Source: Verrucomicrobiota bacterium JB024 (lineage in GTDB: Bacteria > Verrucomicrobiota > Verrucomicrobiia > Opitutales > Cerasicoccaceae). Taken from it: DNA of 45,094 nt. The translations under genes were made by a program, and so were the position numbers. Positions 1 to 45,094 of the stretch are shown here, in pieces. Positions within the stretch are counted from its first letter, which is position 1. Each line of letters starts with the position of its first letter. Below the pieces are notes generated by a model. The model was given only the letters and a program-made list of their open reading frames with translations. It made no database searches and was not told where the DNA came from. The stretch spans positions 1 through 45,094 of the forward strand of contig JAUTCS010000098.1 in assembly GCA_030673825.1 (NCBI GenBank), read 5' to 3'.

Positions 1-32
1 GCTCTGCCGAGAGCGACTAACTCCTGCCGATC

Positions 33-1424
33 GTGCCCCCCTCCCCGCGCTCCGGCTGCCAGTGGCTCGCGCACTGGGGCGCGCACGGCTGCCATGGCCT
101 GCTCGCCGACGAGATGGGCCTGGGCAAGACCCTGCAAATCCTTTCCCTGCTGGTGGCGCATCCGGTCCCGGACAAGCGCTCCATCATCGTCTGCCCGGCC
201 AGCGTCGTGCCCGTGTGGCAGAGCGAACTGCGCAAGTTTTTCCCGGACCAGCTCTGCCGCATCCTGCGCAAGGGCGAGGACTTTTTCAGCTCGGACGAGC
301 CCTGCCTGTGGATCGCCAGCTACACCCAGCTGCGCCGCCACAAGTCCCAGCTCGACCAGATCGAGTTCGGCTACGCCGTGCTCGACGAGGCCCAGTACAT
401 CAAAAACCCGGAGGCCAAGGTCACCCAGGCGTGCATGAACATCCGCGCCCGGCACCGCGTGGCCCTCACCGGTACGCCGCTGGAGAACCGCTTCCTGGAC
501 CTGTGGACGATCTTCCGCTTCCTCATGCCGGGGCTGCTCGGCAGCCGCCGCCGCTTCGAGGAGCACTACCAGGCCGACCCCGAGGGATTCATGAAAAAGG
601 TCGGCGTGCAGATCGCGCCCTTCGTCCTGCGCCGCACCAAGGACAAGGTCCTCAAGGAGCTGCCCGGCAAGGTCGAGACCGACCTCATCTGCTCCATGAC
701 CGAGCTCCAGCGCCGTCTCTACCAGCAGCTGGCCGAGGAGGGCGTGGCCCGCATCGGGGACAACCTCCAGACCTACACCGCGGAGAACACCTTTAGCCTG
801 CTGACCCTGCTCACGCGCCTGCGCCAGGTCTCCTGCGACCCCGGCCTGCTGCCGTGGATGAAGCAGGGCACCGACTGGCAGCAGAGCGGCAAGCTCCTCA
901 CCCTCATCGACCGCCTGCGCGAGATCGTGGCCAACGGCCACAAGGCCGTCGTCTTCAGCCAGTTCGTTACCTTCCTGGACCGGGTCAAGGCCATGCTCGA
1001 CATCGAGTTGCCCGGCCTCGAACTCTACACCCTCACCGGCAAGACCGCCGACCGCGCCAAGCCGGTCGATGCCTTCCAGACGACGAAAAACCCCGCCGTC
1101 ATGCTTGTGAGCCTGCGGGCGGGGGGCACGGGCGTCACCCTGCACGCCGCCGACTACGTCTTCCTCCTGGACCCGTGGTGGAACCCCGCGGTGGAGAACC
1201 AGGCCATCGACCGCGTGCACCGTATCGGCCAGCGCAAGACCGTTTTTGTCTATCGTCTGGTCACCGCCGGCACGGTCGAGGACCGTGTCCAGCAGCTCAA
1301 GGCCGGCAAGCGCTTCCTCTTCGAGGAAACGATGCGCGCCGCCCCCGGCGGAGCCGACTTCACCCAGTACTTCCACTCGCTGCACGAGCTCATCGACCTG
1401 CTACCGGACAAGTCCGGGGAATAA
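33..1424 (+). CDS. SNF2/HepA-family helicase, C-terminal part (5' end disrupted or outside the window)
   Basis: Superfamily-2 ATPase of the Swi2/Snf2 class, a DNA- or RNA-polymerase-remodelling motor. Seen: Walker A in DEMGLGKTLQ near residue 30, a DEAQ box near residue 119, TGTPLEN near 146, then a complete C-terminal helicase half with FSQF, SLRAGGTGVTL and DRVHRIGQ. About 460 residues remain, roughly the catalytic core; bacterial relatives normally carry several hundred more N-terminal residues, often with a SWIM zinc finger. The GTG at 33 is only the first possible start: a TAA at 18-20 lies in this frame, and the usual LRPYQ motif just before the GCQWL stretch is absent. Bases 2-55 in another frame read acceptably as the missing upstream part, so the gene is probably frameshifted, or the sequence is wrong here. 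Family certain, integrity doubtful. Confidence 0.85.
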   Translation: MPPSPRSGCQWLAHWGAHGCHGLLADEMGLGKTLQILSLLVAHPVPDKRSIIVCPASVVPVWQSELRKFFPDQLCRILRKGEDFFSSDEPCLWIASYTQLRRHKSQLDQIEFGYAVLDEAQYIKNPEAKVTQACMNIRARHRVALTGTPLENRFLDLWTIFRFLMPGLLGSRRRFEEHYQADPEGFMKKVGVQIAPFVLRRTKDKVLKELPGKVETDLICSMTELQRRLYQQLAEEGVARIGDNLQTYTAENTFSLLTLLTRLRQVSCDPGLLPWMKQGTDWQQSGKLLTLIDRLREIVANGHKAVVFSQFVTFLDRVKAMLDIELPGLELYTLTGKTADRAKPVDAFQTTKNPAVMLVSLRAGGTGVTLHAADYVFLLDPWWNPAVENQAIDRVHRIGQRKTVFVYRLVTAGTVEDRVQQLKAGKRFLFEETMRAAPGGADFTQYFHSLHELIDLLPDKSGE

Positions 1425-1677
1425 CGGTCCTTTGATGGGGCGGGATGTGTCTGCTCCGCATTACTGAGACTTATGTTCAGGCGTTGCGAGTTTTTACTGG
1501 GTAATAATGGCCGCTGATCGAGGCTGGCCTCTTGTATTCGGGTGGAATTCATTGTAGTACGAACGCACCAATTTTGCTTTGGCTGTCAGTGCGTGCCTCC
1601 TGACAGTCATTCTCCACCGGCGTTAAAGGCAAGCGGACGGAGTTTATTCTGTCCCGCCCGGCGTCGGCGTGTGCCCT

Positions 1678-1720
1678 TCAGGCCGCTTCTATTTGGGGGA
1701 GCGGCCTGATCGCTTTTCTG
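1678..1720 (+). terminator. Terminator-like hairpin downstream of the helicase gene
   Basis: Perfect 10-bp stem TCAGGCCGCT (1678-1687) and AGCGGCCTGA (1700-1709) with a 12-nt loop, followed by TCGCTTTTCTG. The T-run is short (four), and the hairpin lies about 250 bp after the helicase stop, so efficiency is uncertain. Confidence 0.5.
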
Positions 1721-1756
1721 TTAGGGAGGTAGAGCGAGGATGGACGTCAGGCTTGA

Positions 1757-1774
1757 TTGTCACGGTAAATTCAC
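1757..1774 (+). promoter_or_regulatory. Weak Pho-box-like repeat upstream of phoU
   Basis: TTGTCAC, a 4-nt spacer, then AATTCAC. The two TCA cores are 11 bp apart, the spacing of enterobacterial Pho boxes (CTGTCAT repeats), but the second half matches in only about four of seven positions. It lies about 170 bp before the phoU ATG. Suggestive only. Confidence 0.2.
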
Positions 1775-1945
1775 ATTACGGCCATTGCTATTAGATACGC
1801 ATGGGTGCATGTTATTTTCGTTGAATAATACGGCAAAACCCGGCATCAGCTTTGCTTTGCACCGTTTTTGACAACCGGGGTTTTGCGTCCGCCTCTCACT
1901 GCTTTCAGCGTGTTTCGCCCGCCGAATGCCCTAATCTTGACTTTC

Positions 1946-2629
1946 ATGCACCCTTTTTACCAAGCCGAACTCAAGCAGATCAGGCAGAACCTTGTCCTGA
2001 TGGGCGAGCGTGCGATCGAGGTGGTTCGTTTCGCCGTCCAGTCTCTGGTCGATGACGACGCGGACCTCTCCGGGAAAGTCATCGAGATGGACGACCGGAT
2101 CGACGAGCTCGAGCTGGCCATCGACAGCGAGGCCATCCGTTACATTTCGCTGCGCTCCCCGGTCGCCTCCGACCTGCGCCTGCTGACCATGGCGATGAAG
2201 GCCTGCCACGACCTTGAACGGGTCGGTGACGAGGCCACCACCATCGCCAAGTACGCCCGGCGCATGCACGACAACTACCCGCCGAAAAATCTCCGCGCCA
2301 TCCCCACCATGGCCGAACTCGTCATCGAGCAGTTGCGCAATGCCATGGACAGCTTTATCTCCGAGGACGCGCAGGTCGCCTACTCGGTGCCCAAGCAGGA
2401 CCGCCAGATCGACGACCTGCACCGGCAGAACTACCGCGAGCTCACCGCCGCCATCCGCCAGACCCCCGAGCTGACCGAGCAGCTGATCGAGCTCATCTTC
2501 ATCTCCAAGGCGCTGGAGCGCATCGGCGACCACGCCACCAATGTGGCCGAGGATGTCATCTACGTGCTCGAAGGCGACGACGTGCGCCACACCGAGGCCG
2601 TCAAGCGTTCCGTCCAGTCCGGCCACTGA
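1946..2629 (+). CDS. phoU: Phosphate-specific transport regulator PhoU
   Basis: Cytoplasmic all-helical protein that represses Pho-regulon signalling by linking the PstSCAB transporter to the PhoR kinase. The 227 residues give the normal family length. Two PhoU repeats are visible, each with its metal-binding signature: LERVGDEATTIAKYA in the first half and LERIGDHATNVAEDV near the C terminus. I chose the ATG at 1946 (MHPFYQAEL), which matches the usual N terminus; a TTG at 1868 would add 26 residues without family character. There is no clear Shine-Dalgarno. No pst or phoBR genes lie next to it in this window, so it stands alone here. Confidence 0.95.
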   Translation: MHPFYQAELKQIRQNLVLMGERAIEVVRFAVQSLVDDDADLSGKVIEMDDRIDELELAIDSEAIRYISLRSPVASDLRLLTMAMKACHDLERVGDEATTIAKYARRMHDNYPPKNLRAIPTMAELVIEQLRNAMDSFISEDAQVAYSVPKQDRQIDDLHRQNYRELTAAIRQTPELTEQLIELIFISKALERIGDHATNVAEDVIYVLEGDDVRHTEAVKRSVQSGH

Positions 2630-2787
2630 GGCGGAGATAAGTCCGGTCGGAGCTAGCCTTGCGCAGCCATCGGAGCTTGCGCAGGCGTTCCGGTGCTTGA
2701 AGTTTCTCCGGCGCGAGACACTCCAGCGCGAGACACTCCGGGGGTGATGCTTCGGCGTAAAAATACCCCGATGCTAAAGCACGACGG

Positions 2788-2886
2788 CAACCCCAACGGG
2801 GTTGCGCACTTCAGCCCAGGGTTGCTTCGCTACCCTGGGACAAGAAAAAGGGACCGACTTCTTTCCCCTCAACCCTGAAAGGGTTG
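2788..2886. repeat. Tandem array of three small hairpins (REP-like)
   Basis: Three palindromes in 100 bp: CAACCCC-AAC-GGGGTTG (2788-2804), CCCAGGGT...ACCCTGGG (2815-2839, 9-nt loop) and CAACCCT-GAA-AGGGTTG (2870-2886). The outer two share a 3-nt loop and are both followed by CGCA. The array fills the 310-bp gap between the convergent phoU and GH20 genes and may end transcription from either side, though no T-run follows. It resembles dispersed palindromic repeats of planctomycete and verrucomicrobial genomes (recollection, not a search). Confidence 0.7.
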
Positions 2887-2940
2887 CGCAGAGGCGTTAC
2901 GCTGAACGCGGAGAGTCCTCCGCTGCTCAAGCCTGCCGGT

Positions 2941-4617
2941 TCAACTCACCCGGCTAAAATATCCCTTGCTCTCGGCCAACCCGCCGGGTCGGTTACGCCG
3001 CAGCCATTGGCGTTCGTGGGCGGCGAGGGCTTCCTGGACGCCTGCTCGTAACGCATCTCCTCCCACCCGGTTTTCGCGGGCGCAGGTCAACCGTTCCAGT
3101 GAGAGCCGGGTCAGGCGCACGGCTTGGCGGGCCTCGTCCATCAGCCAGCGGGCGTCGCCGCAGCGCGGAGCCGCCCGTCCCAGGTGTGTCTCGGCCTGCG
3201 TCAGCTTTTCCGCGATCTGCGCGGTCTCGGCGGGGGAGATTTGTTGGGCCAGCGTGCGGACTTCGTCCGTCTCGCCGAAGAGGGCCCGAAAGAGTACGCT
3301 GCGGTTGTGCTGGCGCAGCGCGGTGCAGGATTCGATCTCGCCGAGTGCGGCGAGCGCGTCGGCGAACCCGCCCGTGGCGTCGTCGAGCAAGCGGCGACTG
3401 AGCGTTAGTGTCCAGCGGTCGGGGTCGGTCTGCTCGCCCTCCCAGGCGTGCTGCGCGGTCAGTACGAGCGCGGGCAGCGTGAGCGGAAGCGGTTGGATAT
3501 GCCCCTGGTCCCCCCAGTGGGTGAGGAGCAGCCCGTGCGCCCCGTGGCGCAGCCCTTCGCGGGTAGCGCTGGCGATGTTCGCCCGCGCCGTTTCCAGCCG
3601 TCCGTGCGTGCTCAGCCAGGTCGAGTCACCGGGGGCGACGAGAAAACGGAACCCCGCGTCGGCGACCTGCTTGCACTGCTCGGCAAAGGGATGCTCCCGC
3701 TCGTAGCCCCAGATGACGGGGACGGCCCCGGCGGGCAGCCGCCGGATGAACTCGGGACGCTTGAGCACGATGTCGGCCCAGAAGTGCATCTGCCGCCCGT
3801 GCTCGGCCACGAGCTTGCCCACCTGCTCCAGAAACTCCAGGTAAACCTCCTCGATGCCGACGGCCTCGGCGCGGGCGCGACTGTGCCCGAGCCCGAGGTC
3901 GAAGGTCTCGTCGCAGCCGACGTTGAACTTCCGGCTGCGGAAGTGCGGCAGCAACTGCGTATAAAGGTCGTCGAGCAGGGCGAGGCTGGCGGCGTCGGGC
4001 TTGAGCGTGGCCCCGTATTTGCGGAAGTCGCCGAAGGGCGAGGTAAACCCGTCCGGGCACTCGGCCAGGTGCCGGTACTCGGGGTGGCGCAGCCAGCGCT
4101 CCAGGTGGCCGAAGGAGTTCTGGTTGGGCACGAGCTCGATGTGGCGGGCGGCGCAGGCGGCGTCGAGCCGCTCGATCTCCTCGCCCGTCATGGGCGAGCT
4201 TTCGCGCCAGACGGCTTCGTGCCCGGCATAGGCGAAGGTGTGCTCGGTGTAGAGTTGAAGCTGGTTGTAGCGCAGCGCGGCCAGCCGGTCCACCAGCCGC
4301 ATGAGCTCGTCCATTGTCGGAACCTTGCACCGGCTGATGTCGAGCATGTACCCGCGCTCGCGGAAGGCCGGCCCGTCGGCGATCTCCAGACAGGGCAAGG
4401 TTTCACCGCTCTGCGTGCGGATCTGCGCGAGCGTGTCGAGCCCGTAGGCCAGCCCGGCCTCGTCCTGCGCGCAGACTTCGACGCTGCCGGGCTTGATCGT
4501 TAGCGTGTAGTGTTCGGGCGGCAGCTTGTCATGAGATTTGGATACAGCCGTCGGGGTCGAGGCCGGTGCGCTGCCGGTGCGAAGCGTGAGGCTGCGGGGC
4601 TGGGGAAAGAGCTGCAT
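2941..4617 (-). CDS. Glycoside hydrolase family 20 (beta-N-acetylhexosaminidase-like)
   Basis: Predicted exo-hydrolase removing terminal beta-GlcNAc/GalNAc residues by substrate-assisted catalysis. Seen in 558 residues: an N-terminal GH20b-like alpha/beta domain (about 1-85), the barrel entry FRERGYMLDISRCKVPT (about 85-101), and the catalytic Asp-Glu pair in NVGCDETFD (D236-E237). Tryptophans expected to line the sugar site occur at FWADIV and VIWGY. I see no signal peptide, so it may act on imported oligosaccharides in the cytoplasm. Its ATG follows the stop of the GKRP/MurQ-like gene by 3 bp, so the two are surely cotranscribed. Exact substrate unknown. Confidence 0.85.
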   Translation of the reverse strand: MQLFPQPRSLTLRTGSAPASTPTAVSKSHDKLPPEHYTLTIKPGSVEVCAQDEAGLAYGLDTLAQIRTQSGETLPCLEIADGPAFRERGYMLDISRCKVPTMDELMRLVDRLAALRYNQLQLYTEHTFAYAGHEAVWRESSPMTGEEIERLDAACAARHIELVPNQNSFGHLERWLRHPEYRHLAECPDGFTSPFGDFRKYGATLKPDAASLALLDDLYTQLLPHFRSRKFNVGCDETFDLGLGHSRARAEAVGIEEVYLEFLEQVGKLVAEHGRQMHFWADIVLKRPEFIRRLPAGAVPVIWGYEREHPFAEQCKQVADAGFRFLVAPGDSTWLSTHGRLETARANIASATREGLRHGAHGLLLTHWGDQGHIQPLPLTLPALVLTAQHAWEGEQTDPDRWTLTLSRRLLDDATGGFADALAALGEIESCTALRQHNRSVLFRALFGETDEVRTLAQQISPAETAQIAEKLTQAETHLGRAAPRCGDARWLMDEARQAVRLTRLSLERLTCARENRVGGDALRAGVQEALAAHERQWLRRNRPGGLAESKGYFSRVS

Positions 4618-4620
4618 GGG

Positions 4621-6144
4621 TCAGGCGGGCTGGAGCGCGTCGAGGGTTTTAAGCACGATGGCCTCGTCCGGGCCGAGTGTCTCGCGCACTTTATACAGCG
4701 TGCGTGCGGTCGCGGCGTAGTCGGCCTCGCGCCCGGTGCGTAGGCGGTGCAGTTCGCGGATGTAGCGCACCGCGCGGTCGATGAGCTTGTTGTTGGAGGG
4801 CTTGACCCAGGTCATGAGGTTGCCCTCGTAGCGCCCGAGCCGCCCCATGACGAGCGTCGAGTGCGTGTTGAGCACGAGCTTGAGCAGCAGGTGGCGAAAG
4901 AGCAGGGGAGCGCCCGCCGTCGGCAGCATGTGCCCGAGCGAGCCGAGCTGGAACGTGATCCCCTCCGGCGCGGCCAGCAGCCGGAAGCGGTTAAACATCT
5001 CGCTCGCGCGGTGCAGGCGGGCGGCCTTGGAGATGTCGAAGCCCAGCAGCGTTTCAAGCCCGGCGACGGCGCGGCACTCCGCCCACTCCAGACAGCGCGG
5101 TTGGCGGCGCAGCAGCAGCTCCCAGGCGGCGGCGGAGTCGGCGGCTTGCGGCAGGCACAGGTAGCACAGGCTGGGCGGCTGGGCAGGGAGATGTGTGTTC
5201 TCGAAGGCGGGCTGGGAAAAGGTGGGGGCACGCTCGGTGGTGTCGGTCAGCACGGTGATGCCGTAGGCGTCAGTTTCGTAGAGCACCTGTTCGCCGTTGG
5301 TGTAGCGATCCGCCTCGGCGGCGGTGAAGGTTTCGATAAAGCCCCAGTCCGTCCCCATGGCCAGCGCGGTAAACTCCGCCAACGCCGCCTGGATTTTTTC
5401 CGGCGCGGCATGGTGCTCCAGGGCGAGCCCGGCGGCGAGCATCTGCACGGTGCTGGCCTGCATGCGGGTGCTTCCGGCCAGTGCCATCGGGCCGACCGTG
5501 AGGTTGAGTTTGCGGATGCCGGGGTTTCCCAGCACGCGGCGCGAACGCTCGGCCACGCGGGCCAGGACTGTATCCGGATTACAATACAGGAACCACGGCG
5601 CGCGTTTCGAGATAACGGCGGCGGCTTCGCACGCGCCGATGACGAACGGCGTCTCTCCGCCCTCGGTGATCGCGAGCAGCAGGTCGTTTTCGCCAAAGCC
5701 CAACTCACGTAACTGACGCTCTCCGTAGCCGGGAAAATCCTCGAAGCCCTCCAGCGAGCGGATGAGGGCAGCGTCGCCCCCGGCCATGAACCCGGTCACG
5801 CGCCCGGCCAGCTCTGGCGGCAGCATCCCCTCGCGGCTGAGTGTCTCCAGCGAAAGCGAGAGCCGCCCCGTCGCCCCGCAGCCGCACAGGTACACGCGTC
5901 CGCCCGCTGCGAAAGTCTCCCCGACGGCGGCGGCCAGCGCCGCGATGCCGTCCGCGTAGCCCGCGAGTTGTTCCAGAGCGAGCCGGTCCACTTCCTTGAG
6001 CGTGGCGATGGCTTGCGACAGGTCGTTCTGCGCCAGCTCGGAGAGCTTACGCGTAAGCGGGTGGGGCTGCTCGGTCACAAGCTCGCCCAGACGGAACTGA
6101 TCCGCCATCGACAAAAATTCCTCCGCATCGGCTGCCGTTTTCAT
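4621..6144 (-). CDS. Long MurQ / glucokinase-regulatory-protein-like SIS protein
   Basis: Sugar-phosphate-binding SIS protein related to N-acetylmuramic acid 6-phosphate etherase (MurQ). Seen in 507 residues: GCGATGR (88-94), AGGDA and LEGFED (121-136), TEGGETPFVIG (160-170) and GSTRMQA (224-230). The MurQ-like tail KLVLNTHSTLVMGRLGRYE appears only at 422-440, so about 190 residues are inserted where MurQ is continuous. This is the double-SIS layout of animal GKRP. The catalytic Glu that follows the first glycine loop in MurQ (in SEC) is not at its place; LSLSLETL is found instead. A regulator or altered enzyme is therefore as likely as an etherase. The ATG at 6144 (MKTAADAEEF) fits better than an upstream start at 6210, whose leader lies in repeat-bearing DNA. 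Confidence 0.8.
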   Translation of the reverse strand: MKTAADAEEFLSMADQFRLGELVTEQPHPLTRKLSELAQNDLSQAIATLKEVDRLALEQLAGYADGIAALAAAVGETFAAGGRVYLCGCGATGRLSLSLETLSREGMLPPELAGRVTGFMAGGDAALIRSLEGFEDFPGYGERQLRELGFGENDLLLAITEGGETPFVIGACEAAAVISKRAPWFLYCNPDTVLARVAERSRRVLGNPGIRKLNLTVGPMALAGSTRMQASTVQMLAAGLALEHHAAPEKIQAALAEFTALAMGTDWGFIETFTAAEADRYTNGEQVLYETDAYGITVLTDTTERAPTFSQPAFENTHLPAQPPSLCYLCLPQAADSAAAWELLLRRQPRCLEWAECRAVAGLETLLGFDISKAARLHRASEMFNRFRLLAAPEGITFQLGSLGHMLPTAGAPLLFRHLLLKLVLNTHSTLVMGRLGRYEGNLMTWVKPSNNKLIDRAVRYIRELHRLRTGREADYAATARTLYKVRETLGPDEAIVLKTLDALQPA

Positions 6145-6197
6145 ACTTGGATAAAACTGAATACCCCGGTTCCCGTGAAACAAGCAAATACAAGTTG

Positions 6198-6228
6198 CCC
6201 GCGAAGTCACGCGAAGAGACGCGAAGGG
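6198..6228. repeat. Word repeat, GCGAAG(N)CAC family, single copy
   Basis: Three 10-bp units beginning GCGAAG (6201, 6211, 6221) just upstream of the GKRP-like gene. The same family occurs as inverted pairs at 21.4 kb and 32.4-32.65 kb. I found no inverted mate here. Confidence 0.7.
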
Positions 6229-6253
6229 CGATGAGGGCGGGACGGTTTTTTAT

Positions 6254-6488
6254 CTCACACGGAGGCACTGAGGGCAGCGATATTGTTGAGCGGTTCGGAA
6301 AAAGCCGCTGCCCACTGTCCTTTGCTTTTTATCCACAGATGCACACAGATTATTGAGGAGTATCTGTGTGGAGTGGTGTAATCGATGGATGCTGCATTTC
6401 ATGCTCAAAATGCAACTCGCTACTCTACTCGCGAAAACCCGTCTGCGGTCACAGTCCTGCCGCCAGGCCTCCGTGCCCCCGTGTGAGC
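6254..6488. repeat. Nested inverted word repeats (CACACGGAGGCAC outer, CACAGAT inner)
   Basis: Outer arms: CTCACACGGAGGCACTGAGG from 6254 and its imperfect reverse complement, ending GTGTGAG, at about 6466-6488. Inner arms: ATCCACAGATGCACACAGAT at about 6332-6351 and ATCTGTGTGG at about 6362. No coding potential is visible in this 380-bp gap, which separates the GKRP-like gene from the nifJ operon terminator. Confidence 0.7.
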
Positions 6489-6527
6489 CTATTTATAAAA
6501 CCTCCCGCGATCCCGCCTCCTCCCCAA

Positions 6528-6560
6528 TAAAAAAAACGCCGGGCGCGAAGGCCCGGCGTT
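6528..6560 (-). terminator. Rho-independent terminator of the nifJ-DHOD operon
   Basis: Perfect 10-bp GC-rich stem AACGCCGGGC/GCCCGGCGTT (6535-6544 with 6551-6560), 6-nt loop, followed on the minus strand by a T-run (6536 down to 6529, interrupted once). It lies 37 bp after the stop of the DHOD-like gene. Confidence 0.9.
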
Positions 6561-6596
6561 AGAAACGTAGCGTGGTAGGTTAACCGATTGCGGGAC

Positions 6597-7595
6597 TTAG
6601 TCCTGTACGTCCCAGCTCTGGAGGATGCGCAGGTAGTTGGCGCGCTCGATGGCCTCGGGGTTGGGGGCATGCTGGTAGCTCATGCTGCCCTTCATCTGGG
6701 CGAGCGACTCGTACTCGCGCTCTTCCATCCACTGGGCCAGTTCGCGGCGCAGCTTGGTGATCTGGGGAAGGCCGTTGCGCAGGAGCGTGGAGACGAGCTG
6801 GATGGCGTCGGCCCCGGCCATGACGGCCTTGACCGCGTCCTCGTGCGTGTGCACGCCGCCGGTCACCGCGAGGTTGAGCTGGGTGCGTCCGGCCAGGATG
6901 GCCAGCCAGCGCAGGCGCAGCAGCAGTTCGGAGGAGTCGGAGAGCTTGAGCGAGGGCACCGCTTCGAGGTTCTCGATGTCGATGTCCGGCTGGTAGAAGC
7001 GGTTGAAGAGCACGACGGCGTTGGCGCCCTTTTCCTCGACCTGCTTGACGAAGCACGGCAGTGACGAGAAGAACGGCGAGAGCTTGACCGCCAGCGGCAG
7101 TTTCACGCTCTGGCGCACCTTTTCGACGATCTCGATCAGGCCGCCCTCGACCTGCTCACAGGTTTCCTCGTCCGAGCGGGGCTGGTAGTACAGGTTCAGC
7201 TCCAGGGCGTCGGCCCCGGCCTCCTCCATGTACTTGGCGTACTCCATCCACGTGCCGAGGTTGGTACCGTTGAGCGAGGCGATGACCGGGATGTCCACGG
7301 CCTGCTTGATCTCGCGGATGCGCTCCAGGTACTCGTCCGGCCCGAGGTGGAAGTCCTCGGGGGAGGGGAAGTAGCTGGTGGCCTCCGCGTACGACTCCTC
7401 GTGGCTGTACACATGCTCGGCAAGCCCCGCCTCGTGGTGGAGAATCTGCTCCTCGAAGAGCGAGTTCATCACGAGGGCGGCGGCCCCGGCGTCTTCGGCC
7501 TGGCGCACGCGGTCGAGCTTGGCGGCGATGGGAGAGGCGCCGACCACGAAGGGATGCGGCAGTTCAAAGCCCAGATAAGTGGTTTTCAGGTTCAT
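6597..7595 (-). CDS. Dihydroorotate dehydrogenase-like FMN protein, partner of NifJ
   Basis: TIM-barrel FMN oxidoreductase of the DHOD/dihydropyrimidine dehydrogenase class, 332 residues. Seen: VVGASPI at the first strand, VIASLNG, the LELNLYY strand, AVKLSPF, and the FMN-phosphate region TGGVHTHEDAVKAVMAGAD. This subfamily is regularly found beside pyruvate:ferredoxin oxidoreductase. Here it starts 3 bp after the nifJ stop, so it is the second gene of that operon. True pyrimidine synthesis is unlikely to be its job; it may exchange electrons with the ferredoxin pool (inference). A strong terminator follows. Confidence 0.85.
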   Translation of the reverse strand: MNLKTTYLGFELPHPFVVGASPIAAKLDRVRQAEDAGAAALVMNSLFEEQILHHEAGLAEHVYSHEESYAEATSYFPSPEDFHLGPDEYLERIREIKQAVDIPVIASLNGTNLGTWMEYAKYMEEAGADALELNLYYQPRSDEETCEQVEGGLIEIVEKVRQSVKLPLAVKLSPFFSSLPCFVKQVEEKGANAVVLFNRFYQPDIDIENLEAVPSLKLSDSSELLLRLRWLAILAGRTQLNLAVTGGVHTHEDAVKAVMAGADAIQLVSTLLRNGLPQITKLRRELAQWMEEREYESLAQMKGSMSYQHAPNPEAIERANYLRILQSWDVQD

Positions 7596-7598
7596 CGG

Positions 7599-10500
7599 TT
7601 AATTTTCCTCGGTGTTATCGGCTCCAGCGGAAGCGAGCAGCTGGTAGCGGGCGCTCTTCTCCTGCACGCGTTCCTGGGCCTGGCGCAGCAGCTCGGCGGC
7701 GCGGTCCGGTTCGCTGTTCATGAGCATGCGGTAGCGTACCTCGTTCTCGATGTACTCGCGCAGCGGGATCTTCGGGGCGGGCGAGTCGAGCTTGAGCGCG
7801 GGTTCGCCGGTGAAGGTGCGGCGCGGGTCGTAGCGGTACAGCGGCCAGTGCCCGGAGGCGACGGCCTTTTTCTGCTGCTCGGGTCCGAAGTTCAGGTTGT
7901 ACCCGTGGGCGATACAGTGGCTGTAGGCGATGATGAGCGAAGGGCCGTCGTAGCTCTCGGCCTCGGCCATGGCCTGAACGACCTGGCTGTCCTTGGCGCC
8001 CATGGCGACGCTGGCAACGAAGACATTCCCGTAGCCCATGGCGATCATCCCGAGGTCCTTCTTCGGGGTGGCCTTGCCCCCGGCGGCGAACTTCGCCACG
8101 GCCGCGAGCGGGGTGGACTTGGAAGACTGGCCGCCGGTGTTGGAGTACACCTCGGTGTCGAGGACGAGGATGTTCACGTTGCGGCCGCAGGCCAGCACGT
8201 GGTCGAGCCCTCCGAAGCCGATGTCGTAGGCCCAGCCATCCCCGCCGACGCACCAGACTGACTTCTTCACGAGGAAGTCGGCCAGGTCGAGCAACGCGCG
8301 GGCATCCGGGCTGTTGACGGTCTTGAGGCGGTTGCGCACCACGGAGACGCGGTCGCGCTGGGCGAAGATCTGCTCCTCGGTCTGTTGGGGGGCGTGGAGG
8401 ATTTCGCGCACCAGGTTGTCCCCCAGCTCGGTCGAGCAGCGCTTGAGGAAGTGCTTGGCGATAACGGCCTTGCGGTCGGTGGCCAGGCGCAGCCCGTAGC
8501 CGAACTCGGCGTTGTCTTCGAAGAGGGAGTTGGCCCAGACCGGGCCGCGTCCGTCGGCGTTCTTGGCGTAGGGGGTGGTGGGCAGGTTACCCCCGTAAAT
8601 GCTGGAGCAGCCAGTGGCGTTGGCGATGATGAGCCGGTCGCCGAAGAGCTGGCTGAGCAACTTCAGGTACGGGGTCTCGCCGCAGCCGGCGCACGCGCCC
8701 GAGTACTCGAAGAGCGGTTCGCGCAGCTGGCTGTCCTTCACGGTCAGGCTCAGCTCGGCGCGCGGCGGGGCGGGCAGGTCGAGGAAGAAGTCGTAGTTCT
8801 CGCGTTCGCGGGCCACGTTCTCCTCGTGCGATTCCATGTTGATGGCCTTGCGGCGCGGGTTGGCCTTGTCCTTGGCCGGGCAGATGGTGACGCACAGCCC
8901 GCAGCCGGTGCAGTCCTCCGGCGCGACCTGGATGGTGAAGAGGTTGCCGGGGTTGTTGCGGGAGCGGAAGCTGGTAGATCGGAAGCTTTCCGGCGCGTCC
9001 GCGGCGGCGTCTTCCGGGTAATACTTGGCGCGGATGGTGGCGTGCGGGCAGATCATGGCGCACTTGCCGCACTGGATGCAGATTTCCGGGTCCCAGATCG
9101 GGATTTCCGTGGCGATGTTGCGTTTTTCCCAGCGGGCGGTGTCAGTCGGCCAGCAGCCGTCCACCGGGATGGCGCTGACGGGCAGCCGGTCGCCTTCGCC
9201 GCGCATCATCACCGCGGTGATGTTCTTGACGAAGTCCGGGGCCGCGTTGGCCACGGTGGCCGGGATGAGGTCGTCCGAGGTGGGGGAGGCCGAGAGCGGG
9301 ATCTCGTAAAGGTTCGCCACAGCGGCGTCCACGGCGTCGAAGTTCTTCTTCACGATGGACTCGCCCTTCTTGCCGTAGGTCTTCTGGATGGCCTTCTTGA
9401 TCTGGGCGATGGCTTCGTCCTTCGGGAGGATGCCCGAGATGGCGAAGAAACACGTCTGCATGATCGTGTTCGTGCGCCCGCCCATGCCGGCCTGCTTGGC
9501 GACCTGGTAGGCGTCGATGCTGTAGAGCTGGATGTTCTTGCGAATCATCGTCTCCTGCACCTCGCGGGGCAGGTGGTCCCAGACTTTCTCGGGACCGTAG
9601 GGCGAGTTGAGCAGGAAGACCGCGTTTTCGGCGGCGTACTTGAGCAGGTCGTACTGGCGCATGAACTGCCACTGGTGGCAGCCGACGAAGCGCGCGTTCT
9701 TGATCAGGTACGGGGCCTGGATCGGCTTCGGGCCGAAGCGCAGGTGCGAGACCGTCATGGCGCCGCTCTTCTTGCTGTCATAGACGAAGTAAGCCTGCGC
9801 GTAGTTGTCGGTTTCCTCGCCGATAATCTTGATGGAATTCTTGTTCGCCCCGACGGTGCCGTCCGAACCCAGCCCGAAGAACACCGCGCGGAAGACCTCC
9901 GGCGACTCCAGGTCGAAGTCCTCGTCGATGGGCAGGGAGGTGTTCGTCACGTCGTCGATGATCCCGACGGTGAAGCCCGCCTTGGGCTCCTTTGCCTTGA
10001 GGTTGTCAAAGACGGCCTTGGCCATGGCGGGGGAGAACTCCTTCGAGCCGAGCCCGTAGCGGCCGCCGATGACCTTGATTTCGCGGCGTTCGTTGGCCTG
10101 GGCCAGCGCGGTGATGACGTCCTGGTAAAGCGGTTCGCCGAGGCAGCCGGGCTCCTTCGTGCGGTCGAGCACGGCGATGGACTTGCAGGTGGCCGGGATG
10201 GCGTCGAGGAAGGCTTCCAGCGGGAAGGGGCGGTAGAGGCGGATCTTGATCACGCCGACTTTCTCGCCGTACTGGTTGAGCCATGCGGCGGCCTGCTCGC
10301 AGGTTTCCGCGCCCGAGCCCATGACCACGACCACGCGGTCGGCGTCGGGAGCGCCGGAGTAGTCCACCAGGCTGTAGTGGCGGCCAGTGACCTCGCCCAG
10401 CTTCTTCATGGCACAGGTGACGGACTCGGGCAGGGCGTGGTAGAAGGGATTGCAGGCTTCGCGCCCCTGGAAGTACACGTGCGGGTTTTGCGCCGTGCCG

Positions 10501-11147
10501 TGGATAAAGGGATCGTCCGGGCTCATCCCGCGCTTGCGGAAGTCCGAGATGGCCTTTTCGTCCATCAGGTCCTTGAGGAGCTCCTCAGGCAGGGGCTGAT
10601 AGGTGTTGATCTCGTGCGAGGTGCGGAACCCGTCAAAGAAGTGCATGAACGGCACGCGGCACTTGAGGGTTGCGGCGTGGGCGACGGCGGCCAGGTCATG
10701 CGCCTCCTGTACGCTGTTGGAGGCGAGCATGGCAAAGCCCGTCTGGCGGCAGGCCATCACGTCCGAGTGATCCCCGAAGATCGACAAGCCCTGCGTGGCC
10801 AGGCTGCGGGCGGTCACGTGCATGCAGAACGGCAGCAGTTCGCCGGCGATCTTGTACATGTTCGGGATCATGAGCAGGAGGCCTTGCGAGGCGGTGAAGG
10901 TCGTGGTCAGCGTGCCGCCCAGAAGCGCGCCGTGCACCGCGCCGGCGACACCGCCCTCGCTTTGCATCTGCGTGACTTCGGGGACGACGCCCCAGAGGTT
11001 GGGCTTGCCCTGACTCGACCATTCGTCGCAATGCTCCGCCATGGGCGAAGACGGGGTGATCGGGTAGATGGAGACAGTTTCGCACAGACGATAGGCGACC
11101 GAGGCCACCGCTTCGTTGGCGTCCTTAATGGAGAGTGACTGCGTCAT
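7599..11147 (-). CDS. nifJ: Pyruvate:ferredoxin (flavodoxin) oxidoreductase
   Basis: Single-chain PFOR converting pyruvate and CoA to acetyl-CoA and CO2 with reduction of ferredoxin or flavodoxin. The 1182 residues match the family. Domains in order: POR-N with YPITPSSPMAEHCDEW, domain II, the gamma domain with the glycine loop GLGSDGTVGANKNS, an EKR-type linker, two [4Fe-4S] sites (CIQCGKCAMICP near 688, CTGCGLCVTICP near 745), then the TPP domain with GCAGCGETPY, NATGCSSIYGG, GGDGWAYDIGFGG and SNTGGQSSKS. I prefer the ATG at 11147 (MTQSLSIKD); a TTG at 11189 would add 14 residues. Divergent from the RND operon. Marks fermentative or low-oxygen pyruvate use, next to a cbb3 oxidase locus. Confidence 0.97.
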   Translation of the reverse strand: MTQSLSIKDANEAVASVAYRLCETVSIYPITPSSPMAEHCDEWSSQGKPNLWGVVPEVTQMQSEGGVAGAVHGALLGGTLTTTFTASQGLLLMIPNMYKIAGELLPFCMHVTARSLATQGLSIFGDHSDVMACRQTGFAMLASNSVQEAHDLAAVAHAATLKCRVPFMHFFDGFRTSHEINTYQPLPEELLKDLMDEKAISDFRKRGMSPDDPFIHGTAQNPHVYFQGREACNPFYHALPESVTCAMKKLGEVTGRHYSLVDYSGAPDADRVVVVMGSGAETCEQAAAWLNQYGEKVGVIKIRLYRPFPLEAFLDAIPATCKSIAVLDRTKEPGCLGEPLYQDVITALAQANERREIKVIGGRYGLGSKEFSPAMAKAVFDNLKAKEPKAGFTVGIIDDVTNTSLPIDEDFDLESPEVFRAVFFGLGSDGTVGANKNSIKIIGEETDNYAQAYFVYDSKKSGAMTVSHLRFGPKPIQAPYLIKNARFVGCHQWQFMRQYDLLKYAAENAVFLLNSPYGPEKVWDHLPREVQETMIRKNIQLYSIDAYQVAKQAGMGGRTNTIMQTCFFAISGILPKDEAIAQIKKAIQKTYGKKGESIVKKNFDAVDAAVANLYEIPLSASPTSDDLIPATVANAAPDFVKNITAVMMRGEGDRLPVSAIPVDGCWPTDTARWEKRNIATEIPIWDPEICIQCGKCAMICPHATIRAKYYPEDAAADAPESFRSTSFRSRNNPGNLFTIQVAPEDCTGCGLCVTICPAKDKANPRRKAINMESHEENVARERENYDFFLDLPAPPRAELSLTVKDSQLREPLFEYSGACAGCGETPYLKLLSQLFGDRLIIANATGCSSIYGGNLPTTPYAKNADGRGPVWANSLFEDNAEFGYGLRLATDRKAVIAKHFLKRCSTELGDNLVREILHAPQQTEEQIFAQRDRVSVVRNRLKTVNSPDARALLDLADFLVKKSVWCVGGDGWAYDIGFGGLDHVLACGRNVNILVLDTEVYSNTGGQSSKSTPLAAVAKFAAGGKATPKKDLGMIAMGYGNVFVASVAMGAKDSQVVQAMAEAESYDGPSLIIAYSHCIAHGYNLNFGPEQQKKAVASGHWPLYRYDPRRTFTGEPALKLDSPAPKIPLREYIENEVRYRMLMNSEPDRAAELLRQAQERVQEKSARYQLLASAGADNTEEN

Positions 11148-11297
11148 AGATTCATTAGTATCGCTAACGATTGTTTTTTCGAATGACAAGGTAAACTTAT
11201 GGCAGGCCGCCGTTTTTCCGTTGAACCTGTTTACCGCCTCACCAAATCCCTGTTATTGACAGGTTGCGTGAGTTCTGAGATCACTCCACGACTGTCT
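11148..11297. promoter_or_regulatory. Divergent promoter region nifJ / RND efflux operon
   Basis: 150 bp between the two chosen ATGs. A -35-like TTGACA (11256-11261) sits in a partial palindrome, CCTGT...ACAGG (about 11249-11263), with no convincing -10 box at normal distance. An inverted AACCTG (11224-11229) also pairs with CAGGTT (11260-11265), which would suit a repressor operator. No regulator gene is adjacent. Confidence 0.3.
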
Positions 11298-12707
11298 ATG
11301 AATCTCCCTACGAAATCCTGGCTTGGCTGGGGGGTGCTGGCTGGCTCGCTTGCCTCTCTTTCTCTCTCACTCACCGGTTGCGGTGGCGATGCTCCTCAGG
11401 AGCAAAAGGCCCAGCCGCGCACGGTGACGGCCGCCACGGTCGAAACCCGGGACGTGCCCCTGTATTATGACACCCTCGGCAAGGCGACCGCCCTGGAGAG
11501 CGTGAACATCGTCTCGCAGGTGGACGGGCAGATCATGGAGATCCACTTCACCCAGGGCAGCATCGTTAAGGAGGGCGACCCGCTCTATACCATTTACCAG
11601 CCGCCCTACGAGGCCGCGGTGACCGAGGCCAAGGGCCGCTTGCAGCAGTCCATCGCCGCCCTGGAGATCGCCAAGCTCGACGTCGAGCGCAACCGCCCGC
11701 TGGTGCCCCAGAAACTCGTGGCCGAGCAGACCTTCCAGCAGTTGGAGGCCAATGTCATCCAGCTGGAAGGCCAGGTTGAGCAGAACACCGGCGCCCTCGA
11801 AGCCGCCCAGATCAACCTCGACTACTGCTCCATCCAGGCCCCTGTCTCCGGGATGATCGGCATCTTTCAGGTCAACCAGGGCAATGTCGTGTACGCTTCG
11901 GCCAACACCACCCTGACCTCCATCCAGCAGATGGACCCGATTTACGTGGACTTCATCGTCCCGACCACGGTCTTCCCCGACCTGCAAAAGTATTTCTCGG
12001 AGGCCAAGGGCAAGCTGACCATTCAGGTCAGTTACCTCGACGATGACGACGACCAGACCAAGCTTACCCGCGAGGCGGACCTGACCATCCTCGGCAACCA
12101 GGTGGCGACCAATTCCGGCACCGTCAACCTGCGTGCCACCATGAAGAACGAGGACTACGCCTTCTGGCCGAACCAGCCTGTGTCCGTGCGCATCATTTTG
12201 GAAACCCTCAAGGACGCCCTCGTGGTGCCCGAGGGAGCCGTCGCCTACGGCCAGCAAGGCTCCTACGCCTTTGTCATCAAGTCCGACAACACCGTCGAGC
12301 AGCGCATGATCACCGTCGGCCAGCTTCAGAATGACGGCACCATGGTCGTGAAAAAGGGACTCACCGTCGGCGAGCGTGTCGTGGTCGAGGGGCAGGTCTT
12401 CCTCATGCCCGGTAACGAGGTCATCGTCACCAGCGACAACCCGAAGGAGAACCGCTTGCCCAAGGAGACGACGGACAAGGTCATCGCCATCCTCAAAAAG
12501 TACAACAAGGGTACCCCCGAACTTATCCAGCAGATTGAAAAGACCGGCCAGCTCCCGAAGGACCTGGTCGAAAACCTTCGCAAGCACGGCAAGCTTTCCG
12601 ACAAGGAAGCCGCCTTCATTGAGCAACTGGAGGGCTACGGCGACGCCGGCAAGGGCGAACCCGGCCAAACCCAGAGCTCCGCTTCCAAGCAGGAATCCGC
12701 CCAGTAA
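11298..12707 (+). CDS. RND efflux periplasmic adaptor lipoprotein (AcrA/MdtA type)
   Basis: Membrane-fusion protein joining an inner-membrane RND pump to an outer-membrane channel. From the ATG at 11298 it has a lipoprotein signal (MNLPTKSWLGWG, lipobox LTGC), a barrel-sandwich strand set (VSQVDGQIMEIHFTQGSIVKEGD), a coiled-coil hairpin (about residues 100-170), the return strand IQAPVSGMIGIFQVNQGN and a beta-barrel and membrane-proximal part (VPEGAVAYGQQGSYAFV). The last 80 residues after VTSDN form a charged, helical, low-complexity extension not usual for the family. A GTG-like or earlier start at 11199 would add 33 residues before the signal and is less likely. First gene of a three-gene operon; 24 bp to the pump. 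Confidence 0.93.
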   Translation: MNLPTKSWLGWGVLAGSLASLSLSLTGCGGDAPQEQKAQPRTVTAATVETRDVPLYYDTLGKATALESVNIVSQVDGQIMEIHFTQGSIVKEGDPLYTIYQPPYEAAVTEAKGRLQQSIAALEIAKLDVERNRPLVPQKLVAEQTFQQLEANVIQLEGQVEQNTGALEAAQINLDYCSIQAPVSGMIGIFQVNQGNVVYASANTTLTSIQQMDPIYVDFIVPTTVFPDLQKYFSEAKGKLTIQVSYLDDDDDQTKLTREADLTILGNQVATNSGTVNLRATMKNEDYAFWPNQPVSVRIILETLKDALVVPEGAVAYGQQGSYAFVIKSDNTVEQRMITVGQLQNDGTMVVKKGLTVGERVVVEGQVFLMPGNEVIVTSDNPKENRLPKETTDKVIAILKKYNKGTPELIQQIEKTGQLPKDLVENLRKHGKLSDKEAAFIEQLEGYGDAGKGEPGQTQSSASKQESAQ

Positions 12708-12731
12708 CACAAGGGTTCGAAACCGCACGTT

Positions 12732-15700
12732 ATGGCTTCCATTTCCGAACCCTTCGTCAAACGCCCGGTGATGACGCTGCTTTGCGCGTTGTCGGCCTTG
12801 CTCTTTGGCATCTGGAGTTACCTGCAGCTGCCCGTCAGCGACCTGCCCAACGTGGATTATCCCGTTATTCAGGTGCAGGCCAGCTACCCCGGCGCGAGCC
12901 CCCAGATCATGGCGGCCAACGTCGCCTCCCCGCTGGAGCAGCAGTTCCTCCAGATTCAGGGCCTGGAGATCGTCACGTCCTCCAACACCCAGGGCAACAC
13001 CAACATCGTGCTCCAGTTCTCGCTGGACAAGAGCATCGACGCGGCTGCCACGGACGTGCAGTCCGCCATCAACCGCGCCTCGGGTAACCTGCCTACCGAC
13101 CTTCCCAGCCCCCCGACCTACCAGAAGACCAATCCGAACGAGCAGCCGATCTTCTACATCGGCCTGGCCTCGACCACCATGACCCAGGGTGACCTCTACG
13201 ACCTGGCCTTCATGCAGGTGGCCCAGCGCATCCAGATCGTCCCCGGCGTCTCCCAGGTCAACGTGTACGGCTCCCCCCGTTCGGTCCGGATCGAGCTCGA
13301 CCCGGAAAAACTCTACCAGCGCGGCCTGACCTTTGATCAGATCACCGACGCCATCCAGCAGGCGACGAACACCCTCGGGGCCGGTCAGCTCAAGGGCAAC
13401 GAGCTGATGTTCACCATCCAGCCCAACGCCCAGCTCGACCACGCCGACCAGTACAACGACATCATTGTCGCGGTCAAGGACGGGCGGCCTATCTACCTGC
13501 GCGACATCGGCGACGCCGTGGACGGCATCCAGTACGAGGACCTCTTTATCGACTATTGGCAGGAAGGCGTGCCCGACGGTGCGGCTGTGGTCGTGCTCGC
13601 TATCCAGAAGGCCGACGGTGCCAACGCCGTGACGATTTCCCAGGACGTGCGCAAGCTCTACCCGACGCTGCGCGGCATGATCCCCGATTCGGTCATCATC
13701 GAGGAGATTTACGACCGCTCAGTCACGATCGAGGCCTCCGTCGAGGACGTGCAGGAGACGCTCTTCATCGCCTTCGTCCTGGTCTGTATCGTTATCTTCC
13801 TGTTTCTGGGCCGCGCCCGCGACACGCTCATCCCGGTCGTTGCCCTGCCCATGTCCCTGCTGCTGACGTTCGTCGTCATGCACCTGCTGGGCTACACCCT
13901 GGACAACCTTTCCCTCATGGCGTTGACGCTCTCCATCGGCTTCCTGGTGGACGATGCGGTCGTGTTTTTGGAAAACATGGTCCGTCGCATGCAGGACTAT
14001 GGTGAGTCTCCGATGCGCGCCACCCTCAACGGTGCGAAGGAGATCAGCTTCACCATTTTGTCGATGACCTTCTCGCTGGCGGCGGTGTTCATCCCGCTGG
14101 TGTTCATGGGCGGGCTGATGGGCCGTATCTTCCGCGAGTTCGGGGTCACCATCGTGGTGGCGGTGCTCATGTCCGGCCTGGTTTCGCTCACGCTGACGCC
14201 GTTGATGTGCGCGCGCATGCTCAAGCAGCACGACAAAAACAGCCAGACCAAGATGGAGCGTGTGGCGCACCACCTGGAAGCCTGGTTGCTCAAGCACTAC
14301 GGTTCCTCGCTGCATTTCTTCTTAAAACACCGTTGGATCTCCGCCCTGACCTGGCTCGGTTGTATGGCCGGGGTGGTGCTCTGCCTCATGGTGGTGCCCA
14401 CGACCTTTATCCCGGTTGGTGACAGCGGCTTCATTCAAGGGGTGTTTATCGCCAAGTCCGGCGCCTCGCCTGACCTGATGAAGAGGTACCAGGAGAAGGT
14501 GAAGGCGGTCATCCGCAGCAATCCCTACGTGAGCAACTTCGTGACCGTGACGGGGGTGGGGCAGTTTATCCAGAGTAACTACGGGATCATGTTCATCTCG
14601 CTCATCGATACGGACAAGCGTCCGCCCATCGAGGAGGTGAGCGAGATGCTCAACGGCGGGATGGCGTCCATCCCGGGGATCATCCCGGCGGTGCGCCCGC
14701 AGCCCTCGCTCGAGATCAGCACCGGCGCGACCAGCACGAACCTCGGCGCCTACGCCTACACGCTTTCGGGCCTGGATACGGACGAGATTTACAAGTCCTC
14801 CCAGCAACTCGTTGGCGCGATGTACCAGAGCGGCAAGTTCGCCCGTGTGGTGAGCGACTTGTACCTGGACAACCCGCAGGTCAACATGAGCATTCGCCGC
14901 GACCTCAGCTCGGTTTACGGCGTCACGGCCACGAACTTCGCCACGGTGCTAAAGGACGCCTATTCGCTCAACTACAGCTACCTGATCAAGAGCCCGTTCC
15001 TCCAGTACCAGGTCATCGTCGAGGCCGCCCCGGACTGGCGCGCCAACCCGGACCAGCTCAGCGCGCTCTACATGACCAGCGCCCTTAATCAGAGCACGCT
15101 CTATGTCGGCTCCGGCAGCGACTTCGTTATCGACAACAACCTTGTCCCGCTCGATGTGGTCGCCAGCTACGACGAGAACGTGGGCCCGCTCGCGGTCAAC
15201 CACTTCAACAACTTCAGCTCGGTCACGATCTACTTCGACTTGAACCCGAACGTCCCCATCGGCGAGGCCACGGCCTTTATCGACCAGGCGGCGAAGAAGA
15301 TCATCCCCCCGGACGTCATGACCCAGTTCCAGGGGCAGGCGCTGCTCTTCCGCGAGACGGTCATCAGCATGGGCATCATGGCCATCGTGGCCGTGTTCGT
15401 CATGTACGTCATCCTCGGCATCCTTTACGAGAGCTACATCCACCCGATCACGGTGCTCACGGCGCTGCCCGTGGCCGTCGTCGGCGGTCTGCTCACCCTG
15501 CTGATCCTGGGCCAGACGCTTTCGCTCTACGCCGGGATCGGGATGTTCATGCTCATGGGTATCGTGAAAAAGAACGGGATCATGATGATCGACTTCGCCA
15601 TCATGCGCCAGGAGGAGGGCATGGACCGCACGGCCGCCGTTCACGAGGCGTGTATGGAGCGTTTCCGTACCATCATCATGACGACCGCCGCCGCCCTCCT

Positions 15701-15989
15701 GGGCGCCGTGCCGATCGCCCTGGGCTGGGGCGCGGACGCCGCCGCCCGTAAGCCGCTCGGCTCGTCCATCGTCGGGGGCCTCATCGTCTCGCAGCTGATC
15801 ACCCTCTACGTCACCCCGGCGCTGTACCTGTACTTTGATGCCTTCCAGGAAAAGGTGACCGACAAGATCCCGCTCTTCCACCGTGGCGAGCGCATCAACA
15901 CCTCCGTCCCGCCCGAGCCCGACACCGAAGGCCACGAGGGGGACAATCTTCCGCCCAAGCTGACGGACAACCCGGAGGGTAAAGCATGA
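12732..15989 (+). CDS. RND efflux pump, inner-membrane permease (MdtB/MexF type)
   Basis: Proton-driven trimeric exporter of the HAE1 family, 1085 residues. N terminus MASISEPFVKRPVMTLLCAL gives TM1; the porter domain opens with LPNVDYPVIQVQASYPGASP. TM4 carries the proton-relay pair in FLVDDAVVFLEN and TM10 the partner Lys in IVKKNGIMMIDF, so the relay is intact. The internal duplication is clear, with a second LGILYESYIHPITVLTALP block. The C terminus extends about 40 residues after TM12 (EPDTEGHEGDNL), acidic and probably cytoplasmic. Its stop overlaps the next ATG by 4 bp (ATGA), which implies translational coupling with the outer-membrane gene. Substrate not predictable. Confidence 0.96.
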   Translation: MASISEPFVKRPVMTLLCALSALLFGIWSYLQLPVSDLPNVDYPVIQVQASYPGASPQIMAANVASPLEQQFLQIQGLEIVTSSNTQGNTNIVLQFSLDKSIDAAATDVQSAINRASGNLPTDLPSPPTYQKTNPNEQPIFYIGLASTTMTQGDLYDLAFMQVAQRIQIVPGVSQVNVYGSPRSVRIELDPEKLYQRGLTFDQITDAIQQATNTLGAGQLKGNELMFTIQPNAQLDHADQYNDIIVAVKDGRPIYLRDIGDAVDGIQYEDLFIDYWQEGVPDGAAVVVLAIQKADGANAVTISQDVRKLYPTLRGMIPDSVIIEEIYDRSVTIEASVEDVQETLFIAFVLVCIVIFLFLGRARDTLIPVVALPMSLLLTFVVMHLLGYTLDNLSLMALTLSIGFLVDDAVVFLENMVRRMQDYGESPMRATLNGAKEISFTILSMTFSLAAVFIPLVFMGGLMGRIFREFGVTIVVAVLMSGLVSLTLTPLMCARMLKQHDKNSQTKMERVAHHLEAWLLKHYGSSLHFFLKHRWISALTWLGCMAGVVLCLMVVPTTFIPVGDSGFIQGVFIAKSGASPDLMKRYQEKVKAVIRSNPYVSNFVTVTGVGQFIQSNYGIMFISLIDTDKRPPIEEVSEMLNGGMASIPGIIPAVRPQPSLEISTGATSTNLGAYAYTLSGLDTDEIYKSSQQLVGAMYQSGKFARVVSDLYLDNPQVNMSIRRDLSSVYGVTATNFATVLKDAYSLNYSYLIKSPFLQYQVIVEAAPDWRANPDQLSALYMTSALNQSTLYVGSGSDFVIDNNLVPLDVVASYDENVGPLAVNHFNNFSSVTIYFDLNPNVPIGEATAFIDQAAKKIIPPDVMTQFQGQALLFRETVISMGIMAIVAVFVMYVILGILYESYIHPITVLTALPVAVVGGLLTLLILGQTLSLYAGIGMFMLMGIVKKNGIMMIDFAIMRQEEGMDRTAAVHEACMERFRTIIMTTAAALLGAVPIALGWGADAAARKPLGSSIVGGLIVSQLITLYVTPALYLYFDAFQEKVTDKIPLFHRGERINTSVPPEPDTEGHEGDNLPPKLTDNPEGKA

Positions 15990-17827
15990 GCCGCCCCGCC
16001 CGGAACCTTTCCTCCCCCCAGCCAGTGATGACCATGAATCGCGCGCGCACTTTCCGCACTCCCCTGACCGCCGGGCTGATGGCCCTCGGGGCCGGCCTTC
16101 TGCTGACCTCTTGTGTCAACGTGGACGAGGAGGTCTCCCGCCGCCCGAGCGAGCTGTGGAAAGCCCCCGTCGAGGCGCTCCCCGGCCAGGACGTCGTCGT
16201 CCCCGGTCCGCGCCCCTCCTCCGCCTCCAAGCAGCTCGGTGTCAAGCCGATCGACCTGCCTACGGCGCTGGACATCGCGCTGGAGAACAACCCCGAGACG
16301 CGCTCCTCCTGGTATCAGGCCAAGGCCGCCGCCGCCAGCTACGGCCAGAGCCAGAGCAGCTATTACCCGACCGTCACGCTCAGCGGCAGCGTGGGGCGCG
16401 AGTATTCTCATAACTATCTCGTGCAGGGCTCGACACAGAATGCCACCGTTTACGGCCCCTCGCTGACCATGAACTGGCTGCTGTTCGACTTCGGCAAGCG
16501 CTCGGCCACCGCCGACTCCGCCCGCGAGTCCCTCTACGCGGCTAATTTCGGCTACAACCAGACCTACCAGGATATCGTCCAGCAGGTCGTCGTCGCCTAC
16601 TATAACCTGGGCACGGCCATGGCCTCGCTCCAGGCGACCCAGGCCTCGCTGGAAAACGCGCAGGCCACCTACGAGGCCGCCAAGACCAAGCTCGATACAG
16701 GCCTGGGCAACAAGCAGGACATGCTCCGCTCTCTGGCCGATGTGAAAAGCGTCGAGGCGCAATTGGAGGGCGATTACGCCAACATCGAGCAGGCCCGTGC
16801 CCAGCTGGCTGCCTCCATCGGCGTCAAGGTCGGCGAGTACCTCCAGATCGAGCCGCCGTCCGCGCCGCCGAGCTTCGCCGAGATCGACGAAGGGGTCAGC
16901 GGGCTGGTCGCCCTCGCGCTCCAGCAGCGCCCCGACATCCTCCAGTCCTACGCGCAGACGCGCTCGGCGGAGTACGACCTCCAGGCCGCTCAGGCCGACC
17001 TCTGGCCCGAACTCAGCGCCCAGGCCCAGGGCTCCTACCAGCGGGCCATCGACCGGCCCAACAACCCGATGGAGTATGCGCAGGCTGCCCTCGTGCTGGA
17101 GTGGGATATCTTCCAGGGCTTTAACAAGAAGTACACCATCGAGCAGGCCCGCTCGACCCTGCGCTCCCAGCAGCAGGACCTGATCAACCAGAAGCTCCAG
17201 GTCGTCTCGAACGTGTGGACCTACTACTTCGCCTTCCGCTCGGCCATCAAGCAGGTGGAAGCGCGCAAGGAGGCCGTGACCGCCCAGCAGCAGGCCTACG
17301 ACGCGATTTCCATCGGCTACGAGACAGGCATCAACAGCCTGCTCGACCTGCTCACCGCGCAGCAGGACCTCGACATCGCCCGCCAGGCGCTCGTCGATGC
17401 CGAGTCCACCCTGGCCAATTCCGTGGCCAACCTCGCCAATGCCATTGGCTCGCTCCCGCAGCCCGCTCAGGGCATCGAGCAGCGCTTTGCCCAGCAGCCG
17501 GTTTCCGAAGAGCAACAGGAAGAACAGGCCGTGGACGGTCTCTTCCGCGACAGCGACCCGGACCCCAAGCCGCTCGCCCCGCAGTGGATGCAGGAGGACG
17601 AGGATGACAAGGACGCGGAGAACAACTCCGCCGCAGCCTCAGCCACGACCAAGCTTGAGCCCCACGATACCCAGGGTAACGAGCGAGCTCAGTGGCATGA
17701 TGATGGCCGCGATCAGGGGGTTCATCAGGCCGGTCAGACAGACCAGGACAGCCAGCAGATTGTAGAGGATCGCGAAGGCGAAAACGCGGCGGACGGCCAG
17801 TTGCCGCCGTCGGCCGATGTCGAATAG
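15986..17827 (+). CDS. Outer-membrane efflux channel lipoprotein (TolC/NodT type) with a long acidic tail
   Basis: Third component of the RND system. Seen: signal with lipobox LLTSC near residue 42 (the ATG at 16031, MTMNRARTF, is an alternative start), then two OEP repeats rich in Ala/Gln coiled-coil helices, for example PTALDIALENNPETR and VALALQQRPDILQSYAQTRSAEYDL. The channel fold ends near residue 490 (ANAIGSLP). A further 120 residues are acidic and Gln/Asp-rich. The last 62 codons (17639-17824) are antisense to the 3' end of ccoI. Such a tail is not part of the TolC fold; a lost stop codon is possible. Confidence 0.9.
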   Translation: MSRPARNLSSPQPVMTMNRARTFRTPLTAGLMALGAGLLLTSCVNVDEEVSRRPSELWKAPVEALPGQDVVVPGPRPSSASKQLGVKPIDLPTALDIALENNPETRSSWYQAKAAAASYGQSQSSYYPTVTLSGSVGREYSHNYLVQGSTQNATVYGPSLTMNWLLFDFGKRSATADSARESLYAANFGYNQTYQDIVQQVVVAYYNLGTAMASLQATQASLENAQATYEAAKTKLDTGLGNKQDMLRSLADVKSVEAQLEGDYANIEQARAQLAASIGVKVGEYLQIEPPSAPPSFAEIDEGVSGLVALALQQRPDILQSYAQTRSAEYDLQAAQADLWPELSAQAQGSYQRAIDRPNNPMEYAQAALVLEWDIFQGFNKKYTIEQARSTLRSQQQDLINQKLQVVSNVWTYYFAFRSAIKQVEARKEAVTAQQQAYDAISIGYETGINSLLDLLTAQQDLDIARQALVDAESTLANSVANLANAIGSLPQPAQGIEQRFAQQPVSEEQQEEQAVDGLFRDSDPDPKPLAPQWMQEDEDDKDAENNSAAASATTKLEPHDTQGNERAQWHDDGRDQGVHQAGQTDQDSQQIVEDREGENAADGQLPPSADVE

Positions 17828-20017
17828 CCGCACGAGCCCGCGCAGGCTGCGCCCCACGAGGTAAAAGTCCGCCTTCTGCTCCAGCAGGCCCTTGTCCACC
17901 ACGGGCGTGCCCCGGCACAGCGCCGCATCGAAGGCCAGCGAATCGTTGGCTCCGTCCCCGAGCATGAGCGCGCTGCCCGGCGCGTTTTGCTCGACCCAGT
18001 CGGCCTTCTGTTGCGGGGTGAGCCCGCCCAGCCCGTCGTCGGCGGGCAGCCCGAGCTTGGCCATGAGCGCGGCGACCTTGGCCGGGCGGTCCCCGCTGAG
18101 GACGTGGAGTTGAAACCCATGACGCACGAGCGCGGCGATCTCCTCGGCGGCGTCCGGGCGGGCCTCCTCCTCGAAGGCGAAAGCCGCCAGCACCGCGCCG
18201 TCGCGCCGCAGTTCACAGTCGAAGGCGTTCCCGGCGGCGTCGGGGGCCGCCTCGCCCGGGTGAACGGCTTCGCCGCTCCAGCCGGGGCGCCCGAGCGACC
18301 AGCGGGTGTCGCCCTCCAGCCAGACCATGCCGTAGCCGACATGTTCGACCACGTCGTCCACCGTGCCGGGCGCGGAGGCGATACCGAGGTGTTCGCGCAG
18401 GGCGCGGCTGACCGGGTGCAGGCTGCGTTCGATCAGGTGGGCCAGCGCGGCGCGGGCCGTGGCGTCAAGCGCGGCGAGGGCCTCGGGATTGCGCAGGCGG
18501 GGGGACTCCAGGGTGAGCGTCCCGGTTTTGTCAAAAAGGATGTGCCGCACGCGCCCGAGCCGGGTCCACAGTGTTTCCTCACGGACGAAGACGCCCGCCC
18601 GCCGCAGCCGAGCCACCGCCAGCTCTCCGGCCAGCGGGTAGGCGACGCCCAGCGCGCACGGGCAGGAGACGACCAGCACGGAGATGAACACCTGGAGCGC
18701 GGCCAGTACGCCCGCCCCGGCCAGCGCCCAGCCCGCTCCGCCGAGCACGGCCAGCGCGAGCACGGCGATGAGGTACACCTTGAGGATGCGTTCCAGGGTG
18801 GCGTTGCGCCCGGATGTCTGGGTGAGGGTGAGCAGGCGACGCAGGAGCGAGTCGTTCCAGGTTTCCTCCGCTTGTAGTGAAATTTCCGATACGCCCGAGT
18901 AAAGCGCCCCGGCGGGTACGAGCTGACCGGGCTTGAGCGTGCGGGGTTCGGACTCGCCGTTGATCCACTCCAGCGAAAAGGTCGCCTCGCCCCCCTCCAG
19001 CCGGGCGCAGACCGGGACGAGCCCCCCGCTGGCGGCGAAGAATCGCTGCCCGGCCTTTAGCCGTTCCAGGCGCTCGGTGGCGCGTTCGCCGCCGCCGGTA
19101 TCGACGGTCACGGTTTCGGGCCGGTGGTCGGCGCTCAGGAGGCGGTTGCGGTTTTTTTCCAGCGCGTACTCCTGCGTCCAGCGTCCCAGCAGCATGAGAA
19201 AGATAAAGACCGCCACGAAGTCGAAATAGACGAGGTTTTCCGCCCCGGCCAGCCACCCGGCGAGCGAACCCACGTAGGCCACGGTGACGCCGAGCGCGAT
19301 GGGCAGGTCGATGTGGAGCACGCCCCGGCGCAGCGCGGCCACCGCCCGCGTGATGAAGTACGTGCCCCCCGTCGCCAGGCACAGGGTGGCAAAAAGCACG
19401 GTGAGCAGGTCCAGCCATCGCGCCAGCGGGAAGTCGTCCTCCATGCCAAGGTACCGCGGGAGGGTGAACATCATGGCGTTGAGCGCGAAGGCCCCGCACA
19501 GCCCGAGCCGGGAGGTGAGCCGGTGGCTTTCCTGTCCGCGCCGGGCGGTTGGCGGTCCGGCCAGATACCCGAACTGCTGAAGCTCGCGGGCGAAGCCCAC
19601 CGCGTCGAACTCGCCCCGCCTCCACGACAGGAGCATCTGCCCGCGCTGGGCGTTGACCTCGATCTCCCGCGCCCCGCGCTGGCGGTCGAAAAGCTTGTCG
19701 ATCAGCCACACGCACCCGATGCACGAGATGCCCTGAAGGTCGAGTACGAGGCTCGGGGCCTCGGGGTTGGTCTCCTCGGCCTCGGCCACCAGCGGCGTCA
19801 GCCAGGCGTAGTCGCGCGGCTGGAAAGGCACACCCTTGACCGGGTCAGAGGCCCCGCGCCGCAGTTGGTAAAACTGGTCCAGCCCCTGCCCCTCGATCAG
19901 CCCGTGCACGAACTCGCAGCCCTTGCAGCAGTACTGTTCGTCAGCCCGGTGCGGGCGGAAGGGCGTGCCGCAGTGGGCGCATTCGCGGGTCGGAGAGGCT
20001 GGGGGCGTGTCGGTCAC
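17639..20017 (-). CDS. ccoI: Copper-translocating P-type ATPase CcoI/FixI, for cbb3 oxidase assembly
   Basis: P1B ATPase thought to supply copper for the CcoN active site. In 792 residues: an N-terminal zinc-ribbon-like region (CAHCG at 13-17, CCKGC at 29-33), an HMA domain with GISCIGC, eight TM helices, SCPCALG in TM6 (about 450), DKTGT with the phosphorylated Asp (about 493), SLHP as the HP motif, and GDGANDS (about 686). The actuator loop reads WINGESEP where most relatives have TGES, so Thr is replaced by Asn while the catalytic Glu stays. Last gene of the cbb3 locus. Its final two TM helices overlap the tail of the convergent efflux gene. Confidence 0.93.
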   Translation of the reverse strand: MTDTPPASPTRECAHCGTPFRPHRADEQYCCKGCEFVHGLIEGQGLDQFYQLRRGASDPVKGVPFQPRDYAWLTPLVAEAEETNPEAPSLVLDLQGISCIGCVWLIDKLFDRQRGAREIEVNAQRGQMLLSWRRGEFDAVGFARELQQFGYLAGPPTARRGQESHRLTSRLGLCGAFALNAMMFTLPRYLGMEDDFPLARWLDLLTVLFATLCLATGGTYFITRAVAALRRGVLHIDLPIALGVTVAYVGSLAGWLAGAENLVYFDFVAVFIFLMLLGRWTQEYALEKNRNRLLSADHRPETVTVDTGGGERATERLERLKAGQRFFAASGGLVPVCARLEGGEATFSLEWINGESEPRTLKPGQLVPAGALYSGVSEISLQAEETWNDSLLRRLLTLTQTSGRNATLERILKVYLIAVLALAVLGGAGWALAGAGVLAALQVFISVLVVSCPCALGVAYPLAGELAVARLRRAGVFVREETLWTRLGRVRHILFDKTGTLTLESPRLRNPEALAALDATARAALAHLIERSLHPVSRALREHLGIASAPGTVDDVVEHVGYGMVWLEGDTRWSLGRPGWSGEAVHPGEAAPDAAGNAFDCELRRDGAVLAAFAFEEEARPDAAEEIAALVRHGFQLHVLSGDRPAKVAALMAKLGLPADDGLGGLTPQQKADWVEQNAPGSALMLGDGANDSLAFDAALCRGTPVVDKGLLEQKADFYLVGRSLRGLVRLFDIGRRRQLAVRRVFAFAILYNLLAVLVCLTGLMNPLIAAIIMPLSSLVTLGIVGLKLGRG

Positions 20018-20138
20018 GGTGAGAGCGTGTTTTGTAAAAAGGTCGTCTCGTCACCATACGAAACAACCTCATCACTTAAAGCGCAGACGCCGGAAATGGA
20101 AAGGTTGTTCCGCGTTCCTTTCTGCCGTTGCCGGGGTA

Positions 20139-20212
20139 GCGGCCTGTCTGGCCGCGTAGGGGCGTAGCCCCTCGGTGATGCGAAGCATCACAGGTGCAGG
20201 ACTTCGTCCTGC
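20139..20212. repeat. Array of four small hairpins abutting the TauE/SafE-like gene stop
   Basis: GCGGCC-tgtct-GGCCGC (20139-20155), AGGGGC-gta-GCCCCT (20158-20172), GTGATGC-gaa-GCATCAC (20175-20191) and GCAGGAC-ttc-GTCCTGC (20196-20212). All stems are perfect, three have 3-nt loops, and the last ends at the base next to the stop codon at 20213. It lies in the transcribed spacer between the TauE/SafE-like gene and ccoI, so it could stabilise or attenuate that mRNA. Confidence 0.75.
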
Positions 20213-20902
20213 CTAGTGGCAGATCATGCCGTTCATGCCGTCGGCGCTGGCGAGCATGCGCCAGCTGATGAGGGCGGCGGCGGCCAGGGCGATCCCGCAC
20301 TGGGTCCAGCGCAGGCCGGAGGCGGGGAGGCGTTTGCCGAGCCAGAAGTACCCGCTCTGCCCGGCCCACAGCAGCGGGACCGTTCCCAGCGCGAACCCGA
20401 ACCCGAGCTGCGCGCCCATCGCCGCCGACCCGCTGAACAGGCACAGCGTGAGGATCAGGTACAGCGGCCCGCACGGGATAAACGGCGTAAACATCCCCAG
20501 CCCGACGCCCACGAGCGGGCGCGGCCATTGGCGGAGCTTGGCGGTGACGCGGGCGTAGGTGCGGTGCCAGATTCTGGGCTTGGGGATGTAGCGGTCGAGC
20601 CGGAAGGCCAGGGTGAGCAGCAGCGCCACCATCACCCACGGAAAGATGCGCGGCACCTGCGCCGAAAAAACGTGCAGCACGGAGGAACCAACCAGCCCGG
20701 CCACCGCCCCGAACAGCGCGTAGGCCACGACGCGGGCGGCATGGTACCCCGCGATGGCGGGGGTGAGTCCGCTCCCGGCCTTGCCCTTGCCCATCGGCAA
20801 CACGGCGCAGCCGATCGGCCCGCACATGCCCAGGCAGTGCGGACTGGTCAGCAGCCCGGCGACAAAGGCCGTAGCCACTCCGTCGATGACGTAGATGTTC
20901 AT
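20213..20902 (-). CDS. TauE/SafE-like membrane protein linked to cbb3 oxidase maturation
   Basis: Polytopic membrane protein, 229 residues, with about six TM helices. The N-terminal motif SPHCLGMCGPI and a later FIPCGPLYLIL identify the UreH/DsbD-like TauE/SafE branch that is regularly found next to ccoI and ccoG in cbb3 loci. The paired Cys in the first motif and the Cys in the second are candidates for metal or thiol exchange (inference). The ATG at 20902 (MNIYVIDG) gives the usual N terminus; a TTG at 20941 would add 13 residues. The C terminus contains a Met-rich end (MLASADGMNGMICH) that could bind copper. Role in copper delivery is inferred from position. Confidence 0.85.
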   Translation of the reverse strand: MNIYVIDGVATAFVAGLLTSPHCLGMCGPIGCAVLPMGKGKAGSGLTPAIAGYHAARVVAYALFGAVAGLVGSSVLHVFSAQVPRIFPWVMVALLLTLAFRLDRYIPKPRIWHRTYARVTAKLRQWPRPLVGVGLGMFTPFIPCGPLYLILTLCLFSGSAAMGAQLGFGFALGTVPLLWAGQSGYFWLGKRLPASGLRWTQCGIALAAAALISWRMLASADGMNGMICH

Positions 20903-21063
20903 TCGTGGGGGAATCGAAAAGGGAAGACGTAGCTTAGGCAACTAGCGGCGCACAAGCAACCCTTCGGCGACGATTTCGGCGGACCCGGTTAAGCGATTGA
21001 TTCTTTTACCGGGAAGATCGGAAAGTTGGGAGAGAAAGGCCGGCGCACGTCCTTCCTGTTAAA

Positions 21064-21086
21064 TCCCTTTTCTTCGTCAAAAGGCT
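21064..21086 (-). terminator. Weak hairpin after the 72-aa membrane protein gene
   Basis: CCTTTT (21066-21071) and AAAAGG (21079-21084) with loop CTTCGTC, just after the stop at 21088 when read on the minus strand. It is short and AT-rich, so read-through into the TauE/SafE-like gene is likely. Confidence 0.3.
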
Positions 21087-21087
21087 T

Positions 21088-21306
21088 TTACTCGGTGGCC
21101 GGTTCGGGAGGGTCGGAGGCGTAGCTGTCCACCTGCTCCTGGCCTTCGTGCTCCAGCTCGATAGCGCCGGGTTTGTTTTTGAGTGCGAGCATGATGATGG
21201 TGCTCCACGCGCCAATCAGGATGAAAAAGGCCAGCACGACCCAGAACCACAACGACTGCAGAAGCGAGCGGCGGCGGGCGGTGGTGGGGTCGAGAGGCTG
21301 GCTCAT
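21088..21306 (-). CDS. Small single-pass membrane protein in the cbb3 locus
   Basis: 72 residues: a short basic N terminus (PTTARRRS), one strong TM helix (about 18-40, LWFWVVLAFFILIGAWST), then an acidic soluble tail ending DPPEPATE. I do not recognise a named family. Position between ccoG and the TauE/SafE-like gene is where ccoH/fixH usually lies, and both are single-pass, but FixH proteins are about twice as long, so this could be a reduced CcoH-like assembly factor or a lineage-specific subunit. The start ATG at 21306 is clear. Confidence 0.65.
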   Translation of the reverse strand: MSQPLDPTTARRRSLLQSLWFWVVLAFFILIGAWSTIIMLALKNKPGAIELEHEGQEQVDSYASDPPEPATE

Positions 21307-21387
21307 GGTTTTCAGTTAAACGAAAGAGCGGCTGGCTGGCAACGGGACTTTTATATCCCATAGAGTAAAATTACAAAATGTGTCTTT

Positions 21388-21474
21388 CCCGCGAAGTCAC
21401 GCGAAGGCACGCGAAGGCACGCAAAGTTTATAAAAAATCGATTATCTTCGTGTCCCTTCGCGTGACTTCGCGGG
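21388..21474. repeat. Inverted pair of GCGAAG(N)CAC word repeats
   Basis: Left arm 21388-21407 (CCCGCGAAGTCACGCGAAGG), continued by two more 10-bp units to 21426. The right arm 21455-21474 is its exact reverse complement, 20 of 20. It lies between ccoG and the small membrane gene, inside the cbb3 transcription unit. In RNA it would form a long hairpin. Confidence 0.85.
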
Positions 21475-21510
21475 CAATGTATCGATCAACTTTATTGAAA
21501 GTGGTGTTGC

Positions 21511-22935
21511 TTACGGAGCGGGCGCTTCCGCCGCCGGGGTGGCGGAGATGTACTTGGGGTCCGGCCCGAGGAAGTGCACCTCGCGCGTCAGCTCGAAGGA
21601 GCCGGGCTCGCCCAGCACCTTGAGCGTCACGTTGGCCTCGCCGGTGTAGTTGGCGCGGGGCTGGCGCAGCACGAGCGGGCGCTGCTCCTCGGCCATGGGG
21701 GCGAGCGTGAGCGGCTCGTCGAACCCGGCCAGCTCCATGCCGGGGGCCTCCGAGGCGATGGACAGGGTGTAGGTCACCGGCTCGTTGCGCTTGTTGATCA
21801 GGCGCACCATGAACTGGTTGCGTACGCCCTCGTGGTCAACCACGTAGGGCGCGCCGGTCATGCGCACGAGGCTCATGCTGCCGGGCTTGAGGCGGCTGGC
21901 GGCCACGGTCATGACGCCCGCGCCGAGCAGCAGCAGTGCCAGGTAGGCGAAGAGCCGGGGCCGGATGATGCGCCGGGCCTTGCCGGCGAGTCCGTTGAGC
22001 GAGTCGTAGCGGACGAGCCCACGCGGGCGGCCGAGCTTGTCCATCACGGTGTTGCACGCGTCGATGCAGTTGGCGCAGCCGATGCATTCGATTTGAAGGC
22101 CCTGGCGGATGTCGATCCCGGTGGGGCACACCTGCACGCAGCGGTTGCACGCGATACAGTCGCCCACGCCTTCGCGCTTGGGCGGGCCGCGGGGCTCGCC
22201 GCGCTTGTCGTCATAGCCGATGACGAGCGTGTCGTCGTCGATGAGCGCAGACTGGAGCCGCCCATAGGGGCAGATAAAGATGCACAGTTGCTCGCGGAAC
22301 CACGTGAAGTTGAAAAACAGGATCACGGTCGAGAACACGATGAACAGAAAACTGTCCCAGTGCTCCAGCGGCCCGTCGAGGATATAGCCCCACAACTGCG
22401 GGACCGAAACGAAGTAGGCCAGGAACACATTGGTAATGACCAGCGAGAGGATGGCGAAGACGAAGAGCTTGCCGCCGCGGCGGATGAGTTTTTCCGGTTC
22501 GGCCCAGGAGACCTTGTCGAGCTTACGCTGCTTAAGGGCGTCCCCCTCGAAGAGCCGTTCGACGCGCCGGTAAACGTGCTCCATGAACACCGTCTGCGGG
22601 CAGGCCCACCCGCACCACAGCCGCCCGAACAGCGCCGTGACCAAAAACAGCGTGAAGCCCAGCCCGGTGATGAAAAAGAACGCCATCCACATGTCCTGTG
22701 CGGCCAGCGTGTAGCCGAACAGGTGAAAGCGCCGGTTGGCGATGTCGAAGAAGATCGCCGGGTAGCCGTTGATCGGGATCCACGGCATCAGGATATAGAA
22801 CAGAATCAGGAGCGCCCCGCTGATGCGGCGCCAGAGGCTAAATTTGCCCGACACGTCCGCCGGGCGCAGAAAGTTGCGCGAGCCATCGATGTTGATGCTC
22901 GTGACGGATTCACGGATGGGTGCTGCTTTGGCCAC
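21511..22935 (-). CDS. ccoG: Cytochrome c oxidase accessory protein CcoG (FixG/RdxA)
   Basis: Membrane-bound polyferredoxin-like protein implicated in copper reduction during cbb3 assembly. In 474 residues: several TM helices in the first half, CGWACPQTVFMEHVYR as the first conserved cysteine motif, then two ferredoxin motifs CIACNRCVQVCPTGIDIR and CIGCANCIDACN near the middle, one more TM (ALLLLGAGVMTVAA), and a C-terminal periplasmic Ig-like FixG domain ending at residue 474. All expected cysteines are present. It follows ccoP after a 160-bp spacer that holds an inverted word repeat. Confidence 0.95.
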   Translation of the reverse strand: MAKAAPIRESVTSINIDGSRNFLRPADVSGKFSLWRRISGALLILFYILMPWIPINGYPAIFFDIANRRFHLFGYTLAAQDMWMAFFFITGLGFTLFLVTALFGRLWCGWACPQTVFMEHVYRRVERLFEGDALKQRKLDKVSWAEPEKLIRRGGKLFVFAILSLVITNVFLAYFVSVPQLWGYILDGPLEHWDSFLFIVFSTVILFFNFTWFREQLCIFICPYGRLQSALIDDDTLVIGYDDKRGEPRGPPKREGVGDCIACNRCVQVCPTGIDIRQGLQIECIGCANCIDACNTVMDKLGRPRGLVRYDSLNGLAGKARRIIRPRLFAYLALLLLGAGVMTVAASRLKPGSMSLVRMTGAPYVVDHEGVRNQFMVRLINKRNEPVTYTLSIASEAPGMELAGFDEPLTLAPMAEEQRPLVLRQPRANYTGEANVTLKVLGEPGSFELTREVHFLGPDPKYISATPAAEAPAP

Positions 22936-22949
22936 AGTTCTTATATTTT

Positions 22950-23083
22950 ACCGCAAAGGCGCAAAGGCGCAAAGATTTCAGGGTAAAAGTTTGTCACGAA
23001 AAAATGGATACGTGCCCGCCGCGTGTGGGACAGGTTCGGGGCTTTCCCCTTTCTCAACCTTTGTGTCTTTGTGCCTTTGCGGT
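22950..23083. repeat. Inverted pair of GCAAAGGC word repeats between ccoP and ccoG
   Basis: Left arm 22950-22974 begins ACCGCAAAGGCGCAAAGG; the right arm 23059-23083 is its reverse complement except for three G/A differences. The tandem unit is GCAAAGGC with a period of 9. It occupies nearly the whole ccoP-ccoG spacer. Confidence 0.8.
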
Positions 23084-23097
23084 TAATTACTATCTGC

Positions 23098-23658
23098 CTA
23101 GTCGGTTTTGACGACGGCTTCGCTTTCCATCTTTTCGCGGTCGCCGTGCTTGGAGAGGATAAAGGCGACGACCTCGGTGATCTTCTGCTGGCCCAGGAGG
23201 TTGCCCCAGCTGGGCATGCCCTTTTCGAGCACACCGTCGGTGATGGTGGCGTAGATGTTGGCGGGCAGGTGGCCGTGCTTCCACTGGTTGTCCACGAGGT
23301 TCTCACCGATGTCGCCGGTAAGGTCGGTCTTGTGGCAAGCGGCGCAGTTGGCCATAAAGGTGGCCTCACCGGAGGCGACGATCTCGGGGTTGGCCTCCAT
23401 CTTCCAGAACAGGTCGTTGTCGGTCACGTCGATGGAGTTGGCCAGCTTGATGCGCTCGATGCGGTTCATGGCCGCCTCGATGCGCTCGCCGTCGGTCTCG
23501 GCCACGTTGCTCTGGAAGAGGTAGAACCAGAACGCCACGGAAAACACGATGGCGCCGTAGAGCGTGAACAGCCACCAGTTGGGCAGCTTCTGGTCGTACT
23601 CCTGGATGCCGTCGTAGACGTGATCGCGCAGGGTGATGTCAGGTTTCTTTTGAGCCAT
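23098..23658 (-). CDS. ccoP: cbb3 oxidase subunit III (CcoP), short mono-heme form
   Basis: Membrane-anchored cytochrome c feeding electrons to the oxidase. N-terminal signature EYDQKLPNWWLFTLYGAIVF gives the anchor helix (about 26-46); then one cytochrome c domain with CAACH near residue 104 and a distal Met in GMPSWG. Only one CxxCH is present in 186 residues, whereas classical CcoP has two haem domains in about 300, so this is the short type. Its start overlaps the end of ccoQ by 20 bp, supporting coupled translation. No sign of truncation: the C-terminal helix FILSKHGD is complete. Confidence 0.93.
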   Translation of the reverse strand: MAQKKPDITLRDHVYDGIQEYDQKLPNWWLFTLYGAIVFSVAFWFYLFQSNVAETDGERIEAAMNRIERIKLANSIDVTDNDLFWKMEANPEIVASGEATFMANCAACHKTDLTGDIGENLVDNQWKHGHLPANIYATITDGVLEKGMPSWGNLLGQQKITEVVAFILSKHGDREKMESEAVVKTD

Positions 23659-23830
23659 CGTCGGGGGAAGAAATTTCGTTTTCCAAGGGAAGGTTGGCCA
23701 TGTGGTCGCGCTTCTTTTTCTTCATCAGGATCGCCCAGACGACGATCGCGACGAAGACGCTGAAGGTCAGCACGAAGCCGATGATCGGCACGATCGTGGT
23801 CCAGTCTTCGTAGGTGATGCGGTGAAACAT
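23639..23830 (-). CDS. ccoQ: cbb3 oxidase subunit CcoQ-like
   Basis: 63 residues with one TM helix (about 13-36, VPIIGFVLTFSVFVAIVVW) followed by a basic KKKKRDH and an acidic tail. CcoQ is a small single-helix subunit that stabilises the CcoNOP complex; its sequence is poorly conserved, so the call rests on size, topology and position between ccoNO and ccoP. The C-terminal 20 bp overlap ccoP. Confidence 0.75.
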   Translation of the reverse strand: MFHRITYEDWTTIVPIIGFVLTFSVFVAIVVWAILMKKKKRDHMANLPLENEISSPDDGSKET

Positions 23831-23841
23831 GGCGGGGGGGA

Positions 23842-23884
23842 GTGCTTGGTGCTTAGTGCTTGGTGCTTAGTGCTTGGTGCTTGG
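23842..23884. repeat. Tandem 7-bp repeat GTGCTT(G/A), six copies
   Basis: Units alternate GTGCTTG and GTGCTTA with no spacer, in the 77-bp gap between ccoNO and ccoQ. A related GTTCTTG/GTGCTTG tract lies at the oppA-oppB junction (34456-34488). No inverted mate was seen here. Confidence 0.85.
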
Positions 23885-23907
23885 TCGCACGGATTGGTTG
23901 CGGTTGA

Positions 23908-26466
<2,559 letters not shown>

Positions 26467-26498
26467 GGTTTTGGGTGAAACTGGAATAGATCGGGTGT

Positions 26499-26711
26499 TC
26501 AGGCCTGGGGGCGTCCGTCGCGCGGGTCCGCGGGTTCGGAAGCTTCTCGGTCTCGAGGATTGGCCGGGCGGGACTTCTCCTCCTCAAACGGGATCAGCGC
26601 GTCGCGTTCGGGCGAGGCGAAGCGATTACGGATCCGGTCGCGATAAAATAAAATTATAAAGATCGCAGCCAGGATCAGGCTGAGTAGCAGGGTGAGGAAA
26701 AGCACCTCCAT
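26499..26711 (-). CDS. ccoS: cbb3 oxidase maturation protein CcoS
   Basis: 70 residues: N-terminal TM helix (about 3-22, VLFLTLLLSLILAAIFII), a conserved short segment after it, then a charged tail (ASPERDALIPFEEE) and a Pro/Arg/Asp-rich end. CcoS is needed to fit the cofactors of the oxidase core. The gene is first in the locus, whereas in many proteobacteria it is last, after ccoI. The ATG at 26711 is preceded by GGAGGTGC-free, AT-rich DNA with a palindrome 10 bp away. Confidence 0.85.
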   Translation of the reverse strand: MEVLFLTLLLSLILAAIFIILFYRDRIRNRFASPERDALIPFEEEKSRPANPRDREASEPADPRDGRPQA

Positions 26712-26720
26712 GATTAAAAA

Positions 26721-26732
26721 TGCTAATTAGCA
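26721..26732. promoter_or_regulatory. 12-bp perfect palindrome next to the ccoS start
   Basis: TGCTAATTAGCA, 9 bp upstream of the ccoS ATG on the minus strand. A regulator binding here would block translation initiation or transcription close to the start. Identity of the regulator unknown. Confidence 0.4.
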
Positions 26733-26784
26733 AAAGTAATGAATAAAATGGAGGCGACAAGGAAAAAGGCTCCGATTTTTTAAT

Positions 26785-26857
26785 GAGACTCAATAAGCCC
26801 CATCCCCCAGAAGACGCTTGGCAAGTGGGGCTTTAAACGATTCCGAGTCTCAATAAG
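26785..26857. promoter_or_regulatory. Structured leader or operator region upstream of ccoS
   Basis: Two 13-bp words differing in one base, GAGACTCAATAAG (26785-26797) and GAGTCTCAATAAG (26845-26857), flank a hairpin AAGCCCC/GGGGCTT (26795-26801 with 26827-26833). The GAGACTC and GAGTCTC cores are also reverse complements of each other. It may be a leader RNA or protein-binding site for the cbb3 operon; it matches no riboswitch I know. Confidence 0.35.
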
Positions 26858-26881
26858 AAGCGGGTGGTGTGTGGTTTTTTG

Positions 26882-26896
26882 ATTAGATAATCTAAT
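26882..26896. promoter_or_regulatory. 15-bp palindromic operator candidate, cbb3 operon
   Basis: ATTAGAT-A-ATCTAAT, perfect, in the AT-rich part of the gap about 170 bp upstream of ccoS and 75 bp past the esterase stop. It is not an FNR box (TTGAT-N4-ATCAA); only a half TTGAT is present at 26879-26883. A dimeric regulator site is plausible. Confidence 0.45.
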
Positions 26897-26969
26897 TTTA
26901 AAACTGAACTTTACTAATCCATGCCCCGCTGTACGCCGTTTGTCACCACCAAAGCCTAACGGCCCGAGG

Positions 26970-27761
26970 CTATGACTGGAGCGGGAGCCAGGTCAGGACG
27001 CGTTGGATCCACTGGTCCCAGAAGGCCCATTGGTGGGTGCCGGGGCCCTCCTCGTAGGTCAGGGGCAGGCCCGCGTCCGCGGCGAATTGGCGGAAGTGCT
27101 GGTTCCCCTCGTAGAGGAAGTCCTCCGTCCCGCAGCAGGCGTAAAGGGCGGGGAGGGGCGTGCCGTTTTTCAGGGCGCGGGTGGCCAGGGCGCACAGGTC
27201 GGCGTCGGACCCGGTGAGGGCGTCCGGGGCGTGGAAGATCTGTTTCATACCCGCGTAGGCGCTGGCGCCTTCGGCCTTGCGCATGGCGAGGTAGCCGGGC
27301 AGGTCGAGCGCACCGGAGAGGCTGGCGGCGGCGGCGAAGTTCTCCGGGTGGCGCAGGGCGTGGAGGAATGCGCCGTAGCCGCCCATGGACAGCCCGGCGA
27401 TGAAGTTGTCTTCGCGCCGGTCTGAGAGCGGAAAGAACTGGCGGCAGAGCCGGGGCAGTTCCTCGGCCAGGTAGGTGAAGTAGCGCGGTCCCATGGCCAT
27501 GTCCTGATACCAGCTCAGGTGGACGTTCGGCATGACCACGGCGAGGCCCAGCTCAGCCACGTAGCGCTCAATCGAGGTGCGGCGCATCCAGATCGTGTGG
27601 TCGTCGGTGCGCCCGTGCAGCAGCCACAGGACCGGGTGCCGCCCGTCGCGGCTGCGGCCCTGCATGCCGACCTGGGCGGCGGTCTGCTGGGGCAGGATGA
27701 CATTGATGGTGCTCGACATTTCGAGCGCCTCCGAAAAGAAGCTGCACTGGATAAAGGCCAT
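26970..27761 (-). CDS. Esterase, alpha/beta hydrolase (esterase D / tributyrin esterase type)
   Basis: 263 residues, cytoplasmic (no signal peptide). Seen: LWLLHGRTDDHTIWMRRT as the strand-3 and oxyanion region, the nucleophile elbow GLSMGGYGA near the middle, an Asp in CCGTEDFLYEGN and the catalytic His in GTHQWAFWD, all in the right order. The family includes acetylxylan, cinnamoyl and S-formylglutathione esterases; substrate not decided here. It stands alone, upstream of and codirectional with the cbb3 operon, with a 258-bp gap. Confidence 0.88.
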   Translation of the reverse strand: MAFIQCSFFSEALEMSSTINVILPQQTAAQVGMQGRSRDGRHPVLWLLHGRTDDHTIWMRRTSIERYVAELGLAVVMPNVHLSWYQDMAMGPRYFTYLAEELPRLCRQFFPLSDRREDNFIAGLSMGGYGAFLHALRHPENFAAAASLSGALDLPGYLAMRKAEGASAYAGMKQIFHAPDALTGSDADLCALATRALKNGTPLPALYACCGTEDFLYEGNQHFRQFAADAGLPLTYEEGPGTHQWAFWDQWIQRVLTWLPLQS

Positions 27762-27851
27762 GGGCTCTCATTCAGCCCGGCTTCGCTCGCGTGGCAAAGC
27801 GAAAAAGCGTCCGCCGCATATTCCTCTTCTCGTCTGCTTGAGGTGATTATT

Positions 27852-28009
27852 TAGAGCGGTTTAAAAAATACTGTAGCCACAAAATTTGAATAGCTAAATG
27901 GCTAATTGTTAATTGTTGGATGCCGAACGTAGGAAATAACAATTAACCATTTATTCATTTAGCCATTCGGCCTTTTTGCGTCGGCTACGACTTTATTTAA
28001 AACGCCCTA
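27852..28009. repeat. Nested inverted word repeats (TAGAGCGGTTT outer, GGCTAATTG inner)
   Basis: Outer arms: TAGAGCGGTTTAAAAAATAC from 27852, ending GTAGCC at 27878, and an inverted relative at 27984-28009. Inner arms: GAATAGCTAAATGGCTAATT from 27888 to 27917 and its inverted relative at 27936-27967. The outer family reappears once at 32476-32501. The gap 27762-28199 has no gene; it also holds a lone CACAGAT repeat (28048-28076) and a terminator. Confidence 0.8.
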
Positions 28010-28047
28010 GCCAGGGATGAACACGCGGCTATTTTTACGCAGAAGAA

Positions 28048-28076
28048 ATCTGTGCCCATCTGTGTAATCTGTGGAT
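28048..28076. repeat. Single inverted copy of the CACAGAT word repeat
   Basis: ATCTGTGCCCATCTGTG followed by TAATCTGTGGAT. It is the same family as the inner arms at 32.52-32.59 kb and about 6.33 kb. No forward mate was found within this gap. Confidence 0.7.
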
Positions 28077-28142
28077 AAAAACAAAAGTCTCATTCCTAAA
28101 GCGAAAGGGTATTACACAGTCCGCTCTTCCCGCCCGGGCACG

Positions 28143-28170
28143 AAAAAAGCCCTTCCGCATGGAAGGGCTT
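28143..28170 (-). terminator. Rho-independent terminator after the small basic protein gene
   Basis: Perfect 10-bp stem AAGCCCTTCC/GGAAGGGCTT (28147-28156 with 28161-28170), loop GCAT, then TTTTTT on the minus strand. It lies 30 bp past the stop codon at 28200. Confidence 0.92.
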
Positions 28171-28199
28171 GGTCGAAATAGATCGGACCTTGGCCGAGC

Positions 28200-28358
28200 T
28201 TATTCGGCGGGCTTGGTCTTCTTCAGACCGAGGATGCGGTCGCCTTCCTTCCACTCGCCACGTTCGCGCAGCAGGTCAACGCGCTCAAAGCGCTTGAGCA
28301 CGGAACGTTTCTTGCGGGCGGCGGCGGCGCCTTTCATAAAGCTGGGATGCTGGGACAT
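28200..28358 (-). CDS. Small basic protein (Verrucomicrobia/Chlamydiae family)
   Basis: 52 residues from the ATG at 28358: MSQHPSFMKGAAAARKKRSV, then LKRFERVDLLRERGEWKEGD and GLKKTKPAE. Rich in Lys and Arg. It matches my memory of a short family conserved in Verrucomicrobia and Chlamydiae with unknown role, probably ribosome- or nucleic-acid-associated (inference from charge). A longer reading from 28514 would run through the promoter region and overlap cutA, and adds nothing conserved. It has its own strong terminator, so it is expected to be well expressed. A useful taxonomic marker here. Confidence 0.85.
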   Translation of the reverse strand: MSQHPSFMKGAAAARKKRSVLKRFERVDLLRERGEWKEGDRILGLKKTKPAE

Positions 28359-28485
28359 GACTGGTCTTTCGTTGAAAAAAGAGGAGGAGAAAAACGTTTC
28401 CAGGCACAAAGGCAACCGAAAAATGCCATCTCCGGGGCGACTTTCTTTATATGATGGGGCCGGGACGTGCTCGGAGGGGGCTTCG

Positions 28486-28818
28486 TCAGGGCCTCGGAGC
28501 TGTCTGGGTGACATCTTCGGCCCACTTCAGATACTCGGGGGTGACAACCGGCAGGGGCATGGCCACCCACTGAAAAACCTGGTAAGGGTGATTCTGACGT
28601 AGCCACTCGACGATGTCCGCCCCGCGCTCCTCGGGGAACTTGATCGTCAGCCGGAACTCGGGCTGTACCTCGTCGCGGCCCTGCCAGTGGTAGTGCGACA
28701 TTACGGGGCCCTCGACCTGGATGCAGGCGGCCATCCGGGCGCGGGTCAGCCCTTCGGCCAGGTGGCGGGCATCGACGTCGTTGGGGGCGGTGGTCCAGCC
28801 TATCATCAGTCTTTTCAT
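28486..28818 (-). CDS. cutA: CutA1-family protein (divalent-cation tolerance)
   Basis: 110 residues from the ATG at 28818 (MKRLMIGWTTAPN). CutA1 forms a PII-like trimer and has been linked to copper and other metal tolerance, with an unclear mechanism. Seen: the ferredoxin-like fold signature AACIQVEGPVMSHYHWQG, the E-F-R-L-T-I-K-F strand and HPYQVFQW near the C terminus. The usual Cys in AACxQ is present. The 22-residue extension up to 28884 is unlikely. Divergent from rpoZ. Confidence 0.9.
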   Translation of the reverse strand: MKRLMIGWTTAPNDVDARHLAEGLTRARMAACIQVEGPVMSHYHWQGRDEVQPEFRLTIKFPEERGADIVEWLRQNHPYQVFQWVAMPLPVVTPEYLKWAEDVTQTAPRP

Positions 28819-28964
28819 AGCTTGGCAACGGGTATACGGGGCCGGGCGCGAAAGTTCACGCTTAAAAGCGGCCCACATCCGCATCGGGACAGTCCGTGAG
28901 ATTTTGCTTGCGCCGCCGGGGACAGTGGCTCATTTTTTTCCGCTTTTCCCCAGTCAGGTACCAA

Positions 28965-28970
28965 CAGGAG
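28965..28970 (+). promoter_or_regulatory. Strong Shine-Dalgarno fixing the rpoZ TTG start
   Basis: AGGAGG ends 7 bp before the TTG at 28978. This is one of the few strong ribosome-binding sites in the window and supports the non-ATG start. Confidence 0.8.
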
Positions 28971-28977
28971 GATTAGT

Positions 28978-29190
28978 TTGAGAGACGAATACTTAATTGA
29001 GGCCCAGAAGGTCATCGACGACCCCAACATTCTCATCAATGTGGTGTCGCGGCGCGTGAAGCAGCTCAAGTACGGGATGAAGCCTTTGGTCGAATCCCTC
29101 GAAAAGCTTGAACCCGAGGACATTGCGCTGCGCGAAGTCATCGAGGGCAAGATCGACTACGAGCTCTACCGCCCCGAGCAGGAGGCCTGA
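28978..29190 (+). CDS. rpoZ: RNA polymerase omega subunit (RpoZ-like)
   Basis: 70 residues, TTG start. Seen: MRDEYLIEAQKVIDDPNILI, then VVSRRVKQLKYG, the core helix VSRRVxQL typical of omega, a PLVE segment and DIALREVIEGKI, matching the omega E-I-A-L-x-E-I-x-x-G-K-I end. Omega helps fold beta-prime and assemble RNA polymerase. A weak hairpin GCCGC-TCT-GCGGC (29195-29207) directly after the stop may end its transcript partly before smpB. Confidence 0.88.
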   Translation: MRDEYLIEAQKVIDDPNILINVVSRRVKQLKYGMKPLVESLEKLEPEDIALREVIEGKIDYELYRPEQEA

Positions 29191-29194
29191 GTCG

Positions 29195-29216
29195 GCCGCT
29201 CTGCGGCTCCCCGTTT
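29195..29216 (+). terminator. Weak hairpin after rpoZ
   Basis: GCCGC (29195-29199), loop TCT, GCGGC (29203-29207), then CCCCGTTTT. A short stem with a four-T run 5 bases later; partial termination at most. Confidence 0.3.
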
Positions 29217-29284
29217 TACGCATCGGACCCTTTTGGCAGGCATGACCTGGGCGGAAGGGGGCCTCCGCATCCCCGTACCCACCC

Positions 29285-29761
29285 ATGGCAGCCAAAAATA
29301 AAGAGACGGAGCGTTTCCGCGAGATCCGCAATTCCAAGGCGGGCCGTAATTACTTTATCGGGGAAAGGTTCGAGGCCGGGCTCAAGCTCACCGGCACAGA
29401 GGTCAAGTCCATCCGCGCCGGTAAGGGCCAGATCAACGACGCCTTTGTCCGCATCGACAAGGGCGACATCCCCACGCTCTACGGGGCGCACATCCTCGAG
29501 TACGAGTTCGGTAACCGCGAGAACCACAACCCGACCCGCCCGCGCGTGCTCCTGCTGCATAAAAAGGAGATCGACCGCCTCAAGCATGAGATGGAGGCCG
29601 GTGGCCAGGCGCTGATTCCCCTGCGCATGTATTTCAAGACCGGACTGCTCAAGCTTGAGATCGCCCTGTGCAAGGGCAAACAGCTCTTCGACAAGCGCGA
29701 GGACATCAAAAAAAAGGACCAGATGCGCGAGGCCGAGCGCGCTATCAGCTTCCGCCGGTAA
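29285..29761 (+). CDS. smpB: SsrA-binding protein SmpB
   Basis: 158 residues. Carries alanyl-tmRNA to stalled ribosomes in trans-translation. Seen: the N-terminal NSKAGRNYFIGERFEAGLKL with the conserved LxGTEVKSIRAGK, LYGAHILEYEFGN, the RPRVLLLHKKEI region and a basic C-terminal tail KREDIKKKDQMREAERA. Complete, with a normal tail length. No ssrA gene was recognised in the window. Confidence 0.97.
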   Translation: MAAKNKETERFREIRNSKAGRNYFIGERFEAGLKLTGTEVKSIRAGKGQINDAFVRIDKGDIPTLYGAHILEYEFGNRENHNPTRPRVLLLHKKEIDRLKHEMEAGGQALIPLRMYFKTGLLKLEIALCKGKQLFDKREDIKKKDQMREAERAISFRR

Positions 29762-29772
29762 GACTCCGTCGG

Positions 29773-29791
29773 ACTCCGCCTTGGGCGGAGT
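29773..29791 (+). terminator. Hairpin after smpB
   Basis: ACTCCGCC (29773-29780), loop TTG, GGCGGAGT (29784-29791), an 8-bp perfect stem 11 bp past the smpB stop. It is followed by AAGTTTG rather than a clean T-run. The 3-nt loop resembles the hairpin arrays at 2.8 and 20.15 kb. Confidence 0.45.
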
Positions 29792-29971
29792 AAGTTTGAG
29801 AGTTTGAAGGTTTGAGCGTTTGAAAGTTGGCGGGAGTGGCCACGCGCCGGGCTTTTGTATGCTCGTCATTGTCGTACGGCAGCTCGCCTGTTTGCGTTAC
29901 TCCTGCCGCATCGCCGGGATACGCCCCAACTCTCAAACTTTCAAACTCTTGAACTTTCAAACCGTTCAAAT
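29791..29971. repeat. Inverted pair of GTTTGAA word repeats
   Basis: The left arm, at about 29793-29830, repeats GTTTGA(A/G) words, and an inverted arm at 29923-29971 repeats TCAAAC words. Together they fill the smpB-methyltransferase gap. Related single tracts lie at 30828-30856 and 44782-44800. Confidence 0.8.
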
Positions 29972-30015
29972 GTTTTGCCTGTCTGGGTTTTCCTGGCCTC
30001 AATGGTCTTTTTCCC

Positions 30016-30753
30016 ATGCCGCAGAACATTTATGACGATCCGGACTTTTTCCGCGGGTACATGGACCTGCGCGAAAACGAGTCGGGCCTCAACGCCGTGC
30101 TGGAGGAACCGGCGGTTTATGGGCTGCTGCCCCCGCTGGCCGGCCTCGACGTGCTCGACCTGGGTTGCGGCTTCGGGCGGTTCGCCGCCTATTGCCTGGC
30201 CAACGGCGCGGCCTCGGTCCACGGGGTCGATCTCTCCGAGAACATGTTGGCCGAGGCCCGTCGGCGCGTGGCTGACCCGCGGGCGTGCTTCACCCGGCAG
30301 GCGCTGGAGGAGCTGGATGTCCCCGCAAATTCCGCCGACCTCGTGACCGCGTCGCTCTGCCTGCATTACCTGCGTGATCTGGCCCCGCTGGTGGAGAAGG
30401 TTGCCGCCGCCCTGCGGCCGGGTGGGACCTTTGTCTTTTCCGTGGAGCACCCGATGTGCACGGCCAGCTACCGTCAGCAGTGGGTGAGGGATGCCGACTG
30501 TCGCCCCCAACACTGGCCCGTGGACAACTACCGGATGGAGTCGATCCGGGCGACTTCGTGGTTTGTGGACGGGGTGCTCAAGTACCACCGCACGACCGAG
30601 ACCTACGTCAACACCCTGCTCGACGCCGGGCTCACCCTGCGCCGCCTGCTGGAGCCCGAACCTACATCCGCGGCCATCGCCGCCCGTCCCGATCTGGCCG
30701 AGCAACGCCGCCGCCCGCCTTTCCTCGTCCTGGCCGTCGACCAGCGCGGCTAA
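30016..30753 (+). CDS. Class I SAM-dependent methyltransferase
   Basis: 245 residues. Rossmann-type methyltransferase: motif I LDLGCGFGRFAAYCLANGA near residue 50, acidic residue in HGVDLSENML, motif IV SLCLHYLRDLAPLVEKV, and GGTFVFSVEHPMCTA. Methyl acceptor unknown; the EHPMCTA segment resembles small-molecule or quinone-type UbiE-like relatives more than nucleic-acid enzymes. Flanked on both sides by GTTTGAA-type word repeats, with no evident partner gene. Confidence 0.85.
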   Translation: MPQNIYDDPDFFRGYMDLRENESGLNAVLEEPAVYGLLPPLAGLDVLDLGCGFGRFAAYCLANGAASVHGVDLSENMLAEARRRVADPRACFTRQALEELDVPANSADLVTASLCLHYLRDLAPLVEKVAAALRPGGTFVFSVEHPMCTASYRQQWVRDADCRPQHWPVDNYRMESIRATSWFVDGVLKYHRTTETYVNTLLDAGLTLRRLLEPEPTSAAIAARPDLAEQRRRPPFLVLAVDQRG

Positions 30754-30827
30754 AGGCCGCAGGGGGGGGGAGTTTTTTTTCGCGCTTTCTGATTCGAACT
30801 CGCCTCCAGCCCGTCCTCCCGCCAAAC

Positions 30828-30856
30828 GCTCAAACCTTCGAACTCTCAAACTTCTT
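30828..30856. repeat. Word repeat (TCAAAC family) upstream of trmL
   Basis: CGCTCAAACCTTCGAACTCT and CAAACTTC, inverted relative to the left arm at 29.79 kb. It lies directly before the trmL start and may carry its leader. No nearby inverted mate other than the arms across the methyltransferase gene. Confidence 0.7.
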
Positions 30857-30860
30857 CGTG

Positions 30861-31316
30861 ATGCTGCACATCGTCCTTTTTCAGCCGGAGATCCCGCAGA
30901 ACACCGGCAACGTGGGCCGGATGTGCGCGATCACGAAAAGCCGCCTGCACCTGATCCACCCGCTCGGCTTCACCATTACCGACCGGCACCTCAAGCGCAG
31001 CGGCATGGACTACTGGTACTCGCTCGATGTGCACCACCACGCCGACTGGGCGGCCTTCCGGGCCAGCGAACACGCGCCCAAGCGACTCTGGCTCTTTACC
31101 ACCAAGGCCACGCAGGTCTTTTGGGACGCGCAGTTTGAAGATGGCGATGGGCTGGTCTTCGGGAACGAGGGGCACGGCAGCCCCGAGTGGCTCCACGCCG
31201 AGATCGGCGAGACTCACCGCGTCACCCTCCCGCAGTACAACCCCGAACTGCGCTCGCTCAACCTCTCCACCGCGGTCGGCATCGCCGCCTACGAGGCGCT
31301 CCGGCAGCTGCGCTAG
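30861..31316 (+). CDS. trmL: tRNA (cytidine/uridine-2'-O-)-methyltransferase TrmL
   Basis: 151 residues. SPOUT-class enzyme that methylates the 2'-O of the wobble base in tRNA-Leu. Seen: PEIPQNTGNVGRMCAITKSR at the N terminus, the knot motifs LVFGNEGHGSPEWL and RSLNLSTAVGIAAYEALRQL at the C terminus. Full length. Start at ATG 30861 (MLHIVLFQPE); a GTG lies one codon earlier. Longer readings enter the methyltransferase gene and the repeat. Confidence 0.95.
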   Translation: MLHIVLFQPEIPQNTGNVGRMCAITKSRLHLIHPLGFTITDRHLKRSGMDYWYSLDVHHHADWAAFRASEHAPKRLWLFTTKATQVFWDAQFEDGDGLVFGNEGHGSPEWLHAEIGETHRVTLPQYNPELRSLNLSTAVGIAAYEALRQLR

Positions 31317-31418
31317 CGCATTAGTCGGGCTGTTTGTTTCAATCGCTTTCTCTTAATGCTCGGGCGAAGGTGGCCCTGGGGGGCGATGTGGTCTGGATTA
31401 TGCACGTAGAGGGCCACT

Positions 31419-32396
31419 ATGGAAGGCTTGGAAACACAGTATGGGACGCTCACGGGGATTTCGAACTTCATGACCTACGCGGACGGGGCGTTGAAATCCT
31501 GCATGCTCAACGCCGAGAACCGGATCGCCACGCCGGTGGGGGACATCGTCCCGCAGTACCGGATGGCCGAGTTTGGGGAGCGGCAAAAGAAACATCGCAG
31601 CTCGCTGAGTTTTTATCCGGGCGGGCAGCTCAAGAGCGCTTCGCTGGATCGGGCGATGCCGCTGCGCACGCCGCTGGGCGAGTTCAAGGCCGAGTTCGTG
31701 ACCTTTTACGAGGACGGTTCGCTCAACCGCCTCTTCCCCCTCAACGGGCAGATCGACGGCTTCTGGTCGGAAAAGATGGAGGGCGAACTGGCCGAGGTGC
31801 TCGACTTCGACCTGCCGGTGGGCAGCTTCCGGGCGAAGATCATCAGCCTGCATTTTTATCCGGGAGGCGCGCTCAAGTCGCTCACCCTCTGGCCGGGCCA
31901 GCGCGTCACCATCGAGACCCCCGTCGGCCCCATGCGTATCCGCACAGGCTTCTCCCTGTACGAGGACGGCTCGGTCCGCTCGGTCGAGCCCTCCGGTCCC
32001 TTCGAGCTGGCCACCCCCATCGGGCTGGTCAAGGCCTTTGACGCAGAGGTGATGGGGATGAACGCCGACCAGAACTCTGTCCAGTTCAGCCCGGAGGGCA
32101 CGTTGCTGTCGGTCAAAACCGTCCACACGGGTATCCGGGCTATCGGCGCGGATCAGGTGGAGAAGCTGATCGAGCCGCTGGAGACGACCAGCCTGATCGA
32201 GATGACCTCCATGCGTACGGTGCCGATGCAGATCGACTTCGCCGGGAGCGCGGTGCGGGTGGTGGCTGCGCAAGAGCACGCCTTCGACCTGACTGCGCAC
32301 ACGCTGGAGACCTTCGAGCGTGCGCGGGTCATCCGCGAGTCCTGCGGCTCCTGCGCCGGTTGCGACGGCGGCGAGTCCTGTTGTCAAAACGGCTGA
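31419..32396 (+). CDS. MORN-like repeat protein with a C-terminal Cys-rich motif
   Basis: 325 residues, no signal peptide, no TM helix. Five or more repeats of about 40 residues with a core such as SLSFYPGGQLKS, TFYEDGSLNRLFPLNGQIDG, SLHFYPGGALKSLTLW, SLYEDGSVRSVEP, QFSPEGTLLS, each alternating with a TPVG/TPLG turn. The pattern resembles beta-hairpin MORN-type repeats. The last 20 residues hold a cluster CGSCAGCDGGESCC, a likely metal or Fe-S site. Function unknown. I recall similar proteins in anaerobes but cannot name a family. Upstream gap of 100 bp; downstream is a repeat-filled region. Confidence 0.75.
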   Translation: MEGLETQYGTLTGISNFMTYADGALKSCMLNAENRIATPVGDIVPQYRMAEFGERQKKHRSSLSFYPGGQLKSASLDRAMPLRTPLGEFKAEFVTFYEDGSLNRLFPLNGQIDGFWSEKMEGELAEVLDFDLPVGSFRAKIISLHFYPGGALKSLTLWPGQRVTIETPVGPMRIRTGFSLYEDGSVRSVEPSGPFELATPIGLVKAFDAEVMGMNADQNSVQFSPEGTLLSVKTVHTGIRAIGADQVEKLIEPLETTSLIEMTSMRTVPMQIDFAGSAVRVVAAQEHAFDLTAHTLETFERARVIRESCGSCAGCDGGESCCQNG

Positions 32397-32434
32397 GTTT
32401 TTAACAGGAAGACCGGAAGAACGAAAAACGTTTT

Positions 32435-32650
32435 GCCCGCGAAGCCACGCGAAGAAAACTCGAAGTTGAGAAGAATAGAGCGGTTTGAAATAGGCGTAGC
32501 CGGGAGATGGCTCTAGATTTATCCACAGATTCCACAGATACACACAGATTCTTACAGGCCTATCTGTGTGCATCTGTGGAATCTGTGGACACAATCTTTC
32601 TTAAAATTTTCTAGCGTTTGCTTCGCGCTCCTTCGCGTGGCTTCGCGGGC
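32435..32650. repeat. Nested inverted word repeats (GCGAAG outer, CACAGAT inner, TAGAGCGG between)
   Basis: Outer arms 32435-32454 (GCCCGCGAAGCCACGCGAAG) and 32631-32650, exact reverse complements, 20 of 20. Inner arms 32522-32549 and 32562-32589 pair in 27 of 28 bases. Between them, 32476-32501 carries one copy of the outer family of 27.85 kb, with its own TAGAGC/GCTCTA pair (32476-32481 with 32510-32515). The whole non-coding gap 32397-32658 is this composite. Confidence 0.9.
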
Positions 32651-32658
32651 AAATCTCT

Positions 32659-33534
32659 TTACCCGTTTTTCGGGTCGAGGGCGTCGCGCAGGCCGTCCCC
32701 GAGGAAATTTAAGGAAAACAGCGTGGCGGAGAAAAACAGGCTCGGGAAGATGAGCAACCAGGGGTACTCCTCCATGCTCTCGGCCCCGGCGCGGATGAGG
32801 TCGCCCCAGCTGGTTTGCGGCGGCTGAACGCCCAGCCCGAGGAAGCTGATAAAGGCCTCCAGCAGCATGACGCCGGGCACGGTCAGGGTGGCATAGACGA
32901 TGATCACACCCATGAGGTTGGGCAGGAGGTGCCGGGTCATGATGTTGAGCGGATGCTGGCCGAGGCTGCGCGAGGCCTGGATAAAGGCCATCTCTTTCAG
33001 CCCCAGGACCTGCCCGCGCACGATGCGGGCCATGGTCAGCCACTCGACCGCCCCGATGGCGACGAAGATCAGCCCCAGGTTCCTCCCAAAGTACACCATC
33101 AGGATGATGACAAAGACCGTGAAGGGCATCGAGTAGATGATCTCGACGAAGCGCATCATCAGTCGGTCGGTGCGCCCCCCGGCGTAGCCGGAGACGAGCC
33201 CGTAACTCACGCCGATCACCAGCGCCACCGTGGTGGCAAGCACGCCCACCAGCAGCGAGATGCGCCCGCCGCTGAGGATGCGGGCCAGCAAGTCGCGCCC
33301 GAGGACGTCCGTGCCCAGCCAGTGCGCGGCGCTCGGGCCGCTCGCCCCGAGGTCGAGATTTTGCGCTTCCGGGGCGTGGGGCAGCAGCCACGGCCCGACC
33401 ACGCAGGCCAGCGTGACCAGCACGGTAAAGACCAGCCCGCCCATGGCCATTCGGTTGGCGCGCAGGCGTCGCCAGGCGTCCGCTCCGAGCGAGCGGCCCG
33501 CCACGGGGGCGGCTTTTTCTCCGAAGGGCTTCAC
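32659..33534 (-). CDS. oppC: Oligopeptide ABC transporter permease OppC-like
   Basis: Inner-membrane permease of the peptide/nickel family, 291 residues. Seen: a first TM (VFTVLVTLACVVGPWLL), the extended N-terminal HWLGTDVLGRDLLARIL signature of OppC/DppC, and the coupling-loop EAA motif EMAFIQASRSLGQHPLNIMTRHLLPNL, then the last two TMs. Its ATG overlaps the end of oppB by 4 bp. Last gene of the run; the composite repeat follows. Confidence 0.93.
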   Translation of the reverse strand: MKPFGEKAAPVAGRSLGADAWRRLRANRMAMGGLVFTVLVTLACVVGPWLLPHAPEAQNLDLGASGPSAAHWLGTDVLGRDLLARILSGGRISLLVGVLATTVALVIGVSYGLVSGYAGGRTDRLMMRFVEIIYSMPFTVFVIILMVYFGRNLGLIFVAIGAVEWLTMARIVRGQVLGLKEMAFIQASRSLGQHPLNIMTRHLLPNLMGVIIVYATLTVPGVMLLEAFISFLGLGVQPPQTSWGDLIRAGAESMEEYPWLLIFPSLFFSATLFSLNFLGDGLRDALDPKNG

Positions 33535-34448
33535 GCGAGTTTCCTCCGGGGGTTGAGCCAGACCAGCAGGATGTCCGAGATCAGGTTAAAGACGATGATG
33601 AGCGCGGCGTAAAAGAGCACGCAGCCCAGAACCATGGTGTAGTCGTTGTCGAGCGCGGCCTGCACGAAGAACCGCCCCAGTCCGGGGATGTTAAAAATCG
33701 TCTCCACCACAAAGGAGCCGGTGATGAGCCCGGCCAGGGCGGGCCCCAGGTACGAGACCACGGGGGAGAGGCCGTTGCGCAGGCCGTGCAGCAGGTACAC
33801 GCGCGCCTCGGGCAGACCCTTGGCGCGGGCAGTGCGCATGTAATCCTCGCCGCGGATTTCCAGCATGCTTGAGCGCGTGAGCCGGGCGATGTAGGCGGCG
33901 TAAAAAAGCCCCAGCGTGAGCGCGGGCAGGATGCGGTCTTGCGGCAGGTTCCAGCCCATGACGTTGACGAGGTTCAGCTTCAGCCCGAAGACTAGGATGA
34001 GCAACGGCCCCAGCACGAAGGTCGGCAGGCAGATGCCGAGCATGGCCAGCGACATGGGAACGGTGTCGGTGGCGGAGCCGGGCCGCCAGGCGGCGAGCAC
34101 CCCCGCGCCTATGCCAAGAACCAGCGCGATGCCCATGGCCAGCGCCCCCAACTCGACGGATACGGGCAGCTTGCGGGCGATGATCTCGTTCACCGTCCAG
34201 CCGGGGTACTTGAAGGTCGTGCCCAGGTCGCCTTGAACGAGCCTGCCGAGGTAGTTGAGGTATTGTACGGGCAGGGGCTTGTCGAGCCCGTAGTAAGCCT
34301 CCAGTTGCTGGCGTGTGACTTCGGGGATGTCCTTTTCGCGGTCGAAGGGGCCGCCCGGCACCAGCCGCACCATGAAGAACGTGGCCGTCACGATGAGGAA
34401 GAGCACCAGCAGGGCTTCGAGAAAACGCCGGAGGACAAAGGTGAGCAT
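33531..34448 (-). CDS. oppB: Oligopeptide ABC transporter permease OppB-like
   Basis: 305 residues. N-terminal TM (LEALLVLFLIVTATFFMVRLVPGGPF), a periplasmic loop, and the conserved RLVQGDLGTTFKYPG, then five more TMs with EDYMRTARAKGLPEARVYLLHGL as the coupling motif. Normal length. It follows oppA by 12 bp; that gap is part of a GTTCTTG repeat. Confidence 0.93.
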   Translation of the reverse strand: MLTFVLRRFLEALLVLFLIVTATFFMVRLVPGGPFDREKDIPEVTRQQLEAYYGLDKPLPVQYLNYLGRLVQGDLGTTFKYPGWTVNEIIARKLPVSVELGALAMGIALVLGIGAGVLAAWRPGSATDTVPMSLAMLGICLPTFVLGPLLILVFGLKLNLVNVMGWNLPQDRILPALTLGLFYAAYIARLTRSSMLEIRGEDYMRTARAKGLPEARVYLLHGLRNGLSPVVSYLGPALAGLITGSFVVETIFNIPGLGRFFVQAALDNDYTMVLGCVLFYAALIIVFNLISDILLVWLNPRRKLA

Positions 34449-34455
34449 GGGGAAA

Positions 34456-34488
34456 CGTTCTTAGTTCTTGGTGCTTGGTTCTTGGTTG
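34456..34488. repeat. GTTCTTG/GTGCTTG tandem repeat at the oppA-oppB junction
   Basis: Units of 7 bp, GTTCTTA GTTCTTG GTGCTTG GTTCTTG. The repeat covers the oppA stop and its last nine codons, so it encodes NQEPSTKN, the C terminus of OppA. It is the same family as at 23842-23884. Confidence 0.85.
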
Positions 34489-36158
34489 GCTGGGTTGGGG
34501 CTCTGGGTGGGGGCGGGGGGCAACAGCCCGTCCACATGGCCCTCGTCGTCTGTATCCGTTTTCAAATACACGTACTTGTAAGGGTGAAGGTCGAGGATGT
34601 TCGGGGTCCAGCCCTTGACCTCGGGGCGTTTGAGGTAGATGCGCGTGTAGTAATAGAGCGGGACAATGGGCAACTCGTCGAGGAAGACCGCCTCGGCGCG
34701 GTGGAGGATGTCGAGGCGCTGCTGCGGGTCGCCCGCCTGCTCGGCGTCCTTGATCAGTTGGTCGAACGTGGCGTTGGCCCAGCCGGTGTGGTTGAGCCCC
34801 GAGTCGGAGGTCCACATGGTCAGAAAGGTGCCCGCGTCGTTGTAGTCGGCGATCCACCCGGCCCGGGCGATGTCGAACTCGCCGTTTTTGCGGCGGTTGA
34901 GGTACACGGGCCAGGATTGGTTAACCAGCTCGATGTCCACCCCGAGGTTGTCATGCCACATCTTTTGCAGGGCCTCGGCGATGGGACGGTGTGTCTCGGA
35001 GGTGTTGTATAAAAGCTCGACCTTGGGGAAGCCCTCCCCGCCGGGATAACCGGCCTCGGCCAGCAGCCGCCGGGCGAGCGCCACGTCTTCCCTGATCGGG
35101 CTGGGCGGGGTCTGATACCCGGTGGTGTAGGGGGGCACGATGGTGTCGGCCACCGGTTCGCCGCCGCGGGTGACGGTATCGACGAGCGCCTGGCGGTCGA
35201 TGGCGGCGTTGAAGGCGTGCCGCACGCGTACGTCGTCGAAAGGCGGTTTCCGGGCATTGAGCAGGTAAAAGTAGGTCGCCAGCCACGGGTCGATATGCAG
35301 GTCGGGCGAGTCGGCGTCGCGGTAGCCGTCGCGCTTGCTCAGGGGGACGGAGTCGGTGATGTGGAGCTGCCCGGAGCGGAAGGCCCGCTCTTCGGTGTTC
35401 TGGTTGGTGATGGGCAGGAAGGAGATGCCGTTGAGCCGCACGGTGTCCGCGTCCCAGTACTGCGGGTTCTTTTTCACGAAGACGCGCTCGTTGATGTTCC
35501 AGTCCGCCAGCACGAAGGGGCCGTTGGAGACCATATTGCCCGGCTTGGTCCAGCGGGTGTTGCGGTCGGTCATCTTCCCGTACTTGAGGATCGTGGCCGG
35601 GTGGACGGGAAAGGTGGCGTTGTGGCTGAGCAGGGTGGGCAGCTGCGGGGTCGGACCCTCCATCTCCAGTTGGAGCGTGTGCGCGTCGAGTGCCTTGACC
35701 CCGACCTGGGAAAAATCCGTGATCTCCCCGGCGTTAAAGGCGCGGGCGTTTTTGATCGGAAAGAGCAGGCTGGCGTACTCGGCGGCGAAGGCCGGGCTGA
35801 GGATGCGCTCGTAGGAAAAGACGAAGTCCTGCGCGGTCACGGGGTCGCCGTTGGACCAGCGGGCGTCGGGCCGAAGGGTGAAGGTGTAGGCGGTGTGGTC
35901 GGCGTTGTGGGTCCAGCTCTCCGCCACGCCGGGGGTGGGGGCGCAGGTCACCGGGTCGGTGGCGGTGAGGCCCTCGAAGAGCGCCGTGAGGATGTCGAAC
36001 TCCACCAGCCCCACCGTGATCTGAGGGTCGAGGTCGGCGGGGTCGGAGCCGTTGCCAATTATTATGATTCCCACCACGTCGGCCATTTCGACCCGGGTGC
36101 GGCGTGGGCCGCAGCCGGAGAGCAGCGCGAGGACGTGTATGGCGAGGAGGAACCGCAT
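34461..36158 (-). CDS. oppA: Oligopeptide-binding lipoprotein OppA-like
   Basis: 565 residues from the ATG at 36158 (MRFLLAIHVLALLSGCG, lipobox LLSGC). Substrate-binding protein family 5 (SBP_bac_5): DPQITVGLVEFDILTALFEG, FTLRPDARWSNGDPVTAQDF, VRHAFNAAIDRQALVDTVT, and AEAGYPGGEGFP. A longer reading to 36596 has no signal peptide and is antisense-like to DUF2126, so rejected. The C terminus PANQEPSTKN comes from a repeat. It starts 37 bp after the DUF2126 gene, so it is likely cotranscribed with it. Substrate may be a peptide made or changed by the upstream enzymes (inference). Confidence 0.93.
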   Translation of the reverse strand: MRFLLAIHVLALLSGCGPRRTRVEMADVVGIIIIGNGSDPADLDPQITVGLVEFDILTALFEGLTATDPVTCAPTPGVAESWTHNADHTAYTFTLRPDARWSNGDPVTAQDFVFSYERILSPAFAAEYASLLFPIKNARAFNAGEITDFSQVGVKALDAHTLQLEMEGPTPQLPTLLSHNATFPVHPATILKYGKMTDRNTRWTKPGNMVSNGPFVLADWNINERVFVKKNPQYWDADTVRLNGISFLPITNQNTEERAFRSGQLHITDSVPLSKRDGYRDADSPDLHIDPWLATYFYLLNARKPPFDDVRVRHAFNAAIDRQALVDTVTRGGEPVADTIVPPYTTGYQTPPSPIREDVALARRLLAEAGYPGGEGFPKVELLYNTSETHRPIAEALQKMWHDNLGVDIELVNQSWPVYLNRRKNGEFDIARAGWIADYNDAGTFLTMWTSDSGLNHTGWANATFDQLIKDAEQAGDPQQRLDILHRAEAVFLDELPIVPLYYYTRIYLKRPEVKGWTPNILDLHPYKYVYLKTDTDDEGHVDGLLPPAPTQSPNPANQEPSTKN

Positions 36159-36195
36159 CAATAGGCGACCATAAAAACGCCCCGGTGCGCCGGGG

Positions 36196-38304
36196 TCAAT
36201 GCGCGTGCCGCCGCAAATCGAGGGTAAATCGCATTTCCGGGAAAACCTGCGCGGGGCTGGGTTTTCTCCGGATGTCCTCCTCGGGCAGGACGCGCCAGCG
36301 GTCCTCGGAGCGGGAGCGGGCCTCGTCGAGGTCCTTGGGGCGTCCGTCGTAGATGGGGGCGCGGGGGTTCCAGTAGTAGTAAAAGGCGGCCGCATCGACC
36401 TTGCCGCCGCGACGCTTCGCCCACTGGAACAGCAGCGGGGCCTGGATCGGCACGTGCGGGTGCAGGGCGGGCCAGCCGCTGGCGCACTTGTAGCGCAGGC
36501 CGGCCACGGGCTTGCCGCCGACGAGCTGCCAGGGCACTTCCACGCCGTTGCACAGCAGCAGGTGGGTCTCCAGCAGGTTCTTGTCAGAGAGGGCAAGCTC
36601 TAGGCGGTCGGTCGAGTTGTCCACCATGCGTACGGTGGGGCCGCCGATGTTCTCCTCGGCCATGAGGGGCCAGGCTTCGAGCGCCTGGCGCACGGTGAGC
36701 GCGCCGCCCTTGCCGAGCGGGAGCTCCCCGCGCACGGGGAAGCGGAAGTCCAGCAGCGGGCGCAGCCACTCCAGCTTGAAGTCGAACCCGTGCGCCTTCA
36801 GGTCGCGGCAGCTTTTCTTCAAGTCGTCCCAAATCACGCCCGGCAGGAAGTACTTGTCGTGCAGCTCCGGGCCGAAGCGCCGCATCGGCTCGCGAAAGGG
36901 CTCCGCCGCCAGCCGGGCGATGATCGCGCGGATGAACAGCCCGGCCAGCCCGAGCATCTCCGCCGTCGGAAACACCTCGAAGGCCCGCAGCTCGATGATG
37001 CCGGTCTTGCCGTTGGGAGCGGCGTAGTTGTGGAACTTGTCCACGCAGATTTCGGCGCGGTGGGTGTTGCCGCTGGAGTCGGTCAAGAGGTTGCGCAGCA
37101 GCCGGTCCATCTGCTCGGGATCGGGGCAGGATTTCTCCAGCGCCTCGCAGGCCAGCTCCAGCTCGTAGGCGGCGTGGGTTCCACTCTCGTCGATGCGAGG
37201 GGCCTGGCAGCCCGTGCCCACGTACTGCCCGGTAAAGAAGTACCCCAGCGCCGGGTGGTGCTGCCAGTAGCGCAGGATGGACGCCAGCAGCGCCGGATCG
37301 CGGTGAAAGGGGTTGCGCTCCTCGTCGGGGCCGCCGAAGCACAGGTGCGAACCCCCGCCGGTAGCCTGGATGGCGCCGTTGAGGTGGAGCTTGATCGCCC
37401 GCAGGCCGACGGCCTCGGCGGTGGCGTACATCTGGTCCAGGCAGCGCTGGTAGGTGGCCCAGTCCGGGCAGGGGGGCAGGTTGGCCTCCAGCACGCCGGG
37501 GTCGGCGGCGAGGGAGAACTTCTCCACCGTCGGGCCGCAGCCCGAGGGCGCGTACCCACAAAAGACCAGCTCGCGCAGGTCCTGCTTGTCCACGTGGGCG
37601 TAAATGATCGCGGTCAGCTCACGGAAGGGCTCCCACTCCAGCGGCGGGAAGAACACCTCCAGTGCTCCGTGGCGGACCTCGACGGTGAGGGCGCGCTTGA
37701 GCGTCTTTTCCGGCAGCTCGGAGAGGGGCAGGCGCAGTCCGGCGGGACTGTCCCCGGGGATGAGCTTGACCGGCTGGCGCGAGTTGTAGGGCCACTGGTC
37801 GGACATCCACTTGCCCTTTTTCCCCTCCTCGTGGTCGAGGGGGAGCACCCAGGCAGCGGTCTTGCGCTCGCCCTGCTCGGCGGCGGGTATGAGGTACTCG
37901 CTCAGGCCGAGACCGGCGGCGAGGGCCTTGGCCAGGGAGCGGGCCGCCTCGGGTTCGTTGTGGCCGGGCTTGTCGTCGAGCAGGAGGCGTTCCGGCGCGG
38001 GCCACAGGGCGGGACCGGTGCTGGGGTGGAGGGTGAGCATGTTCCAGCGCGGCAAGGGCTCGCCCGGATACCACTTGCCAAAAACCTGCATGGCGAGACC
38101 GCCGGGATAAGCGATCTTGAGCAGCTCGCGGGTGAAGCGGCGGGCGTAGCCGAGCTTTTCCTCGCCCATGGCGGCGTTGTTCCATTCGGGCGCGTCGGGC
38201 TGGAGGGGAACAAACGTCGGCTCCCCGCCCATAGTCAGGTGAATATTCCGTTCGGCCAAAAAGGTTTCGACGGCGGCGGCGAGGGATGCTGGCGTTGGTT
38301 TCAT
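36196..38304 (-). CDS. DUF2126 protein (transglutaminase-associated)
   Basis: 702 residues from the ATG at 38304 (MKPTPASLAAAVETFLAERN). In many genomes this domain is the C-terminal half of a 1100-residue protein with a transglutaminase N-terminal half; here it is a separate gene. Seen: LTMGGEPTFV at the N terminus, HLNGAIQATGGGSHLCFGG, LGYFFTGQYVGTGCQAPRID, and DKFHNY...GIIELRAFE. The His/Asn/Gly-rich motif and the later Glu-rich strand have been compared with glutamine-synthetase-fold carboxylate-amine ligases in comparative-genomic work (recollection). The ATG overlaps the stop of the transglutaminase gene by 4 bp. Biochemical function not established. Confidence 0.85.
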   Translation of the reverse strand: MKPTPASLAAAVETFLAERNIHLTMGGEPTFVPLQPDAPEWNNAAMGEEKLGYARRFTRELLKIAYPGGLAMQVFGKWYPGEPLPRWNMLTLHPSTGPALWPAPERLLLDDKPGHNEPEAARSLAKALAAGLGLSEYLIPAAEQGERKTAAWVLPLDHEEGKKGKWMSDQWPYNSRQPVKLIPGDSPAGLRLPLSELPEKTLKRALTVEVRHGALEVFFPPLEWEPFRELTAIIYAHVDKQDLRELVFCGYAPSGCGPTVEKFSLAADPGVLEANLPPCPDWATYQRCLDQMYATAEAVGLRAIKLHLNGAIQATGGGSHLCFGGPDEERNPFHRDPALLASILRYWQHHPALGYFFTGQYVGTGCQAPRIDESGTHAAYELELACEALEKSCPDPEQMDRLLRNLLTDSSGNTHRAEICVDKFHNYAAPNGKTGIIELRAFEVFPTAEMLGLAGLFIRAIIARLAAEPFREPMRRFGPELHDKYFLPGVIWDDLKKSCRDLKAHGFDFKLEWLRPLLDFRFPVRGELPLGKGGALTVRQALEAWPLMAEENIGGPTVRMVDNSTDRLELALSDKNLLETHLLLCNGVEVPWQLVGGKPVAGLRYKCASGWPALHPHVPIQAPLLFQWAKRRGGKVDAAAFYYYWNPRAPIYDGRPKDLDEARSRSEDRWRVLPEEDIRRKPSPAQVFPEMRFTLDLRRHAH

Positions 38305-39194
38305 GGGATTTCGCGGATGTTGAGTTCGACCTCCATGTGCGAGCCCACCGGCTCGTCGTGAAAATAGCGCCCCTGGATGGGGTTGACCCACGAGGGATCG
38401 CTGGAGACGGCGGTGGGGATGAAATAGTGGTTGGCGAGGATGCCGTTGGTCGGGTCAAAGCCCTTCCAACCCGCGCCCGGCAGGTAAATCTCGACCCAGG
38501 CGTGCATGGAGCCCCGGGCACGGTTAAAGGAGTGGTCCTCCTCGCCCTCGGCGGGGGGCGGATCGTAGAGGTAGCCGCTGACGAAGCGCGCGGCCAGCCC
38601 GAGCTGGCGGCACAGGGCGATCATGAGCACGGCCATGTCCCGGCACGAGCCCGAGCGCAGCTCCAGTGTCTCGTCCGGGGTCTGGATGCCCATCTCGTCG
38701 CGCCGTTGGTAGCTGATGTCGTTAAAGATGGCGACGTTGATCTCGGAGAGGAAAGTGACGATGTTGTCCGAGCGGATGGGGTTCTCGACCGCGCCGTAGA
38801 ACCAGTCCAGCACGCGGTTGGCGCCGGGGCCCACGCCCTCGCGCAGGTACGCCCCGAGTGCTTGCCGCTCGTGCGGGTGGTAGCGCATGGGGTAGGCCAT
38901 GGCGTGCGGGTCGAGGATGAAGTCGAACGGGTTCTCAATGCGCAGGCGCACCTGGATGTTTGCCGTGAACTCCAGCCGTTCGGAAATGGCGAGGCCGAAG
39001 TCCGTGCGCACCACCACGTTCTCGAAGCAGTCGCGCACCCACCGGGTGGTGACCGCCGGGTACGCCTCCAGCTTGAAGTCCTGCGCGCGTACGACCTGGT
39101 TCTCCCGAGGATAGAGGAAGAGCTGGTGCGCGCCAAAGCTCACCGGCTGGTCGTAGCGGTAGCGGCTGATGTGTTCGATTTCGACCTGGATCAT
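38301..39194 (-). CDS. Transglutaminase-like cysteine protein (first copy)
   Basis: 297 residues. N-terminal beta-domain (IEHISRYRYDQPVSFGAHQL, Bact_transglu_N) then a transglutaminase core with the triad: Cys in GSCRDMAVLM, His in MHAWVEIYLPG, Asp in GFDPTNG. It is a soluble protein with no signal. This family hydrolyses or crosslinks amide bonds. It follows the second transglutaminase by 5 bp and overlaps DUF2126 by 4 bp. Presence of an intact triad suggests an active enzyme. Confidence 0.93.
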   Translation of the reverse strand: MIQVEIEHISRYRYDQPVSFGAHQLFLYPRENQVVRAQDFKLEAYPAVTTRWVRDCFENVVVRTDFGLAISERLEFTANIQVRLRIENPFDFILDPHAMAYPMRYHPHERQALGAYLREGVGPGANRVLDWFYGAVENPIRSDNIVTFLSEINVAIFNDISYQRRDEMGIQTPDETLELRSGSCRDMAVLMIALCRQLGLAARFVSGYLYDPPPAEGEEDHSFNRARGSMHAWVEIYLPGAGWKGFDPTNGILANHYFIPTAVSSDPSWVNPIQGRYFHDEPVGSHMEVELNIREIP

Positions 39195-39199
39195 GGGCT

Positions 39200-40087
39200 T
39201 TACCGGGTGGAGGCGGTTTTGCGCGGGCGGCGGCGCTTGAGGGTGACGATGACCTGGAGCCGCTGGTCCTGCGCTCCCTTGTAGGCACCCCGCATGGGGG
39301 CCACATCGTTGTAGTCGCGCCCGGAGGCCACGCGCACGTGCCGCAGGCCGGCGGCCTGGTTGTTGGTCGGGTCGAGCCCGTACCAGTATCCGCCGGGCAG
39401 GTACACCTCGACCCAGGCGTGGCTGGCGGCGGCGCCGGTCATCTCCTGGCCGGGCTTGGTCGGGTCGTAGGGCTCGATGTAGCCGCTGACGTAGCGGGCC
39501 GGGATGCCCTGCATCCGCAGGACGGCCAGCATGAGGTGTGCGAAGTCCTGGCAGACGCCCTGATGGGTTTCCAGCACGGTGGGCAGCGGCGTGCCGATGT
39601 CCGTACTGCCGGGCGAGTAGGCGAAGTTTTTATAGATCCAGGTGTTGAGTCCGTGAACGGCCTCGCCGAGGGTTTCGGCGTCGCGGAAGCGCGGGAGGGA
39701 CTCCTCGTTCTGGATGCGGTGAAAGGGCACCAGCTCGGTGTTCTGGATGAAGTCAAAGATGCCGATGGGCTGGCTGGCGAGGATTTGGCGGGCATCGCCC
39801 ACCGGGGTCTCCAGCACGTGGGTCAGGTCGGGGCCCTCGCGGGTCTCCACCTCGCCCACGGCGTTGACGGAGAGCTCGCTGTGGCGGAAGGGGATGGAGA
39901 AGTACTCTACCTTGTTGCCAAAATAGTCCGTGTAGTGGTCCACCGGGACGGCCGGCGAAATCTCCAGCTTGTGGCTGAGGATTTTCTGGGTCGGGCCGTT
40001 CTGGGGCCACACGCGCAGCTCCGCGTAGGACTCCGAGGCCGGGGTCTTGTAGCGGTAGCGGGTGGTATGGGTGACCTTGAAGCGCAT
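39200..40087 (-). CDS. Transglutaminase-like cysteine protein (second copy)
   Basis: 295 residues from the ATG at 40087 (MRFKVTHTTRYRYKTPASES). Same architecture as the neighbour: beta N-domain, Cys in GVCQDFAHLML, His in SHAWVEVYLPG, Asp in GLDPTNN, then a C-terminal RRRPRKTAS tail. The two copies are clearly diverged, so this is an old duplication, not a repeat. The ATG shares its first base with the stop of the upstream gene (TAATG), a strong coupling signal. An earlier in-frame start is antisense-like to the upstream gene and rejected. Confidence 0.93.
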   Translation of the reverse strand: MRFKVTHTTRYRYKTPASESYAELRVWPQNGPTQKILSHKLEISPAVPVDHYTDYFGNKVEYFSIPFRHSELSVNAVGEVETREGPDLTHVLETPVGDARQILASQPIGIFDFIQNTELVPFHRIQNEESLPRFRDAETLGEAVHGLNTWIYKNFAYSPGSTDIGTPLPTVLETHQGVCQDFAHLMLAVLRMQGIPARYVSGYIEPYDPTKPGQEMTGAAASHAWVEVYLPGGYWYGLDPTNNQAAGLRHVRVASGRDYNDVAPMRGAYKGAQDQRLQVIVTLKRRRPRKTASTR

Positions 40088-42657
40088 TATTCGTCGGGCT
40101 GCCAGTCCAGGGGGAGCTGGCGGTCGGGATAGAACTCTGTCTGGTGGCTGAAGAAGGTGTCTTCGAGCCGCTCGTGTAGCAATTCCAGTTCCCGAGTGAG
40201 AGATTCGAGGATAAATTTCATTTCCGGGCGCGGGGCGGCGGCACTTTCCTGCACGCCGTGGTCGAGTTCGCGCACGGAGGAGGGCATGAGGCGCTGAAGG
40301 GGCAGGCTCTCGACCCTGGCGATAATCTTGTCCACCGTTTCGTCGAGCGTGGTCGGGGCGTTCACCCGGTCGGTGACGGAGAGGGTGCCGATGGCGTAGC
40401 GCAGCTGGCGCAGGCAGTGACTGACCGAGCTGGGGTTGCAGGCGTTCTGGAGGAGGAGGTTGACCACCCGCTCCAGGTACGCGCGCGAGCGGAACTCCCG
40501 ACGGTAGGCGTCCAGCGAGGTGAGCAGACGTAGCAGGGAGGTCAGGTCGGCCTCGTCGTTGTTGCCCTCGGCGCGGTTGGCCATGACCCAGGAGAGCACC
40601 TCGCGCACGACGGTGGCCGTGCCCTGCGCCCGCTCGACAAAGGAGCCGATGCGGAAGAACTGCCAGGAGTCGTCGTGGAGCATGGTGCGGTCGGCGGTCC
40701 CGGCGAGGCGGGCCGCATCGTCCACGATGCGCTGGCAGATCTCGCGCAGGCGGGTGCGGGAGGTCTTCGGCTGGCGGGCGGCATCCTGCAAAAACCAGTA
40801 AAACTCGCTCAGGACCTGCCAGACCTCGGGGCTGATGGAGTCGCGGATGTGCTGCGCGCCCATGTAGGCGGCGGTGGCGCTGGAAAGGATGGAGGCCGGT
40901 TCGTTCGCCTGAAGCACGAGCGCTCGGGTGAGCGAGAGCGTGTCCTTCGGCGGGCTCTTGCGCTTCGACCAGCCGGACTGGCCGTTGGCGGCGGCAACGG
41001 CCTTCCACAGCGGCCAGTAGCTGCGCTGGGCGGCGCGTCCCAACTGGTCCCAACGGAGGGTTTCGAGGATGTTGAGCTGGCGGGCGGTGTTCTGCATCCG
41101 CTCCAGGTAGCGGCCCGTCCAGTAAAGCCCCTCGGCCAGCCGCGAGCTGATCGAGTACTCGTCCGGGTTGAGCGTGACCGTGCCCGGCGTGGAGGCGTAC
41201 TCGAAGGGCTGGGCCGGGACCCAGGTATCCTTCATCCCCTCGGACATGATGGTCAGCGGATTGTCGCGGTGGCTGCCCCAGCTCTGGCGGGTGAGGCCGC
41301 CGGGCAGCACGGAAGGCTTTTCCCCGAGTTGGAAAAACACCCGCAGGTACACGCTGTGCGACTTGAACCCGTCGCTGGCGTAGCAGGGCAGCTGCGAGGG
41401 GTGCAGGTAAGGCTGCGCCACGAACAGGTGCGGCCACTTGCGGGCCAGGCGTATGAGGTGGCTGCGCTTTTCGGGCAACTGCTTGCCGCCCAGGTAGCGG
41501 AAAAGGGTGTAGCTGTCCTGGATGGGCTTGAGGACCATCTCGTCCTTGTTCGAGAGGATGTAGTCGAACTGGTCCCGGTCCCCGCAGTTGAAGGTCGGGA
41601 CGGAGTCGAGGATGGCGTGCTCTTGCAGGTAAAAGCCGATCAGTTGTCGCGAAAAGCGCAGCAGGGCGCGGTTGTCGGCCACGCCGCAGCCCAGGGCGTT
41701 GACGAAGCGCACCGTGCCGTTGCGCACGCAGTTGACGATGCCGGGGATGCCCGGCAGGCCGCTCTCGGCGAAGGCGATGGGGTCGATGGCCGCGCTGGCC
41801 AGCCGCCGGTAAATCACGTCCACCTGTTCCAGCCCGCGGATGGTCTTGAGGAAGACTTTGCCCTCGCGGATGAGCAGGTCCGCCGGGCGCACCATGGCGA
41901 TCCCCAGTTGGCGGGCGAGGAAGCTTTCGTCGAAGTACGCCTGGTTCGTCTCCCCGCGGGTGAGCAGGACGATGTGCGGGTTGGATTGGCCGGAGGCGGC
42001 GCGGAGGTTTTCCGAAAACTGCGTGATGAACGGCGCCACCGGGCTGATGTCCATCGACTGGAACAGCTCCGGAAAGGCCTGCGCGAGCATCCGCCGGTTC
42101 TGCATGACGAAGGACAGCCCGAAGGACGTTGCCATGTGGTTCTCCAGCACGCGCCACATCCCGTCCTCGCCGCGCACGAGGTCAAAGGCCCCGATGTGGC
42201 AATACTCGCCGCCGGGCACCTCGACCGTGGTCAGCGGGCGCTGGAAGGCCGGGTCCCCGAGGGCGACGCCGTGGGGGAGGGCGCGCTGGCGCAGGATGTC
42301 CTGCCCGCCGTGCATGTCGCGGATAAAGGCGTCGAAGGCGCGGGCACGCTGGAGGATGCCCTTGCGCAGCAGCTCCCACTCGTCGCGGGGGATGATGCGC
42401 GGCAGCACGTCCAGCCGCCAGTCAGCCTCGCGGGGCTTGCCCTCCTCGACGACGCCGAAGTGGATCCCCACGTCGCGGGCCGAGCGCTCCAGCCGGTCCT
42501 GGCGCTCGTGCAGCTCCACCGGGCTGAGCGACTCGATGATCTCCAATACCGGCGCGTAGGGCGAAGCCTCGCCAGCGGCGGGATGGGTGAGCTCATCGCG
42601 CGGGCTGTTGGCGGCCTTGAAGTGGGCGTATTTGCGTTTCTTGCGGGCGGCGGTCAT
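40087..42657 (-). CDS. Circularly permuted type-2 ATP-grasp / alpha-E fusion protein
   Basis: 856 residues. Residues about 60-480: circularly permuted ATP-grasp (DUF404/DUF407 type), with GVALGDPAFQRPLTTVEV, DLVRGEDGMWRVLENHM, RGETNQAYFDESFLARQLG and DEMVLKPIQDSYTLFRYLGG. Residues about 500-820: alpha-E domain (DUF403), all-helical, SRLAEGLYWTGRYLERMQNTAR and ARVESLPLQRL. In many bacteria these are two genes; here they are one. The ATP-grasp half should make an amide or peptide-like bond; alpha-E is its usual partner. First gene of the seven-gene run; its start lies 160 bp from the divergent ketopantoate-reductase-like gene. Confidence 0.92.
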   Translation of the reverse strand: MTAARKKRKYAHFKAANSPRDELTHPAAGEASPYAPVLEIIESLSPVELHERQDRLERSARDVGIHFGVVEEGKPREADWRLDVLPRIIPRDEWELLRKGILQRARAFDAFIRDMHGGQDILRQRALPHGVALGDPAFQRPLTTVEVPGGEYCHIGAFDLVRGEDGMWRVLENHMATSFGLSFVMQNRRMLAQAFPELFQSMDISPVAPFITQFSENLRAASGQSNPHIVLLTRGETNQAYFDESFLARQLGIAMVRPADLLIREGKVFLKTIRGLEQVDVIYRRLASAAIDPIAFAESGLPGIPGIVNCVRNGTVRFVNALGCGVADNRALLRFSRQLIGFYLQEHAILDSVPTFNCGDRDQFDYILSNKDEMVLKPIQDSYTLFRYLGGKQLPEKRSHLIRLARKWPHLFVAQPYLHPSQLPCYASDGFKSHSVYLRVFFQLGEKPSVLPGGLTRQSWGSHRDNPLTIMSEGMKDTWVPAQPFEYASTPGTVTLNPDEYSISSRLAEGLYWTGRYLERMQNTARQLNILETLRWDQLGRAAQRSYWPLWKAVAAANGQSGWSKRKSPPKDTLSLTRALVLQANEPASILSSATAAYMGAQHIRDSISPEVWQVLSEFYWFLQDAARQPKTSRTRLREICQRIVDDAARLAGTADRTMLHDDSWQFFRIGSFVERAQGTATVVREVLSWVMANRAEGNNDEADLTSLLRLLTSLDAYRREFRSRAYLERVVNLLLQNACNPSSVSHCLRQLRYAIGTLSVTDRVNAPTTLDETVDKIIARVESLPLQRLMPSSVRELDHGVQESAAAPRPEMKFILESLTRELELLHERLEDTFFSHQTEFYPDRQLPLDWQPDE

Positions 42658-42818
42658 GCGTCCGGGACAGGGAGAATGGCCGACTATTGTTTGCCCCCCG
42701 CCGCCTTATTCAACCCAGAATTGAGGATAATTTCCGTCCGGCTATCCTTGAGGCGTTCCGTTCGGGGTTTTTGCCAAGTTGGTTTGCCCGCGACGGGTTT
42801 TCGCGTAGAGCGTTAATC
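42658..42818. promoter_or_regulatory. Divergent promoter region, ATP-grasp run / PanE-like gene
   Basis: 161 bp, GC-rich with an AT-richer core at about 42710-42760. Both genes must start here. I see no strong -35/-10 pair or palindrome. Confidence 0.35.
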
Positions 42819-43757
42819 ATGACCGGGACATCCACCATCTATGTCGTGGGCGCTGGCTCTATTGGGATGCCGCTGGCCGCTCTGCTGTCAGCTCGCGGGG
42901 CGTCCGTCGTCGCGGTCCGCACGAGCCGGGAAGGCATTGCCTCCACCATCGTCGAGCCCACGGTCGAGTTGGCCGACTGGCAGGCGATCACGGCCCGCGT
43001 GGAGATGGTCTCACTTTCGGAGCTGGAAAACATGGACGGCGGGATCGTGGCTCTCACTGCCAAGGCTACCGCCAACGCCGCCATCGCCCAAAAGCTCAAG
43101 CGCCTCTCCCCGGAGCTCCCGCTCGTACTCATGCAAAACGGTGTCCATGTGGAGCGGGCCTTCCTCGACGCCGGGTTCACGAACCTGTACCGTTGCGTCC
43201 TCTACGCCACAGGCCAGCCCGCATCGGACGGCGAGGGCTACCGCTTCCGCGAGGTCGCCAAGTCGCCCATCGGGGCCGTCAACGGCGACCCTGACACCGC
43301 CCGCGCCCTTGCCGCGCAATTGACGACTCCCGGCTTCCGCTTCCGCTACGAGGCCGACATCGAGCGGCAGGTCTGGAAAAAAGCCATCGTCAACGCCGCC
43401 TTCAACTCGATCTGCCCGCTGGCCAACATCGATAACGGCGTCTTCCATCGCGACCCCACGCTGGCCGCGATGGCGGAAACGATCCTCGCCGAGGCAGGCG
43501 AAGTGGCGGAGCGATTGGGGATTACGTTCGCCCCGGGCGAACTCATGGAGCAGCTCCTGCTCATCAGCCGTCGCGCCGACGGCCAGCTCATTTCCACCTT
43601 GCAGGATCTTAACCACGGCAAGGAGACCGAGATCGAGTTCCTGAACCTGGAAATAGCCCGTGTCGGCACTTCCCTGACCCCGCCGGTCGATACCCCCGTC
43701 ACCCGCACGCTGGGCGAACTGATCGCCGCCCGCTCCAGGCAGACACGGGGCGCGTAG
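42819..43757 (+). CDS. Ketopantoate reductase family protein (PanE/ApbA)
   Basis: 312 residues from the ATG at 42819 (MTGTSTIYVVGAGSIGMPLA). NADPH Rossmann motif GAGSIGMPLAALLSARG; middle signature ALTAKATANAAIAQKL; NGVH(V); and the catalytic region WKKAIVNAAFNSICPLANIDNG, with the Lys and Asn that bind ketopantoate in PanE. A conventional role in pantothenate synthesis is possible; the family also has other 2-keto-acid reductases. No panB/panC neighbours. It interrupts the two halves of the opp genes on the opposite strand. Confidence 0.85.
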   Translation: MTGTSTIYVVGAGSIGMPLAALLSARGASVVAVRTSREGIASTIVEPTVELADWQAITARVEMVSLSELENMDGGIVALTAKATANAAIAQKLKRLSPELPLVLMQNGVHVERAFLDAGFTNLYRCVLYATGQPASDGEGYRFREVAKSPIGAVNGDPDTARALAAQLTTPGFRFRYEADIERQVWKKAIVNAAFNSICPLANIDNGVFHRDPTLAAMAETILAEAGEVAERLGITFAPGELMEQLLLISRRADGQLISTLQDLNHGKETEIEFLNLEIARVGTSLTPPVDTPVTRTLGELIAARSRQTRGA

Positions 43758-43763
43758 GGAGTC

Positions 43764-43960
43764 TTTGGCCACAGAGAGCACTGAGAATGAAGAAGGAAAG
43801 ACTTTTTTAACCACGGATAACACGGATGGCACAGATAAGGATCTCCTATCCGAGCTATTCGTGGTTGAAGATTGAATAATCCAAACCGCCAAGAAGGGGT
43901 GTTGCAGGGGAGAAACAACTCTGTGCGCTCTGTGTTCCTCCGTGCTCTCTGTGGCCCAAA
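43764..43960. repeat. Nested inverted word repeats (CACAGAGAGCAC outer, CACGGAT inner)
   Basis: Outer arms: TTTGGCCACAGAGAGCACTG from 43764 and its imperfect inverse at 43937-43960. Inner arms: AACCACGGATAACACGGAT (43809-43829) and its inverse at 43845-43866. The gap 43758-43965 lies between convergent genes and could stop transcription from both sides. Confidence 0.8.
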
Positions 43961-43965
43961 ATGTC

Positions 43966-44781
43966 CTAAAACTTCGGCACGGCGGCGAGGAGCTTTTTCG
44001 TGTAGTCGGACTGCGGGTTCGCGTAGATGTCCTCGGCGCTGGCCTGCTCGACGATCTGCCCGCCGGTCATGACAAGCACGTCGTCGCTGATGTGCTCGAC
44101 CACGGCCAGGTCGTGCGCGATAAAGAGGTATGTCAGCCCCAGCTCCTCCTGGAGGTCTTGCAGCAGGTTGATGATCTGGGCCTGGATCGACACGTCGAGC
44201 GCACTCACCGGCTCGTCGCAGATGATGAACTCCGGCTCCACGGCGAGGGCGCGGGCGATGCCGATGCGCTGACGCTGTCCGCCGGAAAACTCGTGCGGGT
44301 AGCGGTCCATCTGATCGGCGGTCAGTCCGACGCGCTCCAGTAGCTGCGCCACGCGCTCGCGCCGGGCGATCTTGCTCAAAAAAGGAAAGTGGATGTCCAG
44401 CGGCTCGGCCACGATCTGAAAGATCGTCATGCGCGGGTTGAGCGAGTTAAACGGGTCCTGAAAGACCATCTGCATTCGCTTGCGGAAGGGGAAAAACTCG
44501 CTCTCGGACAGCTCCGTCAGCTCCACGCCTTCGAAGCGGATCGACCCCGCCGTGACGGGCGCGAGCCGGATGAGCGAGCGGCCGATGGTGGTCTTGCCGC
44601 TGCCGGACTCGCCGACGAGCCCGGTCGTCTTGCCCTTGCGGCAGGTGAACGACACCCCGTCCACCGCCCGCACATGATCAGTCACGCGGCGCATCAGCCC
44701 GCTGTGCACCGGGTAGTGCACTTTCAGGTCGGTCACTTCGAGGAGGGGCGCGATGACAGGCGGTTTGATTTCAGCGTTCAC
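43966..44781 (-). CDS. oppF: Oligopeptide ABC transporter ATPase OppF-like
   Basis: 271 residues. ATPase with Walker [11 protein letters not shown]-loop [12 protein letters not shown], signature [15 protein letters not shown], Walker [13 protein letters not shown] and H-loop AHDLAVV. The C-terminal oligopeptide-specific zone is short (family minimum), ending AAVPKF. Together with OppD it powers OppBC. Separated from the other opp genes by 7.8 kb and 107 bp from oppD; the gap carries word repeats. Confidence 0.95.
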
Positions 44782-44889
44782 AGTTTGAAAGTTTGAGAAT
44801 TTCAGGCTTGGGAGTCGGGGAGGGCTTGGAGGTGTCGCGTGTGCGCCCGGAATTTACGAATTTTGAATCTACAAATCTACGAATTTTTT
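44782..44889. repeat. Word repeats between oppD and oppF
   Basis: CAGTTTGAAAGTTTGAGAA near 44782-44800, of the GTTTGAA family, and a different AT-rich word tract GAATTTACGAATTTTGAATC from 44850 to 44889 (CTACAAATCTACGAATTTT). The second runs into the oppD stop codon region. Neither has an inverted mate inside the gap. Confidence 0.7.
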
Positions 44890-45094
44890 AAAGCGCCGCG
44901 TAGTCGATCGTCGTGAGGCGGCGTTCGTGCGCGCCGAGGCGGGGGATGCAGGCGATGAGGGCCTTGGTGTAGGGGTGCTGCGCGTGGCGCAAAACCTCTT
45001 CCGACGGGCCGTCCACGACGATCTCGCCACGGCACATCACGATCACCCTGTCGGAGAAACAGGACACGATACAGAAGTTGTGCTTGATAAGGAT
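44888..45094 (-). CDS. oppD: Oligopeptide ABC transporter ATPase OppD-like, C-terminal end
   Basis: Partial: only the last 68 codons and the stop are inside the window, continuing past 45094. The end HPYTKALIACIPRLGAHERR matches the OppD/DppD C-terminal oligopeptide domain. The region just after the H-loop reads ILIKHNFCIVSC, where most relatives have the pattern ITHDLGVVAE-like, and VMCRGEIVV follows. The His stays, but several changed positions and two Cys are unusual. This may be real or an error near a contig end. Confidence 0.8.
   Translation of the reverse strand: MLIKHNFCIVSCFSDRVIVMCRGEIVVDGPSEEVLRHAQHPYTKALIACIPRLGAHERRLTTIDYAAL

Follow-up and report, generated by a model that had tools for sequence, protein, structure and literature searches.

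Gene content of the seven-gene run and its flanks

The window is a whole contig of 45,094 bp and carries, on the minus strand, a run of seven open frames encoding, in order, an ATP-grasp/alpha-E protein, two transglutaminase-like proteins (TG1 and TG2), DUF2126, OppA, OppB and OppC (Table 1). The spacings between them, recomputed from the start and stop codons, are -1, 5, -4, 37, 12 and -4; together with the open frames and a Pfam scan of ten proteins from 31419-44781, they bear out the run, gaps and domains proposed in the first-pass annotation. The transporter is larger than the run itself shows, since oppF and an oppD-like frame, inside which the 3' end of the window falls, lie upstream. 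The last 145 bp of the window are 90% identical to the oppD region heading contig C96, and the genome contains two matches at E 1e-40, namely this oppF and the oppD on C96. An Opp-type importer is represented by a family 5 binding protein with OppB and OppC permeases, below the NCBIfam equivalog cut-offs, and by OppD and OppF ATPases (oppF, the cut oppD-like frame, and oppD on C96). At the same threshold, a single oppDF-type pair exists in G054, G039, and G000 (split over two contigs), so OppABC probably shares that pair there, and two pairs exist in G020.

Table 1. Positions of the genes and signals at the locus.
Feature	Position	Strand	Basis and remarks
OppC permease	32659..33534	-	PF00528+PF12911 (BPD_transp_1, OppC_N); best NCBIfam match OppC, below cut-off
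OppB permease	33531..34448	-	PF00528+PF19300 (BPD_transp_1, BPD_transp_1_N); best NCBIfam match OppB, below cut-off
OppA-type binding protein, 565 aa	34461..36158	-	PF00496 (SBP_bac_5); lipoprotein-like start
Terminator-like hairpin, DUF2126-oppA gap	36180..36195	-	6 G-C pairs followed by five T
DUF2126, putative amidoligase, predicted glutamine-synthetase fold, 702 aa	36196..38304	-	PF09899, 583.4 bits
TG2, transglutaminase-like protein 2, 297 aa	38301..39194	-	PF08379+PF01841; Cys184-His231-Asp247 motifs
TG1, transglutaminase-like protein 1, 295 aa	39200..40087	-	PF08379+PF01841; Cys179-His223-Asp239 motifs
Circularly permuted ATP-grasp ligase fused to alpha-E, 856 aa	40087..42657	-	PF14403, PF04174, PF04168
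Tentative promoter element upstream of ATP-grasp gene	42685..42714	-	-35-like TTGAAT, 16 nt, -10-like AACAAT
Ketopantoate-reductase-like gene	42819..43757	+	ApbA_C (Pfam); between oppF and ATP-grasp gene
OppF ATPase	43966..44781	-	upstream of run; G054 counterpart 82 bp from ATP-grasp gene
oppD-like frame, C-terminal part, cut by contig end	44888..45094	-	open frame

The ketopantoate-reductase-like gene stands outside the run and is missing at the equivalent place in G054, where the gap is only 82 bp. Elsewhere on the contig, an RND efflux set is situated about 15 kb from the run, and the genes at 2941-6210, 26 kb from it, include one for a SIS-domain protein and one of family GH20.

The hairpin in the 37-bp gap may mark a transcript end between DUF2126 and oppA in this genome; G020 and G054 have a gap of identical length, and no counterpart hairpin was found around it. 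The TTG and A-AAT columns of the tentative promoter element are kept in 4/4 genus genomes, inside the oppF gap in the case of G054; the element is below the threshold of a sigma-70 scan, which found no site. Sigma-54 sites with at least 8 matches are absent from about 350 bp before nine starts in four genus genomes, a threshold that a degenerate site would escape, and rpoN is present. Across all 22 upstream regions such sites occur in 4, compared with about 2 expected from the window background (22 per 90,188 positions); with none at the nine genus starts, the scan was rejected as support for nitrogen regulation in this lineage.

Domain families, motifs, and predicted fold of the proteins

The circularly permuted ATP-grasp domain (CP_ATPgrasp_2, 385.7 bits) and the alpha-E domain (199.9 bits) are both far above the Pfam cut-offs and are situated within a single 856-residue protein, whose nearest solved relative is 3n6x (residues 37-480, E 1.8e-81); its AlphaFold model is poor (pLDDT 56.3) and was set aside. 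The transglutaminase-fold partners, assigned by family and motifs, both possess Bact_transglu_N and Transglut_core domains. Among the relatives matched at 15 searched loci, the TG1 motifs GVCQD, HAW and DPTN are kept in 14/14, as are the Cys motif (GSCRD or GTCRD) and HAW of TG2, while DPTN of TG2 is kept in 12/14. By eye, none of the enzymes begins with a signal peptide.

DUF2126 has the predicted fold of a glutamine synthetase (GS) and would supply a GS-like ligase to the set. Its sequence gives only a chance-level match to solved structures (E 0.21). With the AlphaFold2 model (pLDDT 81.9), the GS matches from Foldseek by itself were weak (one E under 0.001, the best 9e-4), in a list that also contains YbdK and 1-naphthylamine GS; the VIA-align rows are the stronger evidence, all 50 of the 50 listed being glutamine synthetases or relatives (Z 10.0-11.4). 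The domain partition, described earlier as unusual, proves otherwise in the open frames of the order, where the ATP-grasp/alpha-E fusion and a separate DUF2126 are common. Frames of about 1,100-1,450 aa with a TG2 match just upstream are, by their length, probably transglutaminase-DUF2126 fusions.

The start region of OppA leads into LLSGC, and its best solved relatives are oligopeptide-binding proteins, OppA chains scoring 378 bits and the murein-peptide-binding MppA 338 bits (E about 1e-99). Its D438 is aligned with D419 of Salmonella OppA, the residue that presumably holds the peptide N-terminus.

Conservation of the enzyme-opp linkage

All seven genes are kept in order in 4/4 sampled same-genus genomes, with neighbour gaps of -4 to 104 bp. 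In G054, a single strand carries SBP2-oppBC-oppD-oppF-ATP-grasp-TG1-TG2-DUF2126-oppA-oppB-oppC; since oppD and oppF also adjoin here, the enzymes are flanked by the ATPase genes on one side and by those for the binding protein and permeases on the other. Within the family, at least one opp junction is kept in 6/10 genomes: G094, from another genus, keeps the oppF to ATP-grasp junction, and G129 (genus g4) keeps DUF2126 to oppA, the two being sisters in both the oppA and the ATP-grasp trees. The oppF-linked ATP-grasp proteins do not form a single clade, the tree requiring 4 changes. The anticipated conservation of the linkage thus stands for the genus and in part for the family; it fails near the ATP-grasp gene in the other 4/10 family genomes and in 33/42 genera of the order, where no opp gene lies near the examined ATP-grasp genes.

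In the remaining 9 of the 42 ATP-grasp-bearing genera, an ATP-grasp gene has opp no more than 2 kb away, in several layouts, a count that takes at least one region per genus rather than every match and includes some regions cut by contig ends. Uniform placement predicts about 0.7 genera, a null with one representative genome per genus that takes no account of shared descent. The nine genera fall in four families (f1, f2, f14, and f18); genus g4, with its DUF2126-oppA link, is outside them. Several of the genomes examined (G050, G060, G086, G108, G114, G121, G126, G171, and G204) were chosen with opp coordinates possibly already seen nearby. In f2, oppABCDF faces the ATP-grasp-TG genes in 6/6 genomes examined, five of them picked after the closeness was seen; in f14, oppA precedes ATP-grasp in four genera. 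The frames between or after these f14 genes were rejected as a clue, comprising two without a family, two HhH-GPD DNA glycosylases, and one FAD oxidoreductase. Followed from DUF2126, oppA comes directly after it in 5 of 38 genomes examined (the window and 34 genomes, then G011, G118, and G195) from a total of 41 bearing DUF2126. An opp link exists at 1/20 loci outside the order, sampled from 18 of 34 matching genomes, and beside 1/16 DUF2126 loci from named genomes (L004 only), some of these loci being cut by contig ends.

It is conceivable, and on balance unlikely, that the genes are neighbours by history only, the enzyme set having inserted into a formerly contiguous oppDF-oppA locus, with inertia or shared expression rather than chemistry holding the two together in this genus. 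G004, without an ATP-grasp match at E 1e-60, has a contiguous oppD-oppF-oppA, so the enzyme set could be an insert; the enzyme set and opp genes are apart in 4/4 relatives of genus g2, and the hairpin at 36180-36195 points the same way. However, opp genes meet other ATP-grasp subtypes in other families, with differing layouts, as in f2 and f14. The enzyme-opp linkage is not just a chance feature of this one locus, and its recurrence in some relatives in several arrangements suggests that the enzymes act on peptides from outside.

Proposed function and known systems

The reading we tentatively prefer, at somewhat less than even confidence, is that a peptide importer supplies a cytoplasmic pathway of amide chemistry, which processes the peptides, most likely as a nitrogen source. 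OppA, lipoprotein-like and on the outer face, would capture an oligopeptide, and OppB/OppC with the genome's OppD/OppF would carry it inward. ATP-grasp/alpha-E and the GS-fold DUF2126 could then make amide bonds at the cost of ATP, for instance by attaching glutamate or a different amine to the peptide or by linking fragments. Amides may be cleaved or transferred by the two cysteine enzymes of transglutaminase fold. An otherwise unusable peptide, such as an isopeptide-linked one, would thereby become usable. We infer the direction of this chemistry, its location in the cell, the substrate and the nitrogen role.

The first-pass annotation had left two readings, import followed by modification and recovery of a self-made peptide. 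The first is favoured because the enzymes appear to have no signal peptide while OppA is lipoprotein-like, because the Pfam-annotated genes of the run and those beside it include no exporter, and because related sets are regulated by nitrogen supply in two bacteria with published data. In the accessible text of these reports, P. putida on nitrate versus ammonium raises PP_2688 (ATP-grasp) by log2 3.99 and PP_2685 (Anbu) by 4.44 (PMC8050072), and BCAM1233-1236 fall 6.0- to 9.4-fold in a Burkholderia ntrC mutant (PMC5491218). In metagenomes, DUF403/404/407 and Bact_transglu_N are described as associating with urea-metabolism domains (PMC3597751). The nitrogen link is borrowed from these distant bacteria, since the nine genus upstream regions scanned contain no sigma-54 site with at least 8 matches. 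Counted against a joint pathway are this lack, the DUF2126-oppA hairpin, the missing link in most genera, the g2 separation, and the low counts outside the order and at named-genome DUF2126 loci; so are, in the portions of the sources available, the unchanged expression of the P. putida operon under several other conditions (PMC5666114) and the release of phosphate from ATP as the only activity found for a related ATP-grasp protein (PMC6376114).

A bolder and rather doubtful extension holds that the set serves catabolism, ligating in order to degrade, rather than peptide synthesis, and that imported isopeptide- or gamma-linked peptides are tagged, opened, and their nitrogen released. Tagging by the GS-fold ligase would resemble the glutamate tagging of amines by GmaS-type enzymes, and the transglutaminase-fold amidases would open the peptides. 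If true, the Opp link in this order would reveal the substrate side of the pathway.

Opp systems can import peptides of the cell's own making, and most ligases serve biosynthesis; nevertheless, it is improbable that the four enzymes make a modified peptide, signal or siderophore-like, which the cell releases and recovers via OppA, as the Pfam-annotated genes of the run and its G054 counterpart include no exporter or regulator, even though the RND efflux set is situated about 15 kb away, and as the nitrogen control reported in the available text for related sets suits scavenging better. Murein-peptide recycling, in which Opp imports cell-wall peptides for the enzymes to re-ligate or trim, draws on the MppA match and the SIS-domain and GH20 genes, but is improbable, given the higher scores of OppA chains, the lack of any match to murein-ligase or LD-carboxypeptidase families in the proteins scanned from 31419-44781, and the 26 kb to those two genes.

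The enzyme set itself is already known, and the importer link is apparently a new variation on it; the available portions of the literature searched name no opp link and no accepted substrate for related sets. The recurrent link is a substrate-side clue to what to feed and what to seek. The rlo operon (PMC12239564), whose accessible description likens its ATP-grasp protein to RimK and gives an inactive transglutaminase, was set aside.

Similar structures are known in part. As in the Anbu operon described in the accessible text of PMC6376114 and PMC5666114, ATP-grasp, alpha-E and transglutaminase-like genes stand together in one run; however, this run adds DUF2126, a second transglutaminase-like gene and the ATP-grasp/alpha-E fusion, then continues into oppABC, and no Anbu or proteasome-family match exists among the ten proteins scanned. 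Burkholderia BCAM1233-1236 (DUF404/407, DUF403, transglutaminase-like, and large transglutaminase-like) shares the consecutive ATP-grasp, alpha-E and transglutaminase-like families, NtrC-dependent there according to the available part of PMC5491218, but its alpha-E is separate; its large protein is perhaps, by its name, a transglutaminase-DUF2126 fusion. Compared with the GS-like amide ligases GmaS and 1-naphthylamine GS, the predicted DUF2126 fold matches glutamine synthetases and GmaS, whereas the alignments have about 9-17% identity, the likeness being of predicted fold only. In the case of the OppABCDF importer, the OppA, OppB and OppC families are shared, with OppF and an oppD-like frame nearby, but here the enzyme genes are interposed between oppF and oppA, as in G054, together with one more gene in the window.

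Gene run and encoded proteins

The window constitutes one entire 45,094-bp contig from a draft assembly of 4.6 Mb that comprises 163 contigs. The seven one-strand genes that the first-pass annotation described, with their domains and spacings, were recovered, the spacings being recomputed as -1, 5, -4, 37, 12 and -4 bp.

Features of the gene run, its surroundings and two further loci
Feature	Coordinates	Strand	Description
Seven-gene run	42657 to 32659	minus	ATP-grasp ligase fused to alpha-E, two transglutaminase-like proteins (TG1, TG2), DUF2126, OppA, OppB, OppC (Pfam)
Terminator-like hairpin	36195-36180	minus	DUF2126-oppA gap; perfect 6-bp G-C stem, then five T
oppF	43966-44781	minus	upstream of the run
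oppD-like frame			upstream of oppF; truncated by the contig end
325-aa protein	31419-32396	plus	no Pfam match; cysteine-rich C-terminus; CGSCAGCDGGESCC
852-aa frame	23908-26466	minus	COX1 and FixO domains; cbb3 oxidase subunits apparently fused
Permease frame, locus L088	5469-8081	minus	single frame with both OppB- and OppC-type domains, next to a second binding protein; also in L099-L102, same bacterial family
DUF2126 locus L019, Aliiglaciecola lipolytica	9977-12106		TG2 before DUF2126

The predicted DUF2126 model (mean pLDDT 81.9, pTM 0.85) gave a single Foldseek match under E 0.001, a glutamine synthetase. A second structural aligner listed 50 rows, every one a glutamine synthetase or a near relative (GmaS, for example), at Z 10.0-11.4 and with rmsd of 3.2-4.8 across 199-295 residues. 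On the predicted fold, this likeness supports the Pfam label "putative amidoligase", without singling out any one reaction. The ATP-grasp portion of the fused protein matches structure 3n6x, and phosphate release from ATP is described for an ATP-grasp protein of a related operon (PMC6376114). Motifs with Cys, His and Asp occur in TG1 and TG2 alike. A search of 15 loci matched 14 relatives for each protein; all 14 have the Cys and His motifs, and the DPTN motif is present in 14 of 14 for TG1 and 12 of 14 for TG2.

The N-termini of all four enzymes, judged by eye, have no signal-peptide-like stretch, and OppA has a lipoprotein-like start. The nearest solved relatives of OppA are oligopeptide-binding proteins. 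In alignment, D438 falls opposite D419 of the Salmonella OppA, the residue that holds the amino end of the peptide.

The DUF2126 of A. lipolytica, a gammaproteobacterium, is 54% identical to that of the window, versus 34% for a Pseudomonadales locus (L014); judged from these identities, horizontal transfer of the locus is possible.

Arrangement in the genus and family

The gene order from ATP-grasp/alpha-E to oppC is kept in all four sampled genomes of the genus (the window's, G020, G039 and G054), with a DUF2126-oppA gap of exactly 37 bp in three and 81 bp in G039. In G054, a second binding protein (SBP2), a fused oppBC, oppD, oppF, an 82-bp gap, the ATP-grasp gene and the rest of the run lie on one strand. 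G020 and G039 have their oppDF locus away from the run.

In the window, a ketopantoate-reductase-like gene (Pfam) on the opposite strand lies between oppF and the run. The last 145 bp (44950-45094) share 90% identity with the oppD region that opens C96, another contig of the same genome, on which oppD is followed by a fused oppBC and then a second binding protein. Since the two ends are not identical, it is not safe simply to join the contigs; the SBP2-oppBC-oppD arrangement is probably also present upstream in this genome. The 90% match may itself reflect a mixture of strains in the draft genome, or another copy.

At least one opp junction exists in six of ten family genomes. In G094, from another genus, the ATP-grasp/alpha-E gene comes after SBP2-oppBC-oppD-oppF at a distance of up to about 75 bp (by match); the genome has no DUF2126 match, and that stretch has no transglutaminase match. 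In G129, from a third genus, TG2-DUF2126-oppA is retained with an 82-bp gap and an oppA 54% identical, the ATP-grasp gene being on a different contig. G094 and G129 pair as sisters in the oppA tree and again in the ATP-grasp tree, and each retains a different end of the arrangement complete in G054; on the simplest account, their common ancestor with the window's genus would have had the whole arrangement. In G004, from another family and with no ATP-grasp match at E 1e-60, oppD-oppF-oppA are contiguous, a hint at the point of entry of the enzyme set. All four g2 genomes have the enzyme set, but in the stretches fetched no opp gene adjoins it.

Distribution across the order and beyond

DUF2126 matches occur in 41 of the 223 sampled genomes of the order, and ATP-grasp matches at E 1e-60 in 84 of them, covering 42 of 83 genera, for each of which at least one region was fetched. 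An opp gene lies less than 2 kb from an ATP-grasp gene in nine of these 42 genera, in four families (the script cut-off was 6.5 kb, and all nine nearest distances fell under 2 kb). Uniform placement would give 0.71 linked genera within 2 kb and 1.45 within 6.5 kb, but genera of one family do not count as independent, and the choice of several genomes followed the observation that the genes were close. The layouts include oppD-oppF-ATP-grasp in G017 of family f18 (37 bp by match), an oppABCDF cluster facing ATP-grasp-transglutaminase genes in f2 (g5, g47), and an oppA that precedes the ATP-grasp gene by 760-840 bp (by match) in f14 (g42, g65, g67, g76). In the f14 loci L132, L154, L158 and L161, from four genera, oppA precedes ATP-grasp and alpha-E genes, with no other opp match in the fetched stretch.

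Counted against the linkage are the other 33 genera, with no opp gene in the fetched ATP-grasp stretches; 19 of 20 loci (18 genomes) outside the order, likewise without one in the fetched stretch, the sole exception being L183, where an oppF-like gene and the ATP-grasp gene are divergently oriented; and 15 of 16 named-genome DUF2126 loci. The remaining named locus, L004 ("Verrucomicrobiia bacterium isolate 5_bin.45"), has an adjoining opp gene and the same gene set as the G039 contig. The conserved linkage that the first-pass annotation proposed as a check is present in all four sampled genomes of the genus and in part of the family, but not in the fetched stretches of g2 or of most genera.

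Transcription and proposed role

A scan of 32300-43000 gave 15 terminator-like sites, versus a shuffle mean of 7.2 (sd 2.7); the hairpin in the DUF2126-oppA gap heads that list and alone has six G-C pairs. The 66-nt stretch there folds no more stably than shuffles (z 0.23), and the same scan found no such hairpin around this gap in G020 or G054. All four genus genomes have a short element ahead of the ATP-grasp gene, within the oppF gap in G054; being kept, it may give the run its own transcription start. A consensus promoter scan did not list it.

Related enzyme sets respond to nitrogen supply in Pseudomonas putida (PMC8050072) and Burkholderia (PMC5491218), and are associated with urea use in metagenomes (PMC3597751). 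No sigma-54 site of 8 or more matches was found in the 9 upstream regions scanned in the four genomes of the window's genus, in which rpoN is present; the nitrogen reading is thus taken from distant bacteria. The arrangement is best read as peptide import followed by processing by the enzymes, which, by analogy, probably serves nitrogen supply. Both the enzyme set and this kind of transporter are known; the apparent novelty is their recurrent, partly conserved linkage within one bacterial order.
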